Position numbers and translations under genes: made by a program. Shown one piece after another: positions 1 to 48,431 of a DNA stretch of 48,431 nt. Location: assembly GCA_019635715.1 (NCBI GenBank), contig JAHBYY010000033.1, positions 1 to 48,431 on the forward strand, in the 5' to 3' direction. A model generated the notes under the pieces. The model did not search any database, was not told the origin of the DNA, and saw only the letters and a list, made by a program, of their open reading frames with translations. This stretch comes from Rhizobiaceae bacterium. Lineage in GTDB: Bacteria; Pseudomonadota; Alphaproteobacteria; Rhizobiales; Rhizobiaceae. Within the stretch, counting starts at the first letter, position 1, and every line of letters begins with the position of its first letter.

Positions 1-1357
1 CCGTGCGCACCGTGTCCTTTGCGCCTTCGCCGACCGCCTCGACGACGATGTCGGCGCTGTTGCTGACGATGAAGGTGTCGTCGCCGTTTCCGCCGATCAT
101 CCGGTCGATGTTGGTGCCGCCGTCGAGGTAGTCGTCGCCGTCCTCGCCGGCGATCGTGTCCTTGCCGGAGCCGCCGAATATGCTGTCCTTGCCGAGGAAG
201 CCGACCGCGGCGTCGTCGCCGCCATTGAGCCGGATGACGTTGTCGACGCTGTTGCCGGAAACGAGATCGTTGCCGCCGCCGGTCGTGGCGTTCTCGATGA
301 TCGTGCCGCGGGCGATCGAGATGTTGTAGGTCATCTCGTCGGCATCGGAGAAGGTGCCGGGCGACAGATCGATGAGCGACGGCGTGTTCCAGCCGCTGAC
401 GTCGATCGTGTCGGTCCCTCCGGTGTCGTAGATGCACAGGAACGGATGCTTGTTGGCGGTGAAATCGTAGACCGAGCCCTGCGAGGTGGCGTTGAACCCA
501 TAGGTGGAGTTGCCGGGCCGTGTCGCTTCGGCGCCGTAGAAATCCTGGATCGCCATGATGTCGTCCATCATGGGGGTCTGCGGGATATATTCCTGGCCAT
601 CGCCCGCAACGATGTCGGCGCCGGTGTTGAACGCCTTGAAGTAGGACATCAGCGTGAACATCTGGCTGTCCTGCCGATATTCGGCGGCGCCCTGATAGGT
701 GAACTGGCCCTGGCTGGCGTCGTACTTGCCGGGATGGCTGAGGCCGAGCGCATGTCCCGCCTCGTGGATAAAGGTGGTCCAGCCCCAGGTGCCGATCGTC
801 GGCGTGATCAGATCCTCGCGACCCGAATTCTGGGCATTGGCGTTGCCGTTCAGCCAGATCGAGCCGGCCTTGACCGTCCCATCGGGGAAATAGCCGTGCG
901 CATACTGGATCGCCGTGGTGGTGTTGGCGAAGTTGATCAAGGCGTTCGCCGTCGCACCCTTGAACGCGATGTCCGGCGCGATGATCGCGTCCCAGACGTT
1001 GATGGCACTGTGCGCCGCCACTTCCTGCGTCGGACCCAGCTTCGAAAAGCCCGGAGCCTCGCCGTCCTGGAACCACGGCGCGTCCGGAAAGCTGTAGCTC
1101 AATTCGGGGTCGGGCCAATGAAAGCCCTGCGGCGTCTTGTGCAACTGGGCGATGATCTGCGCGTTGTTGAGGATCGGCTTGCCGTCATTGCCCTGGAACG
1201 GCGCGTCGCGGTGCTGGGTGATCAGGGCGCGAAGCGCCGCGGCGCTGGTCGGAAAGCTGGCGGCTGCGAGCATCGCGGCGGGCGGATCCGGCGGCACCTC
1301 GGTCGACCGAATGAAGTCGTGCAGACCTGTCTGGCCCAGCTCGCAGAACGCGCACAT
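1..1357 (-). CDS. Serralysin-type RTX metalloprotease, 3' end outside the window
   Basis: Secreted zinc metalloprotease of the M10 serralysin type. Translated on the minus strand it shows the zinc-binding motif HEAGHALGLSH (first His at about residue 198), then a Met-turn-like stretch LMSYF, and then glycine/aspartate-rich RTX nonapeptides such as GGSGKDTIAG and GGNGDDTF, which bind calcium in type I secretion substrates. No Sec signal peptide is visible, as expected for export through a C-terminal signal. The start ATG at 1357 is well placed, with GGAGG about 5 bases upstream. About 452 codons are present and the frame is still open at base 1, so the C-terminus with the secretion signal lies outside. 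The role is probably extracellular protein degradation. No type I secretion genes are seen in the window. Family assignment is firm; the substrate is unknown. Confidence 0.9.
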   Translation of the reverse strand, partial: MCAFCELGQTGLHDFIRSTEVPPDPPAAMLAAASFPTSAAALRALITQHRDAPFQGNDGKPILNNAQIIAQLHKTPQGFHWPDPELSYSFPDAPWFQDGEAPGFSKLGPTQEVAAHSAINVWDAIIAPDIAFKGATANALINFANTTTAIQYAHGYFPDGTVKAGSIWLNGNANAQNSGREDLITPTIGTWGWTTFIHEAGHALGLSHPGKYDASQGQFTYQGAAEYRQDSQMFTLMSYFKAFNTGADIVAGDGQEYIPQTPMMDDIMAIQDFYGAEATRPGNSTYGFNATSQGSVYDFTANKHPFLCIYDTGGTDTIDVSGWNTPSLIDLSPGTFSDADEMTYNISIARGTIIENATTGGGNDLVSGNSVDNVIRLNGGDDAAVGFLGKDSIFGGSGKDTIAGEDGDDYLDGGTNIDRMIGGNGDDTFIVSNSADIVVEAVGEGAKDTVRT

Positions 1358-1626
1358 ATTATCCTCCTGCCGAAGCTCAGAACATGTTCACCACAGAAGG
1401 CTGGTGAAGACAAGTATCGGGTCGGGCCGGTTCAACTTGATGGATAACAGCATCGACCAGCAACACGGCGGGGAAATTCAATCCCCGGCCTGTTGGCTTT
1501 CGGAAGCCGGCCTCTTTTTGACAAATGCGGCCGACACACGAGACCTGCATGCCGGTGCCGGATGCGCGCGGCACGCAGGTTCGGGCGTGGGACGTTCGGT
1601 TCCGGCACAGCGTGTCGAGGGAAGAC

Positions 1627-1701
1627 TGGTACGCCCAAGGGGAATCGAACCCCTGTTTGCGCCGTGAGAGGGCGCCGTCCTGACCGCTAGACGATGGGCG
1701 C
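1627..1701 (-). tRNA. tRNA-Glu (anticodon CTC)
   Basis: The minus strand folds as a full cloverleaf. The acceptor stem GCGCCCA pairs with TGGGCGT, with a G-U at the first pair. The anticodon stem GCGCC/GGCGC encloses the loop CTCTCAC, giving anticodon CTC. The T arm is AGGGG TTCGATT CCCCT. The discriminator is A and CCA is encoded (bases 1629-1627). The RTX protease start lies 270 bases beyond the 3' end. Confidence 0.95.
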
Positions 1702-1849
1702 GTGACCAGTGGCCGGTATCTATGACGGGCCCGGCGAAAATGCAACCCGGATTCGGCTGCGCCGGGCCTCTCCGGAAAGTCGGGGGAAAACGCGGCAAGG
1801 CGGTCTGGAGCGGATCGCCCCGCGCCATTGCCGGAACGGCCAAGCGAGA

Positions 1850-2251
1850 TCAGCCGGCCCTGGGCTCGATCAGGTCCCAGAGATTGCCGCAGAGGTCCTC
1901 GAACACGGCGACGGTGCCGTAAGCCTCGCACCGCGGCGCTTCGCGGAAACGCACCCCCTTTGCCAGCATCGCCGCATGGTCGCGCCCGAAATCGTCGGTC
2001 TCCAGGAAGAAGCCGACGCGGCCGCCGGCCTGGCCGCCGATGCGGGCGGCCTGGCCTGCATCCGTTGCCTGCGCCAGCAGGAGGCGTGCGCCGCCTTCCG
2101 GGCCGACCGTCACCCAGCGCTTGCCCCCGCCGAGATCGACGTCGTCGAACAGCGTGAAGCCGAGGCACCCGACGAACCAGCGAACCGCCGCGTCGTAATC
2201 GGCGACGACCAGGGTGACGGTGGCGAGGCGTCGGGCGGGCGGGCCGCTCAT
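1850..2251 (-). CDS. VOC / glyoxalase-fold protein
   Basis: 133-residue single-domain protein of the vicinal oxygen chelate superfamily (glyoxalase/bleomycin-resistance fold). It opens with a typical first beta-alpha unit (ATVTLVVADYDAAVRWF), has GFTLFDDVDLGGGKRWV in the middle, and ends with the characteristic FEDLCGNLWDLIEP, whose last acidic residue is usually a metal ligand. The length fits one VOC module pair. It overlaps the stop of the upstream gene as ATGA at 2248-2251, so the two are probably translated together. The substrate cannot be told; such proteins range from isomerases to dioxygenases and binding proteins. Confidence 0.85.
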   Translation of the reverse strand: MSGPPARRLATVTLVVADYDAAVRWFVGCLGFTLFDDVDLGGGKRWVTVGPEGGARLLLAQATDAGQAARIGGQAGGRVGFFLETDDFGRDHAAMLAKGVRFREAPRCEAYGTVAVFEDLCGNLWDLIEPRAG

Positions 2252-2631
2252 TGCGGGACGAGGGCGAAACGGCCGACGACGCGGCGCTCGGACAGGTCGT
2301 AGAGGAGGATGGCGCGACCGCCGCCGGACAGCTCGACATCGAGCGACAGGCGGCTGCCGGACAGCGCCTGCGAGACGATTCGGCTGCCGGCGGGCAGCGG
2401 GATCTCGCCTTCGAGCACCGTGCCGGGGGCGACGGGAATCTCGGAGGCCGACACGGCCGGCGGCGGCGCGGCGTCACGCGACTTGTAGACAACCGCGATG
2501 AGGACGGCGATAAGGGCGGCGAACAGAAGCCCGAGATTGATCGCGACGAAGCGGACGAGCTTGCGGCGCACCTTCTCGACCGCGGGGTCGAGCGGCTTCT
2601 CCTCCTCGTCGTCCAATGCAGGTCTTGCCAT
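2248..2631 (-). CDS. Small single-pass membrane protein (DUF6476-like)
   Basis: 127-residue protein. An acidic and basic N-terminus (about residues 1-28, ending in KVRRKLVRF) precedes one transmembrane helix (about 29-48) and then a periplasmic beta-rich domain (about 60-127). This is the layout of the rhizobial family that I recall being annotated DUF6476; that name is from memory. Its ATG is on the opposite strand to, and overlaps, the ATG of the RluA-type gene in the shared tetramer CATG at 2629-2632. It is translationally coupled to the VOC gene. Function unknown. Confidence 0.75.
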   Translation of the reverse strand: MARPALDDEEEKPLDPAVEKVRRKLVRFVAINLGLLFAALIAVLIAVVYKSRDAAPPPAVSASEIPVAPGTVLEGEIPLPAGSRIVSQALSGSRLSLDVELSGGGRAILLYDLSERRVVGRFALVPQ

Positions 2632-3679
2632 GAGTGTTTCCGGGCCGGTCGATGGCGACCCTGATAGCGAAGCCGGCAGCGCATGGAAAGGCCTGACGGC
2701 CGGGCCGGAGGCGGCTGGCCAACGGCTCGACCAGTGGCTGGCGACGGCGCTCAGCGGCGAGATCTCGCGCAGCCGGCTGCAGGCGCTGATCAGGCAGGGG
2801 GCGGTGAGCCTGGGCGGCGCCATCGTCACCGAGCCGAAGCGCAAGCTGGCGACCGGCGACACGGTGTCGATCGAGATGCCCGAGCCGGAAGCCCCGGAGC
2901 CGCGCGGCGAGGCGATCCCGCTCGACATCCTCCACGAGGACGACGACCTCATCGTCGTCAACAAGCCGGCCGGGCTGGTCGTCCATCCCGGGGCCGGCAA
3001 CTGGACCGGGACGCTGGTCAATGCGCTGATCCATCATTGCGGCGACAGTCTCTCGGGCATAGGCGGCGTGCGGCGGCCGGGCATCGTGCACCGGCTGGAC
3101 AAGGACACCAGCGGCGTGATGGTGGCGGCCAAGTCCGACCGCGCCCACAAGGCGCTTTCCGAGGCTTTTGCCGACCATGGCCGCGACGGCGACCTGCAGC
3201 GCGCCTATCTGGCGCTGGTGTGGAACATCCCGGCGCGCGCATCGGGCACGGTCGACGCGCCACTCGGGCGGGCGGCGGACAGGCTGCGGCGGGCGGTCGT
3301 GCCCGAGGGCCGCGACGACGCCCGCCACGCCGTGACGCATTACGAGGTGCTGGAACGTTTCGGCGAGGGCCGCGCGGACGTTCCGCAGGCGGCCCTGCTG
3401 GAATGCCGGCTGGAAACCGGCCGTACCCACCAGATCCGCGTCCATATGGCGCATATCGGCCATCCGCTGATCGGCGACCGCGACTATGGCCAGGGTTTTC
3501 GGACCAAGGCCAACAAGCTGCCGGAGCCGGCGCGCGGCGTGGTGGACGCATTTCCCCGGCAGGCGCTGCACGCCTGGCTGCTCGGCTTCCGCCATCCGGC
3601 GACTGGCGAGGCCATGCGGTTCGAGGCCGGACCGCCTGGCGATTTCTCTGGACTTACCGAAGCGTTTCGTAGTATCTAA
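2630..3679 (+). CDS. RluA-family 23S rRNA pseudouridine synthase (RluD-like)
   Basis: 349-residue pseudouridine synthase that would isomerise specific uridines in 23S rRNA. An S4-like RNA-binding domain (about residues 20-90, with RLDQWLATAL and SRSRLQALIRQGAVSLGG) precedes the catalytic domain. The catalytic motif HRLDKDTSG has the nucleophile at about Asp157, and the later family motifs LETGRTHQIRVHMAHIGHP and QALHAWLLGFRHP are intact. The start at 2630 keeps the usual short N-terminal extension; the open frame reaches further upstream, but only through the coding sequence of the opposite gene. Location directly upstream of rpoH is standard in Rhizobiales. The RluD-like assignment rests on overall resemblance; RluA and RluC are not excluded. 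Confidence 0.92.
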   Translation: MSVSGPVDGDPDSEAGSAWKGLTAGPEAAGQRLDQWLATALSGEISRSRLQALIRQGAVSLGGAIVTEPKRKLATGDTVSIEMPEPEAPEPRGEAIPLDILHEDDDLIVVNKPAGLVVHPGAGNWTGTLVNALIHHCGDSLSGIGGVRRPGIVHRLDKDTSGVMVAAKSDRAHKALSEAFADHGRDGDLQRAYLALVWNIPARASGTVDAPLGRAADRLRRAVVPEGRDDARHAVTHYEVLERFGEGRADVPQAALLECRLETGRTHQIRVHMAHIGHPLIGDRDYGQGFRTKANKLPEPARGVVDAFPRQALHAWLLGFRHPATGEAMRFEAGPPGDFSGLTEAFRSI

Positions 3680-3858
3680 CGGTTACCTGCTCACCGTTGT
3701 TCACTAATCCGTGACATTGCGTTCGAGAGGGGAGCGATCGTGTATTTTCCCGATTCGTTCCTATATAAGCCTGTTTGGCCCGGTCAGGCTTCCATAGAAG
3801 GACCGCGCCATATGCCCGCCTTGATAAGGGGGCAATCTGACAAGAGGAGGGTGCATAA

Positions 3859-4770
3859 ATGGCCCAATCATTACCCAGTATCGTTTCCGGAGAAGGCGGC
3901 CTGTCCCGCTACCTGGAAGAGATCCGCCGCTTTCCGATGCTGGAGCCGCAGGAAGAGTACATGCTCGCCAAGCGGTACCAGGAGCGCGACGACACCAATG
4001 CCGCCCACAGGCTGGTGACCAGCCATCTGCGCCTCGTGGCGAAGATCGCCATGGGCTACCGCGGCTACGGCCTGCCGATCGGCGAGGTCATCTCCGAAGG
4101 CAATGTCGGCCTGATGCAGGCGGTCAAGAAGTTCGAACCGGAGCGCGGTTTCCGCCTGGCCACCTATGCCATGTGGTGGATCAAGGCTTCGATCCAGGAG
4201 TACATCCTGCGCTCGTGGAGCCTGGTGAAGATGGGCACAACCGCCAACCAGAAGCGGCTGTTCTTCAACCTGCGCAAGGTGAAGGGCAAGATCCAGGCGC
4301 TCGACGACGGAGACCTCAAGCCCGACCAGATCGCCGAGATCGCCACAAGGCTCAACGTTTCCGAGGAAGAGGTGGTGTCGATGAACCGCCGCCTGTCCGG
4401 CGACGCCTCGCTCAACGCCCCGATCCGGGCGACCGAGGGCGAATCGGGCGAATGGCAGGATTGGCTGGTCGACGACCACGACAACCAGGAAGAGATGCTG
4501 ATCGAGCAGGACGAGCTCGACAGCCGCCGGGCGCTGCTGACCGACGCGATGTCGGTGCTCAACGAGCGCGAGCGGCGCATCTTCGAGGCACGCAGGCTGG
4601 CCGAGGATCCGATGACGCTCGAGGACCTGTCGTCCGAGTTCGGTATCAGCCGGGAGCGTGTCCGGCAGATCGAGGTGCGGGCCTTCGAGAAGATACAGGA
4701 CGCGGTGAAGACGGCCGCGCTGAAGCAGGCGCGGGCGCTGCGCACCATCGACGCCCAGCCGGCGGCTTAA
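3859..4770 (+). CDS. rpoH: RNA polymerase heat-shock sigma factor (sigma-32)
   Basis: 303-residue sigma-70-family factor that directs polymerase to heat-shock promoters. Region 2 is seen in LVTSHLRLVAKIAMGYRGYG and the following helices, with the -10 recognition segment FRLATYAMWWIKASIQEYIL. The RpoH box (QKRLFFNLRKVK, about residues 131-142) distinguishes sigma-32 from RpoD. Region 4.2 carries the helix-turn-helix MTLEDLSSEFGISRERVRQIE. GAGGAGG sits 5-10 bases before the ATG. The 179-base leader (3680-3858) contains AT-rich stretches such as TATATAAG near 3770, but I could not fix a promoter. A mosaic palindrome follows the stop. Many Rhizobiales carry more than one rpoH; which paralogue this is cannot be judged here. 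Confidence 0.97.
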   Translation: MAQSLPSIVSGEGGLSRYLEEIRRFPMLEPQEEYMLAKRYQERDDTNAAHRLVTSHLRLVAKIAMGYRGYGLPIGEVISEGNVGLMQAVKKFEPERGFRLATYAMWWIKASIQEYILRSWSLVKMGTTANQKRLFFNLRKVKGKIQALDDGDLKPDQIAEIATRLNVSEEEVVSMNRRLSGDASLNAPIRATEGESGEWQDWLVDDHDNQEEMLIEQDELDSRRALLTDAMSVLNERERRIFEARRLAEDPMTLEDLSSEFGISRERVRQIEVRAFEKIQDAVKTAALKQARALRTIDAQPAA

Positions 4771-4870
4771 AGCGCGTCGCGTCCAATTGGACTCAGGCGC
4801 GGCGCATTAAGTTCTTGGTTTGATGCATGTCGTTGTCCCGAAACCGGTTCCCACTTTCGGGCGACATGCA
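4771..4870. repeat. Rhizobial intergenic mosaic palindrome
   Basis: Two adjoining inverted repeats between the convergent ends of rpoH and the 81-residue gene. The first (about 4771-4812) is centred on the perfect 12-mer GTCCAATTGGAC, flanked by GCGCG-rich arms. The second (4824-4870) pairs TGCATGTCG with CGACATGCA, and inside that CCCGAAA with TTTCGGG, around a loop containing CCGGTTCCCA. The second motif matches, from memory, a very common intergenic element of Rhizobiaceae and Phyllobacteriaceae. Its position suggests it serves as, or replaces, a bidirectional terminator. Confidence 0.8.
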
Positions 4871-4884
4871 TTAAGCCGCCGGCC

Positions 4885-5130
4885 CTATCTGCCGGATTCG
4901 AACCTTTCCAGCCATCCCTTGCCGATGCCGCGCTGCCGGATGATCGGCAAGGGGTTCTCGTTGTCCAGCCGGGAACAGAGGCGGTAGACCTCCAGCGTCT
5001 CGAGGTTCATGTCGCCGCGCTTGTGGAAGAACATCGCGGCGGCATAGCGTGCACGGCCGGACCAGTGCTCCCCCAGCGGGGCATTGACCAGCTCCCACTG
5101 TTCGGCGATCTCGTCCGCCTCGGTCGCCAT
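4885..5130 (-). CDS. 81-residue protein coupled to the GcvT-like gene
   Basis: Soluble 81-residue protein of unknown function. It is rich in charged and aromatic residues (EQWELVNAPLGEHWSGRARY, then AAMFFHKRGDMNLETLEVYR) and has no membrane segment. Its ATG shares one base with the TGA of the upstream GcvT-like gene (TGATG at 5128-5132), so translation is almost certainly coupled and the protein may be a partner of that enzyme. The frame shows good codon-position bias to its stop just before the mosaic palindrome. I do not recognise a named family. Confidence 0.75.
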   Translation of the reverse strand: MATEADEIAEQWELVNAPLGEHWSGRARYAAAMFFHKRGDMNLETLEVYRLCSRLDNENPLPIIRQRGIGKGWLERFESGR

Positions 5131-6356
5131 CAGAAGCGGCCGGGCGGCGTCGCCATGCGCCGCTCGAGCTTGATGAAGGGCCGGGCCACGACTTTCGCGC
5201 GCTTCATCATCTTCTGGTACTGCAACTCGCGCATGGCGTAGATCTCGACCCACAAATCGTCGCGGCCCAGCTCGCCATAGGCGCGGCGCAGGCTGGCGAT
5301 CGCGATGTTGCGCTTGGCGAGAGGCGACCAGATCGCCCCCGAAACGAGGCCGACCTCGCGATTCTTGCCATGATAGACGAGCGCATGCTCGGCCGGCACG
5401 TTGCCCTCGATCTCCAGCCCGACGAGAACCTGCGGCGCGCCGCCTGCCACCCGCGCCTTGACGATGGCGTTGCGGCCGTTGAAGTGCCCCTTCTTCATGT
5501 CGACCATGAAGGAGAGGCCGATCTCGTCCGGCATGCGGACGCGGTCGGCCCGGATGGCATGTTCGGCGGTGACGAAATCGGCATTGGCGACGATCAGGCC
5601 GGCCTCGATGCGGGCACGGTTGAGCGCGGCGTAGCCGATGGCGCGGATGCCGAACAGCGCGCCCGCCGCGAACAGCCGGTCCCACAGGGAAAGGGCCTGT
5701 TCGACGGGCACGAAAAGCTCGTAGCCGAGATCGCCGGTGAAGCCGGTGCGCGAGACCGTCACCTCGCCGCCCTCGTGCGGGAATGTGGCGATGTCGAAGG
5801 GTTTCAGCGCCTCGGCGCCGTCGAAGCCGGCGGCGTCCAGTACCGACCAGCTCGTCGGTCCCTGCAGGGCGAGGCCGGCGACGGCTTCGGTTTCTTCCTC
5901 GACCGTCACGTCGAAGCCCAGCGCGCTGTCGAGCAGCCAGGGCAGGTGCCGTTCCTGGCAGCAGAGGCGGAAGCGCGTCGGCGAAAGGCGGAACAGCGTG
6001 CCGTCGTCGAGCACGTGGCCGTCGTCGTCGCACCAGGCGGTGTAGTGGACGCGGCCGGGCCTGAGCTTCGCCACGTCGCGCAGCATGACCCGGTCGAGGA
6101 AGGCTTCGGCGCCCGAGCCTTCGATGCGGTACTTGACCATCGGCGAGATGTCGAAGACGGCCGCCTGGCTGCGGATGGCGAAATATTCCAGCTCCTCGTC
6201 CCAGAGCGACATCGGCGCCTTGTAGCCGGCCCAGTCGTACCAGTCCTGCAGCAGGCTCAGCTCCTCGAGGCGCGGCTGGAAGGGGGAGTCCAGCTTGGGC
6301 TTGCGGAAGTGCTGCTGGAGGGCGAGGCGGGCCGCCGGGTCGAGCAGAGTGCTCAT
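5130..6356 (-). CDS. GcvT-like aminomethyltransferase / tetrahydrofolate-dependent demethylase
   Basis: 408-residue protein of the GcvT family, whose members move one-carbon units from amines or methylated compounds to tetrahydrofolate. Visible family features are ISPMVKYRIEGSGAEAFLDRV near residue 80, SRTGFTGDLGYELFVP in the folate-binding core, and the C-terminal beta-barrel segment ending EIYAMRELQYQKMMKRAKVV. The chosen ATG at 6356 has GGAGGG seven bases upstream; the ATG at 6362 is too close to that site. No other glycine-cleavage genes (gcvH, gcvP) are near, so this is not the housekeeping GcvT but a dedicated demethylase-type paralogue. It lies in a minus-strand operon below two flavoproteins, and with the nearby Rieske oxygenase it suggests catabolism of an N-methylated compound. 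Substrate unknown. Confidence 0.85.
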   Translation of the reverse strand: MSTLLDPAARLALQQHFRKPKLDSPFQPRLEELSLLQDWYDWAGYKAPMSLWDEELEYFAIRSQAAVFDISPMVKYRIEGSGAEAFLDRVMLRDVAKLRPGRVHYTAWCDDDGHVLDDGTLFRLSPTRFRLCCQERHLPWLLDSALGFDVTVEEETEAVAGLALQGPTSWSVLDAAGFDGAEALKPFDIATFPHEGGEVTVSRTGFTGDLGYELFVPVEQALSLWDRLFAAGALFGIRAIGYAALNRARIEAGLIVANADFVTAEHAIRADRVRMPDEIGLSFMVDMKKGHFNGRNAIVKARVAGGAPQVLVGLEIEGNVPAEHALVYHGKNREVGLVSGAIWSPLAKRNIAIASLRRAYGELGRDDLWVEIYAMRELQYQKMMKRAKVVARPFIKLERRMATPPGRF

Positions 6357-6370
6357 TCGCATTCCCTCCC

Positions 6371-6485
6371 CACCCCCCTCTGGCCTGCCGGCCATCTCCC
6401 CCTCAAGGGGGGAGATTGGCAGCTCCGGCGAGGCGCATAATCTCCCCCCTTGAGGGGGAGATGGCCGGCAGGCCAAAGGGGGGTG
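6371..6485. repeat. Long palindromic intergenic element, type C
   Basis: Two 47-base arms (6371-6417 and 6439-6485) are reverse complements with a single mismatch, separated by 21 bases. Each arm also contains a smaller palindrome, CATCTCCCCCTCAAGGGGGG in the left arm. The RNA would form a very stable hairpin between the FAD-enzyme and GcvT-like genes. A related copy sits at 32134-32291, sharing the CTCCCCCTCAAGG core and the flank GAGATTGGCAGCT. It is a non-coding, REP-like dispersed element. Confidence 0.9.
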
Positions 6486-6504
6486 TGACAGCAACAGGTC
6501 ATCC

Positions 6505-8073
6505 TTATCGGTCCCTGATCCCCAGCACACGCTTTGCCGCATTCATCCCCGGCACGCCGGAAATGCCGCCGCCGGGATGCGAGCCGGCTCCGGCGAGGAA
6601 CAGCCCGTCGAGCGGCGTGTCGTAGCCTTCGGCGCCGAACGCCGGGCGCGACATCAGCATCTGGTCGGCCTGCAGTTCGCCGTGGTGCCAGTGGCCGCCG
6701 GGCATGCGGAACTCGCGCTCGATGTCGGCCGGCGTGAGCAGTTCGGCATGGACGATGGTCCTGCCGATGCCCGGCGCATGGGCTTCCAGCACCGAAAGGA
6801 TGGCTTCCATGAAGCGCGGCTTGCCGACCTGCCAGCCCTCCTTGAGGGCATAGGGCGCGTATTGGACGACGGCCGAGAGAACGCAGGCGCCGGCCGGCGC
6901 CAGCGACGGGTCGTTGATCGACGGCAGGACGATCTCCATGACGGGCTCGGGCGAGAACTCCCCGTATTTGGCCGGGTTGAAGGCGCGCTCGACGTGGTCG
7001 GGCGACGGCGCGATGACCAGCCGCGCATTGCGGCGATCGAGCGGCAGGCCGGTGAATTCGGGCGCCCGGTCGAGCGCCAGATGCAGCTTCGCGGCGTCGC
7101 CCTTCATGCGGATGTTGCCGATGCGCCGCACGAAGCCGGTATCGAGGTGGGACGGACCGACGAGGTCGAGGAAGGTCGTGCGCGGATTGATCGCCGAGAT
7201 GATGGTGCCGGCGGCGATGCGTTCACCGCCGGCCAGGACCGCGGCGGTGGCACGGCCCTGCCGGGCCTCGATGGAACTCACCTCCGCAGCGGTGCGGATC
7301 GTGACGCCGGCCGCTTCCGCCGCCTTGCGGATCGCGCCGGTCACCGCCGCCATGCCGCCCGCAGGGATCATCTGACCGCCGGCGACCGCCGCATGCTCGC
7401 CGGTGAGGCGGTAGTAGAGGCCGAGCAGCGAGGTCGGCGAGCGCGGACCCATATGGCTGCCCAGGACGGCGTCGAAGGCCAGCAATCCCTTGAGCCGCGG
7501 ATCGGAAAGACCCTCGTCGGCGAAATCGGCGACGTTCATCAGCAACACGCGCAGGAAGTCGCGCATGTCCTCGCGGCCGAGCCTCTTGAGGGAAAGGCCG
7601 GTCATGGCGAGCCCGGCGGCTTCGGTAAGCGCCATGCCACCGAGCGACGGCGGGCGGCGGGCGAGCAGCGGCTTGAGGATGCCGGCATAGCGGAAAAGCT
7701 GGGCGCGGACCTCGGTCCATGCGGCCTGCTCGGCTGGGGCGGCGCCTTGCAGCGTCTCGCCATAGGCGCCTTCGAGGACAAGCGGATCGCCGGCAGCCGA
7801 CAGGGCGACGCTCGCCGGCTGGCGGACCGATGAGGCGGCCAGGCCGTGGCGCTCCAGTTCGAGCGCCCGCACCACCTCGGGATGCAGCCGGTTGACGATG
7901 TGCGCCAGCGCCGAGACGCGAAAATCGGGCGCGAATTCGCGGGTATGGCCGCCGCCGCCGGTTTCGCCCGCCGCCTCCAGCACGACAACCTTGCGGCCCG
8001 CCTTTGCCAGGAAGGCGGCGCAGACCAGGCCGTTGTGGCCGCCGCCGATGACGACTGCGTCGAAGTCGCTCAT
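6505..8073 (-). CDS. Phytoene-dehydrogenase-like FAD oxidoreductase 1
   Basis: 522-residue flavoprotein of the phytoene desaturase / amine oxidase fold. The N-terminal dinucleotide-binding motif GGGHNG (residues 10-15) sits in the first beta-alpha-beta unit, with the ribose-binding Glu in VVVLEAAGETGGGG. The C-terminal FAD motif is GLFLAGAGSHPGGGISGVPG. No carotenoid genes are nearby, so carotenoid desaturation is unlikely. In this fold many members oxidise C-N or C-C bonds of small molecules. It is second in the minus-strand operon, separated from the first flavoprotein by two palindromic elements and from the GcvT-like gene by a third. The two flavoproteins are related but clearly different sequences, not a recent duplication. 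Substrate unknown. Confidence 0.87.
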   Translation of the reverse strand: MSDFDAVVIGGGHNGLVCAAFLAKAGRKVVVLEAAGETGGGGHTREFAPDFRVSALAHIVNRLHPEVVRALELERHGLAASSVRQPASVALSAAGDPLVLEGAYGETLQGAAPAEQAAWTEVRAQLFRYAGILKPLLARRPPSLGGMALTEAAGLAMTGLSLKRLGREDMRDFLRVLLMNVADFADEGLSDPRLKGLLAFDAVLGSHMGPRSPTSLLGLYYRLTGEHAAVAGGQMIPAGGMAAVTGAIRKAAEAAGVTIRTAAEVSSIEARQGRATAAVLAGGERIAAGTIISAINPRTTFLDLVGPSHLDTGFVRRIGNIRMKGDAAKLHLALDRAPEFTGLPLDRRNARLVIAPSPDHVERAFNPAKYGEFSPEPVMEIVLPSINDPSLAPAGACVLSAVVQYAPYALKEGWQVGKPRFMEAILSVLEAHAPGIGRTIVHAELLTPADIEREFRMPGGHWHHGELQADQMLMSRPAFGAEGYDTPLDGLFLAGAGSHPGGGISGVPGMNAAKRVLGIRDR

Positions 8074-8114
8074 GGGATAGCCACCGACACTTCAACGGAT
8101 GAGTGCACATCGGT

Positions 8115-8252
8115 CCCCCCCTCCGCCTCGCTTCGCTCGGCACCTCCCCCCCGTTGCACGGGGTGGAGGATAGCCGGCCGCTGCGTTAGCGCCCATCCTC
8201 CAACCCCACGAAGTGGGGGGGAGGTGCCGAGCGTAGGCGAGGCGGAGGGGGG
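8115..8252. repeat. Long palindromic intergenic element, type A
   Basis: Arms of roughly 37 bases (about 8115-8152 and 8214-8252) are near-perfect reverse complements, CCTCCGCCTCGCTTCGCTCG against CGAGCGTAGGCGAGGCGGAG, with a nested hairpin GGAGGAT...ATCCTCC in the middle. It lies directly upstream of flavoprotein 1. This family differs in sequence from element C. Confidence 0.87.
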
Positions 8253-8333
8253 ATAAATCAGCGCACTCACGCTCATCGTCCGACTCCCGAGCGAGCGCCT
8301 TCGGGATCCGTGCAAGGCGACCCCCACCCCTTA

Positions 8334-8430
8334 CCCCTCCCCACAAGGGGGAGGGGGATCGGCCGCGCCAGCTTCAACGCCAACGGACTGGAGCGGCCGC
8401 TGGCGCGCGCCTCCCCCTTGTGGGGAGGGG
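8334..8430. repeat. Palindromic intergenic element, type B
   Basis: A perfect 20-base inverted repeat (CCCCTCCCCACAAGGGGGAG at 8334-8353, its reverse complement at 8411-8430) flanks a 57-base centre that itself contains GCGCCAGC/GCTGGCGC. With element A it fills most of the 389-base gap 8074-8462 between the two flavoprotein genes; no gene is visible in that gap. Confidence 0.87.
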
Positions 8431-8462
8431 CAACGAGTCGAGTACGGGCCGGATGCCGCATC

Positions 8463-10082
8463 TCAAATGACGTCATGGGCCGGGCTCATATGGCTGGTGC
8501 CGCGCTTCAGGTCGGAGAGGATCTCGGCGGCGGCGTTGCGGCCGGGGGCGCCCATGACGCCGCCGCCGGGGTGGGTCGACGAGCCACAGATATAGAGGCC
8601 GCCGACCGGCGAGCGGTATTGCGCGTAACCCGGTACGGGACGGTTGAACAGCAACTGGTCGAAGGTCAGCTCGCCCTGGAAGATGTTGCCTTCGGTGAGG
8701 CCGACTTCCGCCTCCAGCTCGCGCGGCGTGCGCACCTCCATGTGGACGATGCGGTCGCGGAAACCGGGCGAGTAATCGGCGATCTGCGAGATCACCGTCT
8801 CGGCGAAGGCGTCGCGGTCGGCGTCCGTCCAGTCGCGGCCCTCCACCTTGGGCGGGCAGTACTGCACGAAGCAGCTCATAAAATGCTTGCCGGGTGGCGC
8901 CATGGTCGGGTCGAGCGTGGTCGGGATCATCATGTCGAGGAAGGGATCGGCCGACCAGCGGCCGGCCTTCCAGTCGTCGTAGCCGCGCTCCATGCGCTCG
9001 ACCGAATCGGTGAAGTGCAGGTCGCCGCGGATGCAGGGCGAGCCCTTCGGCAGGGCGGGGAACTCGGGCAGGGAGTCCAGCGCGATGTTGACCTTGCCGG
9101 AGGAGCCGCGCATGCGGAAATTCTTCACCCTGCGCAGGAAGATCTCCGGCAGTTCCTTCTCCTCCACCAGCTTGAGGAAGGTGCGCTTCACGTCGGCGTT
9201 GGAGACGACCATGCGGCCGCGGATCTCCTCGCCGCCGGCCAGCACGATGCCCTGGGCGCGACCCGCGGCGACGAGGACGCGGTCGACCTCCGCATTGGTG
9301 CGGATCGTGCCTCCGGACGCGCGGAAGCTGTCGGAGAGCGCTTTGGTGATGGCGCCCATGCCGCCGCGCGCATAGCCCCAGGCGCCGACCGAACCGTCGA
9401 CCTCGCCCATGTAATGGTGGAGGAGCACATAGGCCGTGCCGGGCGACATCGGCCCGAGCGCCGTGCCGATGATGCCGGAGATCGAGAAATTCGCCTTGAT
9501 GACGTCGGTCTCGAAATACTCGTCGAGATAGTCCGAGATCGACATGGTCCAGAAGCGCAGCGTGTCGGCCATCTCGCGCGCGCCGAGGCCGGCGAATTTC
9601 TTCGCCAGATAGAGCAGTTCGCCGATGTCGCGCGGCCTGAACGAGGTCGGGTCGGGCGCGGTGCGCATCAGCAGCGGCTGGATGAATCGGCACTGGCGCG
9701 TCACGTCGCGCGAATAGCGGTCGTAGGCCTCGGCGTCGCGCTTCGAGAAGCGGGCGAACTCGCGGCGGTGAGCATGGTGGTCGCGATAGTTGGCGAGGTA
9801 GTCGCCACGCTGAGTGAACACCGCGCCGCCTTCGTAGGAGATCACCTGCAGCCCGTATTTCGGCAGTTCGAGGTCGCGCATGATCTCGGGGCGGAACAGC
9901 GAGCAGACATAGGAGCAGTTGGAATAAAGGAAGCCCGGCGCCAACGAACGGCTGACCGCCGCGCCGCCGATCCAGTCGTTCTTCTCGACCACCAGGACGT
10001 CGAGGCCGGCGCGCTGCAGATAGCAGGCGTTGACGAGCCCGTTGTGGCCCGCCCCGACGACGATCGCGTCCCATGTCTTCAT
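8463..10082 (-). CDS. PYROXD2-like FAD oxidoreductase 2
   Basis: 539-residue flavoprotein of the phytoene-dehydrogenase-like group that includes PYROXD2. The FAD motif GAGHNG (residues 10-15) is followed by the family signature GGAAVSRSLAPGFLYSNCSY, and the C-terminal motif is GLYICGSSTHPGGGVMGAPG. First gene of the minus-strand operon. Its promoter region, shared with the divergent methyltransferase gene, contains one of the three 16-bp operators, so it is probably controlled by the BetI-like repressor at 11039. By context it oxidises an amine-derived intermediate; that is inference, since PYROXD2-type enzymes have no settled reaction. Confidence 0.88.
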   Translation of the reverse strand: MKTWDAIVVGAGHNGLVNACYLQRAGLDVLVVEKNDWIGGAAVSRSLAPGFLYSNCSYVCSLFRPEIMRDLELPKYGLQVISYEGGAVFTQRGDYLANYRDHHAHRREFARFSKRDAEAYDRYSRDVTRQCRFIQPLLMRTAPDPTSFRPRDIGELLYLAKKFAGLGAREMADTLRFWTMSISDYLDEYFETDVIKANFSISGIIGTALGPMSPGTAYVLLHHYMGEVDGSVGAWGYARGGMGAITKALSDSFRASGGTIRTNAEVDRVLVAAGRAQGIVLAGGEEIRGRMVVSNADVKRTFLKLVEEKELPEIFLRRVKNFRMRGSSGKVNIALDSLPEFPALPKGSPCIRGDLHFTDSVERMERGYDDWKAGRWSADPFLDMMIPTTLDPTMAPPGKHFMSCFVQYCPPKVEGRDWTDADRDAFAETVISQIADYSPGFRDRIVHMEVRTPRELEAEVGLTEGNIFQGELTFDQLLFNRPVPGYAQYRSPVGGLYICGSSTHPGGGVMGAPGRNAAAEILSDLKRGTSHMSPAHDVI

Positions 10083-10145
10083 GCGCGGCTGCCCCTCGAA
10101 ATTGCCGGCAATCTGGCACGCAGGGCGCTGGCCTGTCCAGCCATT

Positions 10146-10161
10146 TTGAATGAATGTTCAA
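10146..10161. promoter_or_regulatory. Operator 1 of the BetI-like regulon
   Basis: TTGAATGAATGTTCAA, read on the minus strand as TTGAACATTCATTCAA. It fits TTGAACNNYCATTCAA, shared with the sites at 18935 and 23343. It lies between the divergent PYROXD2-like and methyltransferase genes. The motif resembles the ATTGAACG-type half-sites I recall for BetI operators. Confidence 0.75.
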
Positions 10162-10233
10162 CAAACTATCTTGCCAATTCCTGTTGAGGTGCTACGGTTT
10201 CGAGACCGTCAACCTCTGCACGCAGGACAGGCA

Positions 10234-11025
10234 ATGAGCGCCGGAGACACTGCCGAAGCGGAATATGACGAAGCGGCCATCCGCTTCCTCGAAACGATCT
10301 GGGGCGAGGGATATCTGTCGCCCGGCGGTCCCGACGAGGTCGACCGGGTGCTCGCCGGGCTGTCCCTGGCGGGCAGGCGCGTTCTCGACATCGGCTGCGG
10401 GGCCGGCGGCATCGCGCTGCACCTGATCGAGGCGCATGACGCCGCGCATGTGACTGGCTTCGACGTCGAGGCGCCGGTGATCGAGCAGGCGCGAAAGCTG
10501 GCGGCGGCAAGGGGGCTGTCGGAACGCACGCGGTTCGTGCAGGCGGAGCCTGGCCGGCTGCCGTTCGAGGACGGATCGTTCGACATGGTGTTCTCGAAGG
10601 ACGCGCTGCTGCATGTCGCGGACAAGGATGCGGTCTTCGCAGACATCTTCCGCGTCCTGAAGCCGGGCGGCGTCGTTGCCGCCAGCGACTGGATGATCGG
10701 TCACGACGGCGAGCCGTCGGCGGACATGAAGGCCTATATCGCGGCCGAGGGGCTGAGCTTCTCGATGGCCTCGCCGGCGCGCTACCGGCTGGCCATGCAG
10801 CGCGCCGGCTTCGCCGATATCGCGATCGCCGACCGCAATCCCTGGTACCGGCAGGTGGCGCGGGAGGAACTGGCACGGCTGCGCGGAGAGCTCGGCGACC
10901 GCGCGGCGGCGGAGCTCGGACGGCCCTATGTCGAGAAGAACATCCGCACCTGGGCGTCGATGCAGAAGGTGCTTGACTCGGGCGAGCACCGTCCCACTCA
11001 TCTTCGCGCCCTGAAACCGCAATAG
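10234..11025 (+). CDS. Class I SAM-dependent methyltransferase
   Basis: 263-residue methyltransferase. Motif I is [18 protein letters not shown], the acidic post-I residue is in VTGFDVEAP, and motif IV is [12 protein letters not shown], followed by [15 protein letters not shown]. The overall pattern resembles the phosphoethanolamine / sarcosine-dimethylglycine N-methyltransferase group, so a small amine acceptor is likely. The ATG at 10234 was chosen because the in-frame ATG at 10150 lies inside operator 1. The TetR gene follows 13 bases downstream, so they are probably co-transcribed and autoregulated. A methyltransferase inside an apparently catabolic, demethylating cluster is unexpected. 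Acceptor unknown. Confidence 0.85.
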
Positions 11026-11038
11026 GACGCGCGCGCCG

Positions 11039-11701
11039 ATGAGTTCTGCCAAAGACGACGCAGACAAGAAGGGGCGCAAGGCGTCCAAGGAGACGCGGCG
11101 CCAGCAGCTCATCGAGGCGACCATCGATTCGCTCGCGAAGCGCGGCTATTCGGAGACGACGATGGCCGACGTCGCCGACGGCGCCGGACTGTCGCGCGGC
11201 ATCGTCAACTTCCACTTCGAAAGCAAGGAAAAGCTGCTCGTCGCCACGCTGCAATACATGGCCGACGAATATTCCGCGCATTGGCGCGCCGCATTGCTGG
11301 CGGCCGGCCACGAGCCGTCCGACCAGCTCGCGGCGCTGGTGGCGGCCGATTTCGACCGGGCGATCTGCACCAAGCGCAAGCTCGCGGCCTGGTGCGCGTT
11401 CTGGGGGGAGGCGAAGTCGCGTCCGACCTACCAGGCGCTGTGCGGGGCGCGCGACGAGGCCTACCAGAACGTGTTCGTCGAGCTTTGCCGCCGGCTGCGG
11501 GACGAAGCCGGCTATGGCTTCGACCCCGCGCAGGCCGCGCTGGCGATCAGCGCCATGCTCGAGGGCCTGTGGCTGCGGCTGATGATGGGAACGGAAGGGC
11601 TGACGCGGGAGTCGGCCCTGACGGCCGCCAACCAACTGCTCGACATTGTCTTCCCGAAGCATTTTCCCAGGGTGACCCGTCCGGTCTCCAGGATCGCCTG
11701 A
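11039..11701 (+). CDS. BetI-like TetR-family repressor
   Basis: 220-residue TetR regulator. The N-terminal helix-turn-helix (about residues 20-66, ETRRQQLIEATIDSLAKRGY then TTMADVADGAGLSRGIVNFH) is followed by a ligand-binding half with KRKLAAWCAFWGEAKSRPTY and AMLEGLWLRLMMG. Both stretches resemble BetI, the choline-responsive repressor. The gene sits between the methyltransferase and the first binding-protein gene and is the obvious candidate to bind the three 16-bp sites at 10146, 18935 and 23343. No betA or betB is present, so it is not the orthodox choline operon. The inducer is unknown, probably a quaternary or polycationic amine. Confidence 0.9.
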   Translation: MSSAKDDADKKGRKASKETRRQQLIEATIDSLAKRGYSETTMADVADGAGLSRGIVNFHFESKEKLLVATLQYMADEYSAHWRAALLAAGHEPSDQLAALVAADFDRAICTKRKLAAWCAFWGEAKSRPTYQALCGARDEAYQNVFVELCRRLRDEAGYGFDPAQAALAISAMLEGLWLRLMMGTEGLTRESALTAANQLLDIVFPKHFPRVTRPVSRIA

Positions 11702-11726
11702 CACATAACCGAAGGAGGATGGAACG

Positions 11727-12812
11727 ATGACGGGATTGACGACGAGGTTGGCGGCATCGGCCGCGCTGGCGATACTGCTCGCGGCAGGTACGGCCGGAAC
11801 GGCATCCGCGGCGGACGCGGAGCTGACGATCTTCGACTGGTCGGGCTACGAGGCGCCGGAGTTCCATCCGAAATACGTGGAAAAATACGGCGATTCGCCG
11901 ACCTTCGCCTTCTTCGGCGACGAGGACGAGGCGTTCGAGAAGATCCGCTCCGGCTTCAAGGCCGACCTGGCCCATCCCTGCTCGCAGAGCGTGGTGAAAT
12001 GGCGCGAGGCCGGACTGCTCGAACCGCTGGACACGTCGAAGATCTCCGGCTGGGAGGATCTCAATCCCGGCATCATGGCGATGAAAGATCTCGCCACCAC
12101 CGAGGACGGCACCGCCTGGTTCATGCCGTGGGACTGGGGCAACACGCTCGTCACCTACAATACGGAGAAGGTCGGCGCCGACGAGGTGATGTCGGTCAAG
12201 GCCTTCGCCGATCCGAAGTTCGAGGGGCGCGTGTCGATCGGCGACAATGTCGACGACGCCTATGCGCTGGCTTCGCTCGCCATCGGCCTGCACGACTGGA
12301 CGAAGATGACCGACGAACAGTTCGCGCAAGCCTCCGACTTCCTGCGCCAGGTCCACAAGAACGTCCGCCTCTACTGGACCGACACGACCGAAATCGTCCA
12401 GGCGCTGACCGGCGGAGAAATCGACCTGGCCTGGGCGTGGAACGACGCGGCCGTGCAGTCGGCTGCAGCCGGAGCGCCGATCAAGTCGAACCGCGAAACG
12501 GCCGAGGGGCTGACGACCTGGGTGTGCGGCTATGTGCGGCTCAAGAATGCCCCGGGCAGCGCCGACAAGGCCTATGGCTTCCTCTCCGCCGTCAATGACG
12601 ATCCGGCGGTGGCCAACTACATCGTCAATGACTGGGGCTACGGGCACGCCAATGCCAAGTCGCTCGCCGCCGTCGACCCTGCCATCCTGAAGGAGAAGGG
12701 CTATGACGACGTCGCCAAGTTCGTCGACAAGACGCTTTTCCAGGCTCCCGTGCCGTCGTCCCTGAAGCTGAGGATGATCGAGGAGTTCGAAAAGATCAAA
12801 GCCGGATATTGA
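11727..12812 (+). CDS. PotD-like periplasmic amine-binding protein, copy 1
   Basis: 361-residue extracellular solute-binding protein of the spermidine/putrescine (PotD) type. A signal peptide of about 28 residues ends TASA-ADAE. The mature protein starts LTIFDWSGYEAPEFH, a typical PotD opening. Aromatic and acidic residues expected in the ligand pocket occur in WFMPWDWGNTLV and EIDLAWAWNDAA. A strong ribosome site AAGGAGG lies before the ATG. It is clearly homologous to copy 2, with stretches such as HPCSQSVVKWREAGLL identical in both. The permease and ATPase genes are about 3 kb away on the opposite strand. Binds a cationic amine by family; exact ligand unknown. Confidence 0.92.
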   Translation: MTGLTTRLAASAALAILLAAGTAGTASAADAELTIFDWSGYEAPEFHPKYVEKYGDSPTFAFFGDEDEAFEKIRSGFKADLAHPCSQSVVKWREAGLLEPLDTSKISGWEDLNPGIMAMKDLATTEDGTAWFMPWDWGNTLVTYNTEKVGADEVMSVKAFADPKFEGRVSIGDNVDDAYALASLAIGLHDWTKMTDEQFAQASDFLRQVHKNVRLYWTDTTEIVQALTGGEIDLAWAWNDAAVQSAAAGAPIKSNRETAEGLTTWVCGYVRLKNAPGSADKAYGFLSAVNDDPAVANYIVNDWGYGHANAKSLAAVDPAILKEKGYDDVAKFVDKTLFQAPVPSSLKLRMIEEFEKIKAGY

Positions 12813-12895
12813 GCCGGGCTCTCGTTGTCCCCGGAACCGTTCCGGGAACGAGACCGTCACCGCCGCGTTGATGCCTGCGATCAATCGGAGGATCG

Positions 12896-13135
12896 ATGAT
12901 GGTCACCTTCAGAGAGATGAAAGTGCAGGAAATCGTCGAAGACGGTTCGCTGTCGACCGATGAAAAGATCGAACAACTGCGCGAGATCGAGACGGAAGCG
13001 CGCGGCCTGCAGCGGGCGGCATCGGAAAGCCCGATGAACCCCGGCGACGGCTGGGACGACGAGTTGCGGTCCGTCCGCAAGGCGCTCGACAGGCTCGGCG
13101 CCGAGGAGCCGCCGAAGGGCGCGGCGTCGCTATAG
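12896..13135 (+). CDS. 79-residue helical protein between the two binding proteins
   Basis: Small soluble protein predicted to be mostly helical: MKVQEIVEDGSLSTDEKIEQ, then more charged helix to a flexible C-terminus. CGGAGGATCG precedes the ATG pair at 12896/12899; either could be the start. The middle segment STDEKIEQLREIE has a heptad-like pattern. No signal peptide or membrane segment. Its position inside a tandem pair of binding-protein genes suggests an operon member, but I recognise no family and propose no function. Confidence 0.7.
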   Translation: MMVTFREMKVQEIVEDGSLSTDEKIEQLREIETEARGLQRAASESPMNPGDGWDDELRSVRKALDRLGAEEPPKGAASL

Positions 13136-13206
13136 ACCGCCCGATCCCTATCGACGGTTTCGAGCCGCCGCAGTAGACTCCCGTCCGATTGGGCGGGAGA
13201 CTTTCC

Positions 13207-14292
13207 ATGCGCTTGACGACGGGTCGCTCGACGACGGGTCTCTTGGCGGCGGTCGTCGCCTCGATCACGCTGCTGGGCGGTGCGGCGATCGCTCAGGACA
13301 AGGATCTGGTGGTCTTCGACTGGTCCGGATACGAGGAGCCGCCGTTCCATCAGGGCTATATCGACAAGCATGGCGATGCGCCGAGCTTCGCCTTCTTCGG
13401 CGACGAGGAAGAGGCGCTGCAGAAGATGCGCTCCGGCTTCAGGGTCGACATCGCCCATCCCTGCTCGCAGAGCGTGGTGAAATGGCGGGAGGCCGGGCTG
13501 CTGCAGCCGCTCGACACCGGCCGGATTGCCGGCTGGAACGACATGCTGCCCGGCATCAGGGCGATGAAGAACCTCACGACCACCGATGACGGCAAGGCCT
13601 GGTTCCTGCCGTTCGACTGGGGCAACACCGCCCTGCTGTACCGCACCGACAAGGTGACGGCCGAGGAGGCCGGCTCGCTGCGCGTGCTCGCCGATCCGAA
13701 GTTCCGGGGCCGGGTGACGATCGGCGACAATGTCGACGACGCCTATGCGCTGGCCAGCCTGGTGAACGGGCTGAAGGACTGGACGCAGATGACGGACGCC
13801 GAGTTCGAGCAGGCCTCGCAGTTCCTGCGCGAGGTCCACAAGAACATCCGCCTCTACTGGACCGATTCCACCGACATCAACCAGGCGATCTCCGGCGGCG
13901 AGGTCGACCTGGCCTGGGGATGGAACGAGACCTTCATCACGCTGAAGGGCGAGGGCGTTCCGCTCGCCATGAACCGCGATACCAGGGAGGGCATCTCGAC
14001 CTGGGTGTGCGGCTACGTGCTGATGAAGGACGCGCCCGGCAGCATCGACAAGGCCTACGACTTCCTGTCGGCGGTCAACGCGCCTTCCGTCTCCGACTAT
14101 ATCGTGCGCACCTATGGCTACGGACACGGCAACGGCGCCGGGATGGCCGCGGTCGATCCGGAAGTTCTCAAGAACGGCGGCTACGACGACGTCGACAAAT
14201 TCATCGACAAGACGCTGTTCCAGCAGCCGGTTTCGGCCGAGCTGAAACAGCGCATGGTCGAGGAATTCGAGAAGATCAAGGCAGGCTATTGA
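13207..14292 (+). CDS. PotD-like periplasmic amine-binding protein, copy 2
   Basis: 361 residues, the same length as copy 1. Signal peptide of about 28 residues ending AAIA-QDKD, mature start LVVFDWSGYEEPPFHQGY. The ATG at 13207, preceded by CGGGAG, was preferred over an upstream in-frame start at 13189 because it gives a normal signal peptide. Pocket segments parallel copy 1 (WFLPFDWGNTALL against WFMPWDWGNTLV; VDLAWGWNETFI against IDLAWAWNDAAV) but differ at several positions, so the two may bind related but different amines. The stop overlaps the TTG start of the amine oxidase (TTGA), implying co-translation. Confidence 0.92.
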   Translation: MRLTTGRSTTGLLAAVVASITLLGGAAIAQDKDLVVFDWSGYEEPPFHQGYIDKHGDAPSFAFFGDEEEALQKMRSGFRVDIAHPCSQSVVKWREAGLLQPLDTGRIAGWNDMLPGIRAMKNLTTTDDGKAWFLPFDWGNTALLYRTDKVTAEEAGSLRVLADPKFRGRVTIGDNVDDAYALASLVNGLKDWTQMTDAEFEQASQFLREVHKNIRLYWTDSTDINQAISGGEVDLAWGWNETFITLKGEGVPLAMNRDTREGISTWVCGYVLMKDAPGSIDKAYDFLSAVNAPSVSDYIVRTYGYGHGNGAGMAAVDPEVLKNGGYDDVDKFIDKTLFQQPVSAELKQRMVEEFEKIKAGY

Positions 14293-15617
14293 CCGCGCCG
14301 GTTGCGACGGGCGTCGTCATCGTCGGCGCGGGCTTTGCGGGACTGGCGGCAGCGCATGCCCTGAAGGAGGCCGGCATCGACTTCATCGTGCTGGAGGCGC
14401 GCGACCGCGTCGGCGGCCGGGTCGAGTCGATGGTCAACGGTCTCGGCGAGCGCCTCGACACCGGCGGCCAGTATTTCTGCGACGGCATGGACTCGGTGAT
14501 CGGACTGGCCCGCGCCTATGGGAAGAGCTGGCGCCCGGGACTGTTCGGCGGACGCACGCTGATCCAGCCGCCCGGCTTCAGCACTGCCACGACCGACGAT
14601 CTGTTCACACGATCGACGGCCATCCGCGACCGCATCAACGGCTTCGATCCGGGCGATCCATCGATCGCCGGCCTTTCTGTGCGCGCCTGGCTCGACACAC
14701 AGGGCGATGCCGACGACGCCAAGGCCGCCTTCCTCGGCGCGATCGAAGGCCTCTGGTGCCAGCCGACCGACCGGCTGCCGCTGTGGTATCTCGTCTCCAA
14801 CGACCGGCGCATCACCAACGAGGTGCCGGAACTCCAGTATTTCCTTGGCGAGACCATGCACTCGCTCGCCGAGGACATGGCAGGCGGGCTCGGCGGCCGG
14901 CTGCGGCTGGGCATGCCGGCGCGGCGCATCGAGCGGACGCCCGGCGACGTCACGATCATCACCGATGCGCAGACGTTCTCGGCCAGGCATGTGATCGTCG
15001 CGGTGCCGCCGGCGACGGCGCGCCGCATCGACTTCGTTCCGCCTCTGCCGACCGACCTTGCCGCCGCGCTTCTCGCCTGGGAGAGCGGCCGCGTCGTCAA
15101 GATGGTCATCCGCTACGACCGGCCGTTCTGGCGCGATTCCGGCCTGAGCGGCAGCGTCGTATTCCTCGACCCTCCCGGCCTCTATGCCTGCGATTCTTCT
15201 CCTGGTGCGACGCGCGCCACGATCACCTTCTTCGTCGGAGGAGCGGTCGTCGACGACTGGCACCCGCTCGGTCGCGACGCGATGCGAGCCAAGGCGCTCG
15301 CCCAGCTCGCGGCGGCGCTCGGACCGCAGGCCGCAACCCCGCTCGACGTGGCGCTGCGCGACTGGACCGGCGACTATTGGAGTGGCGGCGCCTATTCCGA
15401 CACGATCATGGATCCCGAGGCGACGAGCGCCGAGGATGTGCTGCTGGCCGGCGCGCCGCGCCTCAACTTCGCCTGTTCCGAGCTGTCGCCGTCCTATCCG
15501 GGCTATATCGAAGGTGCGATCGTCGCGGGACGGGCGGCGGCGGGGCGCGTGATCGCGGAGCTTGGCTACCGGCGCGAGCGGAGCGAACCTGTCCCGGTGA
15601 AGGAGCGTCTGTATTGA
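14289..15617 (+). CDS. Flavin-containing amine oxidase
   Basis: 442-residue FAD enzyme of the monoamine/polyamine oxidase family. The dinucleotide motif VVIVGAGFAGLAAAHALKEAG (GxGxxG at residues 13-18) is followed by LEARDRVGGRVES, the substrate-domain segment EGLWCQPTDRLPLWYLVSN, and a C-terminal FAD motif near ELSPSYPGYIEGAIVAG. No ATG fits. A TTG at 14289 overlapping the TGA of the binding protein gives a canonical N-terminus only 12 residues before the FAD motif, so a TTG start with translational coupling is likely. It would oxidise an amine to imine or aldehyde with release of ammonia or a smaller amine. Two tiny membrane-protein genes follow without gaps. Substrate unknown. Confidence 0.88.
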   Translation: MTAPVATGVVIVGAGFAGLAAAHALKEAGIDFIVLEARDRVGGRVESMVNGLGERLDTGGQYFCDGMDSVIGLARAYGKSWRPGLFGGRTLIQPPGFSTATTDDLFTRSTAIRDRINGFDPGDPSIAGLSVRAWLDTQGDADDAKAAFLGAIEGLWCQPTDRLPLWYLVSNDRRITNEVPELQYFLGETMHSLAEDMAGGLGGRLRLGMPARRIERTPGDVTIITDAQTFSARHVIVAVPPATARRIDFVPPLPTDLAAALLAWESGRVVKMVIRYDRPFWRDSGLSGSVVFLDPPGLYACDSSPGATRATITFFVGGAVVDDWHPLGRDAMRAKALAQLAAALGPQAATPLDVALRDWTGDYWSGGAYSDTIMDPEATSAEDVLLAGAPRLNFACSELSPSYPGYIEGAIVAGRAAAGRVIAELGYRRERSEPVPVKERLY

Positions 15618-15838
15618 GTGTCGTTCAAACCGAGCAGATAAAGTTGACCGCAACCTATCTGAACGGCCTGGCGATCGCGCTTTTCGCGCTCGGCGTTTTC
15701 TCGCCCTTGTTTTCGCTCGTATATGGTAACGCGGGGCGAAGCTCCCAAGCTGTTGCGGTCAGTGTGCTGGTTTGTCTTGTCGCTTCAGTTGCACTACATT
15801 GGCTGGCGAGGCGATCGCTGAAGGGCCTTCAGCCATGA
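15614..15838 (+). CDS. 74-residue two-helix membrane protein, TTG start
   Basis: Starts at TTG 15614, overlapping the amine-oxidase stop, with AAGGAG eight bases upstream. The protein has two hydrophobic segments, about residues 16-37 (LNGLAIALFALGVFSPLF) and 46-64 (AVAVSVLVCLVASVALHWL), joined by a short polar loop and ending in a basic tail ARRSLKG. No recognised family. Because both its start and stop overlap neighbouring genes, it is very probably translated. Base composition is visibly less GC-rich than the flanks. Function unknown; an accessory of the oxidase or a small stress-type protein are possibilities. Confidence 0.7.
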   Translation: MSVVQTEQIKLTATYLNGLAIALFALGVFSPLFSLVYGNAGRSSQAVAVSVLVCLVASVALHWLARRSLKGLQP

Positions 15839-15957
15839 CAGGTGAGCAATTCTGGCTTCTTATGTTGGGACCGATCGGTGGATTGCTGATCGCCGGGTTT
15901 CTTCTGTTCGTAACGAGGCACGAACGCAAGCCACGCCGCCCTCATCCGGGCGAGTAG
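15835..15957 (+). CDS. 40-residue single-pass membrane peptide
   Basis: Encoded from ATG 15835, which overlaps the preceding stop as ATGA. One transmembrane helix (about residues 5-27, FWLLMLGPIGGLLIAGFLLF) is followed by a strongly basic cytoplasmic tail TRHERKPRRPHPGE. It ends six bases before the stop of the convergent ATPase gene. No family recognised. The tight coupling to the 74-residue protein suggests they act together. Confidence 0.65.
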   Translation: MTGEQFWLLMLGPIGGLLIAGFLLFVTRHERKPRRPHPGE

Positions 15958-15962
15958 CCCGC

Positions 15963-17087
15963 TCAATCCGCCATCGCCACCAGCGCATCCGGATCGTAGC
16001 CGAGTCTGATCGTCGCGCCGATCGGCAGGTCGTCGGCGCCGAAATCGTTGGTTTCGGTCACCGAGAGCGGCTTCTCCAGGCCGGGCACATCGACGATCAG
16101 ATGGGTGATCTCGCCGAAATAGTGCCGCTCGACCACGGTGCCGGCGACCTCGTGGCTGGCCGTGGCATCATCCCAGAGGACGCGCAGGCGTTCGGGCCGG
16201 ATGCCGACGGTGGTGGCGGAACCGGGCCTGAGGGTGCTGCGCGGCCTCTCCGTGCGGATGCGCCCAAAACCATGCGTGTCGACGACGATGGCGTCGCCGC
16301 TTTCCTCGACCATTTCGGCCTTGATGAAGTTCATGCCGCCAAGGAAATCGGCGACCTGCCGGTTGACCGGCCGCTGGTAGATCTCCTTGGGAGCGGCGAC
16401 CTGGGCGATCCGCCCGCCGAACATCACGGCGATGCGGTCCGACATGGCAAGCGCCTCGTACTGGTCGTGGGTGACCAGGATGAAGGTGATGCCGACCGCC
16501 TGCTGCAGGCGGCGCAGTTCGACCTGCATCTGCTCGCGCAGCTTCTTGTCGAGGGCCGACAGCGGCTCGTCGAGCAGCAGCACCTTCGGGCGCATCACCA
16601 GGGCCCGGGCCAGCGCGACGCGCTGGCGCTGGCCGCCGGACAGTTCGGTCGCGCCGCGCTTGCCGAGGCCGGACAGCGAGACCATCGCCAGCGCCTCGTC
16701 GACGCGGCGCCGTTCCTCCGCCGCTTCAAGCTTGAGGCGCTTCAGCCCGTAGGCGACGTTCTGCTCGACATTGAGGTGCGGGAAGATGGCGTAGCTCTGG
16801 AACACCATGTTGGTCGGCCGCCGGTTGGCCGGAATGCCGACCATCGACTGGCCATCGATGAGGATCGAACCGGAGGTCGGATTGTCGAAGCCGGCGATCA
16901 TCCTGAGCAGGGTGGTCTTGCCGCAGCCGGAAGGTCCGAGCAAGGAGAAGAACTCACCCTCCCGGATGGAGAGGACGGCGTCGTCGAGCGCCTTGAAGGT
17001 GCCGTAGCTGCGCGTGACGTTGCGGATGTCGATCATCGGACGGTCCGGCAGCGGACGATCTGGAAGCGGGCGGTCAGGCAAGGGCAA
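15963..17087 (-). CDS. PotA-like ABC transporter ATPase
   Basis: Energy-coupling ATPase of a spermidine/putrescine-type importer. Walker A is GPSGCGKTT (residues 51-59 from the TTG start), the Q-loop FQSYAIFPHL, the signature LSGGQRQRVALARAL, Walker B VLLLDEPLSALD, and a C-terminal TOBE domain from about residue 285. The start is uncertain: TTG 17087 overlaps the upstream permease and adds a threefold PLPDR repeat, while ATG 17036 (MIDIRNVTRSYG) gives a conventional N-terminus but has no clear ribosome site. The frame continues the permease operon PotB-PotC-PotA, transcribed from the operator region at 18.9 kb. It pairs functionally with the two PotD-like proteins on the other strand. Confidence 0.93.
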   Translation of the reverse strand: MPLPDRPLPDRPLPDRPMIDIRNVTRSYGTFKALDDAVLSIREGEFFSLLGPSGCGKTTLLRMIAGFDNPTSGSILIDGQSMVGIPANRRPTNMVFQSYAIFPHLNVEQNVAYGLKRLKLEAAEERRRVDEALAMVSLSGLGKRGATELSGGQRQRVALARALVMRPKVLLLDEPLSALDKKLREQMQVELRRLQQAVGITFILVTHDQYEALAMSDRIAVMFGGRIAQVAAPKEIYQRPVNRQVADFLGGMNFIKAEMVEESGDAIVVDTHGFGRIRTERPRSTLRPGSATTVGIRPERLRVLWDDATASHEVAGTVVERHYFGEITHLIVDVPGLEKPLSVTETNDFGADDLPIGATIRLGYDPDALVAMAD

Positions 17088-17886
17088 TCCCCGCGGTCTG
17101 GGCGCGGCGCGCGGCGCGGCGGCGCAGGATTTCGGCGATGGTGAGAAGCAGGAAGGTGCCGGCCAGCATCAGCGTGCCGAGCGCCAGCACGCTCGGCAGC
17201 TTGGCGGCGAAGCGCAATTGTCCCCAGATGTAGACGGGCAGCGTCGCCTCGGTGCCGGCGAGGAAGAAGGCCATGATGAACTCGTCGAGCGAGATGGTGA
17301 AGGAGACCAGCAGCGACGAGATGATCGCCGGGGCCACCATCGGCAGGGTGACGCGCCGGAAGGTGCCGAAGGCGGTCTCGCCGAGATCGGCCGAGGCCTC
17401 TTCGAGGCTGCGGTCGAAGCCCTCGAAGCCTGAGGTCAGCACGCTGACCGAATAGGGGATGCAGACGAGGATGTGGCCGAGCACGACGGTGAACAGCGAC
17501 AGGCTGAGGCCCGCCTGAAGCATGATCAGCAGCATCGAGATGGCGATGACGATCTCCGGAAGGACCAGCGGCGCCATGATCAGGCCGTTGACGGCGCGAC
17601 GGCCGGGGAAGCGGTAGCGGGTGATGGCGCGGGCCGCGCAGATGCCGAGGACGGTCGACAGCACGGCCGCCGAAACGCCGACGACGAGGCTGTTCCAGGC
17701 CGCGTCGAGCAGGGCCGGGGTGCGCGGCAGGTCGCGGTACCATTTCAGCGTAAAGTCGGCGATCGGAAACTGCGGAACCGGCGAGGTGTTGACCGAGAAG
17801 ATCGGCAGGAAGACGATCGGCAGATAAAGGAACACGATGTAGGCCACGGCATAGATCGGCAGCCAGCCGTTCAGGATGCGCCTCAT
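17074..17886 (-). CDS. PotC-like ABC permease
   Basis: 270-residue inner-membrane permease with about six helices. The EAA loop, which contacts the ATPase, is EASADLGETAFGTFRRVTLP. The N-terminal segment AVAYIVFLYLPIVFLPIFSVN and the following periplasmic loop are typical of PotC. The ATG at 17886 overlaps the stop of the PotB-like gene (ATGA at 17883-17886), and its own stop overlaps the putative TTG start of the ATPase. Forms the second membrane half of the amine importer. Confidence 0.93.
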   Translation of the reverse strand: MRRILNGWLPIYAVAYIVFLYLPIVFLPIFSVNTSPVPQFPIADFTLKWYRDLPRTPALLDAAWNSLVVGVSAAVLSTVLGICAARAITRYRFPGRRAVNGLIMAPLVLPEIVIAISMLLIMLQAGLSLSLFTVVLGHILVCIPYSVSVLTSGFEGFDRSLEEASADLGETAFGTFRRVTLPMVAPAIISSLLVSFTISLDEFIMAFFLAGTEATLPVYIWGQLRFAAKLPSVLALGTLMLAGTFLLLTIAEILRRRAARRAQTAGIALA

Positions 17887-18800
17887 CGTCCGAGCCTCAT
17901 CAGCAGGCGCAGGACAAGCACGGAAGCGGCGGCCATGGCGGTGACGACCGCCATCGTCGTCACCGAAAGCGCCGCGCCCAGCGGCCAGTTCGAGGCCTTG
18001 CCGAACTGCGCCTGGATGGCGTTGGCGATCATCACCCCGTCCTTGCCGCCGACGAGGCGCGGCGTGACGAAATCGCCGACGGTGGGGATCATGACGATCA
18101 GCAGGGCCGAGATGACGCCCGGGATCGACAGCGGCAGGGTCACCCGCAGGAAACGCCGGATCGGACCGTCGCCGAGATCCGTCGCGGCTTCGATGAGCGT
18201 GCGGTCGACCTTCTCCAGCGACACGTAGATCGGCAGGATGGCGAACGCCGCCCAGGCATGGGTCAGCGTGATGACCACGGCGGTCGAATTGTAGAGGAAG
18301 GCCGTGGACGGCTCGTCGATGATGCCGACCGCCATCAGGCCGGAGTTCAGAACACCGTTGTAGCCGAGGATCACCTTCCACGACATGACGCGCAGCAGGT
18401 AGCTCGACCAGAAGGGGACGGTGATCAGGAAAAGCCAAAGGTTCTTGTGCCGTCCGCCGTGGAACGAAATGAAATAGGCGATCGGATAGGCGAGCACGAC
18501 GGTGAACAGGGACACGAGCAGGGAGATCACCAGCGAGCGCATCAGCAAGTCGCGGTAGATAGGCTCGGTCAACGCGACCCGGTAGTTCTCCAGCGTGAAC
18601 GTCCTGTCGATCGTCAGGTAGTCCTGCGTCCAGAAACTGTGGGCGATGACGACCAGGATCGGGACGACGAGCAGCACCAGCGCATAGAGGAGCGTCGGGC
18701 TGATCAGCGCATAGGCGCGGGCAGTCTCCGATTGCAGGACGGTCCCGGTGGTGCCGCGCCTGGCGCGATACGGGACGGACCCTCCTGCCGCCGTGGTCAT
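17883..18800 (-). CDS. PotB-like ABC permease
   Basis: 305-residue inner-membrane permease with an N-terminal cytoplasmic stretch of about 30 residues, then six predicted helices. The EAA loop is EAATDLGDGPIRRFLRVTLP, and PTVGDFVTPRLVGG near the C-terminus is characteristic of PotB. The frame is open upstream of 18800, but no better start is visible; the ribosome site before this ATG is weak. First gene of the transporter operon, divergent from the aminotransferase, with operator 2 about 135 bases upstream. Confidence 0.9.
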   Translation of the reverse strand: MTTAAGGSVPYRARRGTTGTVLQSETARAYALISPTLLYALVLLVVPILVVIAHSFWTQDYLTIDRTFTLENYRVALTEPIYRDLLMRSLVISLLVSLFTVVLAYPIAYFISFHGGRHKNLWLFLITVPFWSSYLLRVMSWKVILGYNGVLNSGLMAVGIIDEPSTAFLYNSTAVVITLTHAWAAFAILPIYVSLEKVDRTLIEAATDLGDGPIRRFLRVTLPLSIPGVISALLIVMIPTVGDFVTPRLVGGKDGVMIANAIQAQFGKASNWPLGAALSVTTMAVVTAMAAASVLVLRLLMRLGR

Positions 18801-18934
18801 CGCAGAGGGTCTCGCGCGGGTTCGTCGGGGTCCTGCATGGCTGCTCCCACAGGTCGGAGCGGGGGGCTGCTCCAATGGCGTCCCATTTGTGCCGATCGGC
18901 GGATTGAAATCAAGCAGGAATTCTGAAATATTGA

Positions 18935-18950
18935 TTGAACGGCCATTCAA
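18935..18950. promoter_or_regulatory. Operator 2 of the BetI-like regulon
   Basis: TTGAACGGCCATTCAA, flanked by A and T to extend the palindrome. One base different from the site at 23343. It lies between the divergent transporter operon and aminotransferase gene. A possible plus-strand promoter just upstream is TTGAAA (18904-18909), 17 bases, then AATATT (18927-18932), which would place the operator immediately downstream of the -10. Confidence 0.78.
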
Positions 18951-19031
18951 TATGAGGCTCCGGGCCCCACGTTGACCGCCTGCCGGGGCCTCGCCAAGGC
19001 CCTGCATTGTCTGCCAGATCGCGAGGAGCAA

Positions 19032-20447
19032 ATGGCTGCGGTTCGGGATATCGAAATAGCGGGCGCCGCCTCGGATGCGGGCGAGGCGGTGGAGCTGGCG
19101 AAGCGCCACCTGGTGCAGCCCTGGCCCTATGCCGGATCGGTCGGCACCGAAGCGCGCAGCTTCATCGGCGAAGGCGAGGGCATCTACATCACCGATGGCG
19201 ACGGCAAGCGGCTGATCGACGGGCCGGCCGGCATGTGGTGCGTGAATGTCGGCCATCGCCGGGCCGAGCTCGCCAGCGTCATGTACGACCAGGCGATGCG
19301 GCTCTCCTACAACACGCCCTGGTACACGATGAACGAGCCGTCGGCGGTGCTGGCAGAGCGGCTTGCCGCCCATGCGCCCGGCGACCTCGACCACGTCTTC
19401 TTCACGACGGGGGGGTCTTCGGCCGTCGAAAGCGCCCTGCGCTTCATGCAGTTCTACAACAATGTGCGCGGCCGTCCGGAGAAGAAGCTGATCCTGTCGC
19501 GCGGCGGCGCGTATCACGGCTCGACCTATCTGTCGGCCTCGCTGAACGGCCGGCCGCGTGACCGCGACTGGATGGACGTCGCCGACGGCCAGGTGATCAA
19601 GCTGGCGTCGCCGGACCCGTTCCGCCGGCCCGCCGGCATGACGGTCGAAGCCTTCGCCGACATGTTGGTCGAAGAGTTCCGCGCCACGGTCGAACGCGTC
19701 GGAGCCGAGCGCATCGGCGCCTTCGTCGGCGAGCCGGTACAGGCCTCGGGCGGCGTCGTCGTGCCGCCGGCCGGCTATCTGCCGCGCATCCGGGCGATCT
19801 GCCGGGAGAACGACATTCTCTACGTCTCGGACGAGGTGGTCACCGGCTTCGGCCGGCTCGGCGAGGTTTTTGCCTCGGAGCAGGTTTTCGGCATCGAGCC
19901 GGACATCGTCACCTTCGCCAAGGGGGTGACTTCGGGCTATTTCCCGCTCGGCGGCATGATGGTCTCGGACCGCCTTCTCGCGGATCTGCGGCGCTCCAAC
20001 CATCCCGACGCCATGTATGCGCACGGACTGACCTACAGCAGCCATCCCGTCGGCTGCGCGGTGGCGCTCGCCAATCTCGATCTTCTCGAAGGCGGCATCC
20101 TCGACCATGCGCGCGCCGTGGCCCCGTATTTCCAGCAGCAGCTAAAGACGCTCGAGGCGCTTCCGCTGGTCGGCGAGGTGCGCGGCGCCGGCCTGATGGC
20201 GTGCGTGGAGTGCGTCGCGGACCGTGAGAGCCGCAACCCGCTGAAGCTCGACTACGAGGTCGGCAAGCGGATCGACGCGCATTGCCATGAGCTCGGCCTG
20301 CTGGTGCGTCCGCTGATCCACATGTGCGTGATGTCGCCGCCGCTGATCATCACCCGCAGCCAGATCGACGACATGGTCGACATCCTGCGGCGTGGCATCG
20401 AGCTGACCATGGACGACCTGGCGCGCGAGCGGCTGTGGGTCGGTTGA
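19032..20447 (+). CDS. Class III (omega-type) pyridoxal-phosphate aminotransferase
   Basis: 471-residue PLP enzyme of aminotransferase class III. The start at 19032 has GAGGAG three bases upstream, better than the upstream in-frame start at 18972. The PLP-binding signature is DEVVTGFGRLGEVF followed by DIVTFAKGVTSGYFPLGG, with Lys297 as Schiff-base lysine; FTTGGSSAVESALRF is the phosphate-binding loop. Relatives act on terminal amino groups of omega-amino acids, polyamines or taurine using pyruvate or another keto acid. By context it would remove the primary amine of the imported compound. It is divergent from the transporter operon and shares operator 2. Substrate unknown. Confidence 0.92.
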   Translation: MAAVRDIEIAGAASDAGEAVELAKRHLVQPWPYAGSVGTEARSFIGEGEGIYITDGDGKRLIDGPAGMWCVNVGHRRAELASVMYDQAMRLSYNTPWYTMNEPSAVLAERLAAHAPGDLDHVFFTTGGSSAVESALRFMQFYNNVRGRPEKKLILSRGGAYHGSTYLSASLNGRPRDRDWMDVADGQVIKLASPDPFRRPAGMTVEAFADMLVEEFRATVERVGAERIGAFVGEPVQASGGVVVPPAGYLPRIRAICRENDILYVSDEVVTGFGRLGEVFASEQVFGIEPDIVTFAKGVTSGYFPLGGMMVSDRLLADLRRSNHPDAMYAHGLTYSSHPVGCAVALANLDLLEGGILDHARAVAPYFQQQLKTLEALPLVGEVRGAGLMACVECVADRESRNPLKLDYEVGKRIDAHCHELGLLVRPLIHMCVMSPPLIITRSQIDDMVDILRRGIELTMDDLARERLWVG

Positions 20448-20677
20448 CGCGCCGGACGTCCTGAAAATGGCCGCCGCACCCTGTCTCCGGCCACGGGCCG
20501 GGCCAGAGTGCGACGGTGGCGTCCTTGGGGCTTGGACACCAAAAGGTGATGGAGAACTGATGACGGCGTCGCCGTGAATCCGCCGCGACGATGGAACATG
20601 TTCCCGGCCGGGACTATTACAGGTCGGGGACATGATTTGCTGCTGGCATCTCATGTCAAATCGGGGCATGTGGACGT

Positions 20678-22153
20678 ATGGCAGTTGAAAACCCCGCCCG
20701 GGGCGACAGGCCGCCGCTCAGAAGCTGGAAGGAGATCGCATCGTTCTTCGGCCGTGACGAGCGCACGGTCAAACGGTGGGAAACCAGGCGCGGGATGCCC
20801 GTGCACAGGCTTCCAGGCGCGACGCGCGCCTCCGTCTATGCCTATCCGAACGAACTCGAAATCTGGCTGCGGGCCAGCCGCTGCGCCGGAGCCCTGGACG
20901 AGGGATCTTCCGACGAGGGCTCGGTCCTCGCGGAGGAGGCGCTGGCCGACTTTCCGGTGCCCGCGACGGCGGCGATCGGCTCGACGCCCGCGGCACCGTC
21001 CGCCCCGTCACGCGGACGCCGCTTCGTGCTCGCCGGCATGCTGGGCGCGGTCGGCGTGGCGGTGGGCGCCTTCGTGCTCGGCGGCGGCACGGATTCGGCC
21101 GGCGGCCGCGAACCGCTGTCCGACAATCCCGCGGCACGCGAAGCCTATCTGAGCGCCAACTACCAACTGGCTCTGCGGACCGGCGGCGGGCTGAGCAGAG
21201 CCGTCCAGCTTTTCACCCAGGCGATCACCGAGGATCCCGAATTCGCTGCCGCCTATGCGGGGCTGTCGAAGGCCTATGCCCTGCTCAGCCAGTATTCGGA
21301 GATGCCTGCCGACCAGGCCTATCCGCTGGCCAAGGCGGCCGGCGAACGGGCGTTGAAGCTCGACCCGGAACTGGCCTCGGCGCTGGCGGCGCTGGCGCTG
21401 ACCACCTTCTACTGGGACCGCGATTTCGAAGCGTCGCGCCGGCTGTTCGAACAGGCCCTGGCGATCGATCCGACCTCGGCGGAGACGTTGCACTGGTACG
21501 GCCTGACCATGATGCAGACGGGCGCCTTCGACGTGGCGCTGGCGGCCATCCGCAGGGCGCAGGAACTCGACCCCCGTTCACGGGCCATCCTGGCCAACAA
21601 GGGGCTCATCCTCTACCACGCCGGCAGCCTCGACGAGGCGGCGGAACTGCTGCGGCAATTCTCCGAGAATGCCGCCGACTATGCGGCACCGCATTTCTAC
21701 CTCGCCGACATCTATTTCGACCAGGGACGATACCGCGAGTTCATCGACGAATCGCTGATCGCCGCCGATGCGGCGCGCGACGATTCGATGCGCGAGATGT
21801 TCGAGGCGGCCCGCCAGGGTTTCGAGATCTCGGGACGCGACGGCCTGCTGCAGTCGCTGCTGGTGAAGCAGCGCCTGCAGCAGCGGGCAGGCGCGCTGCC
21901 CGCCTACAAGCTGGCGCGCACGCTCGCCTTCCTGGGGCGAACGGACGAGGCCTTGACCTATCTGGCGCTCTCCGTGGCGGAACGGGAGCCGGATTCGCTC
22001 GGGATCAAGATCGATTCGGCATTTGCCCGGCTACACGACAACCAGACCTACAGGGATCTCCTGATGAAGGCCGGCCACACGGTGCAGGTGGCCGGGCGTG
22101 CCTTGGAGGTCGCGGAGGATCGGCTCACGAGCGCGACCGAAGGGCCTCATTGA
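20678..22153 (+). CDS. Membrane-tethered HTH plus TPR protein
   Basis: 491 residues. The N-terminus (about 14-65) carries a helix-turn-helix like that of MerR/excisionase proteins: WKEIASFFGRDERTVKRWET, then a wing-like GMPVHRLPGATRASVYAYPNEL. A linker rich in Ala, Pro and Ser leads to one transmembrane helix (about 116-136), then a periplasmic tetratricopeptide-repeat domain (about 145-480) with repeats such as YDQGRYREF-like and RSRAILANKGLILYHAGSLD. This architecture recalls membrane-bound one-component regulators of the CadC/ToxR kind. The start was chosen from the family-like N-terminus. It overlaps the convergent Rieske gene by 29 bases. No operator of the BetI-like regulon is seen upstream, so membership in that regulon is doubtful. 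Confidence 0.83.
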   Translation: MAVENPARGDRPPLRSWKEIASFFGRDERTVKRWETRRGMPVHRLPGATRASVYAYPNELEIWLRASRCAGALDEGSSDEGSVLAEEALADFPVPATAAIGSTPAAPSAPSRGRRFVLAGMLGAVGVAVGAFVLGGGTDSAGGREPLSDNPAAREAYLSANYQLALRTGGGLSRAVQLFTQAITEDPEFAAAYAGLSKAYALLSQYSEMPADQAYPLAKAAGERALKLDPELASALAALALTTFYWDRDFEASRRLFEQALAIDPTSAETLHWYGLTMMQTGAFDVALAAIRRAQELDPRSRAILANKGLILYHAGSLDEAAELLRQFSENAADYAAPHFYLADIYFDQGRYREFIDESLIAADAARDDSMREMFEAARQGFEISGRDGLLQSLLVKQRLQQRAGALPAYKLARTLAFLGRTDEALTYLALSVAEREPDSLGIKIDSAFARLHDNQTYRDLLMKAGHTVQVAGRALEVAEDRLTSATEGPH

Positions 22154-23324
22154 GCGCCCACAGGTCCTTCTCCTCCGGCGCGGTTTCCAGCGACAGCACG
22201 GGCAACTGGCGGCGAAGATGGTCGTGATGGCTGCGCACGCCATATTCGAGGTCGGAGAGATAGAAGCCTGAAAAGGCGTCCGACAGCATCGATTCATTCG
22301 ACCAGATGGTCAACTGGACATCCTCCGAGGTGGTTTCGCGGTCGATGCGCAGCGCCAGATAGCGGGCGGCGGCCTGGCGGCGCGTCTCCTCGCGGTATCG
22401 GTAGATCGCGCCGCGCAGCAGCGTCCTGCCGGTCGCCAACGGGAATTCCTGATAGAACTGCACCGTTTCGGGCGTCATCGCCAGAACCATGTTGGGGAAG
22501 ATGCCGTAGTAGACCCAGGCCTTCCTGAGATGGTCGGGCAGGTTCGGGTTGTCTTCCGAGAGGCGGACGTAGTTGCGAACGCTCCAGCGGCGGCCGGCAT
22601 GGGGATTGTAGGTCGCGAAGGAGCGGGAAACGCCGTTGACGAAGGGCTCGTCGAAATAGGTCGCGCCATAGAGGTCCTGCAGCGCAGGGTGCGCCATCGC
22701 GACGTGATAGCCCTCGTTGTCGACGTCGCGCACCGACTTCCAGTTCACCGGAGAGATCTGGGTCCAGGTTCCGTAGGCGGGCACCATGTCGGCGACGCAG
22801 TAATGCGCCAGCTCGGCCTCGACGGGCTTCATCAGTTCGGCAACGGACGGTTGCGGCCCAGGACGGAACCTGACGAAGACGAAACCCATCCAGATCTCGG
22901 TTTCAAGCGGGGTGAGCCCGAACTCGGTCTTGTCGAGTTCCGGAAACGAGCCCGGCCGGGCGGCGCCGCGCAAGGTGCCGTCGAGATTGTAGACCCAGCC
23001 GTGAAACGGGCAGACCAGCGCGTTGCGGCAGCTTCCCTTGTCGTCGGCGACGACGCGCGAGCCGCGATGCCGGCACATATTGTGGAAGGCGCGCACGACG
23101 CCGTCCTTGCCGCGCACGACCAGCGCCCGTTCGCCGACGATGTCGACCGCGATGTAGTCGCCGGCGTGCTCGACATCCGAGACATGGCCGGCGATCTGCC
23201 AGTGGTTACGAAACAGATACTCCTTCTCGAGGTCGAGCAGCGCGGGACTGTGGTAGGTCCAACCGGGCAGGCCGCGACGATCCCAGTCGTTCGGAACGCT
23301 CACGTCGCGCGCATGGAGGTTCAT
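22125..23324 (-). CDS. Rieske non-heme iron oxygenase, quaternary-ammonium type
   Basis: 399-residue oxygenase large subunit. The Rieske [2Fe-2S] ligands are C84 and H86 (MCRHRG) and C105 and H108 (CPFHGW). The mononuclear iron site is NWKSVRDVDNEGYHVAMAH, with H207 and H212. The residue bridging the two metal centres is E204 rather than the Asp common in aromatic-ring dioxygenases; Glu there is a feature of carnitine, glycine-betaine and related oxygenases, from memory. ATG 23324 with AAGAAGG upstream was preferred to an in-frame ATG at 23354, which lies inside operator 3. No reductase or ferredoxin gene is adjacent, so electrons must come from elsewhere. By inference it cleaves or demethylates an N-methylated amine. 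Confidence 0.9.
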   Translation of the reverse strand: MNLHARDVSVPNDWDRRGLPGWTYHSPALLDLEKEYLFRNHWQIAGHVSDVEHAGDYIAVDIVGERALVVRGKDGVVRAFHNMCRHRGSRVVADDKGSCRNALVCPFHGWVYNLDGTLRGAARPGSFPELDKTEFGLTPLETEIWMGFVFVRFRPGPQPSVAELMKPVEAELAHYCVADMVPAYGTWTQISPVNWKSVRDVDNEGYHVAMAHPALQDLYGATYFDEPFVNGVSRSFATYNPHAGRRWSVRNYVRLSEDNPNLPDHLRKAWVYYGIFPNMVLAMTPETVQFYQEFPLATGRTLLRGAIYRYREETRRQAAARYLALRIDRETTSEDVQLTIWSNESMLSDAFSGFYLSDLEYGVRSHHDHLRRQLPVLSLETAPEEKDLWALNEALRSRS

Positions 23325-23342
23325 GATCGGCCTTCTTTTTTG

Positions 23343-23358
23343 TTGAACGGTCATTCAA
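23343..23358. promoter_or_regulatory. Operator 3 of the BetI-like regulon
   Basis: TTGAACGGTCATTCAA, an inverted repeat with six-base spacer between TTGAA and TTCAA. It directly abuts the -10 element of the Rieske promoter, a position suited to repression. Confidence 0.8.
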
Positions 23359-23386
23359 TTAGATCACGAATAGTGTTTTTTGGCAA
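23358..23386 (-). promoter_or_regulatory. Promoter of the Rieske oxygenase gene
   Basis: On the minus strand TTGCCA (23386-23381), a 17-base spacer and TCTAAT (23363-23358) form a reasonable housekeeping promoter reading toward the oxygenase, with operator 3 immediately downstream. Confidence 0.55.
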
Positions 23387-23673
23387 TAGTTTAGGCAGAA
23401 ATGCATCTGGGAATCGCGGGATCGGGGCAAAAGTTCCGGCTCCTGCAAGGGCTTAGCCGGAAGGCGAGGCATGCGGCACGGTTCCGGCGCTGCCGGGCCG
23501 GCGGCGCGGCACGCAATGTGACCGGTGCTGCCCGAGAATGTGGTGTTATTGAACTTTTGCGACCGATTTTGTTGTTTCAATCCTGTTACAAAGCATGTTT
23601 CGGATGCCATCGGTCAGAAACAATTAATTCCTAACGTTTGGTCAACAGGGAACACGAGACCAAGGCAAGTCCG
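23387..23673. other. Intergenic region with no supported gene
   Basis: Between the Rieske promoter and the next plus-strand ATG. Short open frames exist on both strands (for example 23401-23634 plus), but they have no ribosome site, no recognisable protein and weak codon bias. The stretch 23540-23640 is noticeably AT-rich and may hold the promoter of the 23674 gene; a half-operator-like TTATTGAAC occurs near 23530. Confidence 0.5.
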
Positions 23674-24066
23674 ATGACCGCGACGCTCCCGGCGAATCCC
23701 GCCGCCCCCCGCACAGGCAACGCCTTCATGCCGCGCCTTGCGCTTCGCCGGCGCTCCGCCGACCATCCGATGGTGATGTTCGCGCTCGTCACCGGCATCT
23801 CTCTGAGCGCCATGGCTTTTGCCTCGACGATCTCGCCGGTGCCCGCCGGTGCGCCGCGCGACGGCATCGGCCAGGCCGGCGCCGACCCGAAGCAGGACCG
23901 CCTGCGCATGAGCCCGAAGGAAGTGGCCTGCGAAGGTCAGGCCTGGGGCACCGAAAGCGCCGACTGTCTCGTCATGATCGCCAGGGAATCGGGCCGCGAC
24001 GGCGATGTGAAGGTTCGCCGGCTGGCCAGCGCAGCGCCGCTGCTGACGACCCCGAACGTTTTCTGA
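23674..24066 (+). CDS. Hypothetical membrane-anchored protein
   Basis: 130 residues. A basic N-terminus (MPRLALRRRSADH) precedes one hydrophobic segment (about residues 34-51, VMFALVTGISLSAMAFAS). The exported or periplasmic remainder includes VACEGQAWGTESADCLVMIA with two cysteines that could form a disulphide. Start ATG 23674 has AAGGCAAG upstream; an in-frame TTG at 23638 is a less likely alternative. I recall similar short rhizobial proteins with the ACEGQxWGxESADC pattern but no assigned function. It stands alone, convergent with the histidine kinase gene. Confidence 0.72.
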   Translation: MTATLPANPAAPRTGNAFMPRLALRRRSADHPMVMFALVTGISLSAMAFASTISPVPAGAPRDGIGQAGADPKQDRLRMSPKEVACEGQAWGTESADCLVMIARESGRDGDVKVRRLASAAPLLTTPNVF

Positions 24067-24135
24067 CCCCTCGGCCGGCGGGGTAAGCCGGCCTGTTCGA
24101 CCTCCCTGCCTCCCCGGACTGGGATGCATCGAGCT

Positions 24136-24306
24136 TCACGACGGCCGGCCCGCGTCTGTGTACGGGCAGGCGGCAAGTACAGCGTAGCCGGGTCCGAAGC
24201 CGCGCCCGTCGTGAAGTTCGATCCACTCCAGGCCCCATTGGCCCTTGTTGGCGCCCCAGCCGACAAGGGTCTCTTTTTTGGCGATCGCCGTCCGGCGGGC
24301 GCCGGG
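24136..24306 (-). other. In-frame open stretch after the kinase stop codon
   Basis: Directly after the TAG of the histidine kinase the same frame stays open for 56 codons to TGA at 24138-24136. The translation contains a plausible protein-like segment, ETLVGWGANKGQWGLEWIEL then GFGPGYAVLAACPY, but no ATG, GTG or TTG in frame. It could be a gene remnant, a C-terminal extension reached by readthrough, or chance. See findings. Confidence 0.3.
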
Positions 24307-26406
24307 CTATCGCTTCATCGCAAGCTGGTCGTTGACCACGGCAAGCACGCCGCGCACGTCGAGCGTGCTGAACGGCTTTTCGAGAACCTGCGGACGGGCC
24401 AGGGCCGGGAGGTTGTCGATCTCCGCCCTGGCTCCGAGCATGTCGCCGGTGACGAGAACGAAGCGCGACGCCATGTCGGGACGGCTGCCGAGCAATTCCC
24501 GGTAGATCGTCATGCCGCTGGCGCCCGGCATGCGCAGGTCGGAGAAGACGATGTCGGGAGGCTCCCCGGTGAAGGCGGCGCCGACGCCGGGCCATGTCGA
24601 CATCGTCTGGGCGCGGATGCCCATCAATTCGAGGATGTCGGCGAGCGAGCCGGCGACGTCGGGCTCGTCGTCGATGATGAGCGCCGTGCTGATGCCGGTC
24701 GACTGCGCCGGGCCCGCCGCGAAGCCGTCCGGCGCGGCGCTGACGCCCGGCAGTTCGACGACGAACCGCGCACCGCTGGGATAGGCGTCCTCCAGGAACA
24801 ACTGTCCCTTGTGCCGTTCGATGATCGACCTGGAGATCGACAGGCCGATGCCCGTGCCGACGCCCACCGGCTTGGTGGTGAAGTAGGATTCGAAAATGCG
24901 GTGCCGGATGGCGCGCGGCACGCCCGGGCCGTTGTCCTCGACCGAGAATCCGCAGGTGCCGGTGGGCTTGCGGAAGGTGCGGACCTTGATGCGGCGCTCG
25001 CCGGCGACCCCGGCCAGCGCGTGCTGGCTGTTGACCAACAGGTTGGCGGCGACCTGAGTCAGGTGGTCGGCGTCGGCTAGGATGGAGATCGGCGAGCGAC
25101 CGAAATCGGTCTCGATGGTGATGCCGCTCGATCGCGCGCCGTAGGCGGTGACTTCCATGGCGGCACGCACCGCGTTGTTGAGATCCATCTCCTCCTGGCT
25201 CGGAGGATGGAGCCGGACCATGCCCAAAAAACTCTTGACGATGCGGCCGCAGCGTTCGGCCGCGGCGCGCACTTTTTCAGCCCGCAGCTTGGTCGGCGGA
25301 TCCGGCGCGAATTCGTGGAGCAGCGTCGACTGCGCCACGACGACCGCCAACGGATTGTTGAGCTCGTGCGACACGCCGGCGAGCAGCGAGCCCATGGCGG
25401 CGAGCTTCTCGTTCTGGTGCAGCCGCTCGCGCTGCCGGTTGATCTCCTCCTCGGCCCGCAACTGGTCGCGCAGGTCGCGGATCGAGCCGAAGAACAGCCG
25501 CCGGTCCGCGACCCGCATCTCGGTGGCGGTGAGCTCGATCGGAAAGACCTCGCCATCCGAGTTCTGGGTGACGGTCTCCATCCGGTGGCCGATCATCGGA
25601 GCGCCGCGGCCGGCCATGTATTCCGCGCCGTTGGCGTAGCCCTTGCGGTAGTAGGCGGGGATGACCATGTCGAGCAGGTCGCGGCCGAGCACGTCGTTGC
25701 GGACGTAGCCGAACATCTTTTCGGCGGCGGGATTGAACTCGATGATGCTGCCCGTCTCGTCGATGACGATGATCGCATCGAGCGAGCCCTGGATCATGGT
25801 GCGGCGGATGACTTCGCTGACATGGGCTTCCGACTGCGCCCGCTCGATCGCCTCGCCGACGGCGAGCGCGACGATCTCGACGGCCGCCAGCTCGTCTTCC
25901 GTCCAGCTTCGTTCGCGCGTGCAGTCGTTGATCGCGATCGTCCCCCAGAGATGCCCGTGGGCGAAAACGGAAAGCGAGAGGAAGGATTTTATCTTCTGCG
26001 CCTCGAATTCCGTGCGCAGGAAGCCCTCGATCTCACGCGTCAGGCCGGCGAAGGCACGGCCTTGCCGCACCTCCGCCGCGAGCCGCAGCAGCAGCGGATC
26101 CGACGATATGGTCGACTGCATGATGGTGGTGGGCGGTCCGCCGATCCCGTCGATGCGCTCGTCGACCCAGTAGGCGGCAATCGACTGGGCGAGGCCCTGG
26201 CCCGGCAGCTCGCGAAGCCGGAAGAGGATCGCGCGGTGGCAGTCGAGCGCCGCGCCGAGATCCTGGAGCACCTCGTTGATCAGCAACTGCCAGTCGGGTG
26301 CCTGGCGCAGCCGCCGCAACAGCCGGGCCGCGACCGCCGTCAGCGGCGGTGCGGCTGGAACCGCGTCCCGGCCCGTCCGCAGCGGTCTGGGCGATTCGCC
26401 GCGCAT
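24307..26406 (-). CDS. Hybrid sensor histidine kinase (GAF-PAS-HisKA-HATPase-REC)
   Basis: 699 residues, apparently cytoplasmic with no clear membrane segment. GAF domain about residues 40-190; PAS about 205-320 (DAIIVIDETGSIIEFNPAAE); HisKA with phospho-accepting H347 in GVSHELNNPLAVV; HATPase about 440-555 with N-box NLLVNSQHAL, DNGPGVP and GVGTGIGLSIS; receiver about 575-695 with D623 in FSDLRMPG and the conserved Lys in VLEKPFS. It would sense a small ligand or redox state and autophosphorylate, with an internal receiver that may tune or terminate signalling. The response regulator gene is 11 bases upstream in the same operon. Signal unknown. Confidence 0.93.
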   Translation of the reverse strand: MRGESPRPLRTGRDAVPAAPPLTAVAARLLRRLRQAPDWQLLINEVLQDLGAALDCHRAILFRLRELPGQGLAQSIAAYWVDERIDGIGGPPTTIMQSTISSDPLLLRLAAEVRQGRAFAGLTREIEGFLRTEFEAQKIKSFLSLSVFAHGHLWGTIAINDCTRERSWTEDELAAVEIVALAVGEAIERAQSEAHVSEVIRRTMIQGSLDAIIVIDETGSIIEFNPAAEKMFGYVRNDVLGRDLLDMVIPAYYRKGYANGAEYMAGRGAPMIGHRMETVTQNSDGEVFPIELTATEMRVADRRLFFGSIRDLRDQLRAEEEINRQRERLHQNEKLAAMGSLLAGVSHELNNPLAVVVAQSTLLHEFAPDPPTKLRAEKVRAAAERCGRIVKSFLGMVRLHPPSQEEMDLNNAVRAAMEVTAYGARSSGITIETDFGRSPISILADADHLTQVAANLLVNSQHALAGVAGERRIKVRTFRKPTGTCGFSVEDNGPGVPRAIRHRIFESYFTTKPVGVGTGIGLSISRSIIERHKGQLFLEDAYPSGARFVVELPGVSAAPDGFAAGPAQSTGISTALIIDDEPDVAGSLADILELMGIRAQTMSTWPGVGAAFTGEPPDIVFSDLRMPGASGMTIYRELLGSRPDMASRFVLVTGDMLGARAEIDNLPALARPQVLEKPFSTLDVRGVLAVVNDQLAMKR

Positions 26407-26417
26407 GACCCCGCGGC

Positions 26418-27203
26418 TCAGTGCGCGTCTTCGGCGAGGGCGAAGATATAGCCTTCGCCTCTCACCGTGCGCAGGAAGCGGGGATTGGCGGGATCCGGCT
26501 CGATCTTCTTGCGCAGGCGCATCACGCGGATGTCGACGGCGCGCGACGTCTCGGGCTCTTCCGTCATGCCGATCGCCTCGGACAGCGCCGCGCGCGTCAG
26601 CAGGCGGTTCGGCCGCGAGAGGAAGACTTCGAGAACGTCGAACTCGCTCTTGGCCATGTCGATGACGCCGGCCGGGCCGGTCAGGCGACGGCTGTCGAGA
26701 TCGACGCTGTAGTCGCCGAAGGACAGGGCGCGATGGGCGTGGTGATGATCAGCGCCGGGGGCCGCGGCCGCCGCCTTGGCCTCCTCGGGCGGCGGCAACC
26801 GCCGCAACACGCTGCGGACCCGCGCCAGCAGCTCGCGCAGCTCGTAGGGCTTGACGAGATAGTCGTCGGCGCCGAGTTCCAGCCCGACGATCCGGTCGAT
26901 CGCGGCGCCCGCGGCGGAGGCGTAGATGAGGCCGATCGGCATGTGGCTGCGCAGCCAGCGGCCGAGCGACAGGCCGTCCTCGCCGGGCATGGCGATATCG
27001 AGGATCGCCAGGTTGAAGGTCGACGTGGCCACCAGCGCGCGCATTTCCGCGGCGCTGCCGACGGCCGTCACGTCGTAGCCGTTCGCGCCAAGATACTCGG
27101 CGACGGCGTCACGCAGATCAGGCTCGTCCTCGACGATTGCGATGCGGGCACGCAGAGCGGTCTGGCCTCCGTATCCGGCTGCGGGTAGATTAGGTACAAA
27201 CAT
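26418..27203 (-). CDS. OmpR-family response regulator
   Basis: 261 residues from ATG 27203. Receiver domain with E25/D26, phospho-acceptor D69 (LAILDIAMPGEDG) and K118 (YLVKPYELREL), then a His-rich linker (GADHHHAHR), then a winged-helix DNA-binding domain ending RFLRTVRGEGYIFA. The start is the ATG overlapping that of the divergent regulator gene in CATG 27201-27204; a longer in-frame start at 27245 exists but is less likely. First gene of the operon with the hybrid kinase, its probable partner. Targets unknown; the divergent regulator gene is a likely one. Confidence 0.93.
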   Translation of the reverse strand: MFVPNLPAAGYGGQTALRARIAIVEDEPDLRDAVAEYLGANGYDVTAVGSAAEMRALVATSTFNLAILDIAMPGEDGLSLGRWLRSHMPIGLIYASAAGAAIDRIVGLELGADDYLVKPYELRELLARVRSVLRRLPPPEEAKAAAAAPGADHHHAHRALSFGDYSVDLDSRRLTGPAGVIDMAKSEFDVLEVFLSRPNRLLTRAALSEAIGMTEEPETSRAVDIRVMRLRKKIEPDPANPRFLRTVRGEGYIFALAEDAH

Positions 27204-27933
27204 GATTTCCAACTTGGTTGCAACGACGCAGCGCGAACACATCAAAGAGATGGTACGCAGGCCCCGTATTCTGCTCGCTTGCCTTGTGATGGACTTCGCC
27301 CCCGCCTTCGAGGACTACCTCGACCGGCGGGGCTACGATGTCGTGCGCGCCGACCAGATCTGGGCCGTGCGGCCCCACATCCGTTCCGACATCGACGTGG
27401 TGGTGGTCGGCGAGGGGCTGGACCAGGCGACGATGCTGGCGCTGCTGGCGGATCTGCAGGCCGAGGAGGATCCCGACGTCATCGCGCTGCGGCCGGCCGC
27501 CGATCTCGTCGATACCGTCCTGGCGCTGGAGTTCGGCGCGGCGCATGTGGTGGAGGCGCCGGCCGGGATGCGCGAACTCGCCGCCCGGGTCTCCGGCCTG
27601 CTGGCGCGGCGCGGCCGCGCAACGTCGCAGCTTGTCAATTTCGAAAGCACCACGATCGACCTGAAGTCGGCGCTGGTGATGCATGCGAGCGGCGAGGAGG
27701 AGCAACTGTCGTCCGGCCAGATCGCCTTGCTCCGGCTGTTCCTCGCCAATCCGGGCAAGGTTCTGTCGCGCGACGACATCATCGCGGCGGCGCCGGCCGA
27801 AAGCGCCGAGGCCTTCGACCGCTCGATCGATTCGCGCATCGTGCGCCTGCGCCGCAAGCTCGCGACGGAGACGATCGTCACCATCCGAGGATCCGGCTAC
27901 CGGTTCGATCCGCCGGACGGCTGGTCGGACTAA
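27202..27933 (+). CDS. Atypical winged-helix regulator with degenerate receiver
   Basis: 243 residues. The N-terminal half (about 20-138) has the receiver fold pattern (RRPRILLACLVMDFAPAFED, DVVVVGEGLDQATML, VIALRPAADL), but the phospho-acceptor Asp is replaced in VVGEG and the conserved Lys is replaced in VEAPAGMRE, so it cannot be phosphorylated in the usual way. The C-terminal half (about 165-243) is an OmpR-type winged helix: SSGQIALLRLFLANPGKVLS and RLRRKLATETIVTIRGSGYR. ATG 27202 overlaps the start of the divergent response regulator; ATG 27250 is an alternative with a poorer ribosome site. Probably an auxiliary DNA-binding partner of the adjacent two-component pair. Confidence 0.85.
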   Translation: MISNLVATTQREHIKEMVRRPRILLACLVMDFAPAFEDYLDRRGYDVVRADQIWAVRPHIRSDIDVVVVGEGLDQATMLALLADLQAEEDPDVIALRPAADLVDTVLALEFGAAHVVEAPAGMRELAARVSGLLARRGRATSQLVNFESTTIDLKSALVMHASGEEEQLSSGQIALLRLFLANPGKVLSRDDIIAAAPAESAEAFDRSIDSRIVRLRRKLATETIVTIRGSGYRFDPPDGWSD

Positions 27934-27947
27934 GCCCGGCCGCACGA

Positions 27948-28115
27948 TCAGATGCGGGCGGCGGCCGTCCCCCCGTCCTGCGACGCGATCTCGTTGGCGA
28001 CCTGCGGCTGATCGGCATTGTGGCGCACCAGAACGCTGGCGACGCCGGCCAGGCACAACAGCACCTGCGCATAGACGAGCGCGGCAAGAATCCGTGAAGC
28101 TGGTCTGCTGGTCAT
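27948..28115 (-). CDS. 55-residue single-pass membrane protein
   Basis: The protein begins MTSRPASRIL and has one transmembrane helix (about residues 9-31), then a polar tail ending GGTAAARI. GAAGGA sits eight bases before the ATG at 28115, a good ribosome site. It follows the 110-residue reading frame by 11 bases and is convergent with the degenerate regulator gene. Function unknown. Confidence 0.65.
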   Translation of the reverse strand: MTSRPASRILAALVYAQVLLCLAGVASVLVRHNADQPQVANEIASQDGGTAAARI

Positions 28116-28126
28116 GGCAGTTTCCT

Positions 28127-28459
28127 TCAGCGATCTGTTTCACTGCGCTGATGTCCCGAGGCATTGTCCCATGGGGAACGCTGCCGCGCACGGCGCACGG
28201 TGGATGTCGCCCTAACGCGGCGGATCGGGGAAAGTTCAAAGCCGAGCACCAACCTGCCGGCGCGGCGCCTGATCCTCAGCGAGGACATCAGCCAGGCGGC
28301 GAGCAGCAGGATGGCGGCGTGCGCAGGCGTTTCCCCGGACGTCCCCGGCGTGGCGGCCAGGGCGCGGCCTGTGCCGGCAAAGGCGCCGATCACGGCCAGG
28401 GTCGCGGTGGCGATCGCCACCTTCACCAGCCAGCTCAGGGCGTTGCGTCTCATCTTCAT
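28127..28459 (-). CDS. Putative small membrane protein
   Basis: 110-codon frame from ATG 28459 (alternative ATG 28453). The N-terminal half reads as a signal or membrane segment (LVKVAIATATLAVIGAFAG) and a second hydrophobic segment (HAAILLLAAWLMSSLRI), but the last 40 residues are Arg/Ser-rich and less protein-like. Ribosome site weak. It could be a real two-helix protein in an operon with the 55-residue gene, or only partly coding. The upstream stretch 28460-28703 is AT-rich for this genome and holds no supported gene. Confidence 0.4.
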   Translation of the reverse strand: MKMRRNALSWLVKVAIATATLAVIGAFAGTGRALAATPGTSGETPAHAAILLLAAWLMSSLRIRRRAGRLVLGFELSPIRRVRATSTVRRARQRSPWDNASGHQRSETDR

Positions 28460-28703
28460 CGTCCCAACCTTGAAGCGACAATCGGTCGTCCGTGTAACGG
28501 CACCATGCCGGACGATCCCCGGTCCTGTTTCAGCGCCGTTTCCGGCGCTCCCGGCGGAGTGCGACATCAGCAATACCCTATCCCGTATGTGACGAAAAGT
28601 GGTCTTTTGACTGATAATGCCAAAATATAGATGATCAACGGGCAAAATCGGGAATTTTTCCGCATGGTAAGGCGGTAGGGCGGCAGGGATGTGCTCTTGC
28701 GCC

Positions 28704-29639
28704 CTACACCGTCCAAAAATACCGCACGATGTGAAAGAACACCGGCGCGGCGAAGACGATGGAATCGGCGCGGTCGAGCATGCCGCCATGGCCCTCGATC
28801 AGATGGCCCCAGTCCTTGACGCCCTGGTCGCGCTTGATCGCCGAGGCGACCAGCCCGCCGAGAAAGCCCATCAGGCAGATCAGAAAGGCGACGAGCGCGG
28901 CCTGCACCGGACCGAACGGCGTCAGGAACGAGATCGCTCCACCGAGCAGGCTGGCGGCGCCGATGCCGCCGACCAGGCCTTCCCATGTCTTTGACGGCGA
29001 CACCAGCGGCGCCACCCTGTGGCGGCCGAACAGCTTGCCGAAGACGTATTGCAGCACGTCGCTGCCCTGCACGGTGATGATCAGGAAGGCGATGAGCAGC
29101 ATCATGCGCCCCTCGAAACCGGGCACTTGCAGCGTCAGCAGGGCCGGGACGTGGCTGACGCAGTAGACCGACAGCATCACCGCCCATTGCTGCGCCGCCA
29201 CCCGCTCGAGGAAGCGTTCGGTGTCGCCCTGCAATGCGGTGACCGCCGGCATCAGCAGGAAGCAGTAGACCGGCACGAAGATGGTGAACAGGCCGTACCA
29301 GGCCGTCCAGACCAGCCAGTACTGGATCGGGATGATGACCGCGAACATGGCCAGCAGCACCCAGTGGTCGCTGCGCCGCGTGTGGGTCAGCGTCACGAAC
29401 TCGCGCAGCGCGGCAAAAGAGATCAGTGCGAACAGCACCGTCATGCCGTCCTTGCCGAAGAAGAAGGCGATGGCGATGATCGCCACCATCACCCACCAGG
29501 CCTTGATGCGCTGGTTGAGGTTGACCAGCGTCGGGCTCGACGGGTCCGGCGCGCGCGCCGTGAGGATCGCCGCGACGATGCTGGCCGTGACCAGCACGGC
29601 GCCCAGCCCGGCCAGCAACAGGACGGTTTCGCGCATCAT
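28704..29639 (-). CDS. CdsA-like phosphatidate cytidylyltransferase (YnbB-like)
   Basis: 311-residue polytopic membrane protein of the CdsA family, which makes CDP-diacylglycerol from phosphatidate and CTP. The family signature is present near the C-terminus: VSPSKTWEGLVGGIGAAS, then SAIKRDQGVKDWGHLIEGHGGMLDRADS. About eight transmembrane helices are visible. It is the last gene of the lipid operon and its ATG overlaps the acyltransferase stop (ATGATG at 29634-29639). The gene set parallels E. coli ynbABCD, where YnbB is the CdsA-like member. It is probably a second, dedicated CDP-DAG synthase supplying this pathway, separate from the essential housekeeping CdsA. Confidence 0.9.
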   Translation of the reverse strand: MMRETVLLLAGLGAVLVTASIVAAILTARAPDPSSPTLVNLNQRIKAWWVMVAIIAIAFFFGKDGMTVLFALISFAALREFVTLTHTRRSDHWVLLAMFAVIIPIQYWLVWTAWYGLFTIFVPVYCFLLMPAVTALQGDTERFLERVAAQQWAVMLSVYCVSHVPALLTLQVPGFEGRMMLLIAFLIITVQGSDVLQYVFGKLFGRHRVAPLVSPSKTWEGLVGGIGAASLLGGAISFLTPFGPVQAALVAFLICLMGFLGGLVASAIKRDQGVKDWGHLIEGHGGMLDRADSIVFAAPVFFHIVRYFWTV

Positions 29640-30301
29640 CGGCGGTCGCTCGCGCGGCGAGGCCGCAGCGCCAGCAGGGCGGCATGGGCACGGTCGAGGA
29701 AGGCGCGGCGATCCTCGCCCGGCAGGACGGCGACGGGCGGACCGAAGATGACGCGGCAGAGCAGCGGCACGGGCAGGAAGTGGCCTTTCGGAAGGACACG
29801 CGAGATGTTTTCCAGCCAGCACGGTACGAGTTCGACCTCCGGCCGCGCAACGGCAAGGTTGTAGAGGCCGGAGCGAAATTTCAGCAACGGCTCGTCGGTC
29901 ATGTTGCGCGTGCCCTCGGGAAAGATCAGCAGCGACTCGCCGCGGTCGAGAACGTCGAGCATCGCGGTGATCGGATTCTGCGACGGATCGGTCCAGACGC
30001 GGTGGATCAGCACGGAGGACAGCATGTCCTCGGCGATGAAGCGGCGCAGCCGCGACTTGCCCCAATAGTCGGCGGCGGCGACCGCACGGGTGCGGGCGCG
30101 ATGGCGCGGTTCCAGACAGGCCGCCAGCAGGATGAAGTCGCCATGGCTGGCATGGTTGGCGAAATAGATGCGTTGGCGATCGGAGGGACGGCTGCCGAAC
30201 CAGATCGGCCGCACGCCGGTGATCGCCCAGGCGAGCCCGGACAGGCCGGCGGAAGTGGCCATCCGCATCAGCTTGAGACCGGTCTGCCGAAAGCCGGGCA
30301 T
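29636..30301 (-). CDS. PlsC-like 1-acylglycerol-3-phosphate acyltransferase
   Basis: 221-residue membrane-associated acyltransferase. The catalytic motif NHASHGD (HX4D type) is at about residue 49, and the substrate-binding motif FPEGTRN at about 127, followed by VELVPCWLENISRVLP. It would acylate lysophosphatidic acid or a related lyso-lipid. Starts 14 bases after the stop of the membrane-protein gene and overlaps the CdsA-like gene, so it belongs to the operon. Confidence 0.9.
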   Translation of the reverse strand: MPGFRQTGLKLMRMATSAGLSGLAWAITGVRPIWFGSRPSDRQRIYFANHASHGDFILLAACLEPRHRARTRAVAAADYWGKSRLRRFIAEDMLSSVLIHRVWTDPSQNPITAMLDVLDRGESLLIFPEGTRNMTDEPLLKFRSGLYNLAVARPEVELVPCWLENISRVLPKGHFLPVPLLCRVIFGPPVAVLPGEDRRAFLDRAHAALLALRPRRASDRR

Positions 30302-30315
30302 CGCCAGACCTCCGA

Positions 30316-30744
30316 TCAGGCCAGGACGACGATGAGCGAGCCGGCGAGGAGGGCGGCGAGCGCCGCGCGCTGGCGCCGGATCAGGCGCTCGGTGCCGGCG
30401 ATACGGTCAGCGAGTGAGCGGGTCTCGGCTGGGGCGGGCTTGAGGCGCATGCGGGCCAGGATGTCGTCGACGGCGGCGCCGCCTTTCATCTCGTCTTCAT
30501 AGCTCGCGGCGACGCGGAACAGAAGCGCATCGAAGGCCAGGATCGCCGACAGGGCGAGGACCAGGAGACCGGGAAGCACCGCCGTGACGAAGGCCATCGC
30601 GACGAACGGTGCGGTCGATGTCACGCCCGCGATGCAGCGCGCGACTGCGAAGGCCGCGAGCGCGAGGACAGTGGCCGTCGGCCAGGCCGCCTGCAGCAGC
30701 GCGCGGCGCGCGGCCATTTCGGCTCCGACCCTGTGCGGGATCAT
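30316..30744 (-). CDS. Membrane protein of the lipid operon
   Basis: 142 residues. Three hydrophobic segments (about residues 18-36, 46-68 and a C-terminal one at 124-141), with a polar, charged stretch between the second and third (SYEDEMKGGAAVDDILARMR). ATG overlaps the phosphatase stop as ATGA at 30741-30744, implying coupled translation. I recognise no named family. By its place it is probably an accessory of the lipid-modifying enzymes. Confidence 0.75.
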   Translation of the reverse strand: MIPHRVGAEMAARRALLQAAWPTATVLALAAFAVARCIAGVTSTAPFVAMAFVTAVLPGLLVLALSAILAFDALLFRVAASYEDEMKGGAAVDDILARMRLKPAPAETRSLADRIAGTERLIRRQRAALAALLAGSLIVVLA

Positions 30745-32075
30745 CTCGCCTCCGGCTGCGCCGCCGAGGCAGGTTCATGCGCATGAAGATGAACGGGCCG
30801 CCCGCTGCCGACGAGCACCCGCCGCGCCTCGGCGGGGCCGCCGGCGCGGCCGGTCGCCACCAGCCACACCGCCACCGCGCCGGCGCTGCGCTGGAAGCCC
30901 AGCGCGCAGCACACCAGCACCGGGCCGTCCGGGCGTGCCTGCTCGACGGCCTCGGCGGCGGCCCGCAGCGCGGCGGGCGCCGGCGGCACGAGATCGAGCA
31001 GCGGGATGCTCACCCATTTCGCGGTGGCCGCCGTCGGCCGCGCCAATTCGGCGGCGAGGTCGACCACCGTGGCGAAGCGGTCGGCTTGTTGGTCGTCGGG
31101 ATAGCCGCCCAGAAAGACGCCGTCGGCGATTTCCACCGCGGGCGGCAGGTTCCGTGTCCAGACCCAGGCGTTGAGGCGGGCCGCCAACCGGTAGGGTGCC
31201 AGAAGCAGGCGGCCGGCGACCGACACCGTGCCGTCCGCCTGCTTCTGGAAGACGCCGGGATTGCCCGTCGCATAGCCGAAGGCGACGATGGCCAGCGCCA
31301 GCGCCGGCCACAGCAGGAAGAGCCAGAGCGGCGAGGCGAGTGCGCCGCCGGCCGCGCCGGCCAGCAAGGCAAGGGCGCCCAGGCCGTAGCGGAGCGCCAG
31401 CCGGCGACAGGCGGGGTTTTCGGCGCGGCGCGCGCCGGCGAAGGGCAGGGCGCCGTGGCGGGGAAACAGCCAGAGCGCGAAGACGCCGAGCAGGGCGCCG
31501 GTGGGGATGTCGATGAAATGATGCTGCCAGGTGGTCAGCACCGAGACGCCGATGAGCAGGCACCATAGGTGCCAAAGGCCGAGCAGCGGTCCGCCGAGAC
31601 GATGGCGGATGTGGTCCCAGATGATGACCAGCAGCGCGATGTGCAGCGACGGGGCCTGGTTGAACGGCCTGTCGAAGCCGCCGAGCACGGCGAACATGAA
31701 GCCCGGCAGGCCACTTGTCCCGGGCCGCACGAAGGTGGCGGCGAGCGGGAAGGCGATGAAGCACGAAACCGCGACGAGCTGCGCCGTCAGGTAGCGCAGC
31801 GCCAGCCGGTCGACGCCCTGCGTGGTGGTGTTGATGAGCAGCGACAGCCCGTAGAACAGGTTGATCGACCAGTAGGGCACGATCGTCCAGGCGATGAACG
31901 GAATGGAATGCTCCCATCCGAAGACGATGCTGCCCACATCGTTTCGCGCAGCAGCCAGCGCGTTGGCGTAGCCGTAGGAGAGGTAGAAGAACGGCGCCAG
32001 GAAGGCGAGCCACAGCGCGGCGCGGCGCAGGATGGCGGGGAAAGGGGCGGGACTGGCGGCCGTATCGGCGGTCAT
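30741..32075 (-). CDS. PAP2 phosphatase fused to a dual-specificity phosphatase (YnbD-like)
   Basis: 444 residues. The N-terminal PAP2-type membrane domain (about 1-205) has PSLH at 142-145 and a second motif WQHHFIDIPTG with catalytic-type His and Asp near 185-189. After further helices, a C-terminal dual-specificity phosphatase domain (about 315-435) carries CX5R as C390-ALGFQ-R396 with WLVATGR following. PAP2 enzymes remove phosphate from lipid phosphates such as phosphatidylglycerophosphate or phosphatidate; the second domain probably acts on a phospholipid or sugar phosphate. The same fusion is known as YnbD in E. coli. Start taken at ATG 32075; GTG 32093 is possible. A palindromic element separates it from the preceding gene. 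Confidence 0.88.
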   Translation of the reverse strand: MTADTAASPAPFPAILRRAALWLAFLAPFFYLSYGYANALAAARNDVGSIVFGWEHSIPFIAWTIVPYWSINLFYGLSLLINTTTQGVDRLALRYLTAQLVAVSCFIAFPLAATFVRPGTSGLPGFMFAVLGGFDRPFNQAPSLHIALLVIIWDHIRHRLGGPLLGLWHLWCLLIGVSVLTTWQHHFIDIPTGALLGVFALWLFPRHGALPFAGARRAENPACRRLALRYGLGALALLAGAAGGALASPLWLFLLWPALALAIVAFGYATGNPGVFQKQADGTVSVAGRLLLAPYRLAARLNAWVWTRNLPPAVEIADGVFLGGYPDDQQADRFATVVDLAAELARPTAATAKWVSIPLLDLVPPAPAALRAAAEAVEQARPDGPVLVCCALGFQRSAGAVAVWLVATGRAGGPAEARRVLVGSGRPVHLHAHEPASAAQPEAR

Positions 32076-32133
32076 CGAAATGTCCGTTTGCACCTGAGGG
32101 ACATGTGCCAGCCGGATTCGCTCCGCTGCTGCT

Positions 32134-32291
32134 CACCCCCTTTGTCCTGCCGGACATCTCCCCCTCAAGGGGGGGAGATTGGCAGCTTCGTTCTCTCGCC
32201 CTCTTGTCTCCACCTTGGCAACTGGCGAAACCCCGGCAGCAGGCTGATCTCCCTCCTTGAGGGGGAGATGTCCGGCAGGACAGAGGGGGTG
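32134..32291. repeat. Long palindromic intergenic element, type C, second copy
   Basis: Arms at 32134-32180 and 32246-32291 are imperfect reverse complements (CACCCCCTTTGTCCTGCCGG against CCGGCAGGACAGAGGGGGTG). The loop is longer (65 bases) than in the 6371 copy. The 5' arm shares CATCTCCCCCTCAAGGGGGG and GAGATTGGCAGCT with that copy. It fills the gap between the bifunctional enzyme and phosphatase genes inside the lipid operon. Confidence 0.88.
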
Positions 32292-32325
32292 CGAAGGAGA
32301 TCATCTATGCGGGCGAACGACCACG

Positions 32326-34098
32326 CTAGAACCGCCGCGCCACCGACACGGTGAAGATGCCCCATTCGTCGATGCGCTGGTCGATCTTCTCGAAGCCGGC
32401 GGCCGCGACCAACTGGTCCATCTCGCCTTGCGTGCGGCGGCGCATCACCCAGGCCTCGCCGCCACGGTGCGAGGTGAGGCTGCGGGCGATCATCTCCAAC
32501 TGCGGATGCCAGGGCTGGTTGGTATAGACGAGCAGGGCGCCGGGCTGCATGGCGGCCGCCAGGCCGGCGAGCGAACGGGCGATGAGCGCATTGTCGGGGA
32601 ACAGTTCGTAGAGGCCCGAGACGACGGCGAGGTCCGGCGGCGGATCGAGTGCGGCGAGGCCGTCGCGGTCGAAGGCGTCCGCCTTGCGGAAGGTGACGCT
32701 CGCCGGCAGGGAGCGCTGCGCGATCAGCGCCCGGCCCTTCTCGACATTGATGTCCGAATAATCGCGCAGCCGCACCGAGGCCGGCGGCTCGGGCAGCTTT
32801 GCGATCGCGTCGAGCACGTAGCGACCGTGGCCGGCGGCGATGTCGACGATGTGTAGCGGCCGGCCCGCCGCCTTCAGCGCCGCGGCGGCGTCGCCGATCA
32901 GTTCCTCCAGATGGATCTTGCGCTGGCGGATGCCGCGCCAGCCGATAGCGTCGAGGAAGGTGCGGTCGACCATCCTGCCGAGCGGGCCGATGCCGCGCGG
33001 CTGGTTTTCATAGACATAGTCGAGGGTCGAGCCGGAATCGAAGCCGGTCCGGACGCCTGTCGCGATGCCGGCCGAAACCCAGCCGCCCATGCGGATGAAG
33101 GCGCGGCTCAGTGCCCAGTAAAGACCCTTGGGCGAAAGCGGATCGAGCGGCGTCGCCAGACTGTCGGCCTCGTCGCGCGTCCAGCCGGCGCGGTGGGCGG
33201 CGGTCAGGTCCGGCACCGGTTCGGGCGCCGCCTCCTGGCGCAGGATGAAGTCGCGCGCCAGCGCCACCGCCTTTGCACGATCGAGTTCGCCCAGCGTGTC
33301 GTGGAAGAAGCCGGGCAGCACGTGCCGCTCCTTGGCGGGGCTCGCCAGATTGACGAAGAAGTCGTGCTGCGGGCCGTGGCGCACCACCCAGTCGGCTCCG
33401 GAGATCAGCAGTTGCGTCGGCACGGTGATGGCGCGGGCGTCGGCGACGACGCGCTCGGCATGATCGTAGAGGTCCAGCAGGATGTTGGAGGCGATCGGCC
33501 GGGTGATCAGCGGGTCGGCCTCGAAGGAGGCGATGCGCTGCGGATCATGGGTCAGGAAGCGCGCCTTGACGTAGGAATTGACGAAAAACCGCCCCTTGAT
33601 CTTCTGCCACAGAGCGATGCCGGCCCGCGCGAACGGCACGTATAGCTTTACCGAGAAGGCCGGCGAGGCGAGCACCAGGGCGCGGATTTTTGGCGCGTAG
33701 TCGTGGACCCAGGTGGCCGCTAGGACAGCGCCGACCGACTGCGCCACCACCGAGATGCGTCCTTCCTCGAAGCCGTCCTTGTCGCGGATCTCGCGCATGA
33801 AGGTTTCGACGTCGCGGACCGAGGCGGCGAAGGATGGCGAATAGCCGCGCTCGCCGGGCGAGCGGCCGTGGCCGCGCGCGTCCCAGGCATAGAAGGCGTG
33901 GTCCGGCAGCCGCATCTCCTCGACCAGATGGGCCATGCGCCCGCCATGCTCGTGGCCGCGGTGGAAGAGCACCACGGCGCCCTTCGGCTCCGGCGTCGCG
34001 GCGGGCCAGCAGCGGTAGAACAGTTCGGTGCCGTCATGGGTGCGGAAGGTGCGCTCGACCACGTCCGGACGCGGGAGGCGGGAAAAGTCGTCGCTCAT
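32326..34098 (-). CDS. Alpha/beta hydrolase fused to class I methyltransferase (YnbC-like)
   Basis: 590 residues, two enzymes in one chain. The N-terminal hydrolase (about 1-305) has the oxyanion turn VVLFHRGHEHGGR, the nucleophile elbow AQSVGAV, and a C-terminal His in GFFHDTLGE. The C-terminal methyltransferase (about 380-590) has motif I IVDIAAGHGRYVLDAI and later segments DLAVVSGLYELFPDN and QPGALLVYTNQPWHPQ. The same fusion is YnbC of E. coli. Presumably the hydrolase deacylates or transfers an acyl group of a lipid or precursor, and the methyltransferase methylates the head group; neither is established. ATG 34098 with GAGG upstream is preferred to an in-frame start at 34152, which overlaps the neighbouring gene. 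Confidence 0.9.
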   Translation of the reverse strand: MSDDFSRLPRPDVVERTFRTHDGTELFYRCWPAATPEPKGAVVLFHRGHEHGGRMAHLVEEMRLPDHAFYAWDARGHGRSPGERGYSPSFAASVRDVETFMREIRDKDGFEEGRISVVAQSVGAVLAATWVHDYAPKIRALVLASPAFSVKLYVPFARAGIALWQKIKGRFFVNSYVKARFLTHDPQRIASFEADPLITRPIASNILLDLYDHAERVVADARAITVPTQLLISGADWVVRHGPQHDFFVNLASPAKERHVLPGFFHDTLGELDRAKAVALARDFILRQEAAPEPVPDLTAAHRAGWTRDEADSLATPLDPLSPKGLYWALSRAFIRMGGWVSAGIATGVRTGFDSGSTLDYVYENQPRGIGPLGRMVDRTFLDAIGWRGIRQRKIHLEELIGDAAAALKAAGRPLHIVDIAAGHGRYVLDAIAKLPEPPASVRLRDYSDINVEKGRALIAQRSLPASVTFRKADAFDRDGLAALDPPPDLAVVSGLYELFPDNALIARSLAGLAAAMQPGALLVYTNQPWHPQLEMIARSLTSHRGGEAWVMRRRTQGEMDQLVAAAGFEKIDQRIDEWGIFTVSVARRF

Positions 34099-34132
34099 CG
34101 GAACCTCGGAGGGAACAGGTTGAAGGCACTGC

Positions 34133-34738
34133 TCACGAAACGGCCCGGACACCCGCGCCGACGCGGTTGACGACGGTGATCATGGATAGCAGGGCGAGCG
34201 CCGGGAACACCAGCGGCGCGACCGTATCGACGAGGAAATGCAGGCTGAGCAGCACGGCGATCAGCCCGAGGGCGAAGGCGCGGTCGCTTTTGCCGAACGG
34301 ACCGGCATAGTTGCGGCCGACGCCCGCCGCGACGCCGAGCACGCCGGCATATTCGGAGACCAGCGCGCAGACGGCGAAGGCGACGACGCCCCAGACGCCG
34401 AAACCCGGCACGGCGGCGAAGGCGAGGATGAGCGCGGTGTCGGAGACCACGTCGCACAGTTCGTTCAGATACATGCCGAGCCGCGAGGCCTGGCCGTGTT
34501 CCCTGGCCAGCATGCCGTCGACGGCGTTGAGCGCCATGCGCAGGAACAGAACCAGCGGCACCAGCAGATAAACCGGGCGCGACAGCGGGAAAGCGGCGAG
34601 CAGGCCCGCCGTCGCCAGCGACAGGGCAGCGGCGGCGAGGGTGACCTGGTTGGCGGTGATGCCCCTTGCGGCGAGGTTTTCCACCAGCGGACGCAGTCGC
34701 GCCTGGAAGGCCGGTTTCAGATCGTAGAGCGTCGCCAT
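34133..34738 (-). CDS. CDP-alcohol phosphatidyltransferase (YnbA-like)
   Basis: 201-residue membrane enzyme that would join a polar alcohol to the phosphatidyl group of CDP-diacylglycerol. The family motif is recognisable around residues 71-96 (NAVDGMLAR...GMYLNELCD), but two of the four metal-binding Asp positions are Asn (N71 and N92), while D74 and D96 are kept. As I recall, E. coli YnbA has the same Asn substitutions, so this is a subfamily trait rather than damage. Several transmembrane helices surround the motif. First gene of the operon, divergent from a TetR gene, with three operator-like palindromes upstream. Alcohol acceptor unknown. Confidence 0.9.
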   Translation of the reverse strand: MATLYDLKPAFQARLRPLVENLAARGITANQVTLAAAALSLATAGLLAAFPLSRPVYLLVPLVLFLRMALNAVDGMLAREHGQASRLGMYLNELCDVVSDTALILAFAAVPGFGVWGVVAFAVCALVSEYAGVLGVAAGVGRNYAGPFGKSDRAFALGLIAVLLSLHFLVDTVAPLVFPALALLSMITVVNRVGAGVRAVS

Positions 34739-34768
34739 GGCGCGGTTTCCCCCCGGGGCGCATTGACT

Positions 34769-34837
34769 TGAACAACGTTCATGATATCTCTGCCATGGAA
34801 ATGAACGTCGTTCAAGGATTATTTTGAACGGCGTTCA
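34769..34837. promoter_or_regulatory. Three 13-bp operators between the lipid operon and its TetR gene
   Basis: Three copies of TGAACNNNGTTCA, each a perfect palindrome apart from the central three bases: TGAACAACGTTCA (34769-34781), TGAACGTCGTTCA (34802-34814) and TGAACGGCGTTCA (34825-34837). Centres are 33 and 23 bases apart, close to whole turns of DNA. They fill the short divergent control region and are the probable binding sites of the TetR protein encoded at 34862. Confidence 0.82.
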
Positions 34838-34861
34838 CGGGAGGGCGACGGAGACCGGCGG

Positions 34862-35488
34862 GTGACGGGCAAGACCCAGAAGCGGCGCGAGGCGCTGCGC
34901 GCGGCGCTGATCGAGGCGGCGGAACGGCGCATCGCCGACAGCGGCTTCCGCGGCCTGACCGCGCGCGACCTGGCGAAGGAGGTCGGCTGCGCGGTGGGCG
35001 CCATCTACACGATCTTTCGCGACATGGACGCGCTGGCCGCCGCCGTCAACGCGCGCACCACGGCGCGGCTGGAGCAGGCGGTGGCAATCGCCCTTGCCGG
35101 CGAAACCGACGGGGACGCCAGGCGTCAGCTCGTGCTGCTCGGCCAGACCTATTTCGGCTTCGTGCTCGACAATCCGCGCCTGTGGTCGGCGATCTTCGAA
35201 CTCGGCTATCGCGGCGAGGGCGACGATCTGAAGCCGGAAGCGGAACATGCCCGCCTGATCGGCCACGTCGCGAGGCCGCTGGAGCGGCTGCTGCCGGACA
35301 TGGAGGCGGCGCGGCGCCTCCTGGTGGCGCGCTCGCTGTTCGCCGCCGTGCACGGCATCGTCAGTCTCGGCCAGCAGTCGCGCTTCATGCCGGTGCCGCC
35401 GTCCGAAGTTTCGGCGCAGATCGCCTTCATCATCGAAGCCTTCTGCGACGGTGCGGTCCGGCGCCGGCAAGGCGAGCGGGAAGCTTAA
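34862..35488 (+). CDS. TetR-family repressor of the lipid operon
   Basis: 208 residues from GTG 34862, with GGAGACC about ten bases upstream. The N-terminal HTH (about residues 8-55) reads RREALRAALIEAAERRIADS, then LTARDLAKEVGCAVGAIYTIF. The ligand-binding half contains LVLLGQTYFGFVLDNPRLWSAIFE and HGIVSLGQQSRF. Divergent from the YnbA-like gene, with three palindromes in between; autoregulation and control of the lipid operon are the natural inference. The inducer may be a fatty-acyl or lipid molecule, which is speculation from context. Confidence 0.9.
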   Translation: MTGKTQKRREALRAALIEAAERRIADSGFRGLTARDLAKEVGCAVGAIYTIFRDMDALAAAVNARTTARLEQAVAIALAGETDGDARRQLVLLGQTYFGFVLDNPRLWSAIFELGYRGEGDDLKPEAEHARLIGHVARPLERLLPDMEAARRLLVARSLFAAVHGIVSLGQQSRFMPVPPSEVSAQIAFIIEAFCDGAVRRRQGEREA

Positions 35489-35666
35489 TTTTCGGTCAAT
35501 CCGCTGCCCGGAGGCGCGGCAATGAGCCTTGCAATTGTGCATTTCGGCCATGCAAACCCGGCAATTCAAAAAGGCCGCGCGCCGCACTATTTCAGCGTCG
35601 TCAAGAGAACATTGGAAGCGATCGGCAAGGGCCGGTCACTGGCAAGAAGAACGAAAGAGTACGACC

Positions 35667-35810
35667 ATGAACCTCCTCCGCAACTACCGCAACTGGCGCC
35701 GTTACCGCGACACCGTCAACGAGCTGAGCCGCCTGTCCAACCGCGAGCTCGCCGACCTCGGCATCACCCGCTCCGAGATCGTTTCCGTCGCCTCCAAGGG
35801 CCGCGTCTGA
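35667..35810 (+). CDS. DUF1127 small basic protein
   Basis: 47 residues. The DUF1127 core LSRLSNRELADLGITRSEIV is complete, preceded by a basic N-terminus (MNLLRNYRNWRRYRD). Such proteins in alphaproteobacteria are small RNA-binding or regulatory peptides linked to stress and nutrient responses, though the role of this copy is not known. Start fixed by family length. Two terminator-like hairpins follow. Confidence 0.93.
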   Translation: MNLLRNYRNWRRYRDTVNELSRLSNRELADLGITRSEIVSVASKGRV

Positions 35811-35854
35811 TCTCAATTGTCCGCGCGGCTTTCCTCCCGGCCGCCGCGACAACA

Positions 35855-35889
35855 CCGGCACTCCGTTTCCCCCGGGTGCCGGAGTTTTT
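35855..35889 (+). terminator. Terminator-like hairpin 1 after DUF1127
   Basis: CCGGCAC (35855-35861) pairs with GTGCCGG (35876-35882), followed by AGTTTTTC. An alternative pairing ACTCCG/CGGAGT uses overlapping bases. Confidence 0.65.
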
Positions 35890-35891
35890 CC

Positions 35892-35922
35892 AGAACCCCG
35901 CAGCCTCGCTGCGGGGTTCTTT
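35892..35922 (+). terminator. Rho-independent terminator 2 after DUF1127
   Basis: A perfect 12-base stem AGAACCCCGCAG / CTGCGGGGTTCT with loop CCTCG and a following TT. It also stands at the 3' end of the convergent BrnA-like gene, so it may serve both strands. Confidence 0.78.
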
Positions 35923-35954
35923 ACGTTTCGGCTCCCGGCCGTACCGAAGGTCGA

Positions 35955-36239
35955 TCAGTCGTCGTTGGTGGCGTTGAGGTCTTCGGGACGCTTTCCGGAA
36001 TCACCGGATCGATCGAGCCCGGCCGCCGCGCGCAGCGCCGCATTGATCCGGTCCTGCCAGCCGGGACCGTCGGCCTGGAAATGGTCGAGCACGTCGCGGT
36101 CGATGCGCAGCGAGACAGTTTCGCGCGCCGCCGCGACGATCGGCGCGCGGGGGTCCGGCGCAGGCCCCCTGGGCACCGGCTTGAACAGGCTTTCCGCCGC
36201 TTTCAACGGATCGCTCGGGCGTCGCGTCGGGCCGGCCAT
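35955..36239 (-). CDS. BrnA-like antitoxin-type protein without partner
   Basis: 94 residues. The C-terminal half TVSLRIDRDVLDHFQADGPG then WQDRINAALRAA is the ribbon-helix-helix pattern of the BrnA antitoxin family. No BrnT toxin gene lies next to it on either side. Such solitary copies are frequent in rhizobia, from memory. Start at 36239 follows from the reading frame; no alternative was preferred. DNA binding, probably to its own promoter, is expected by family. Confidence 0.8.
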   Translation of the reverse strand: MAGPTRRPSDPLKAAESLFKPVPRGPAPDPRAPIVAAARETVSLRIDRDVLDHFQADGPGWQDRINAALRAAAGLDRSGDSGKRPEDLNATNDD

Positions 36240-36356
36240 GGCAGTCTCCTCGGTTGTTCAGCCAATATGCGTCGGACGCAATTGTTGCGGCACGCGGCGC
36301 GATGCGCAACAGGGGGCGGGGCAATGATCCCGCCGATCCGTTCAGGAGTTCGTCGC

Positions 36357-36716
36357 ATGCCACATCCAGTCTCGCCGGCCCTGCTTTTTGCCGGTGGCAT
36401 CAACGGTGCGCTCGGTGTCGCCCTGTCGGCGGTGGCCGCGCATGCGGGGGGACCGAATCTCGGCGTTGCCGCGTCGCTGCTGCTCGCCCATGCGCCGGCG
36501 CTTCTGGCCCTGTCGCTCGTCAACATGCGCGTTGCGGCGCTGGCGGGCTACGGGCTTGTGCTCGGCCTGCTGCTGTTCTGCGGCGATCTCGTCACGCGGG
36601 ACCTGCTGGGCCAAAAACTCTTTCCGATGGCCGCGCCGGCGGGCGGGATCGTGCTGATCGCGGCCTGGCTGGCCGTCGCCGTGTCGGCCTTGCCGGGCCG
36701 CCGCGCCCGCACTTGA
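36357..36716 (+). CDS. DUF423 membrane protein
   Basis: 119-residue protein with four predicted helices, of the DUF423 family: it begins MPHPVSPALLFAGGINGALG, and later has YGLVLGLLLFCGDLVTRDLL. AGGAG lies eight bases before ATG 36357; an in-frame ATG at 36324 is less well placed. Function unknown for the family. Confidence 0.85.
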   Translation: MPHPVSPALLFAGGINGALGVALSAVAAHAGGPNLGVAASLLLAHAPALLALSLVNMRVAALAGYGLVLGLLLFCGDLVTRDLLGQKLFPMAAPAGGIVLIAAWLAVAVSALPGRRART

Positions 36717-36750
36717 GAGTCCGAGGTGCAGGGCATGACGGAAGCCGAGG

Positions 36751-37191
36751 TCAGCCGAGCCACCACAGCGTCATCGCCGTCAGAACCACATACCGGCCGG
36801 TCTTGGCGACCGCGACGAGCAGAATGAAGCTCCACAGCGGCTCGCGCAGCACGCCGGCCGCGACGGTCAGGGCATCGCCGCCGATCGGCGCCCAACTGAG
36901 CAGCAGGCTCCAGCGGCCCCATCTGCGGTACCAGTCGCTGGCCCGCCGCAGCGCCTGCGGACTGGCAGGAAACCAGCGGCGGTCCGCGAAATGCTGAACG
37001 CCGCGGCCGAGCCCCCAGTTGACCACTGCGCCGAGGACGTTGCCGGCGGACGCGACCGCGACGAGCAGCCAGGCCGGCAGGCTGCCCGCGACGAGCAGAG
37101 CCATGAGTGCAGCCTCCGACTGCGCCGGCAGGATCGTCGCCGCGACGAAGGAGATGGCGAACAGCCCGCCGAGCATCCACAAAGCGTCCAC
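36751..37191 (-). CDS. YqaA / DedA-like membrane protein
   Basis: 146 residues with hydrophobic segments throughout. SFVAATILPAQSEAALMALL and the Gly-rich AVASAGNVLGAVVNWGLGRG are typical of the YqaA branch of the DedA/VTT superfamily, whose members help flip or distribute polar lipids in the inner membrane. Convergent with the DUF423 gene. Two kb from the lipid operon, but not in it; no direct link is shown. Confidence 0.88.
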   Translation of the reverse strand: MDALWMLGGLFAISFVAATILPAQSEAALMALLVAGSLPAWLLVAVASAGNVLGAVVNWGLGRGVQHFADRRWFPASPQALRRASDWYRRWGRWSLLLSWAPIGGDALTVAAGVLREPLWSFILLVAVAKTGRYVVLTAMTLWWLG

Positions 37192-37384
37192 GCATCGTTC
37201 CCTTTCCGGCGCCGGCCCACCCTTTCCGAGCCGCGCCGCGCTGGCAAGGCTGTGGAGCCCGCCGCGATGTGTCGCGCCCTATCGAGCTTTGCACCGAGGG
37301 AGGCCACGAAGCTGGGGAAAGGCTGCGCCCGCGTGGACAAAAGCCGGCCGAGTGTTAGGATGGGCTTGTAGATCGGGGGCGGGC

Positions 37385-39664
37385 ATGGCTGATTTTACCT
37401 ATCTGGCAAGTTTTTCCTATTGGTTGAACGGCGATTTCACTCTCGACGAGATGACGGGAACGTCGACGAGTTATACAATTGACAATGGCTCATTCAAGTT
37501 CGTCTTTTCAGGTATAAATTTCAGCTACCAATCCGGACTTGGCGTCGGTGGAACCGTAAATTCCCTCGATGTGTATGTCGGAGGTATCGGAATCCTGAAT
37601 ATATCTGGCTTGGCGTCTTCATTAGGACGCGTCTCAGATCTCTTTCAGACTGGATATTACGATGATTTGTACAATCTTGACCTGAGAGTTATCCTTCCGC
37701 ACCTGCTTGTCGGCTCCGACACGGTCACATCCGCGGTCGCAACGGCGGCTCTCGTCGGCTTCGAGGGCGACGACACGTTGAGTGCCATGAACGTCGCCGA
37801 GGCGGACACGGTGTTCGTCGGAGGTCGCGGTTCCGACACGTTCAACGGCGGCTTGGGTGCCGACACGCTGGTGTATACCGGCGTCGTTGCGGATTTGCCC
37901 TCTCAGGGCGTCACTTTGAACGCCGAGACGGGCAACGCGGTGGATCCGTGGGGCTTCACGGACAAATTCACGAACATCGAGGGCTTCGTGGGCTCGATCT
38001 TCGGAGATACGTTGCTCGGCAGCTCCCGCGACGAGTGGTTCGATGGCGGCGCCGGCGGCGATATCATCGACGGCGGCGATGGCATCGATACCGTGAAGTT
38101 CATGCCGTCATTGGGCGACGGCCAAGTTTACACGTTCGGATATTATCCCGTCACCGTGGATCTGTCCCAGAACTACGCCATCGACAATTTCAAGCGCCGC
38201 GACACGCTGTACAACGTCGAGAATATCGTCGGCACCGCCGACATCTCCTTCGGCGGCGACAAGCTGACCGGAAACGACGGCGCCAACGTCATCGACGGCA
38301 ATGGCGGCATCGACACGATGACCGGGCTGAAGGGCGACGACACCTACCATGTCTACGACATGAAGTCGGTGATCGTCGAGAAGGCCGGGGAAGGGACGAA
38401 GGACACGGTACTCGCACACAGCAGCTACGACCTCGTGGCGGGCGTCGAGGTCGAGTCTCTCAGGATCTACGACCCGGACTGCTCCTGCACGATCCATCTC
38501 TATGGCAACGAGTTCAGCCAGGAGATCATCGGCAATCAGGGCGACACAATTCTCTCGGACGGCGGCAAGGGGGGCGCCGATACGCTGAGGGGGCTCGGCG
38601 GCAACGATACCTACCGCGTCTACAATTCCGGCGACGTCATATTCGAAGGGGCCACCGAGGGCACCAGCGATACGGTGCAGGCGTATACGAGCTACGCGCT
38701 CGGCAAAGGCGTCTACATCGAGACGCTGAAGACCGGCGACGGCAATGGGTCCGCCGCGATCGACCTGACCGGCAACGAACTGGCGCAGACGATCACCGGC
38801 AACAAGGGCATCAATTTCATCCGGGGCAATGGCGGAGCCGATACCATGACCGGCGGTGCCGGCGGCGACACCTTCGTCTATGCGAGCCGTGCCGACTCGA
38901 CCTATGCCACGGCCGGCCGCGACCTTATCAAGGATTTCACCGTTGGAACCGACAAGATCGATCTCGCCCTGATCGATGCCAACACGCTGCTGACCGGCAA
39001 CCAGGACTTCCTGTGGATCGGCAAGGACGAGTTCACTGGGGTTGCCGGGGAACTCCGCTACGCCACCGGCACGAAGAACACGGTGATCTATGGCGATGCC
39101 AACGGCAACAAGGCGGTCGACTTCGCCATCACGCTCACCGGCATCAAGACCCTGTCCGAACTCGATTTCCTCGGCATCGAAAGCAAGAAGGCCGCCTATG
39201 GCGGGCACCTGTACGAGGTGATCGACAACGGCACGCCGCTCGCCTGGCTGGATGCGGCGCAGAAGGCGAAGGACATGGGAGGCCATCTCGCCACCATCTC
39301 CAGCGAAGGCGAGAACGATTTCGTCTTCGGGCTGATCAAGGATCACCCGGAATACTGGTCTCCCGGCGGTGGCTATGGCAGCTATCTCGGCGGCTACCGG
39401 CCGCTGAGCACGGAAGGCCCGGTCGCCGACGGCTGGAAATGGGTGACTGGAGAGGCGTTCAGCTTCACCAAGTGGAGCCCTAACGAGCCCAACAGCCCGG
39501 AAGAGACCGTCCTGCACTACATCTTCCCCGAGAAGGGAACGGGCGTGTGGAACAATATGCCGCCCGAAGGCAATCCGAATTTCCCGCTGGCCACCTTCAT
39601 CGTCGAGTATGACGGGCTTTCGTCGATCATTCCGACGACGACCGAGCTCTTCGGACCCGTATAG
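37385..39664 (+). CDS. Secreted RTX calcium-binding protein with C-type-lectin domain
   Basis: 759 residues, no Sec signal. A unique N-terminal domain of about 115 residues (AT-richer DNA) is followed by RTX blocks: near residue 147 (GGRGSDTFNGGLGADTL), 220 (GGAGGDIIDGGDGIDTV), 295, 402 and 480 (GNGGADTMTGGAGGDTF). The C-terminal 150 residues form a C-type-lectin-like domain: GGHLYEVIDNGTPLAWLDAA, WKWVTGEAFSFTKWSPNEPN and VWNNMPPEG. The EPN motif (about residue 700) and WNN (about 721) are the calcium and sugar-coordinating motifs of mannose-type lectins. The domain lacks the usual Cys pairs. It is likely an adhesin or sugar-binding exoprotein exported by type I secretion. Its stop is 34 bases from the 3' end of tRNA-Arg. 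Confidence 0.88.
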   Translation: MADFTYLASFSYWLNGDFTLDEMTGTSTSYTIDNGSFKFVFSGINFSYQSGLGVGGTVNSLDVYVGGIGILNISGLASSLGRVSDLFQTGYYDDLYNLDLRVILPHLLVGSDTVTSAVATAALVGFEGDDTLSAMNVAEADTVFVGGRGSDTFNGGLGADTLVYTGVVADLPSQGVTLNAETGNAVDPWGFTDKFTNIEGFVGSIFGDTLLGSSRDEWFDGGAGGDIIDGGDGIDTVKFMPSLGDGQVYTFGYYPVTVDLSQNYAIDNFKRRDTLYNVENIVGTADISFGGDKLTGNDGANVIDGNGGIDTMTGLKGDDTYHVYDMKSVIVEKAGEGTKDTVLAHSSYDLVAGVEVESLRIYDPDCSCTIHLYGNEFSQEIIGNQGDTILSDGGKGGADTLRGLGGNDTYRVYNSGDVIFEGATEGTSDTVQAYTSYALGKGVYIETLKTGDGNGSAAIDLTGNELAQTITGNKGINFIRGNGGADTMTGGAGGDTFVYASRADSTYATAGRDLIKDFTVGTDKIDLALIDANTLLTGNQDFLWIGKDEFTGVAGELRYATGTKNTVIYGDANGNKAVDFAITLTGIKTLSELDFLGIESKKAAYGGHLYEVIDNGTPLAWLDAAQKAKDMGGHLATISSEGENDFVFGLIKDHPEYWSPGGGYGSYLGGYRPLSTEGPVADGWKWVTGEAFSFTKWSPNEPNSPEETVLHYIFPEKGTGVWNNMPPEGNPNFPLATFIVEYDGLSSIIPTTTELFGPV

Positions 39665-39698
39665 GGTGGCGAACGCTTGCCGGTGAAAAATCCAGCCG

Positions 39699-39775
39699 TG
39701 GCGTCCCGGAAGGGATTCGAACCCCTGACCCCAAGTTTAGGAAACTTGTGCTCTATCCTACTGAGCTACCGGGAC
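39699..39775 (-). tRNA. tRNA-Arg (anticodon CCT)
   Basis: Minus-strand cloverleaf: acceptor GTCCCGG/CCGGGAC, anticodon arm CAAGT TTCCTAA ACTTG giving CCT, T arm AGGGG TTCGAAT CCCTT (final pair G-U type), discriminator G and encoded CCA (39701-39699). The 256 bases from 39776 to 40031, before lysC, hold no other gene I can support. Confidence 0.95.
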
Positions 39776-40031
39776 CTGCCGACCTCTGTGCCACACGCAG
39801 GCGCACTGCGGCGGCGGCATGCCCCCTAGATGCCCCGAACGTCTTTGCGGATCAAGAGCCCTGGCGCCGGCGAACCGCGGATTCGGTCGGAAGCTGCGCG
39901 GGGCGCGACCTTGCGGTCGCATGGCGATTTGGCTAAGGAGGCCGCGCATTCGGCGGCGGCCGTTCGGGCGCCTCAACCTGCTTCCCAGGCCTTCCGAGCC
40001 CAGGAACATCCTGACAGGGCATTCGCTTCGC

Positions 40032-41306
40032 ATGGCGCGTATCGTGATGAAGTTCGGCGGGACCTCCGTCGCCGACCTCGACCGCATCCACAATGTGGCG
40101 CGTCACGTCAAACGCGAGGTCGATGCCGGCCACGAGGTCGCGGTCGTGGTCTCGGCGATGTCGGGCAAAACCAACGAACTCGTCGGCTGGGTGCAGAACA
40201 TGCCGAAGGTGGCGGGCGCCAACGGCCCGTTCTTCGACGCACGCGAATATGACGCGATCGTCGCCTCCGGCGAGCAGGTGACTTCCGGCCTGCTGGCCAT
40301 CGCCCTGCAGTCGCTCGGCATCAACGCCCGCTCCTGGCAGGGCTGGCAGATCCCGATCCGCACCGACAACGCCCACGGCGCGGCGCGCATCGCCGAGATC
40401 GACGGCTCGTTCCTGATCAAGCGCTTCGGCGAGGGCCAGGTCGCGGTGGTCGCCGGCTTCCAGGGACTTGCGCCGGACAACCGCATCGCCACGCTGGGGC
40501 GCGGCGGCTCCGACACCAGCGCCGTGGCGATCGCCGCGGCGGTCAAGGCCGATCGCTGCGACATCTATACCGATGTCGACGGCGTCTACACGACCGATCC
40601 GCGCATCGAACCGAAGGCGCGCCGCCTCGACCGCATCTCCTTCGAGGAAATGCTGGAGATGGCGTCGCTCGGCTCCAAGGTGCTGCAGGTCCGCTCGGTC
40701 GAGCTTGCCATGGTGCACCGGGTGCGCACCTTCGTGCGGTCGTCCTTCGACGATCCGGATGCGCCCGGCATGGGCGATTTCGACAACCCGCCCGGAACGC
40801 TCATTTGCGACGAGGAAGAGATCGTGGAACAGGAAGTCGTCACAGGTATCGCCTATGCCAAGGACGAGGCGCAGGTGTCGCTGCGTCGCGTCGCCGACCG
40901 GCCGGGCGTCGCCGCCGGCATCTTCGGACCGCTGGCCGAGGCCAACATCAACGTCGACATGATCGTCCAGAACATTTCGGAAGACGGCAAGTTCACCGAC
41001 ATGACCTTCACGGTGCCCTCCGGCGACGTGGCCAAGGCACTGGCGGTGCTCGACGAAGTCCGCCAGACGGTCGGCTTCGACGTGATCCAGCACGACCAGG
41101 GCATGTCGAAGGTGTCGGTGATCGGCATCGGCATGCGCAGCCACGCCGGCGTCGCCGCGACCGCCTTCAAGGCGCTGTCGGAGAAGGGCATCAACATCCG
41201 TGCGATCACCACCTCCGAGATCAAGATCTCGATCCTCATCGACGGTGCCTATACCGAACTGGCGGTTCGGACTTTGCATTCCGTCTACGGCCTCGATAAG
41301 CATTAG
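40032..41306 (+). CDS. lysC: Aspartate kinase
   Basis: 424 residues. Catalyses ATP-dependent phosphorylation of aspartate, the first step to lysine, threonine and methionine. The kinase domain (about 1-245) starts MARIVMKFGGTSVADLDRI with the nucleotide motif KFGGTS, GRGGSDTSAVAIAAA at about residue 157, and YTDVDGVYTTDPR. Two ACT regulatory domains follow (about 265-420), with the allosteric segment GIGMRSHAGVAATAFKALSE. ATG 40032 gives the usual family N-terminus; the frame stays open well upstream without a family match. Confidence 0.96.
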   Translation: MARIVMKFGGTSVADLDRIHNVARHVKREVDAGHEVAVVVSAMSGKTNELVGWVQNMPKVAGANGPFFDAREYDAIVASGEQVTSGLLAIALQSLGINARSWQGWQIPIRTDNAHGAARIAEIDGSFLIKRFGEGQVAVVAGFQGLAPDNRIATLGRGGSDTSAVAIAAAVKADRCDIYTDVDGVYTTDPRIEPKARRLDRISFEEMLEMASLGSKVLQVRSVELAMVHRVRTFVRSSFDDPDAPGMGDFDNPPGTLICDEEEIVEQEVVTGIAYAKDEAQVSLRRVADRPGVAAGIFGPLAEANINVDMIVQNISEDGKFTDMTFTVPSGDVAKALAVLDEVRQTVGFDVIQHDQGMSKVSVIGIGMRSHAGVAATAFKALSEKGINIRAITTSEIKISILIDGAYTELAVRTLHSVYGLDKH

Positions 41307-41382
41307 GGCAGACTAGGAGCCCTGGAGGGATTCGCCGGCCGAGGTCGGGCGGAGAAGCCATCGCGGCTGGAGAAGGGAGACG

Positions 41383-43653
41383 ATGCGCGATTCGGCCGTA
41401 GGACCCCGCGTGCTGCTGAGGCGGTTGCGCGAGCTGATGGCCGAGCCGCTCGGGCCGCAGGAGCGGCTCGACCAGATCGTCCGCGACATCGCCCGCAACA
41501 TGGTGGCGGAAGTCTGCTCGCTCTATGTGCTGCGCGCGGATTCGGTGCTCGAGCTCTATGCCACCGAAGGCCTTAATCCGGACTCGGTGCACCTCGCGCA
41601 GCTTCGCCTCGGCCAGGGTCTTGTCGGCACCATCGCGGCCAGTGCCCGCTCGCTGAACCTGTCCAACGCCCAGGAACATCCCGCCTTCGCCTATCTTCCG
41701 GAGACGGGCGAGGAGATCTACCACTCCTTCCTCGGCGTCCCGGTGCTGCGGGCAGGCCGAACGCTCGGCGTGCTGGTCGTCCAGAACCGGACGCAGCGCA
41801 GCTACTCGCCCGACGAGGCCGAGGCGCTCGAAACCACGGCGATGGTGATCGCCGAGATGATCGCCACCGGCGACCTGGCGCGGCTGTCGCGGCCGGGCAT
41901 GGAGCTGGACCTGCGCCGCCCGGCCTCGTTCACGGGCGTGTCGTTCAACGACGGCGTCGGGCTCGGCCACGTGGTGCTGCACGAGCCGCGCATCGTGGTG
42001 ACGAACCTCATCAACGAGGATTCGCAGGCCGAGATCCGCCGGCTGGAGGGTGCGCTCGGCTCGCTGCGGCTGTCGATCGACGACATGCTGTCACGGCGCG
42101 AGGTGGCCTTCGACGGCGAGCACCGCGACGTGCTGGAAGCCTACCGCATGTTCGCCAACGATCGCGGCTGGGTGCGCCGGCTGGAAGAGGCGATCCGCAA
42201 CGGCCTGACGGCGGAGGCGGCGGTCGAGAAGGTGCAGAGCGACATGCGTGCCCGCATGCTGCACATGACAGACCCCTATATGCGCGAGCGGATGAGCGAT
42301 TTCGACGATCTCGCCAACCGGCTGCTGCGTCAGCTTATGGGCCGCTCGCCGGACGACATCGCGGCGGCCCTGCCGAAGGATTCTATCATCGTGGCGCGCT
42401 CGATGGGCGCGGCGGAATTGCTCGACTATCCGCGCGAAAAACTGCGCGGCCTGGTGCTGGAGGACGGCGCGATCACCAGCCACGTGGTGATCGTGGCGCG
42501 CGCCATGGGCATCCCGGTGGTCGGGCAGCTCAAGGGTGCCGTCTCCATGTCGGAGAACGGCGACGCGGTGATCGTCGACGGCGAGGACGGCTCGTTCCAC
42601 CTGCGGCCGCAGTCGGACGTCGAAGCCGCCTATGCCGAGAAGGTGCGGTTCCGGGCAAGGCGCCAGGAGCTCTATCGCGAATTGCGGGCCAAGCCCTCGG
42701 TGTCCAAGGACGGCGTCGGCGTCGACCTGATGATGAATGCCGGCCTCGCGGTCGACCTGCCGCAACTGGCGGATTCGGGCGCGGCGGGCATCGGCCTGTT
42801 CCGCACCGAACTGCAATTCATGGTCGCGTCGACCTTTCCGAGGGCGGAGGCTCAGGAGCGGCTCTATCGGGACGTGCTCGATATCGCAAAGGGCAGGCCG
42901 GTGACGTTCCGGACCCTCGACATCGGCGGCGACAAGGTTCTGCCCTACTTCAAGGGCGCACAGCAGGAAGAGAATCCGGCGCTGGGGTGGCGGGCCGTCA
43001 GGCTGACGCTCGATCGACCGGGTCTGCTGCGCACGCAGTTCCGGGCCCTGCTCCGGGCGGCCGGCGGACGCGAGCTGCGGGTCATGCTGCCGATGGTCAC
43101 CGAGCTCGGCGAAATCGCCCAGGCGCGCGAAATCCTCGACCGCGAGGTGCGGCATCTGTCGCGCTTCGGCCACCTGCTCCCGACCAGCCTGAAGATCGGC
43201 GCCATGCTCGAAGTGCCGTCGCTGCTCTGGCAGCTCGACGAGCTCATGGCGGCGGTGGATTTCGTGTCGGTCGGCTCCAACGACCTGTTCCAGTTCGTCA
43301 TGGCCTCGGATCGCGGCAACAGCCAACTGGCCGACCGCTTCGACCCGCTCTCGGTGCCGTTCCTGCGGGTGCTGCGGCAGATCGCCGAAGCGGGAGCGCG
43401 CAATCGGACGCCGGTCACGCTGTGCGGCGAGCTGGCGGGACGACCGATCTCGGCGATGGCGCTGATCGGCGTCGGCTTCCGCTCGATCTCCATGTCGCCG
43501 GCGTCGATCGGTCCGGTCAAGGCGATGCTGCGGGAGCTGTCCGTCTCGGACCTCACCACCTTCGTGTCCGAGAACCTCGCCGGGCACAGTGCGCGCCTGC
43601 CGATGCGCGGGCTGCTCCAGACCTTTGCCTTCGATCACGGCATTCCGCTGTAG
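41383..43653 (+). CDS. ptsP: PEP-protein phosphotransferase EI-Ntr
   Basis: 756 residues. Enzyme I of the nitrogen phosphotransferase system: it takes phosphate from phosphoenolpyruvate and passes it to NPr and EIIA-Ntr, linking carbon/nitrogen state to regulation. N-terminal GAF domain (about 20-165), linker, phospho-His domain with EDGAITSHVVIVARAMGIPV (His at about 367), and the PEP-binding barrel with GIGLFRTELQFM, TFRTLDIGGDK and the catalytic Cys in VTLCGELAG. AGAAGGGAGACG precedes the ATG. Standard neighbour of lysC in Rhizobiales. Confidence 0.96.
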   Translation: MRDSAVGPRVLLRRLRELMAEPLGPQERLDQIVRDIARNMVAEVCSLYVLRADSVLELYATEGLNPDSVHLAQLRLGQGLVGTIAASARSLNLSNAQEHPAFAYLPETGEEIYHSFLGVPVLRAGRTLGVLVVQNRTQRSYSPDEAEALETTAMVIAEMIATGDLARLSRPGMELDLRRPASFTGVSFNDGVGLGHVVLHEPRIVVTNLINEDSQAEIRRLEGALGSLRLSIDDMLSRREVAFDGEHRDVLEAYRMFANDRGWVRRLEEAIRNGLTAEAAVEKVQSDMRARMLHMTDPYMRERMSDFDDLANRLLRQLMGRSPDDIAAALPKDSIIVARSMGAAELLDYPREKLRGLVLEDGAITSHVVIVARAMGIPVVGQLKGAVSMSENGDAVIVDGEDGSFHLRPQSDVEAAYAEKVRFRARRQELYRELRAKPSVSKDGVGVDLMMNAGLAVDLPQLADSGAAGIGLFRTELQFMVASTFPRAEAQERLYRDVLDIAKGRPVTFRTLDIGGDKVLPYFKGAQQEENPALGWRAVRLTLDRPGLLRTQFRALLRAAGGRELRVMLPMVTELGEIAQAREILDREVRHLSRFGHLLPTSLKIGAMLEVPSLLWQLDELMAAVDFVSVGSNDLFQFVMASDRGNSQLADRFDPLSVPFLRVLRQIAEAGARNRTPVTLCGELAGRPISAMALIGVGFRSISMSPASIGPVKAMLRELSVSDLTTFVSENLAGHSARLPMRGLLQTFAFDHGIPL

Positions 43654-43676
43654 TTTCGGCGACGGAGCCGAAGCCA

Positions 43677-44087
43677 CTATTGCGATGTCGTCCAGTCCTC
43701 GACCCGCAATCCGTCGACCCGCTGAAATTCGCGGAGGTTGTTCGTAACGAGGATCGCATCCCGACTTCTGGCCTGGCCGGCGATCAGGACATCGTATGGG
43801 CCGATCGGCGTGCCCTTGGCCGCAAGGTCGGCGCGGATCAAGCCTGCGGCGCGGGCATCCTCGCGATCGAAGTCAAGGATGGCGAGATCGGCGAACAGAA
43901 GCCGGATCGTCTCAAGATTGTGCGCCACCCGCGAGCTCTTGAAGGCTCCGAAATAGAGTTCATGTGCAACGACGGAGCATATGCCGATAGAGCCCGGCCG
44001 GCGCCGCTCGACTTGACGCATCACGGCCGCCGACTTGTTGCCGAAAAGCGCAATCACCGTGTTCGTGTCGAGGAGATAGTCGCTCAC
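43677..44087 (-). CDS. vapC: VapC-type PIN-domain toxin
   Basis: 136-residue PIN-domain ribonuclease. Metal-binding acids D7 (YLLDTN), E43 (VAHELYFGA) and D99 (PYDVLIAG) are intact, as is the closing VTNNLREF (116-123). The start overlaps the antitoxin stop by ATGA (44084-44087), the usual VapBC arrangement. Members cleave tRNA or rRNA when antitoxin is lost. It lies convergent to ptsP, 23 bases from its stop. Confidence 0.92.
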   Translation of the reverse strand: MSDYLLDTNTVIALFGNKSAAVMRQVERRRPGSIGICSVVAHELYFGAFKSSRVAHNLETIRLLFADLAILDFDREDARAAGLIRADLAAKGTPIGPYDVLIAGQARSRDAILVTNNLREFQRVDGLRVEDWTTSQ

Positions 44088-44344
44088 CGGAACACATCGT
44101 CCATATCAGGCCGATTCTGTTCGTCGGGCTGCTCACGGCCCTTGGCCATGAAGTCGGAACTGAATCCGAGATCGACCGCCGCGCGGAGTGAACTCCAGGG
44201 CTCGCGCCGTCCGGTTTCGGGTCTCAGGATAATGGCTTCTCCCTCACGGGAGATCTCCACTCTGTCGACATGAAGTCGAAACTCGCTCGGCAGGCGCACG
44301 GCCTGTGAGTTTCCCGACTTAAAGACGCGTGCATATCGAGGCAT
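44084..44344 (-). CDS. vapB: VapB-type AbrB/SpoVT antitoxin
   Basis: 86 residues. The N-terminal swapped-hairpin DNA-binding domain reads YARVFKSGNSQAVRLPSEFR, then VEISREGEAIIL. The C-terminal toxin-binding tail (about 50-86) includes FSSDFMAKGREQPDEQNRPD. ATG 44344, with GGAAGG nine bases upstream, was chosen over the longer open frame because it gives the family length. A perfect 9-base inverted repeat lies 17 bases upstream and is the likely autoregulatory operator. Confidence 0.9.
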   Translation of the reverse strand: MPRYARVFKSGNSQAVRLPSEFRLHVDRVEISREGEAIILRPETGRREPWSSLRAAVDLGFSSDFMAKGREQPDEQNRPDMDDVFR

Positions 44345-44360
44345 CCCGGTGGCCTTCCGT

Positions 44361-44386
44361 GAGTATATACGCAAATATATATACTC
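44361..44386. promoter_or_regulatory. Operator/promoter palindrome of vapBC
   Basis: GAGTATATA (44361-44369) and TATATACTC (44378-44386) are perfect reverse complements separated by 8 bases, in an AT-rich patch between the divergent vapB and prfA genes. The TATATA portions could double as -10 elements. Confidence 0.78.
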
Positions 44387-44511
44387 TGTGCAGATTGAAG
44401 GCGGAAGTGGGCTGAGGCAATCACGGTGCGTTGAGGTTAGGTGCAAACTTCGATATTGCCGAACGCCGTGCCGAACCAAACGGCAGAGCGAGAGACCGAT
44501 CGACAGCACCG

Positions 44512-45591
44512 ATGCCCACGCTCCCCCACGACCGCATCGACCAGATTGCCAAGCGCTTCGACATGCTCGAAGCGCAGATGGCGGCCGGCCCGGACCCGGA
44601 CGCCTATGTGAAGCTCGCTTCCGAATATGCCGAGCTGCAGGAGATGGCGGCCAAGGTCAGGGCGCTGCGTTCGGCCGAGCGCGAGAAGGCCGATCTCGAG
44701 GCGCTGCTGGCCGACAAGGCGACGGACGCGGATATGCGCGAACTGGCCGAGGCGGAGCTGCCCGATCTCGTCCAGCGCATCGAGACGCTGGAGCAGGACA
44801 TCCAGATCCTGCTGCTGCCGAAGGACGCGGCCGACGAGCGCAGCGCCATCCTGGAAATCCGCGCCGGGACGGGCGGCGACGAGGCGGCGCTGTTCGCCGG
44901 CGATCTCTTCCGCATGTATGAGCGCTTCGCCGCCTCGAAGGGCTGGCGGGTCGAATTGGTCTCGGCGTCGGACGGGGAAATGGGCGGCTACAAGGAAATC
45001 GTCGCGTCGGTTTCGGGGCGCGGCGTGTTCGCCCACCTGAAATTCGAATCGGGCGTGCACCGCGTGCAGCGCGTGCCGGCGACGGAGGCGCAGGGGCGCA
45101 TCCACACCTCGGCGGCGACGGTCGCGGTGCTGCCGGAGGCCGAGGAGGTCGACATCGAGATCAAGCCGGAGGACATCCGCATCGACACGATGCGGGCCTC
45201 GGGCGCCGGCGGCCAGCACGTCAACACCACCGATTCGGCGGTGCGAATCACCCATCTGCCGACGGGCATCATGGTGGTTTCGGCGGAGAAGTCGCAGCAC
45301 CAGAACCGGGCCAAGGCGATGCAGATTCTGCGGGCGCGGCTCTACGACATGGAGCGCAGCCGTCTTGCCGACGAACGGTCGGAATCGCGCAAGCTGCAGG
45401 TCGGGTCCGGCGACCGGTCGGAGCGCATCCGCACCTACAATTTCCCGCAGGGGCGCTTGACGGACCACCGCATCAACCTGACGCTCTACAAGCTCGACCG
45501 GGTGATGATGGGCGAACTGGAGGAAGTCGTTTCCGCGCTCATCGCCGACCATCAGTCGAAGCTGCTGGCGGATGTCGGTGCCGATGGCTGA
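44512..45591 (+). CDS. prfA: Peptide chain release factor 1
   Basis: 359-residue release factor recognising UAA and UAG. The tripeptide anticodon region [20 protein letters not shown] carries PAT, the RF1 form. The catalytic GGQ ([18 protein letters not shown]) has Gln at about 235, the residue methylated by PrmC. ATG 44512 gives the normal N-terminus ([19 protein letters not shown]); a start at 44431 would add 27 unrelated residues. It overlaps prmC by 20 bases. Confidence 0.97.
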
Positions 45592-46471
45592 CATCGGCGC
45601 GATGCGCCTGGTCGAGCTGTTGCGCATGGGCAAGCGGCGGCTCATGGCATGCGGGCTCGACGATCCGGGCCTCGAAAGCCGGATGCTGATCGAACATCTC
45701 ACCTGCACCGACCGCCTCACCGCGATCTCCGAGCCGGATCGAACGGTGCCGGCCGACCGGGTTGCCCGGGTGATCGCGGCTTTCGATCGTCGCGCCGCCG
45801 GCGAACCCGTGCATCGCATCCTCGGATCGAGGGAGTTCCACGGGCTGAAGCTGCGGCTGTCGCCAGGCACGCTGGAGCCGCGGCCCGACACGGAGACGCT
45901 GGTCGACGCCATGCTGCCTTTCGTGTCCCAGCATGTGGCGGCGACCGGACAGTGTCGCATCCTCGACCTCGGGACCGGCAGCGGGGCGATCGCGCTGGCG
46001 CTGCTCGCCGCGGCCGACGGCGCCGTTGCCACCGGAGCGGATCTGTCCGAGGACGCGCTCTCCACCGCCCGCCGCAATGCCGGGGACAACGGCCTTTCCG
46101 CCCGGTTCGAGACCTGCCGGTCGGACTGGTTCGAGGCCATTGCCGGCCGATATGATGCAATCGTCTCCAACCCACCCTATATCAGGTCCGGCGAGATTGC
46201 CGGCCTCGATGTCGAGGTGAGAGGCCATGACCCGCTTCTGGCCCTCGACGGCGGCCGGGACGGGCTGGATGCCTATAGGGCGATCGCCCGGGATTGCCGG
46301 CGCCATCTGCAGGCCGGCGGGCGAATCGGCGTCGAGATCGGCCACGACCAGAAGTCCGAGGTCATAGGGATATTCGAGGCGGAGGGATTGCTCCTTGTAT
46401 CCGACCACCAAGATCTGGGCGGTCGCGATCGAGCTTTGATCTTCGGGGAAAGTTACGCAATCTCAACGTGA
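45572..46471 (+). CDS. prmC: Release-factor glutamine methyltransferase
   Basis: 299 residues. SAM-dependent N5-glutamine methyltransferase acting on the GGQ of RF1 and RF2. Motif I is [20 protein letters not shown]; the catalytic NPPY motif is [11 protein letters not shown] (Asn at about 200). The N-terminal helical domain (about 1-85) contacts the release factor. It overlaps the end of prfA; ATG 45584 ([13 protein letters not shown]) is an alternative start that reduces the overlap. Confidence 0.94.
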
Positions 46472-46775
46472 TCAGGGGATGGTCAAGCAGCCGAAATATC
46501 GCTTGGCAATTCAAGCGAATGCGGATAGGGTCGCGCCACCGGATGAGATGAAGCAGGCAGTGCTCAAGACAATTCGGTCCCCTGAGACATAGACTGCCAT
46601 ACAGCGTGGAAAACGCTTGCGCTTCAAGCGGGACTTATCCGGATCGTGTCAAGAGACCGAACAGGATGACATGTGACGCCAACGCAAACGATGCGGGCGA
46701 CCATCATCGGAACGCTACGAACCGGGTGCCATCGGCAGGTTCGTGATTGATTTTTTCAGACTGATAGAGAGTCGG
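46472..46775. other. Intergenic region between prmC and the DUF4167 gene
   Basis: 304 bases without a supported gene. A short inverted repeat GCTTG CGCTT CAAGC lies near 46618. The sequence is less GC-rich than its flanks and probably holds the promoter of the DUF4167 gene, which I could not fix. Confidence 0.5.
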
Positions 46776-47573
46776 ATGAGGCCACAACAGCAGAACAGGC
46801 GCATGCGCGGTCGCAACAATGGCGGCGGCAACAACAACAATAACAACAACCACAACAATAACCGCAAGGGCCCCAACCCGCTCACGCGCAACTACGAGAG
46901 CAACGGTCCGGACGTGAAGATCCGCGGCTCGGCGCAGCAGATCGCCGAGAAGTACGCGACCCTGGCGCGAGACGCGTCCAGCGCCGGCGACCGGGTCATG
47001 GCCGAGAACTATCTCCAGCATGCCGAGCACTACAATCGGATCATCGCAGCCGCCCAGGCCCAGTTCGCGAGCCAGCAGGTCCATGTGCCGCGCGAGGAGA
47101 TCGACGACGATCTCGACGAGGGCTACGGCTTCGAAAGCAACGGCGCCGCCGCCGGCCATGAGGTCGCGCAGCAGCCTTCTCCGCAGCCGGCTGCCGCGGC
47201 GGCGGACGGTTCCGGTCCCCAGCCGGTGATCGAGGGCGTGCCGGCCGAGGTCGCCCTGAACAGCGAGCCTGTCGGGCAGCCGACGGGAGGCGGGCGCCAC
47301 CGTGAGCGCCGGCAGCATCGCAACGATCACCACAACAGAAACGGTGCGAACGGCGCGGCCGTTGCGCCGGCGATTCCCGTCGAGGCCGTCGCGGAGCAGC
47401 CCGCCGAGAGCAGCGAGCCCGTGACGCTTGCCGAAGCCGCGCCTGCCGAAGAGACGCCCGCGCCGCGCCGGCCCCGCCGCCCGCGCCGCAGCGCTCGCGA
47501 CCGCGTGGAAGCGGAGGACCAGCCGTCTGCCGATGCCGAATCTTCCGGCGAACTGACAGGGTCGGAAGGCTGA
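46776..47573 (+). CDS. DUF4167 protein with Asn-rich N-terminus
   Basis: 265 residues. It begins MRPQQQNRRMRGRNN, then an Asn/Gly-rich run (about residues 16-33) encoded by repeated AAC/AAT codons. The DUF4167 core (about 36-95) contains GPDVKIRGSAQQIAEKYATL and AENYLQHAEHYNRI. The rest is low-complexity, acidic then Arg/Pro-rich (RRPRRPRRSARDR), with no fold expected. ATG 46776 matches the family start; a GTG at 46743 is less likely. The family is alphaproteobacterial and usually located here before clpB; RNA binding has been suggested by composition only. A strong terminator follows. Confidence 0.92.
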   Translation: MRPQQQNRRMRGRNNGGGNNNNNNNHNNNRKGPNPLTRNYESNGPDVKIRGSAQQIAEKYATLARDASSAGDRVMAENYLQHAEHYNRIIAAAQAQFASQQVHVPREEIDDDLDEGYGFESNGAAAGHEVAQQPSPQPAAAAADGSGPQPVIEGVPAEVALNSEPVGQPTGGGRHRERRQHRNDHHNRNGANGAAVAPAIPVEAVAEQPAESSEPVTLAEAAPAEETPAPRRPRRPRRSARDRVEAEDQPSADAESSGELTGSEG

Positions 47574-47626
47574 CCGGCATCTGACCGGCCGCCCCTTCCC
47601 GGCGCTTCCGGCCGGTGCGAAATGCA

Positions 47627-47661
47627 AACGGCGGCTGCATCGCGCAGCCGCCGTTTTTTAT
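47627..47661 (+). terminator. Rho-independent terminator of the DUF4167 gene
   Basis: A perfect 12-base stem AACGGCGGCTGC / GCAGCCGCCGTT with loop ATCGC, followed by TTTTATT. Confidence 0.92.
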
Positions 47662-47682
47662 TGCCTGATCCGGATCAACGCG

Positions 47683-47712
47683 CTTGAGGGCGCGTTCGGG
47701 CATACCCACATA
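47683..47712 (+). promoter_or_regulatory. Candidate sigma-32 promoter of clpB
   Basis: CTTGAGG (47683-47689), a 15-base spacer and CCCACATA (47705-47712) resemble the heat-shock consensus CTTGAAA-N13-15-CCCCATNT. It lies about 95 bases before the clpB start, and rpoH is in the same window. Confidence 0.6.
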
Positions 47713-47804
47713 GGCTGCAACGGAACCCGGCCCATCCCGGGCGGGTTCGTCACTTTAGCCGGACCGATGCCGCCAAGCGGGTCGGTCGGGAGAGGAGACA
47801 TCAG

Positions 47805-48431
47805 ATGAATATAGAGAAATACTCCGAGCGGGTGCGCGGCTTCATTCAGTCGGCGCAGACCATGGCGCTGTCGCGCAACCATCAGCAGTTCACGCCGGAG
47901 CACCTGCTCAAGGTGCTGGTCGACGACGAGGAAGGCTTCGCCGCCTCGCTGATCGACGGCGCCGGCGGGCGGTCCAAGGATGTGCGCGCGGGCGTCGAGG
48001 CGGCGCTGAATGCGCTGCCCAAGGTCGAGGGCGGCAACGGCCAGCTCTATCTGGCGCAGCCGCTCGCCAAGGTCTTTTCGACCGCCGAAGACCTTGCCAA
48101 GAAAGCCGGCGACAGCTTCGTCACGGTCGAGCGCCTGCTGCAGGCGCTGGCCATGGAGAAGTCGGCCAAGACGGCCGACATCCTGGCGAAGGCCGGCGTC
48201 ACGCCGCAGGCACTGAATGCCGCCATCAACGACATCCGCAAGGGCCGCACCGCCGATTCGGCCTCGGCCGAGCAGGGCTACGACGCGCTGAAAAAGTACG
48301 CGCGCGACCTGACCGCCGATGCGCGCGCGGGAAAACTCGATCCGGTGATCGGCCGCGACGACGAGATCCGCCGCACCATCCAGGTGCTGTCGCGCCGCAC
48401 CAAGAACAATCCCGTGCTGATCGGCGAGCCC
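47805..48431 (+). CDS. clpB: ClpB disaggregase, 3' end outside the window
   Basis: 209 codons are present from ATG 47805, with GAGAGGAGA upstream. The N-terminal Clp repeats (about 1-150) show the ClpB form: [20 protein letters not shown] and [16 protein letters not shown]. The first AAA domain has begun ([20 protein letters not shown], then [21 protein letters not shown]), and the window ends at the Walker A Gly-Glu-Pro. ATP-driven protein disaggregase working with DnaK after heat stress. Confidence 0.96.

Follow-up and report, generated by a model that had tools for sequence, protein, structure and literature searches.

A TetR/BetI-like regulator and three matching operators suggest a local regulon for catabolism of an N-methylated amine in a Rhizobiaceae bacterium

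A 16-bp palindrome that recurs at three promoters and a BetI-like TetR gene at 11039 together form what is, read from sequence, a well-supported local TetR/BetI-like regulon, which probably extends over five transcription units and about thirteen neighbouring genes. We consider it likely that the 11039 protein acts as a repressor on these three operators, and that the five units serve uptake and catabolism of an N-methylated amine. The regulon reading rests on the uniqueness of the operator in the genome, its conservation at the same promoters in relatives, its co-occurrence with orthologs of the regulator, and a different palindrome at the host's canonical betI, with drifting palindromes beside more distant regulators as a weaker line of support, so that the single probable regulon proposed in the first-pass annotation gains support from several sides.

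Operator sites and their conservation

A search of the whole stretch of DNA analysed here (the window, 48,431 nt) returned three exact matches to TTGAACNNYCATTCAA, at 10146 (−), 18935 (+) and 23343 (+), precisely where the motif had first been noticed. A scan of the whole assembly (4.57 Mb, 151 contigs, 85% complete), a check named beforehand, yielded the same three exact matches, none with one mismatch, and eight further places at two mismatches, of which one immediately precedes the separate canonical betI; the motif is thus not frequent at unrelated promoters. Base composition would predict 0.00006 exact matches for the window and 0.005 for the 4.57 Mb, counting both strands. Operator 1 (TTGAACATTCATTCAA, 10146–10161, −) lies between the divergent fadB and methyltransferase genes, operator 2 (TTGAACGGCCATTCAA, 18935–18950, +) between the divergent potBCA and aminotransferase genes, and operator 3 (TTGAACGGTCATTCAA, 23343–23358, +) 18 bp upstream of the ATG (23324) of a Rieske oxygenase gene. 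Since operators 1 and 2 occupy divergent intergenic regions, the presumed transcription units that start at the three sites number five, which corrects the original description of one unit per site. By eye, a −35-like TTGAAA (18904–18909) and a −10-like AATATT (18927–18932) precede operator 2, the latter ending two bases before it, and a conserved block in the aligned promoters covers this region. On the longest open reading frame the Rieske gene would start inside operator 3; the ATG at 23322–23324, just downstream of the operator, is the likelier start.

Conservation was scored at 80 loci that contain a related TetR gene. A site could deviate at one base at most, and loci whose fetched DNA lacked the flanking gene were left out of the scoring (nine Rieske genes were truncated by the end of that DNA). 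The site was present at promoter 1 in 71 of 72 scorable loci, at promoter 2 in all 63 and at promoter 3 in 41 of 43, that is, 175 of 178 scored promoters, versus 10 occurrences in 1,519,571 background bases. The two misses at promoter 3 are L077 and L084; at promoter 1 the miss is L015, still counted as such although an exact copy lies 69 bases beyond the interval that was scored. In each aligned promoter the most conserved 16-mer overlaps the operator. Genome-wide uniqueness, conservation and background counts together rule out a chance motif. The promoters also hold other conserved blocks besides the operator.

Of 61 relatives, 13 have the TetR ortholog, and in all 13 the cluster bears a site or near-site; the other 48 gave six matches in total, one each in six genomes. 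Whole-genome scans behind 32 named loci (with a check of two split-contig cases) placed the operator pattern at 100 positions, against 14 for a reversed control pattern, and in the 23 of these 32 genomes classified by place, 58 of 73 operator places fell at the cluster and 15 outside it. In four Mesorhizobium loci (L053, L066, L073, L077) the TetR and amine oxidase genes are present but the operators are missing, and the same box occurs upstream of an MttB-family gene in a genome with no close TetR ortholog (G045, locus L121). Loci of Mesorhizobium, Phyllobacterium and Ensifer retain the gene set, and two Rhodobacterales plasmids carry it in rearranged form. The host itself is a soil bacterium related to Mesorhizobium.

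The regulator and its relation to BetI

The TetR gene (11039–11701, +) encodes a BetI-like C-terminal domain (PF13977, 72.9 bits) together with PF00440 (50.3 bits), and the protein carries the marks of its family, an N-terminal helix-turn-helix and a palindromic site at its own and its target promoters. It shares with BetI, the choline-responsive repressor of E. coli and S. meliloti, the TetR family, the BetI-type C-terminal domain and a 16-bp palindrome similar in layout to that upstream of E. coli betI. The two curated BetI models split over it, with a score below the TIGR03384 cut-off (127.6 versus 201.3 bits) and one above that of PRK00767 (121.7 versus 118), and unlike BetI it belongs to a separate tree group: the canonical BetIs of the host, of G005 and of E. 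coli form their own group (100/96), and the 11039 clade lies apart from them inside a set of 37 rows (99/96), in a midpoint-rooted tree whose bootstrap had not settled and whose long branches there drew a warning from the tool. The BetI-like TetR gene reported for this region is real but a paralog, the host's canonical betI being another gene, at C66, with a different palindrome, TTGATTGATTGATCAA, before it and a choline-sulfatase-like gene after it. The proposed lack of betA and betB stands for the part of the window scanned with Pfam, the 30 ORFs from 446 to 26451, which include no gene of either kind. Ruegeria pomeroyi, also an alphaproteobacterium, has a second BetI, BetI2, described in the accessible portion of its paper as controlling betTA with choline, from two boxes that share AAACTTGAAC, outside the betI consensus; that portion, compared by description only, offers no link to the present gene set (PMC12442346).

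The helix region reads LSRGIVNFHFESK in 22 of 23 aligned close orthologs, L165 being the one that differs. Some more distant FadB-linked regulators have other helices together with related but drifted palindromes, which lends weaker backing to a TetR–operator pairing. No convincing site was found in the intergenic regions of L182, L190 or the paralog L165:8044, and the candidates in those of L180 and L191 were no better than single-letter shuffles (500 per region).

Could the host's canonical BetI, rather than the 11039 protein, control the three sites in response to choline? Such a protein is present in the host, the E. coli betI–betT intergenic DNA holds a related TTGATTGGACGTTCAA, and in G005 the box TTGAATGGGTGTTCAA adjoins a gene placed in the tree among the canonical BetIs; yet the palindrome before the host's own betI differs, the choline-sulfatase-like gene follows there, the protein belongs to another tree group, and among relatives the sites track orthologs of 11039, so that we judge canonical BetI an unlikely binder, with only a slight chance of being the right one. 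Slimmer still is the chance that the sites are an unrelated conserved element, for another regulator or as part of the promoter. TetR binding to the sites is predicted, and conservation extends to further promoter blocks, but a palindromic TetR-type site stands at each of the three promoters and is paired with the regulator's orthologs.

Cluster genes and enzyme signatures

Leftward from operator 1 run two CrtI/CrtO-like FAD oxidoreductase genes recognised by profile matches, fadB (8463–10082, −) and fadA (6505–8073, −), and a GcvT-domain aminomethyltransferase gene (5130–6542, −; PF01571, 194.5 bits). FadB is among the most conserved components (82–92% identity across the related loci compared), and its model has a fold near carotenoid desaturases and then amine oxidases, a comparison that resolves only the superfamily. 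Against the TMAO demethylase model the GcvT protein aligns with the C-terminal part and scores 235.5 bits, short of the cut-off of 1100; it may act in folate-dependent demethylation. As in GcvT-linked N-demethylases, of which dimethylglycine dehydrogenase is one, the domain could pass a one-carbon unit to tetrahydrofolate; unlike in those enzymes, GcvT is here a separate protein adjoining CrtI/CrtO-like flavoproteins.

On the other side of operator 1, a SAM methyltransferase gene (10234–11025, +; PF13847), with a weak resemblance to sarcosine/dimethylglycine N-methyltransferase (70.5 bits against a cut-off of 550), precedes tetR and two genes for PotD-fold substrate-binding proteins, the first (11727–12812, +) recognised by profile and fold matches, the second (13207–14292, +) a copy present in only part of the relatives. 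An MAO-like flavin amine oxidase gene follows (14289–15617, +; PF01593, 184.8 bits), its TTG start overlapping the stop codon of the second binding-protein gene; PDB matches of its product include cyclohexylamine, monoamine and putrescine oxidases. From this gene order, the amine oxidase and second binding protein would be transcribed from site 1. The importer genes encode a potA-like ABC ATPase (15963–17087, −; PF00005, and TIGR01187 at 365.7 bits, above the cut-off of 355.6) and, by profile matches, potC-like (17074–17886, −) and potB-like (17883–18800, −) permeases. Both the importer architecture and the binding-protein fold (TM-score by query length 0.78 to VcPotD1, 7xjm_A, and 0.77 to E. 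coli PotD, 1pot) resemble the polyamine systems PotABCD and PotFGHI. The binding proteins differ from these at two acidic positions of PotD, the glutamate of W-T-E-Y and the aspartate of W-M-D, which we take to hold primary amines: Gly40 and Cys267 replace them in 115 of 115 aligned rows, some from the same genome.

A class III aminotransferase gene (19032–20447, +; PRK07036, 707.9 bits, above the cut-off of 618) lies beyond operator 2, and the Rieske oxygenase gene (22125–23324, −; PF00355, PF00848) beyond operator 3. The Rieske protein is nearest to GbcA and CntA, scoring 129.1 bits on the GbcA model (below the cut-off of 670) and having CntA as its best PDB match. As in the group V oxygenases CntA, Stc2 and GbcA, the bridging glutamate before the Y-H of the iron triad is kept, within DNEGYHVAMAHP in 56 of the 58 Rieske matches examined; the other two are paralogs that also keep the E. 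Compared with group V as set out in the accessible portions of PMC7948474 and PMC10952381, the signatures at CntA positions 203, 206 and 209 are absent, Asp standing at 203 against the aromatic residue (Va) or Asn (Vb), and Gly and Val take the place of the Cys-X-X-Cys pair that some members carry near the iron. The scanned ORFs include none recognisable as an oxygenase reductase.

The literature searched, with subscription papers and regulon databases outside the search, gave no description of this gene set, the accessible portions of PMC12442346, PMC4349456, PMC4302635, PMC10952381, PMC7948474 and PMC10130141 included, and a term search of that of PMC13390433 had no matches. Nor did it tie the set to homarine, proline betaine, trimethyllysine or methylputrescine. 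The M. alhagi genome carries the cluster (L027), and the accessible portion of a salt-stress transcriptome of that species names mttB, not the cluster genes (PMC4302635).

Candidate substrates and a possible pathway

The Rieske oxygenase, flavoproteins, GcvT, aminotransferase, amine oxidase and Pot-type importer, together with the neighbours of the cluster in distant genomes, suggest catabolism of an N-methylated amine. We think it rather unlikely that the same regulon instead handles a common polyamine or diamine such as putrescine, spermidine or cadaverine, with the Rieske and GcvT proteins acting on something else. The Pot-type importer, binding proteins whose fold is nearest PotD/PotF, an amine oxidase near putrescine oxidase and a class III aminotransferase all fit that reading, as do the PotF-like binding proteins that adjoin distant cluster versions (L164, L163, L190) and that speak for a diamine-like substrate; against it count the replacement of both PotD acidic residues and the GcvT, methyltransferase and Rieske genes, which to our knowledge have no place in known polyamine pathways. 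A precursor of gamma-butyrobetaine, such as a trimethylated diamine (trimethylputrescine), that enters the carnitine route seems to us about equally improbable. It draws on L164, where a carnitine 3-dehydrogenase gene (697.4 bits, above the cut-off of 592) adjoins the cluster with BKACE-like, acyl-CoA dehydrogenase and CoA-ligase-like genes, on L125 with CaiD-like, acyl-CoA dehydrogenase, CoA-ligase-like and GbdR-like genes, all below cut-offs, on CoA-ligase or acyl-CoA-dehydrogenase relatives near L165/L166, L181, L182, L186 and L188, and on an aldehyde-dehydrogenase-like gene read by eye in L176. However, no carnitine 3-dehydrogenase exceeded the cut-off in the host assembly (85% complete), which weakens carnitine as the plain substrate, the survey of Mesorhizobium loci for such genes covered only the fetched stretches, and the methyltransferase and demethylating enzymes would be left over. 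An N-methylated amine in the broader sense is favoured by the neighbours at L164 and L125 as well, by OYE and weakly MttB-like genes adjoining the cluster at L180, by the box before the MttB-family gene in G045 and by the closeness of the Rieske protein to CntA; the missing group V signatures and the lack of a recognisable reductase among the scanned ORFs count against it.

For the N-methylated amine, we propose that the 11039 repressor binds the palindrome TTGAAYNNNNRTTCAA and would thereby occupy two divergent promoters and one single promoter, shutting five putative units: fadB-fadA-gcvT; methyltransferase-tetR-binding proteins-amine oxidase; potBCA; the aminotransferase; and the Rieske oxygenase. 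With tetR inside the methyltransferase unit, the repressor may control itself. An amine ligand would release it from DNA, after which the importer could bring in the N-methylated amine, the Rieske oxygenase would attack at a methylated nitrogen, the flavoproteins together with GcvT might transfer N-methyl groups oxidatively to tetrahydrofolate, and any amino group that remains would be taken off by the aminotransferase and amine oxidase. More tentatively, and in our view less likely than not, this may be a widespread alphaproteobacterial pathway under its own BetI-derived regulator, in which a diamine-like quaternary amine loses its N-methyl groups and is finally transaminated. The Rieske oxygenase, with Asp where the cation is bound, would then represent a new subgroup, and the two carotenoid-desaturase-like flavoproteins with a free-standing GcvT would make up an N-demethylase of a new kind.

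What emerges is a testable regulon of one regulator, three operators and about thirteen genes. Its compound is apparently one that soil and some marine alphaproteobacteria often meet, given the spread of the gene set over Mesorhizobium, Phyllobacterium, Ensifer and two Rhodobacterales plasmids. Both the GcvT-associated flavoproteins and the Rieske variant would add uncharted enzyme chemistry, and the regulator offers a handle on the substrate: whatever frees the 11039 protein from its operator is the answer.

Operator pattern and gene layout

The first-pass annotation had claimed three exact TTGAACNNYCATTCAA matches in the window, and these were found at 10146 (-), 18935 (+) and 23343 (+); by base composition, counting both strands, chance would give 0.00006 matches per window and 0.005 per 4.57 Mb. 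The genome-wide scan that it had proposed bore it out: the assembly as a whole (151 contigs, 85% complete) has no further exact match, no place with one mismatch and eight other places with two. One of these eight, with the palindrome TTGATTGATTGATCAA, lies directly upstream of the genome's own canonical BetI gene (235.9 bits, over a cut-off of 201.3), which by eye is followed by a choline sulfatase-like gene.

The intergenic region holding site 1 is flanked by fadB (start 10082, minus) and a methyltransferase gene (start 10234, plus), and the one holding site 2 by potB (start 18800, minus) and a class III aminotransferase gene (ATG 19032, plus); the Rieske oxygenase start at 23324 is 18 bp away from site 3. 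Behind fadB follow fadA and then gcvT, while the methyltransferase, tetR (11039..11701), binding-protein and amine-oxidase genes share one direction, the amine oxidase TTG start overlapping the binding protein 2 stop. At promoter 2, a -35-like TTGAAA and a -10-like AATATT with 17-bp spacing stop two bases short of the operator (by eye); the block is conserved in the promoter alignment, and the layout would fit repression via blocked transcription start. The TPR/HTH gene at 20678-22153, which separates the aminotransferase gene from the Rieske gene, did not pass our filter on length and identity in any mapped locus; pieces of a relative occupy the same place in the same-genus locus L122, and the gene is thus placed outside the core set. 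G+C-rich repeats are visible by eye between fadA and fadB (8200-8440).

Conservation and specificity of the sites

Among 80 loci from one scan with the TetR protein, mainly Mesorhizobium and Phyllobacterium, those that could be scored had a site (at most one mismatch across its 12 fixed positions) at the fadB/methyltransferase promoter in 71 of 72 cases, at the potB/aminotransferase promoter in all 63, and ahead of the Rieske gene in 41 of 43, against a background of 10 sites, two of them exact, in the remaining 1,519,571 bases. At promoter 1, the one locus counted as a miss, L015, carries an exact site a little beyond the scored interval; the two misses at promoter 3 are L077 and L084. When the promoters were aligned (72, 59 and 43 sequences), the most conserved 16-mer overlapped the operator in all three sets. 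TetR and the amine oxidase persist without fadB and without operators in four Mesorhizobium loci (L053, L066, L073 and L077), which were read as decayed or relocated copies. Around 9900-13500 in these loci, TetR stands at 73-75% identity and the aminotransferase is also absent; in L077, a Rieske gene also lies beside TetR and the amine oxidase.

Scanning the whole genomes behind 32 named loci with TTGAAYNNNNRTTCAA gave 100 places versus 14 for a reversed control pattern, and among the matches listed (23 genomes, 73 places), 58 were at the cluster and 15 elsewhere; the placement of two split-contig cases was confirmed from their DNA. A TetR ortholog (at least 58% identity) occurred in 13 of 61 relatives, own genome included, eight with exact TTGAAYNNYCATTCAA sites at the cluster and five with a site beside tetR, fadB or the aminotransferase gene, at no more than one mismatch in the fixed ends. 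The 48 relatives without an ortholog included six genomes with one hit each, one of them upstream of an MttB-family gene in G045 (locus L121), a genome in which a more distant BetI-like TetR (31% identity) adjoins a GbcA-like Rieske gene and TTGTATGAGCGTTCAA occurs close by.

Regulator kinship and possible operator drift

Evolutionarily, a tree of 42 TetR proteins (midpoint root, bootstrap not settled, with a long-branch warning from the tool) placed the canonical BetIs of the own genome, genome G005 and E. coli in a group of their own (100/96), and the clade of the 11039 repressor inside a 37-row set (99/96). Of 23 close orthologs, 22 have LSRGIVNFHFESK as their recognition region. In distant FadB-linked loci, we counted how many of 500 letter shuffles reached the score of the best operator-like word: two for TTGAGCGTTTATTCAA (L176), three for TTGAGCAGTTATTTAA (L177), three for TTGAGCGCTTATTTAA (L178, a stretch in which no TetR gene was seen), one for TTGATTGAACGTTCAA (L181), two for TTGGACGGGCGTTTAA (L188) and none for TTGAATGCTTATTCAG upstream of fadB in L186, with 26 for the tetR/aminotransferase region of L186, 59 for L190, 297 for L182 and 499 for the paralog at L165:8044. 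L180 and L191 share TTGTTTGAGCGCTCAA (115 and 103 shuffles, respectively); their regulators are sisters, and their operator case rests on one word common to two records. These locus-by-locus results therefore make drift of the operator along with its regulator suggestive in part of the loci, and leave it absent or unproven in others.

Both the type of regulator and the layout of the operator are of known kinds. Since the E. coli betI-betT region holds TTGATTGGACGTTCAA, the operator has the BetI layout, and kinship with the Ruegeria BetI2 boxes, which have AAACTTGAAC in common (PMC12442346), is possible. In G005 (L105/L128), TTGAATGGGTGTTCAA at L128:9167 lies between a gene grouping with canonical BetI and a periplasmic binding protein-like gene, and boxes of the two regulator types can therefore converge. 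Another potA-like ABC gene, in the own genome (L007:1501-1516; contig C93:25515-25530) and in two Mesorhizobium genomes (L135 and L142, around 1501), is immediately preceded by the palindromes TTGAATCCCGATTCAA and TTGAACTGTGATTCAA, possibly a different regulator's operator.

Enzymes, neighbours and likely substrate

Functionally, family matches identify two CrtI/CrtO-like flavoproteins, a SAM methyltransferase, two PotD-fold binding proteins with potABC and a MAO-like amine oxidase, alongside GcvT (194.5 bits), a PRK07036 aminotransferase (707.9 bits, over a cut-off of 618) and a Rieske oxygenase nearest CntA. In the binding proteins the PotD fold is retained, but all 115 rows have Gly40/Cys267 in place of PotD's Glu/Asp. 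The bridging glutamate is also present in the Rieske protein; however, with Asp at CntA position 203 and no Cys pair, this protein fits neither described group V clade. A FadB model (mean pLDDT 82.6) is nearest to carotenoid desaturases, then amine oxidases. No description of the gene set or of the Rieske or flavoprotein variants was found in the open literature text searched.

A sample of 385 genomes from the class had FadB relatives (E up to 1e-120) in 51, and plasmids of Fuscovulum, Parasedimentitalea and Rhizobium sp. SL42 hold TetR, the aminotransferase, both flavoproteins, GcvT, at least one Rieske oxygenase and an importer together; in the SL42 record the same three promoters again carry sites, one of them exact and the other two with a single mismatch. 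Near the SL42 cluster (L192, 329-12751) are folD, purU, MocE-type ferredoxin and inositol dehydrogenase genes, surroundings that look like a rhizopine-type catabolic region. Beside the cluster, L164 encodes carnitine 3-dehydrogenase (697.4 bits, cut-off 592), a BKACE-like enzyme and a PotF-like binding protein; L125 has CaiD-like (310 bits, cut-off 500), acyl-CoA dehydrogenase, CoA-ligase-like and GbdR-like genes; and L180 has an OYE gene and a weakly MttB-like gene. Most neighbour genes in distant loci fall under curated cut-offs and none is conserved throughout; those of L164, L125 and L180 point to methylated amines, probably quaternary.

The putative sites very probably form a regulon of the 11039 repressor, and this regulon, we posit with fair but lesser confidence, would serve an N-methylated amine. 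It merits a ligand screen.
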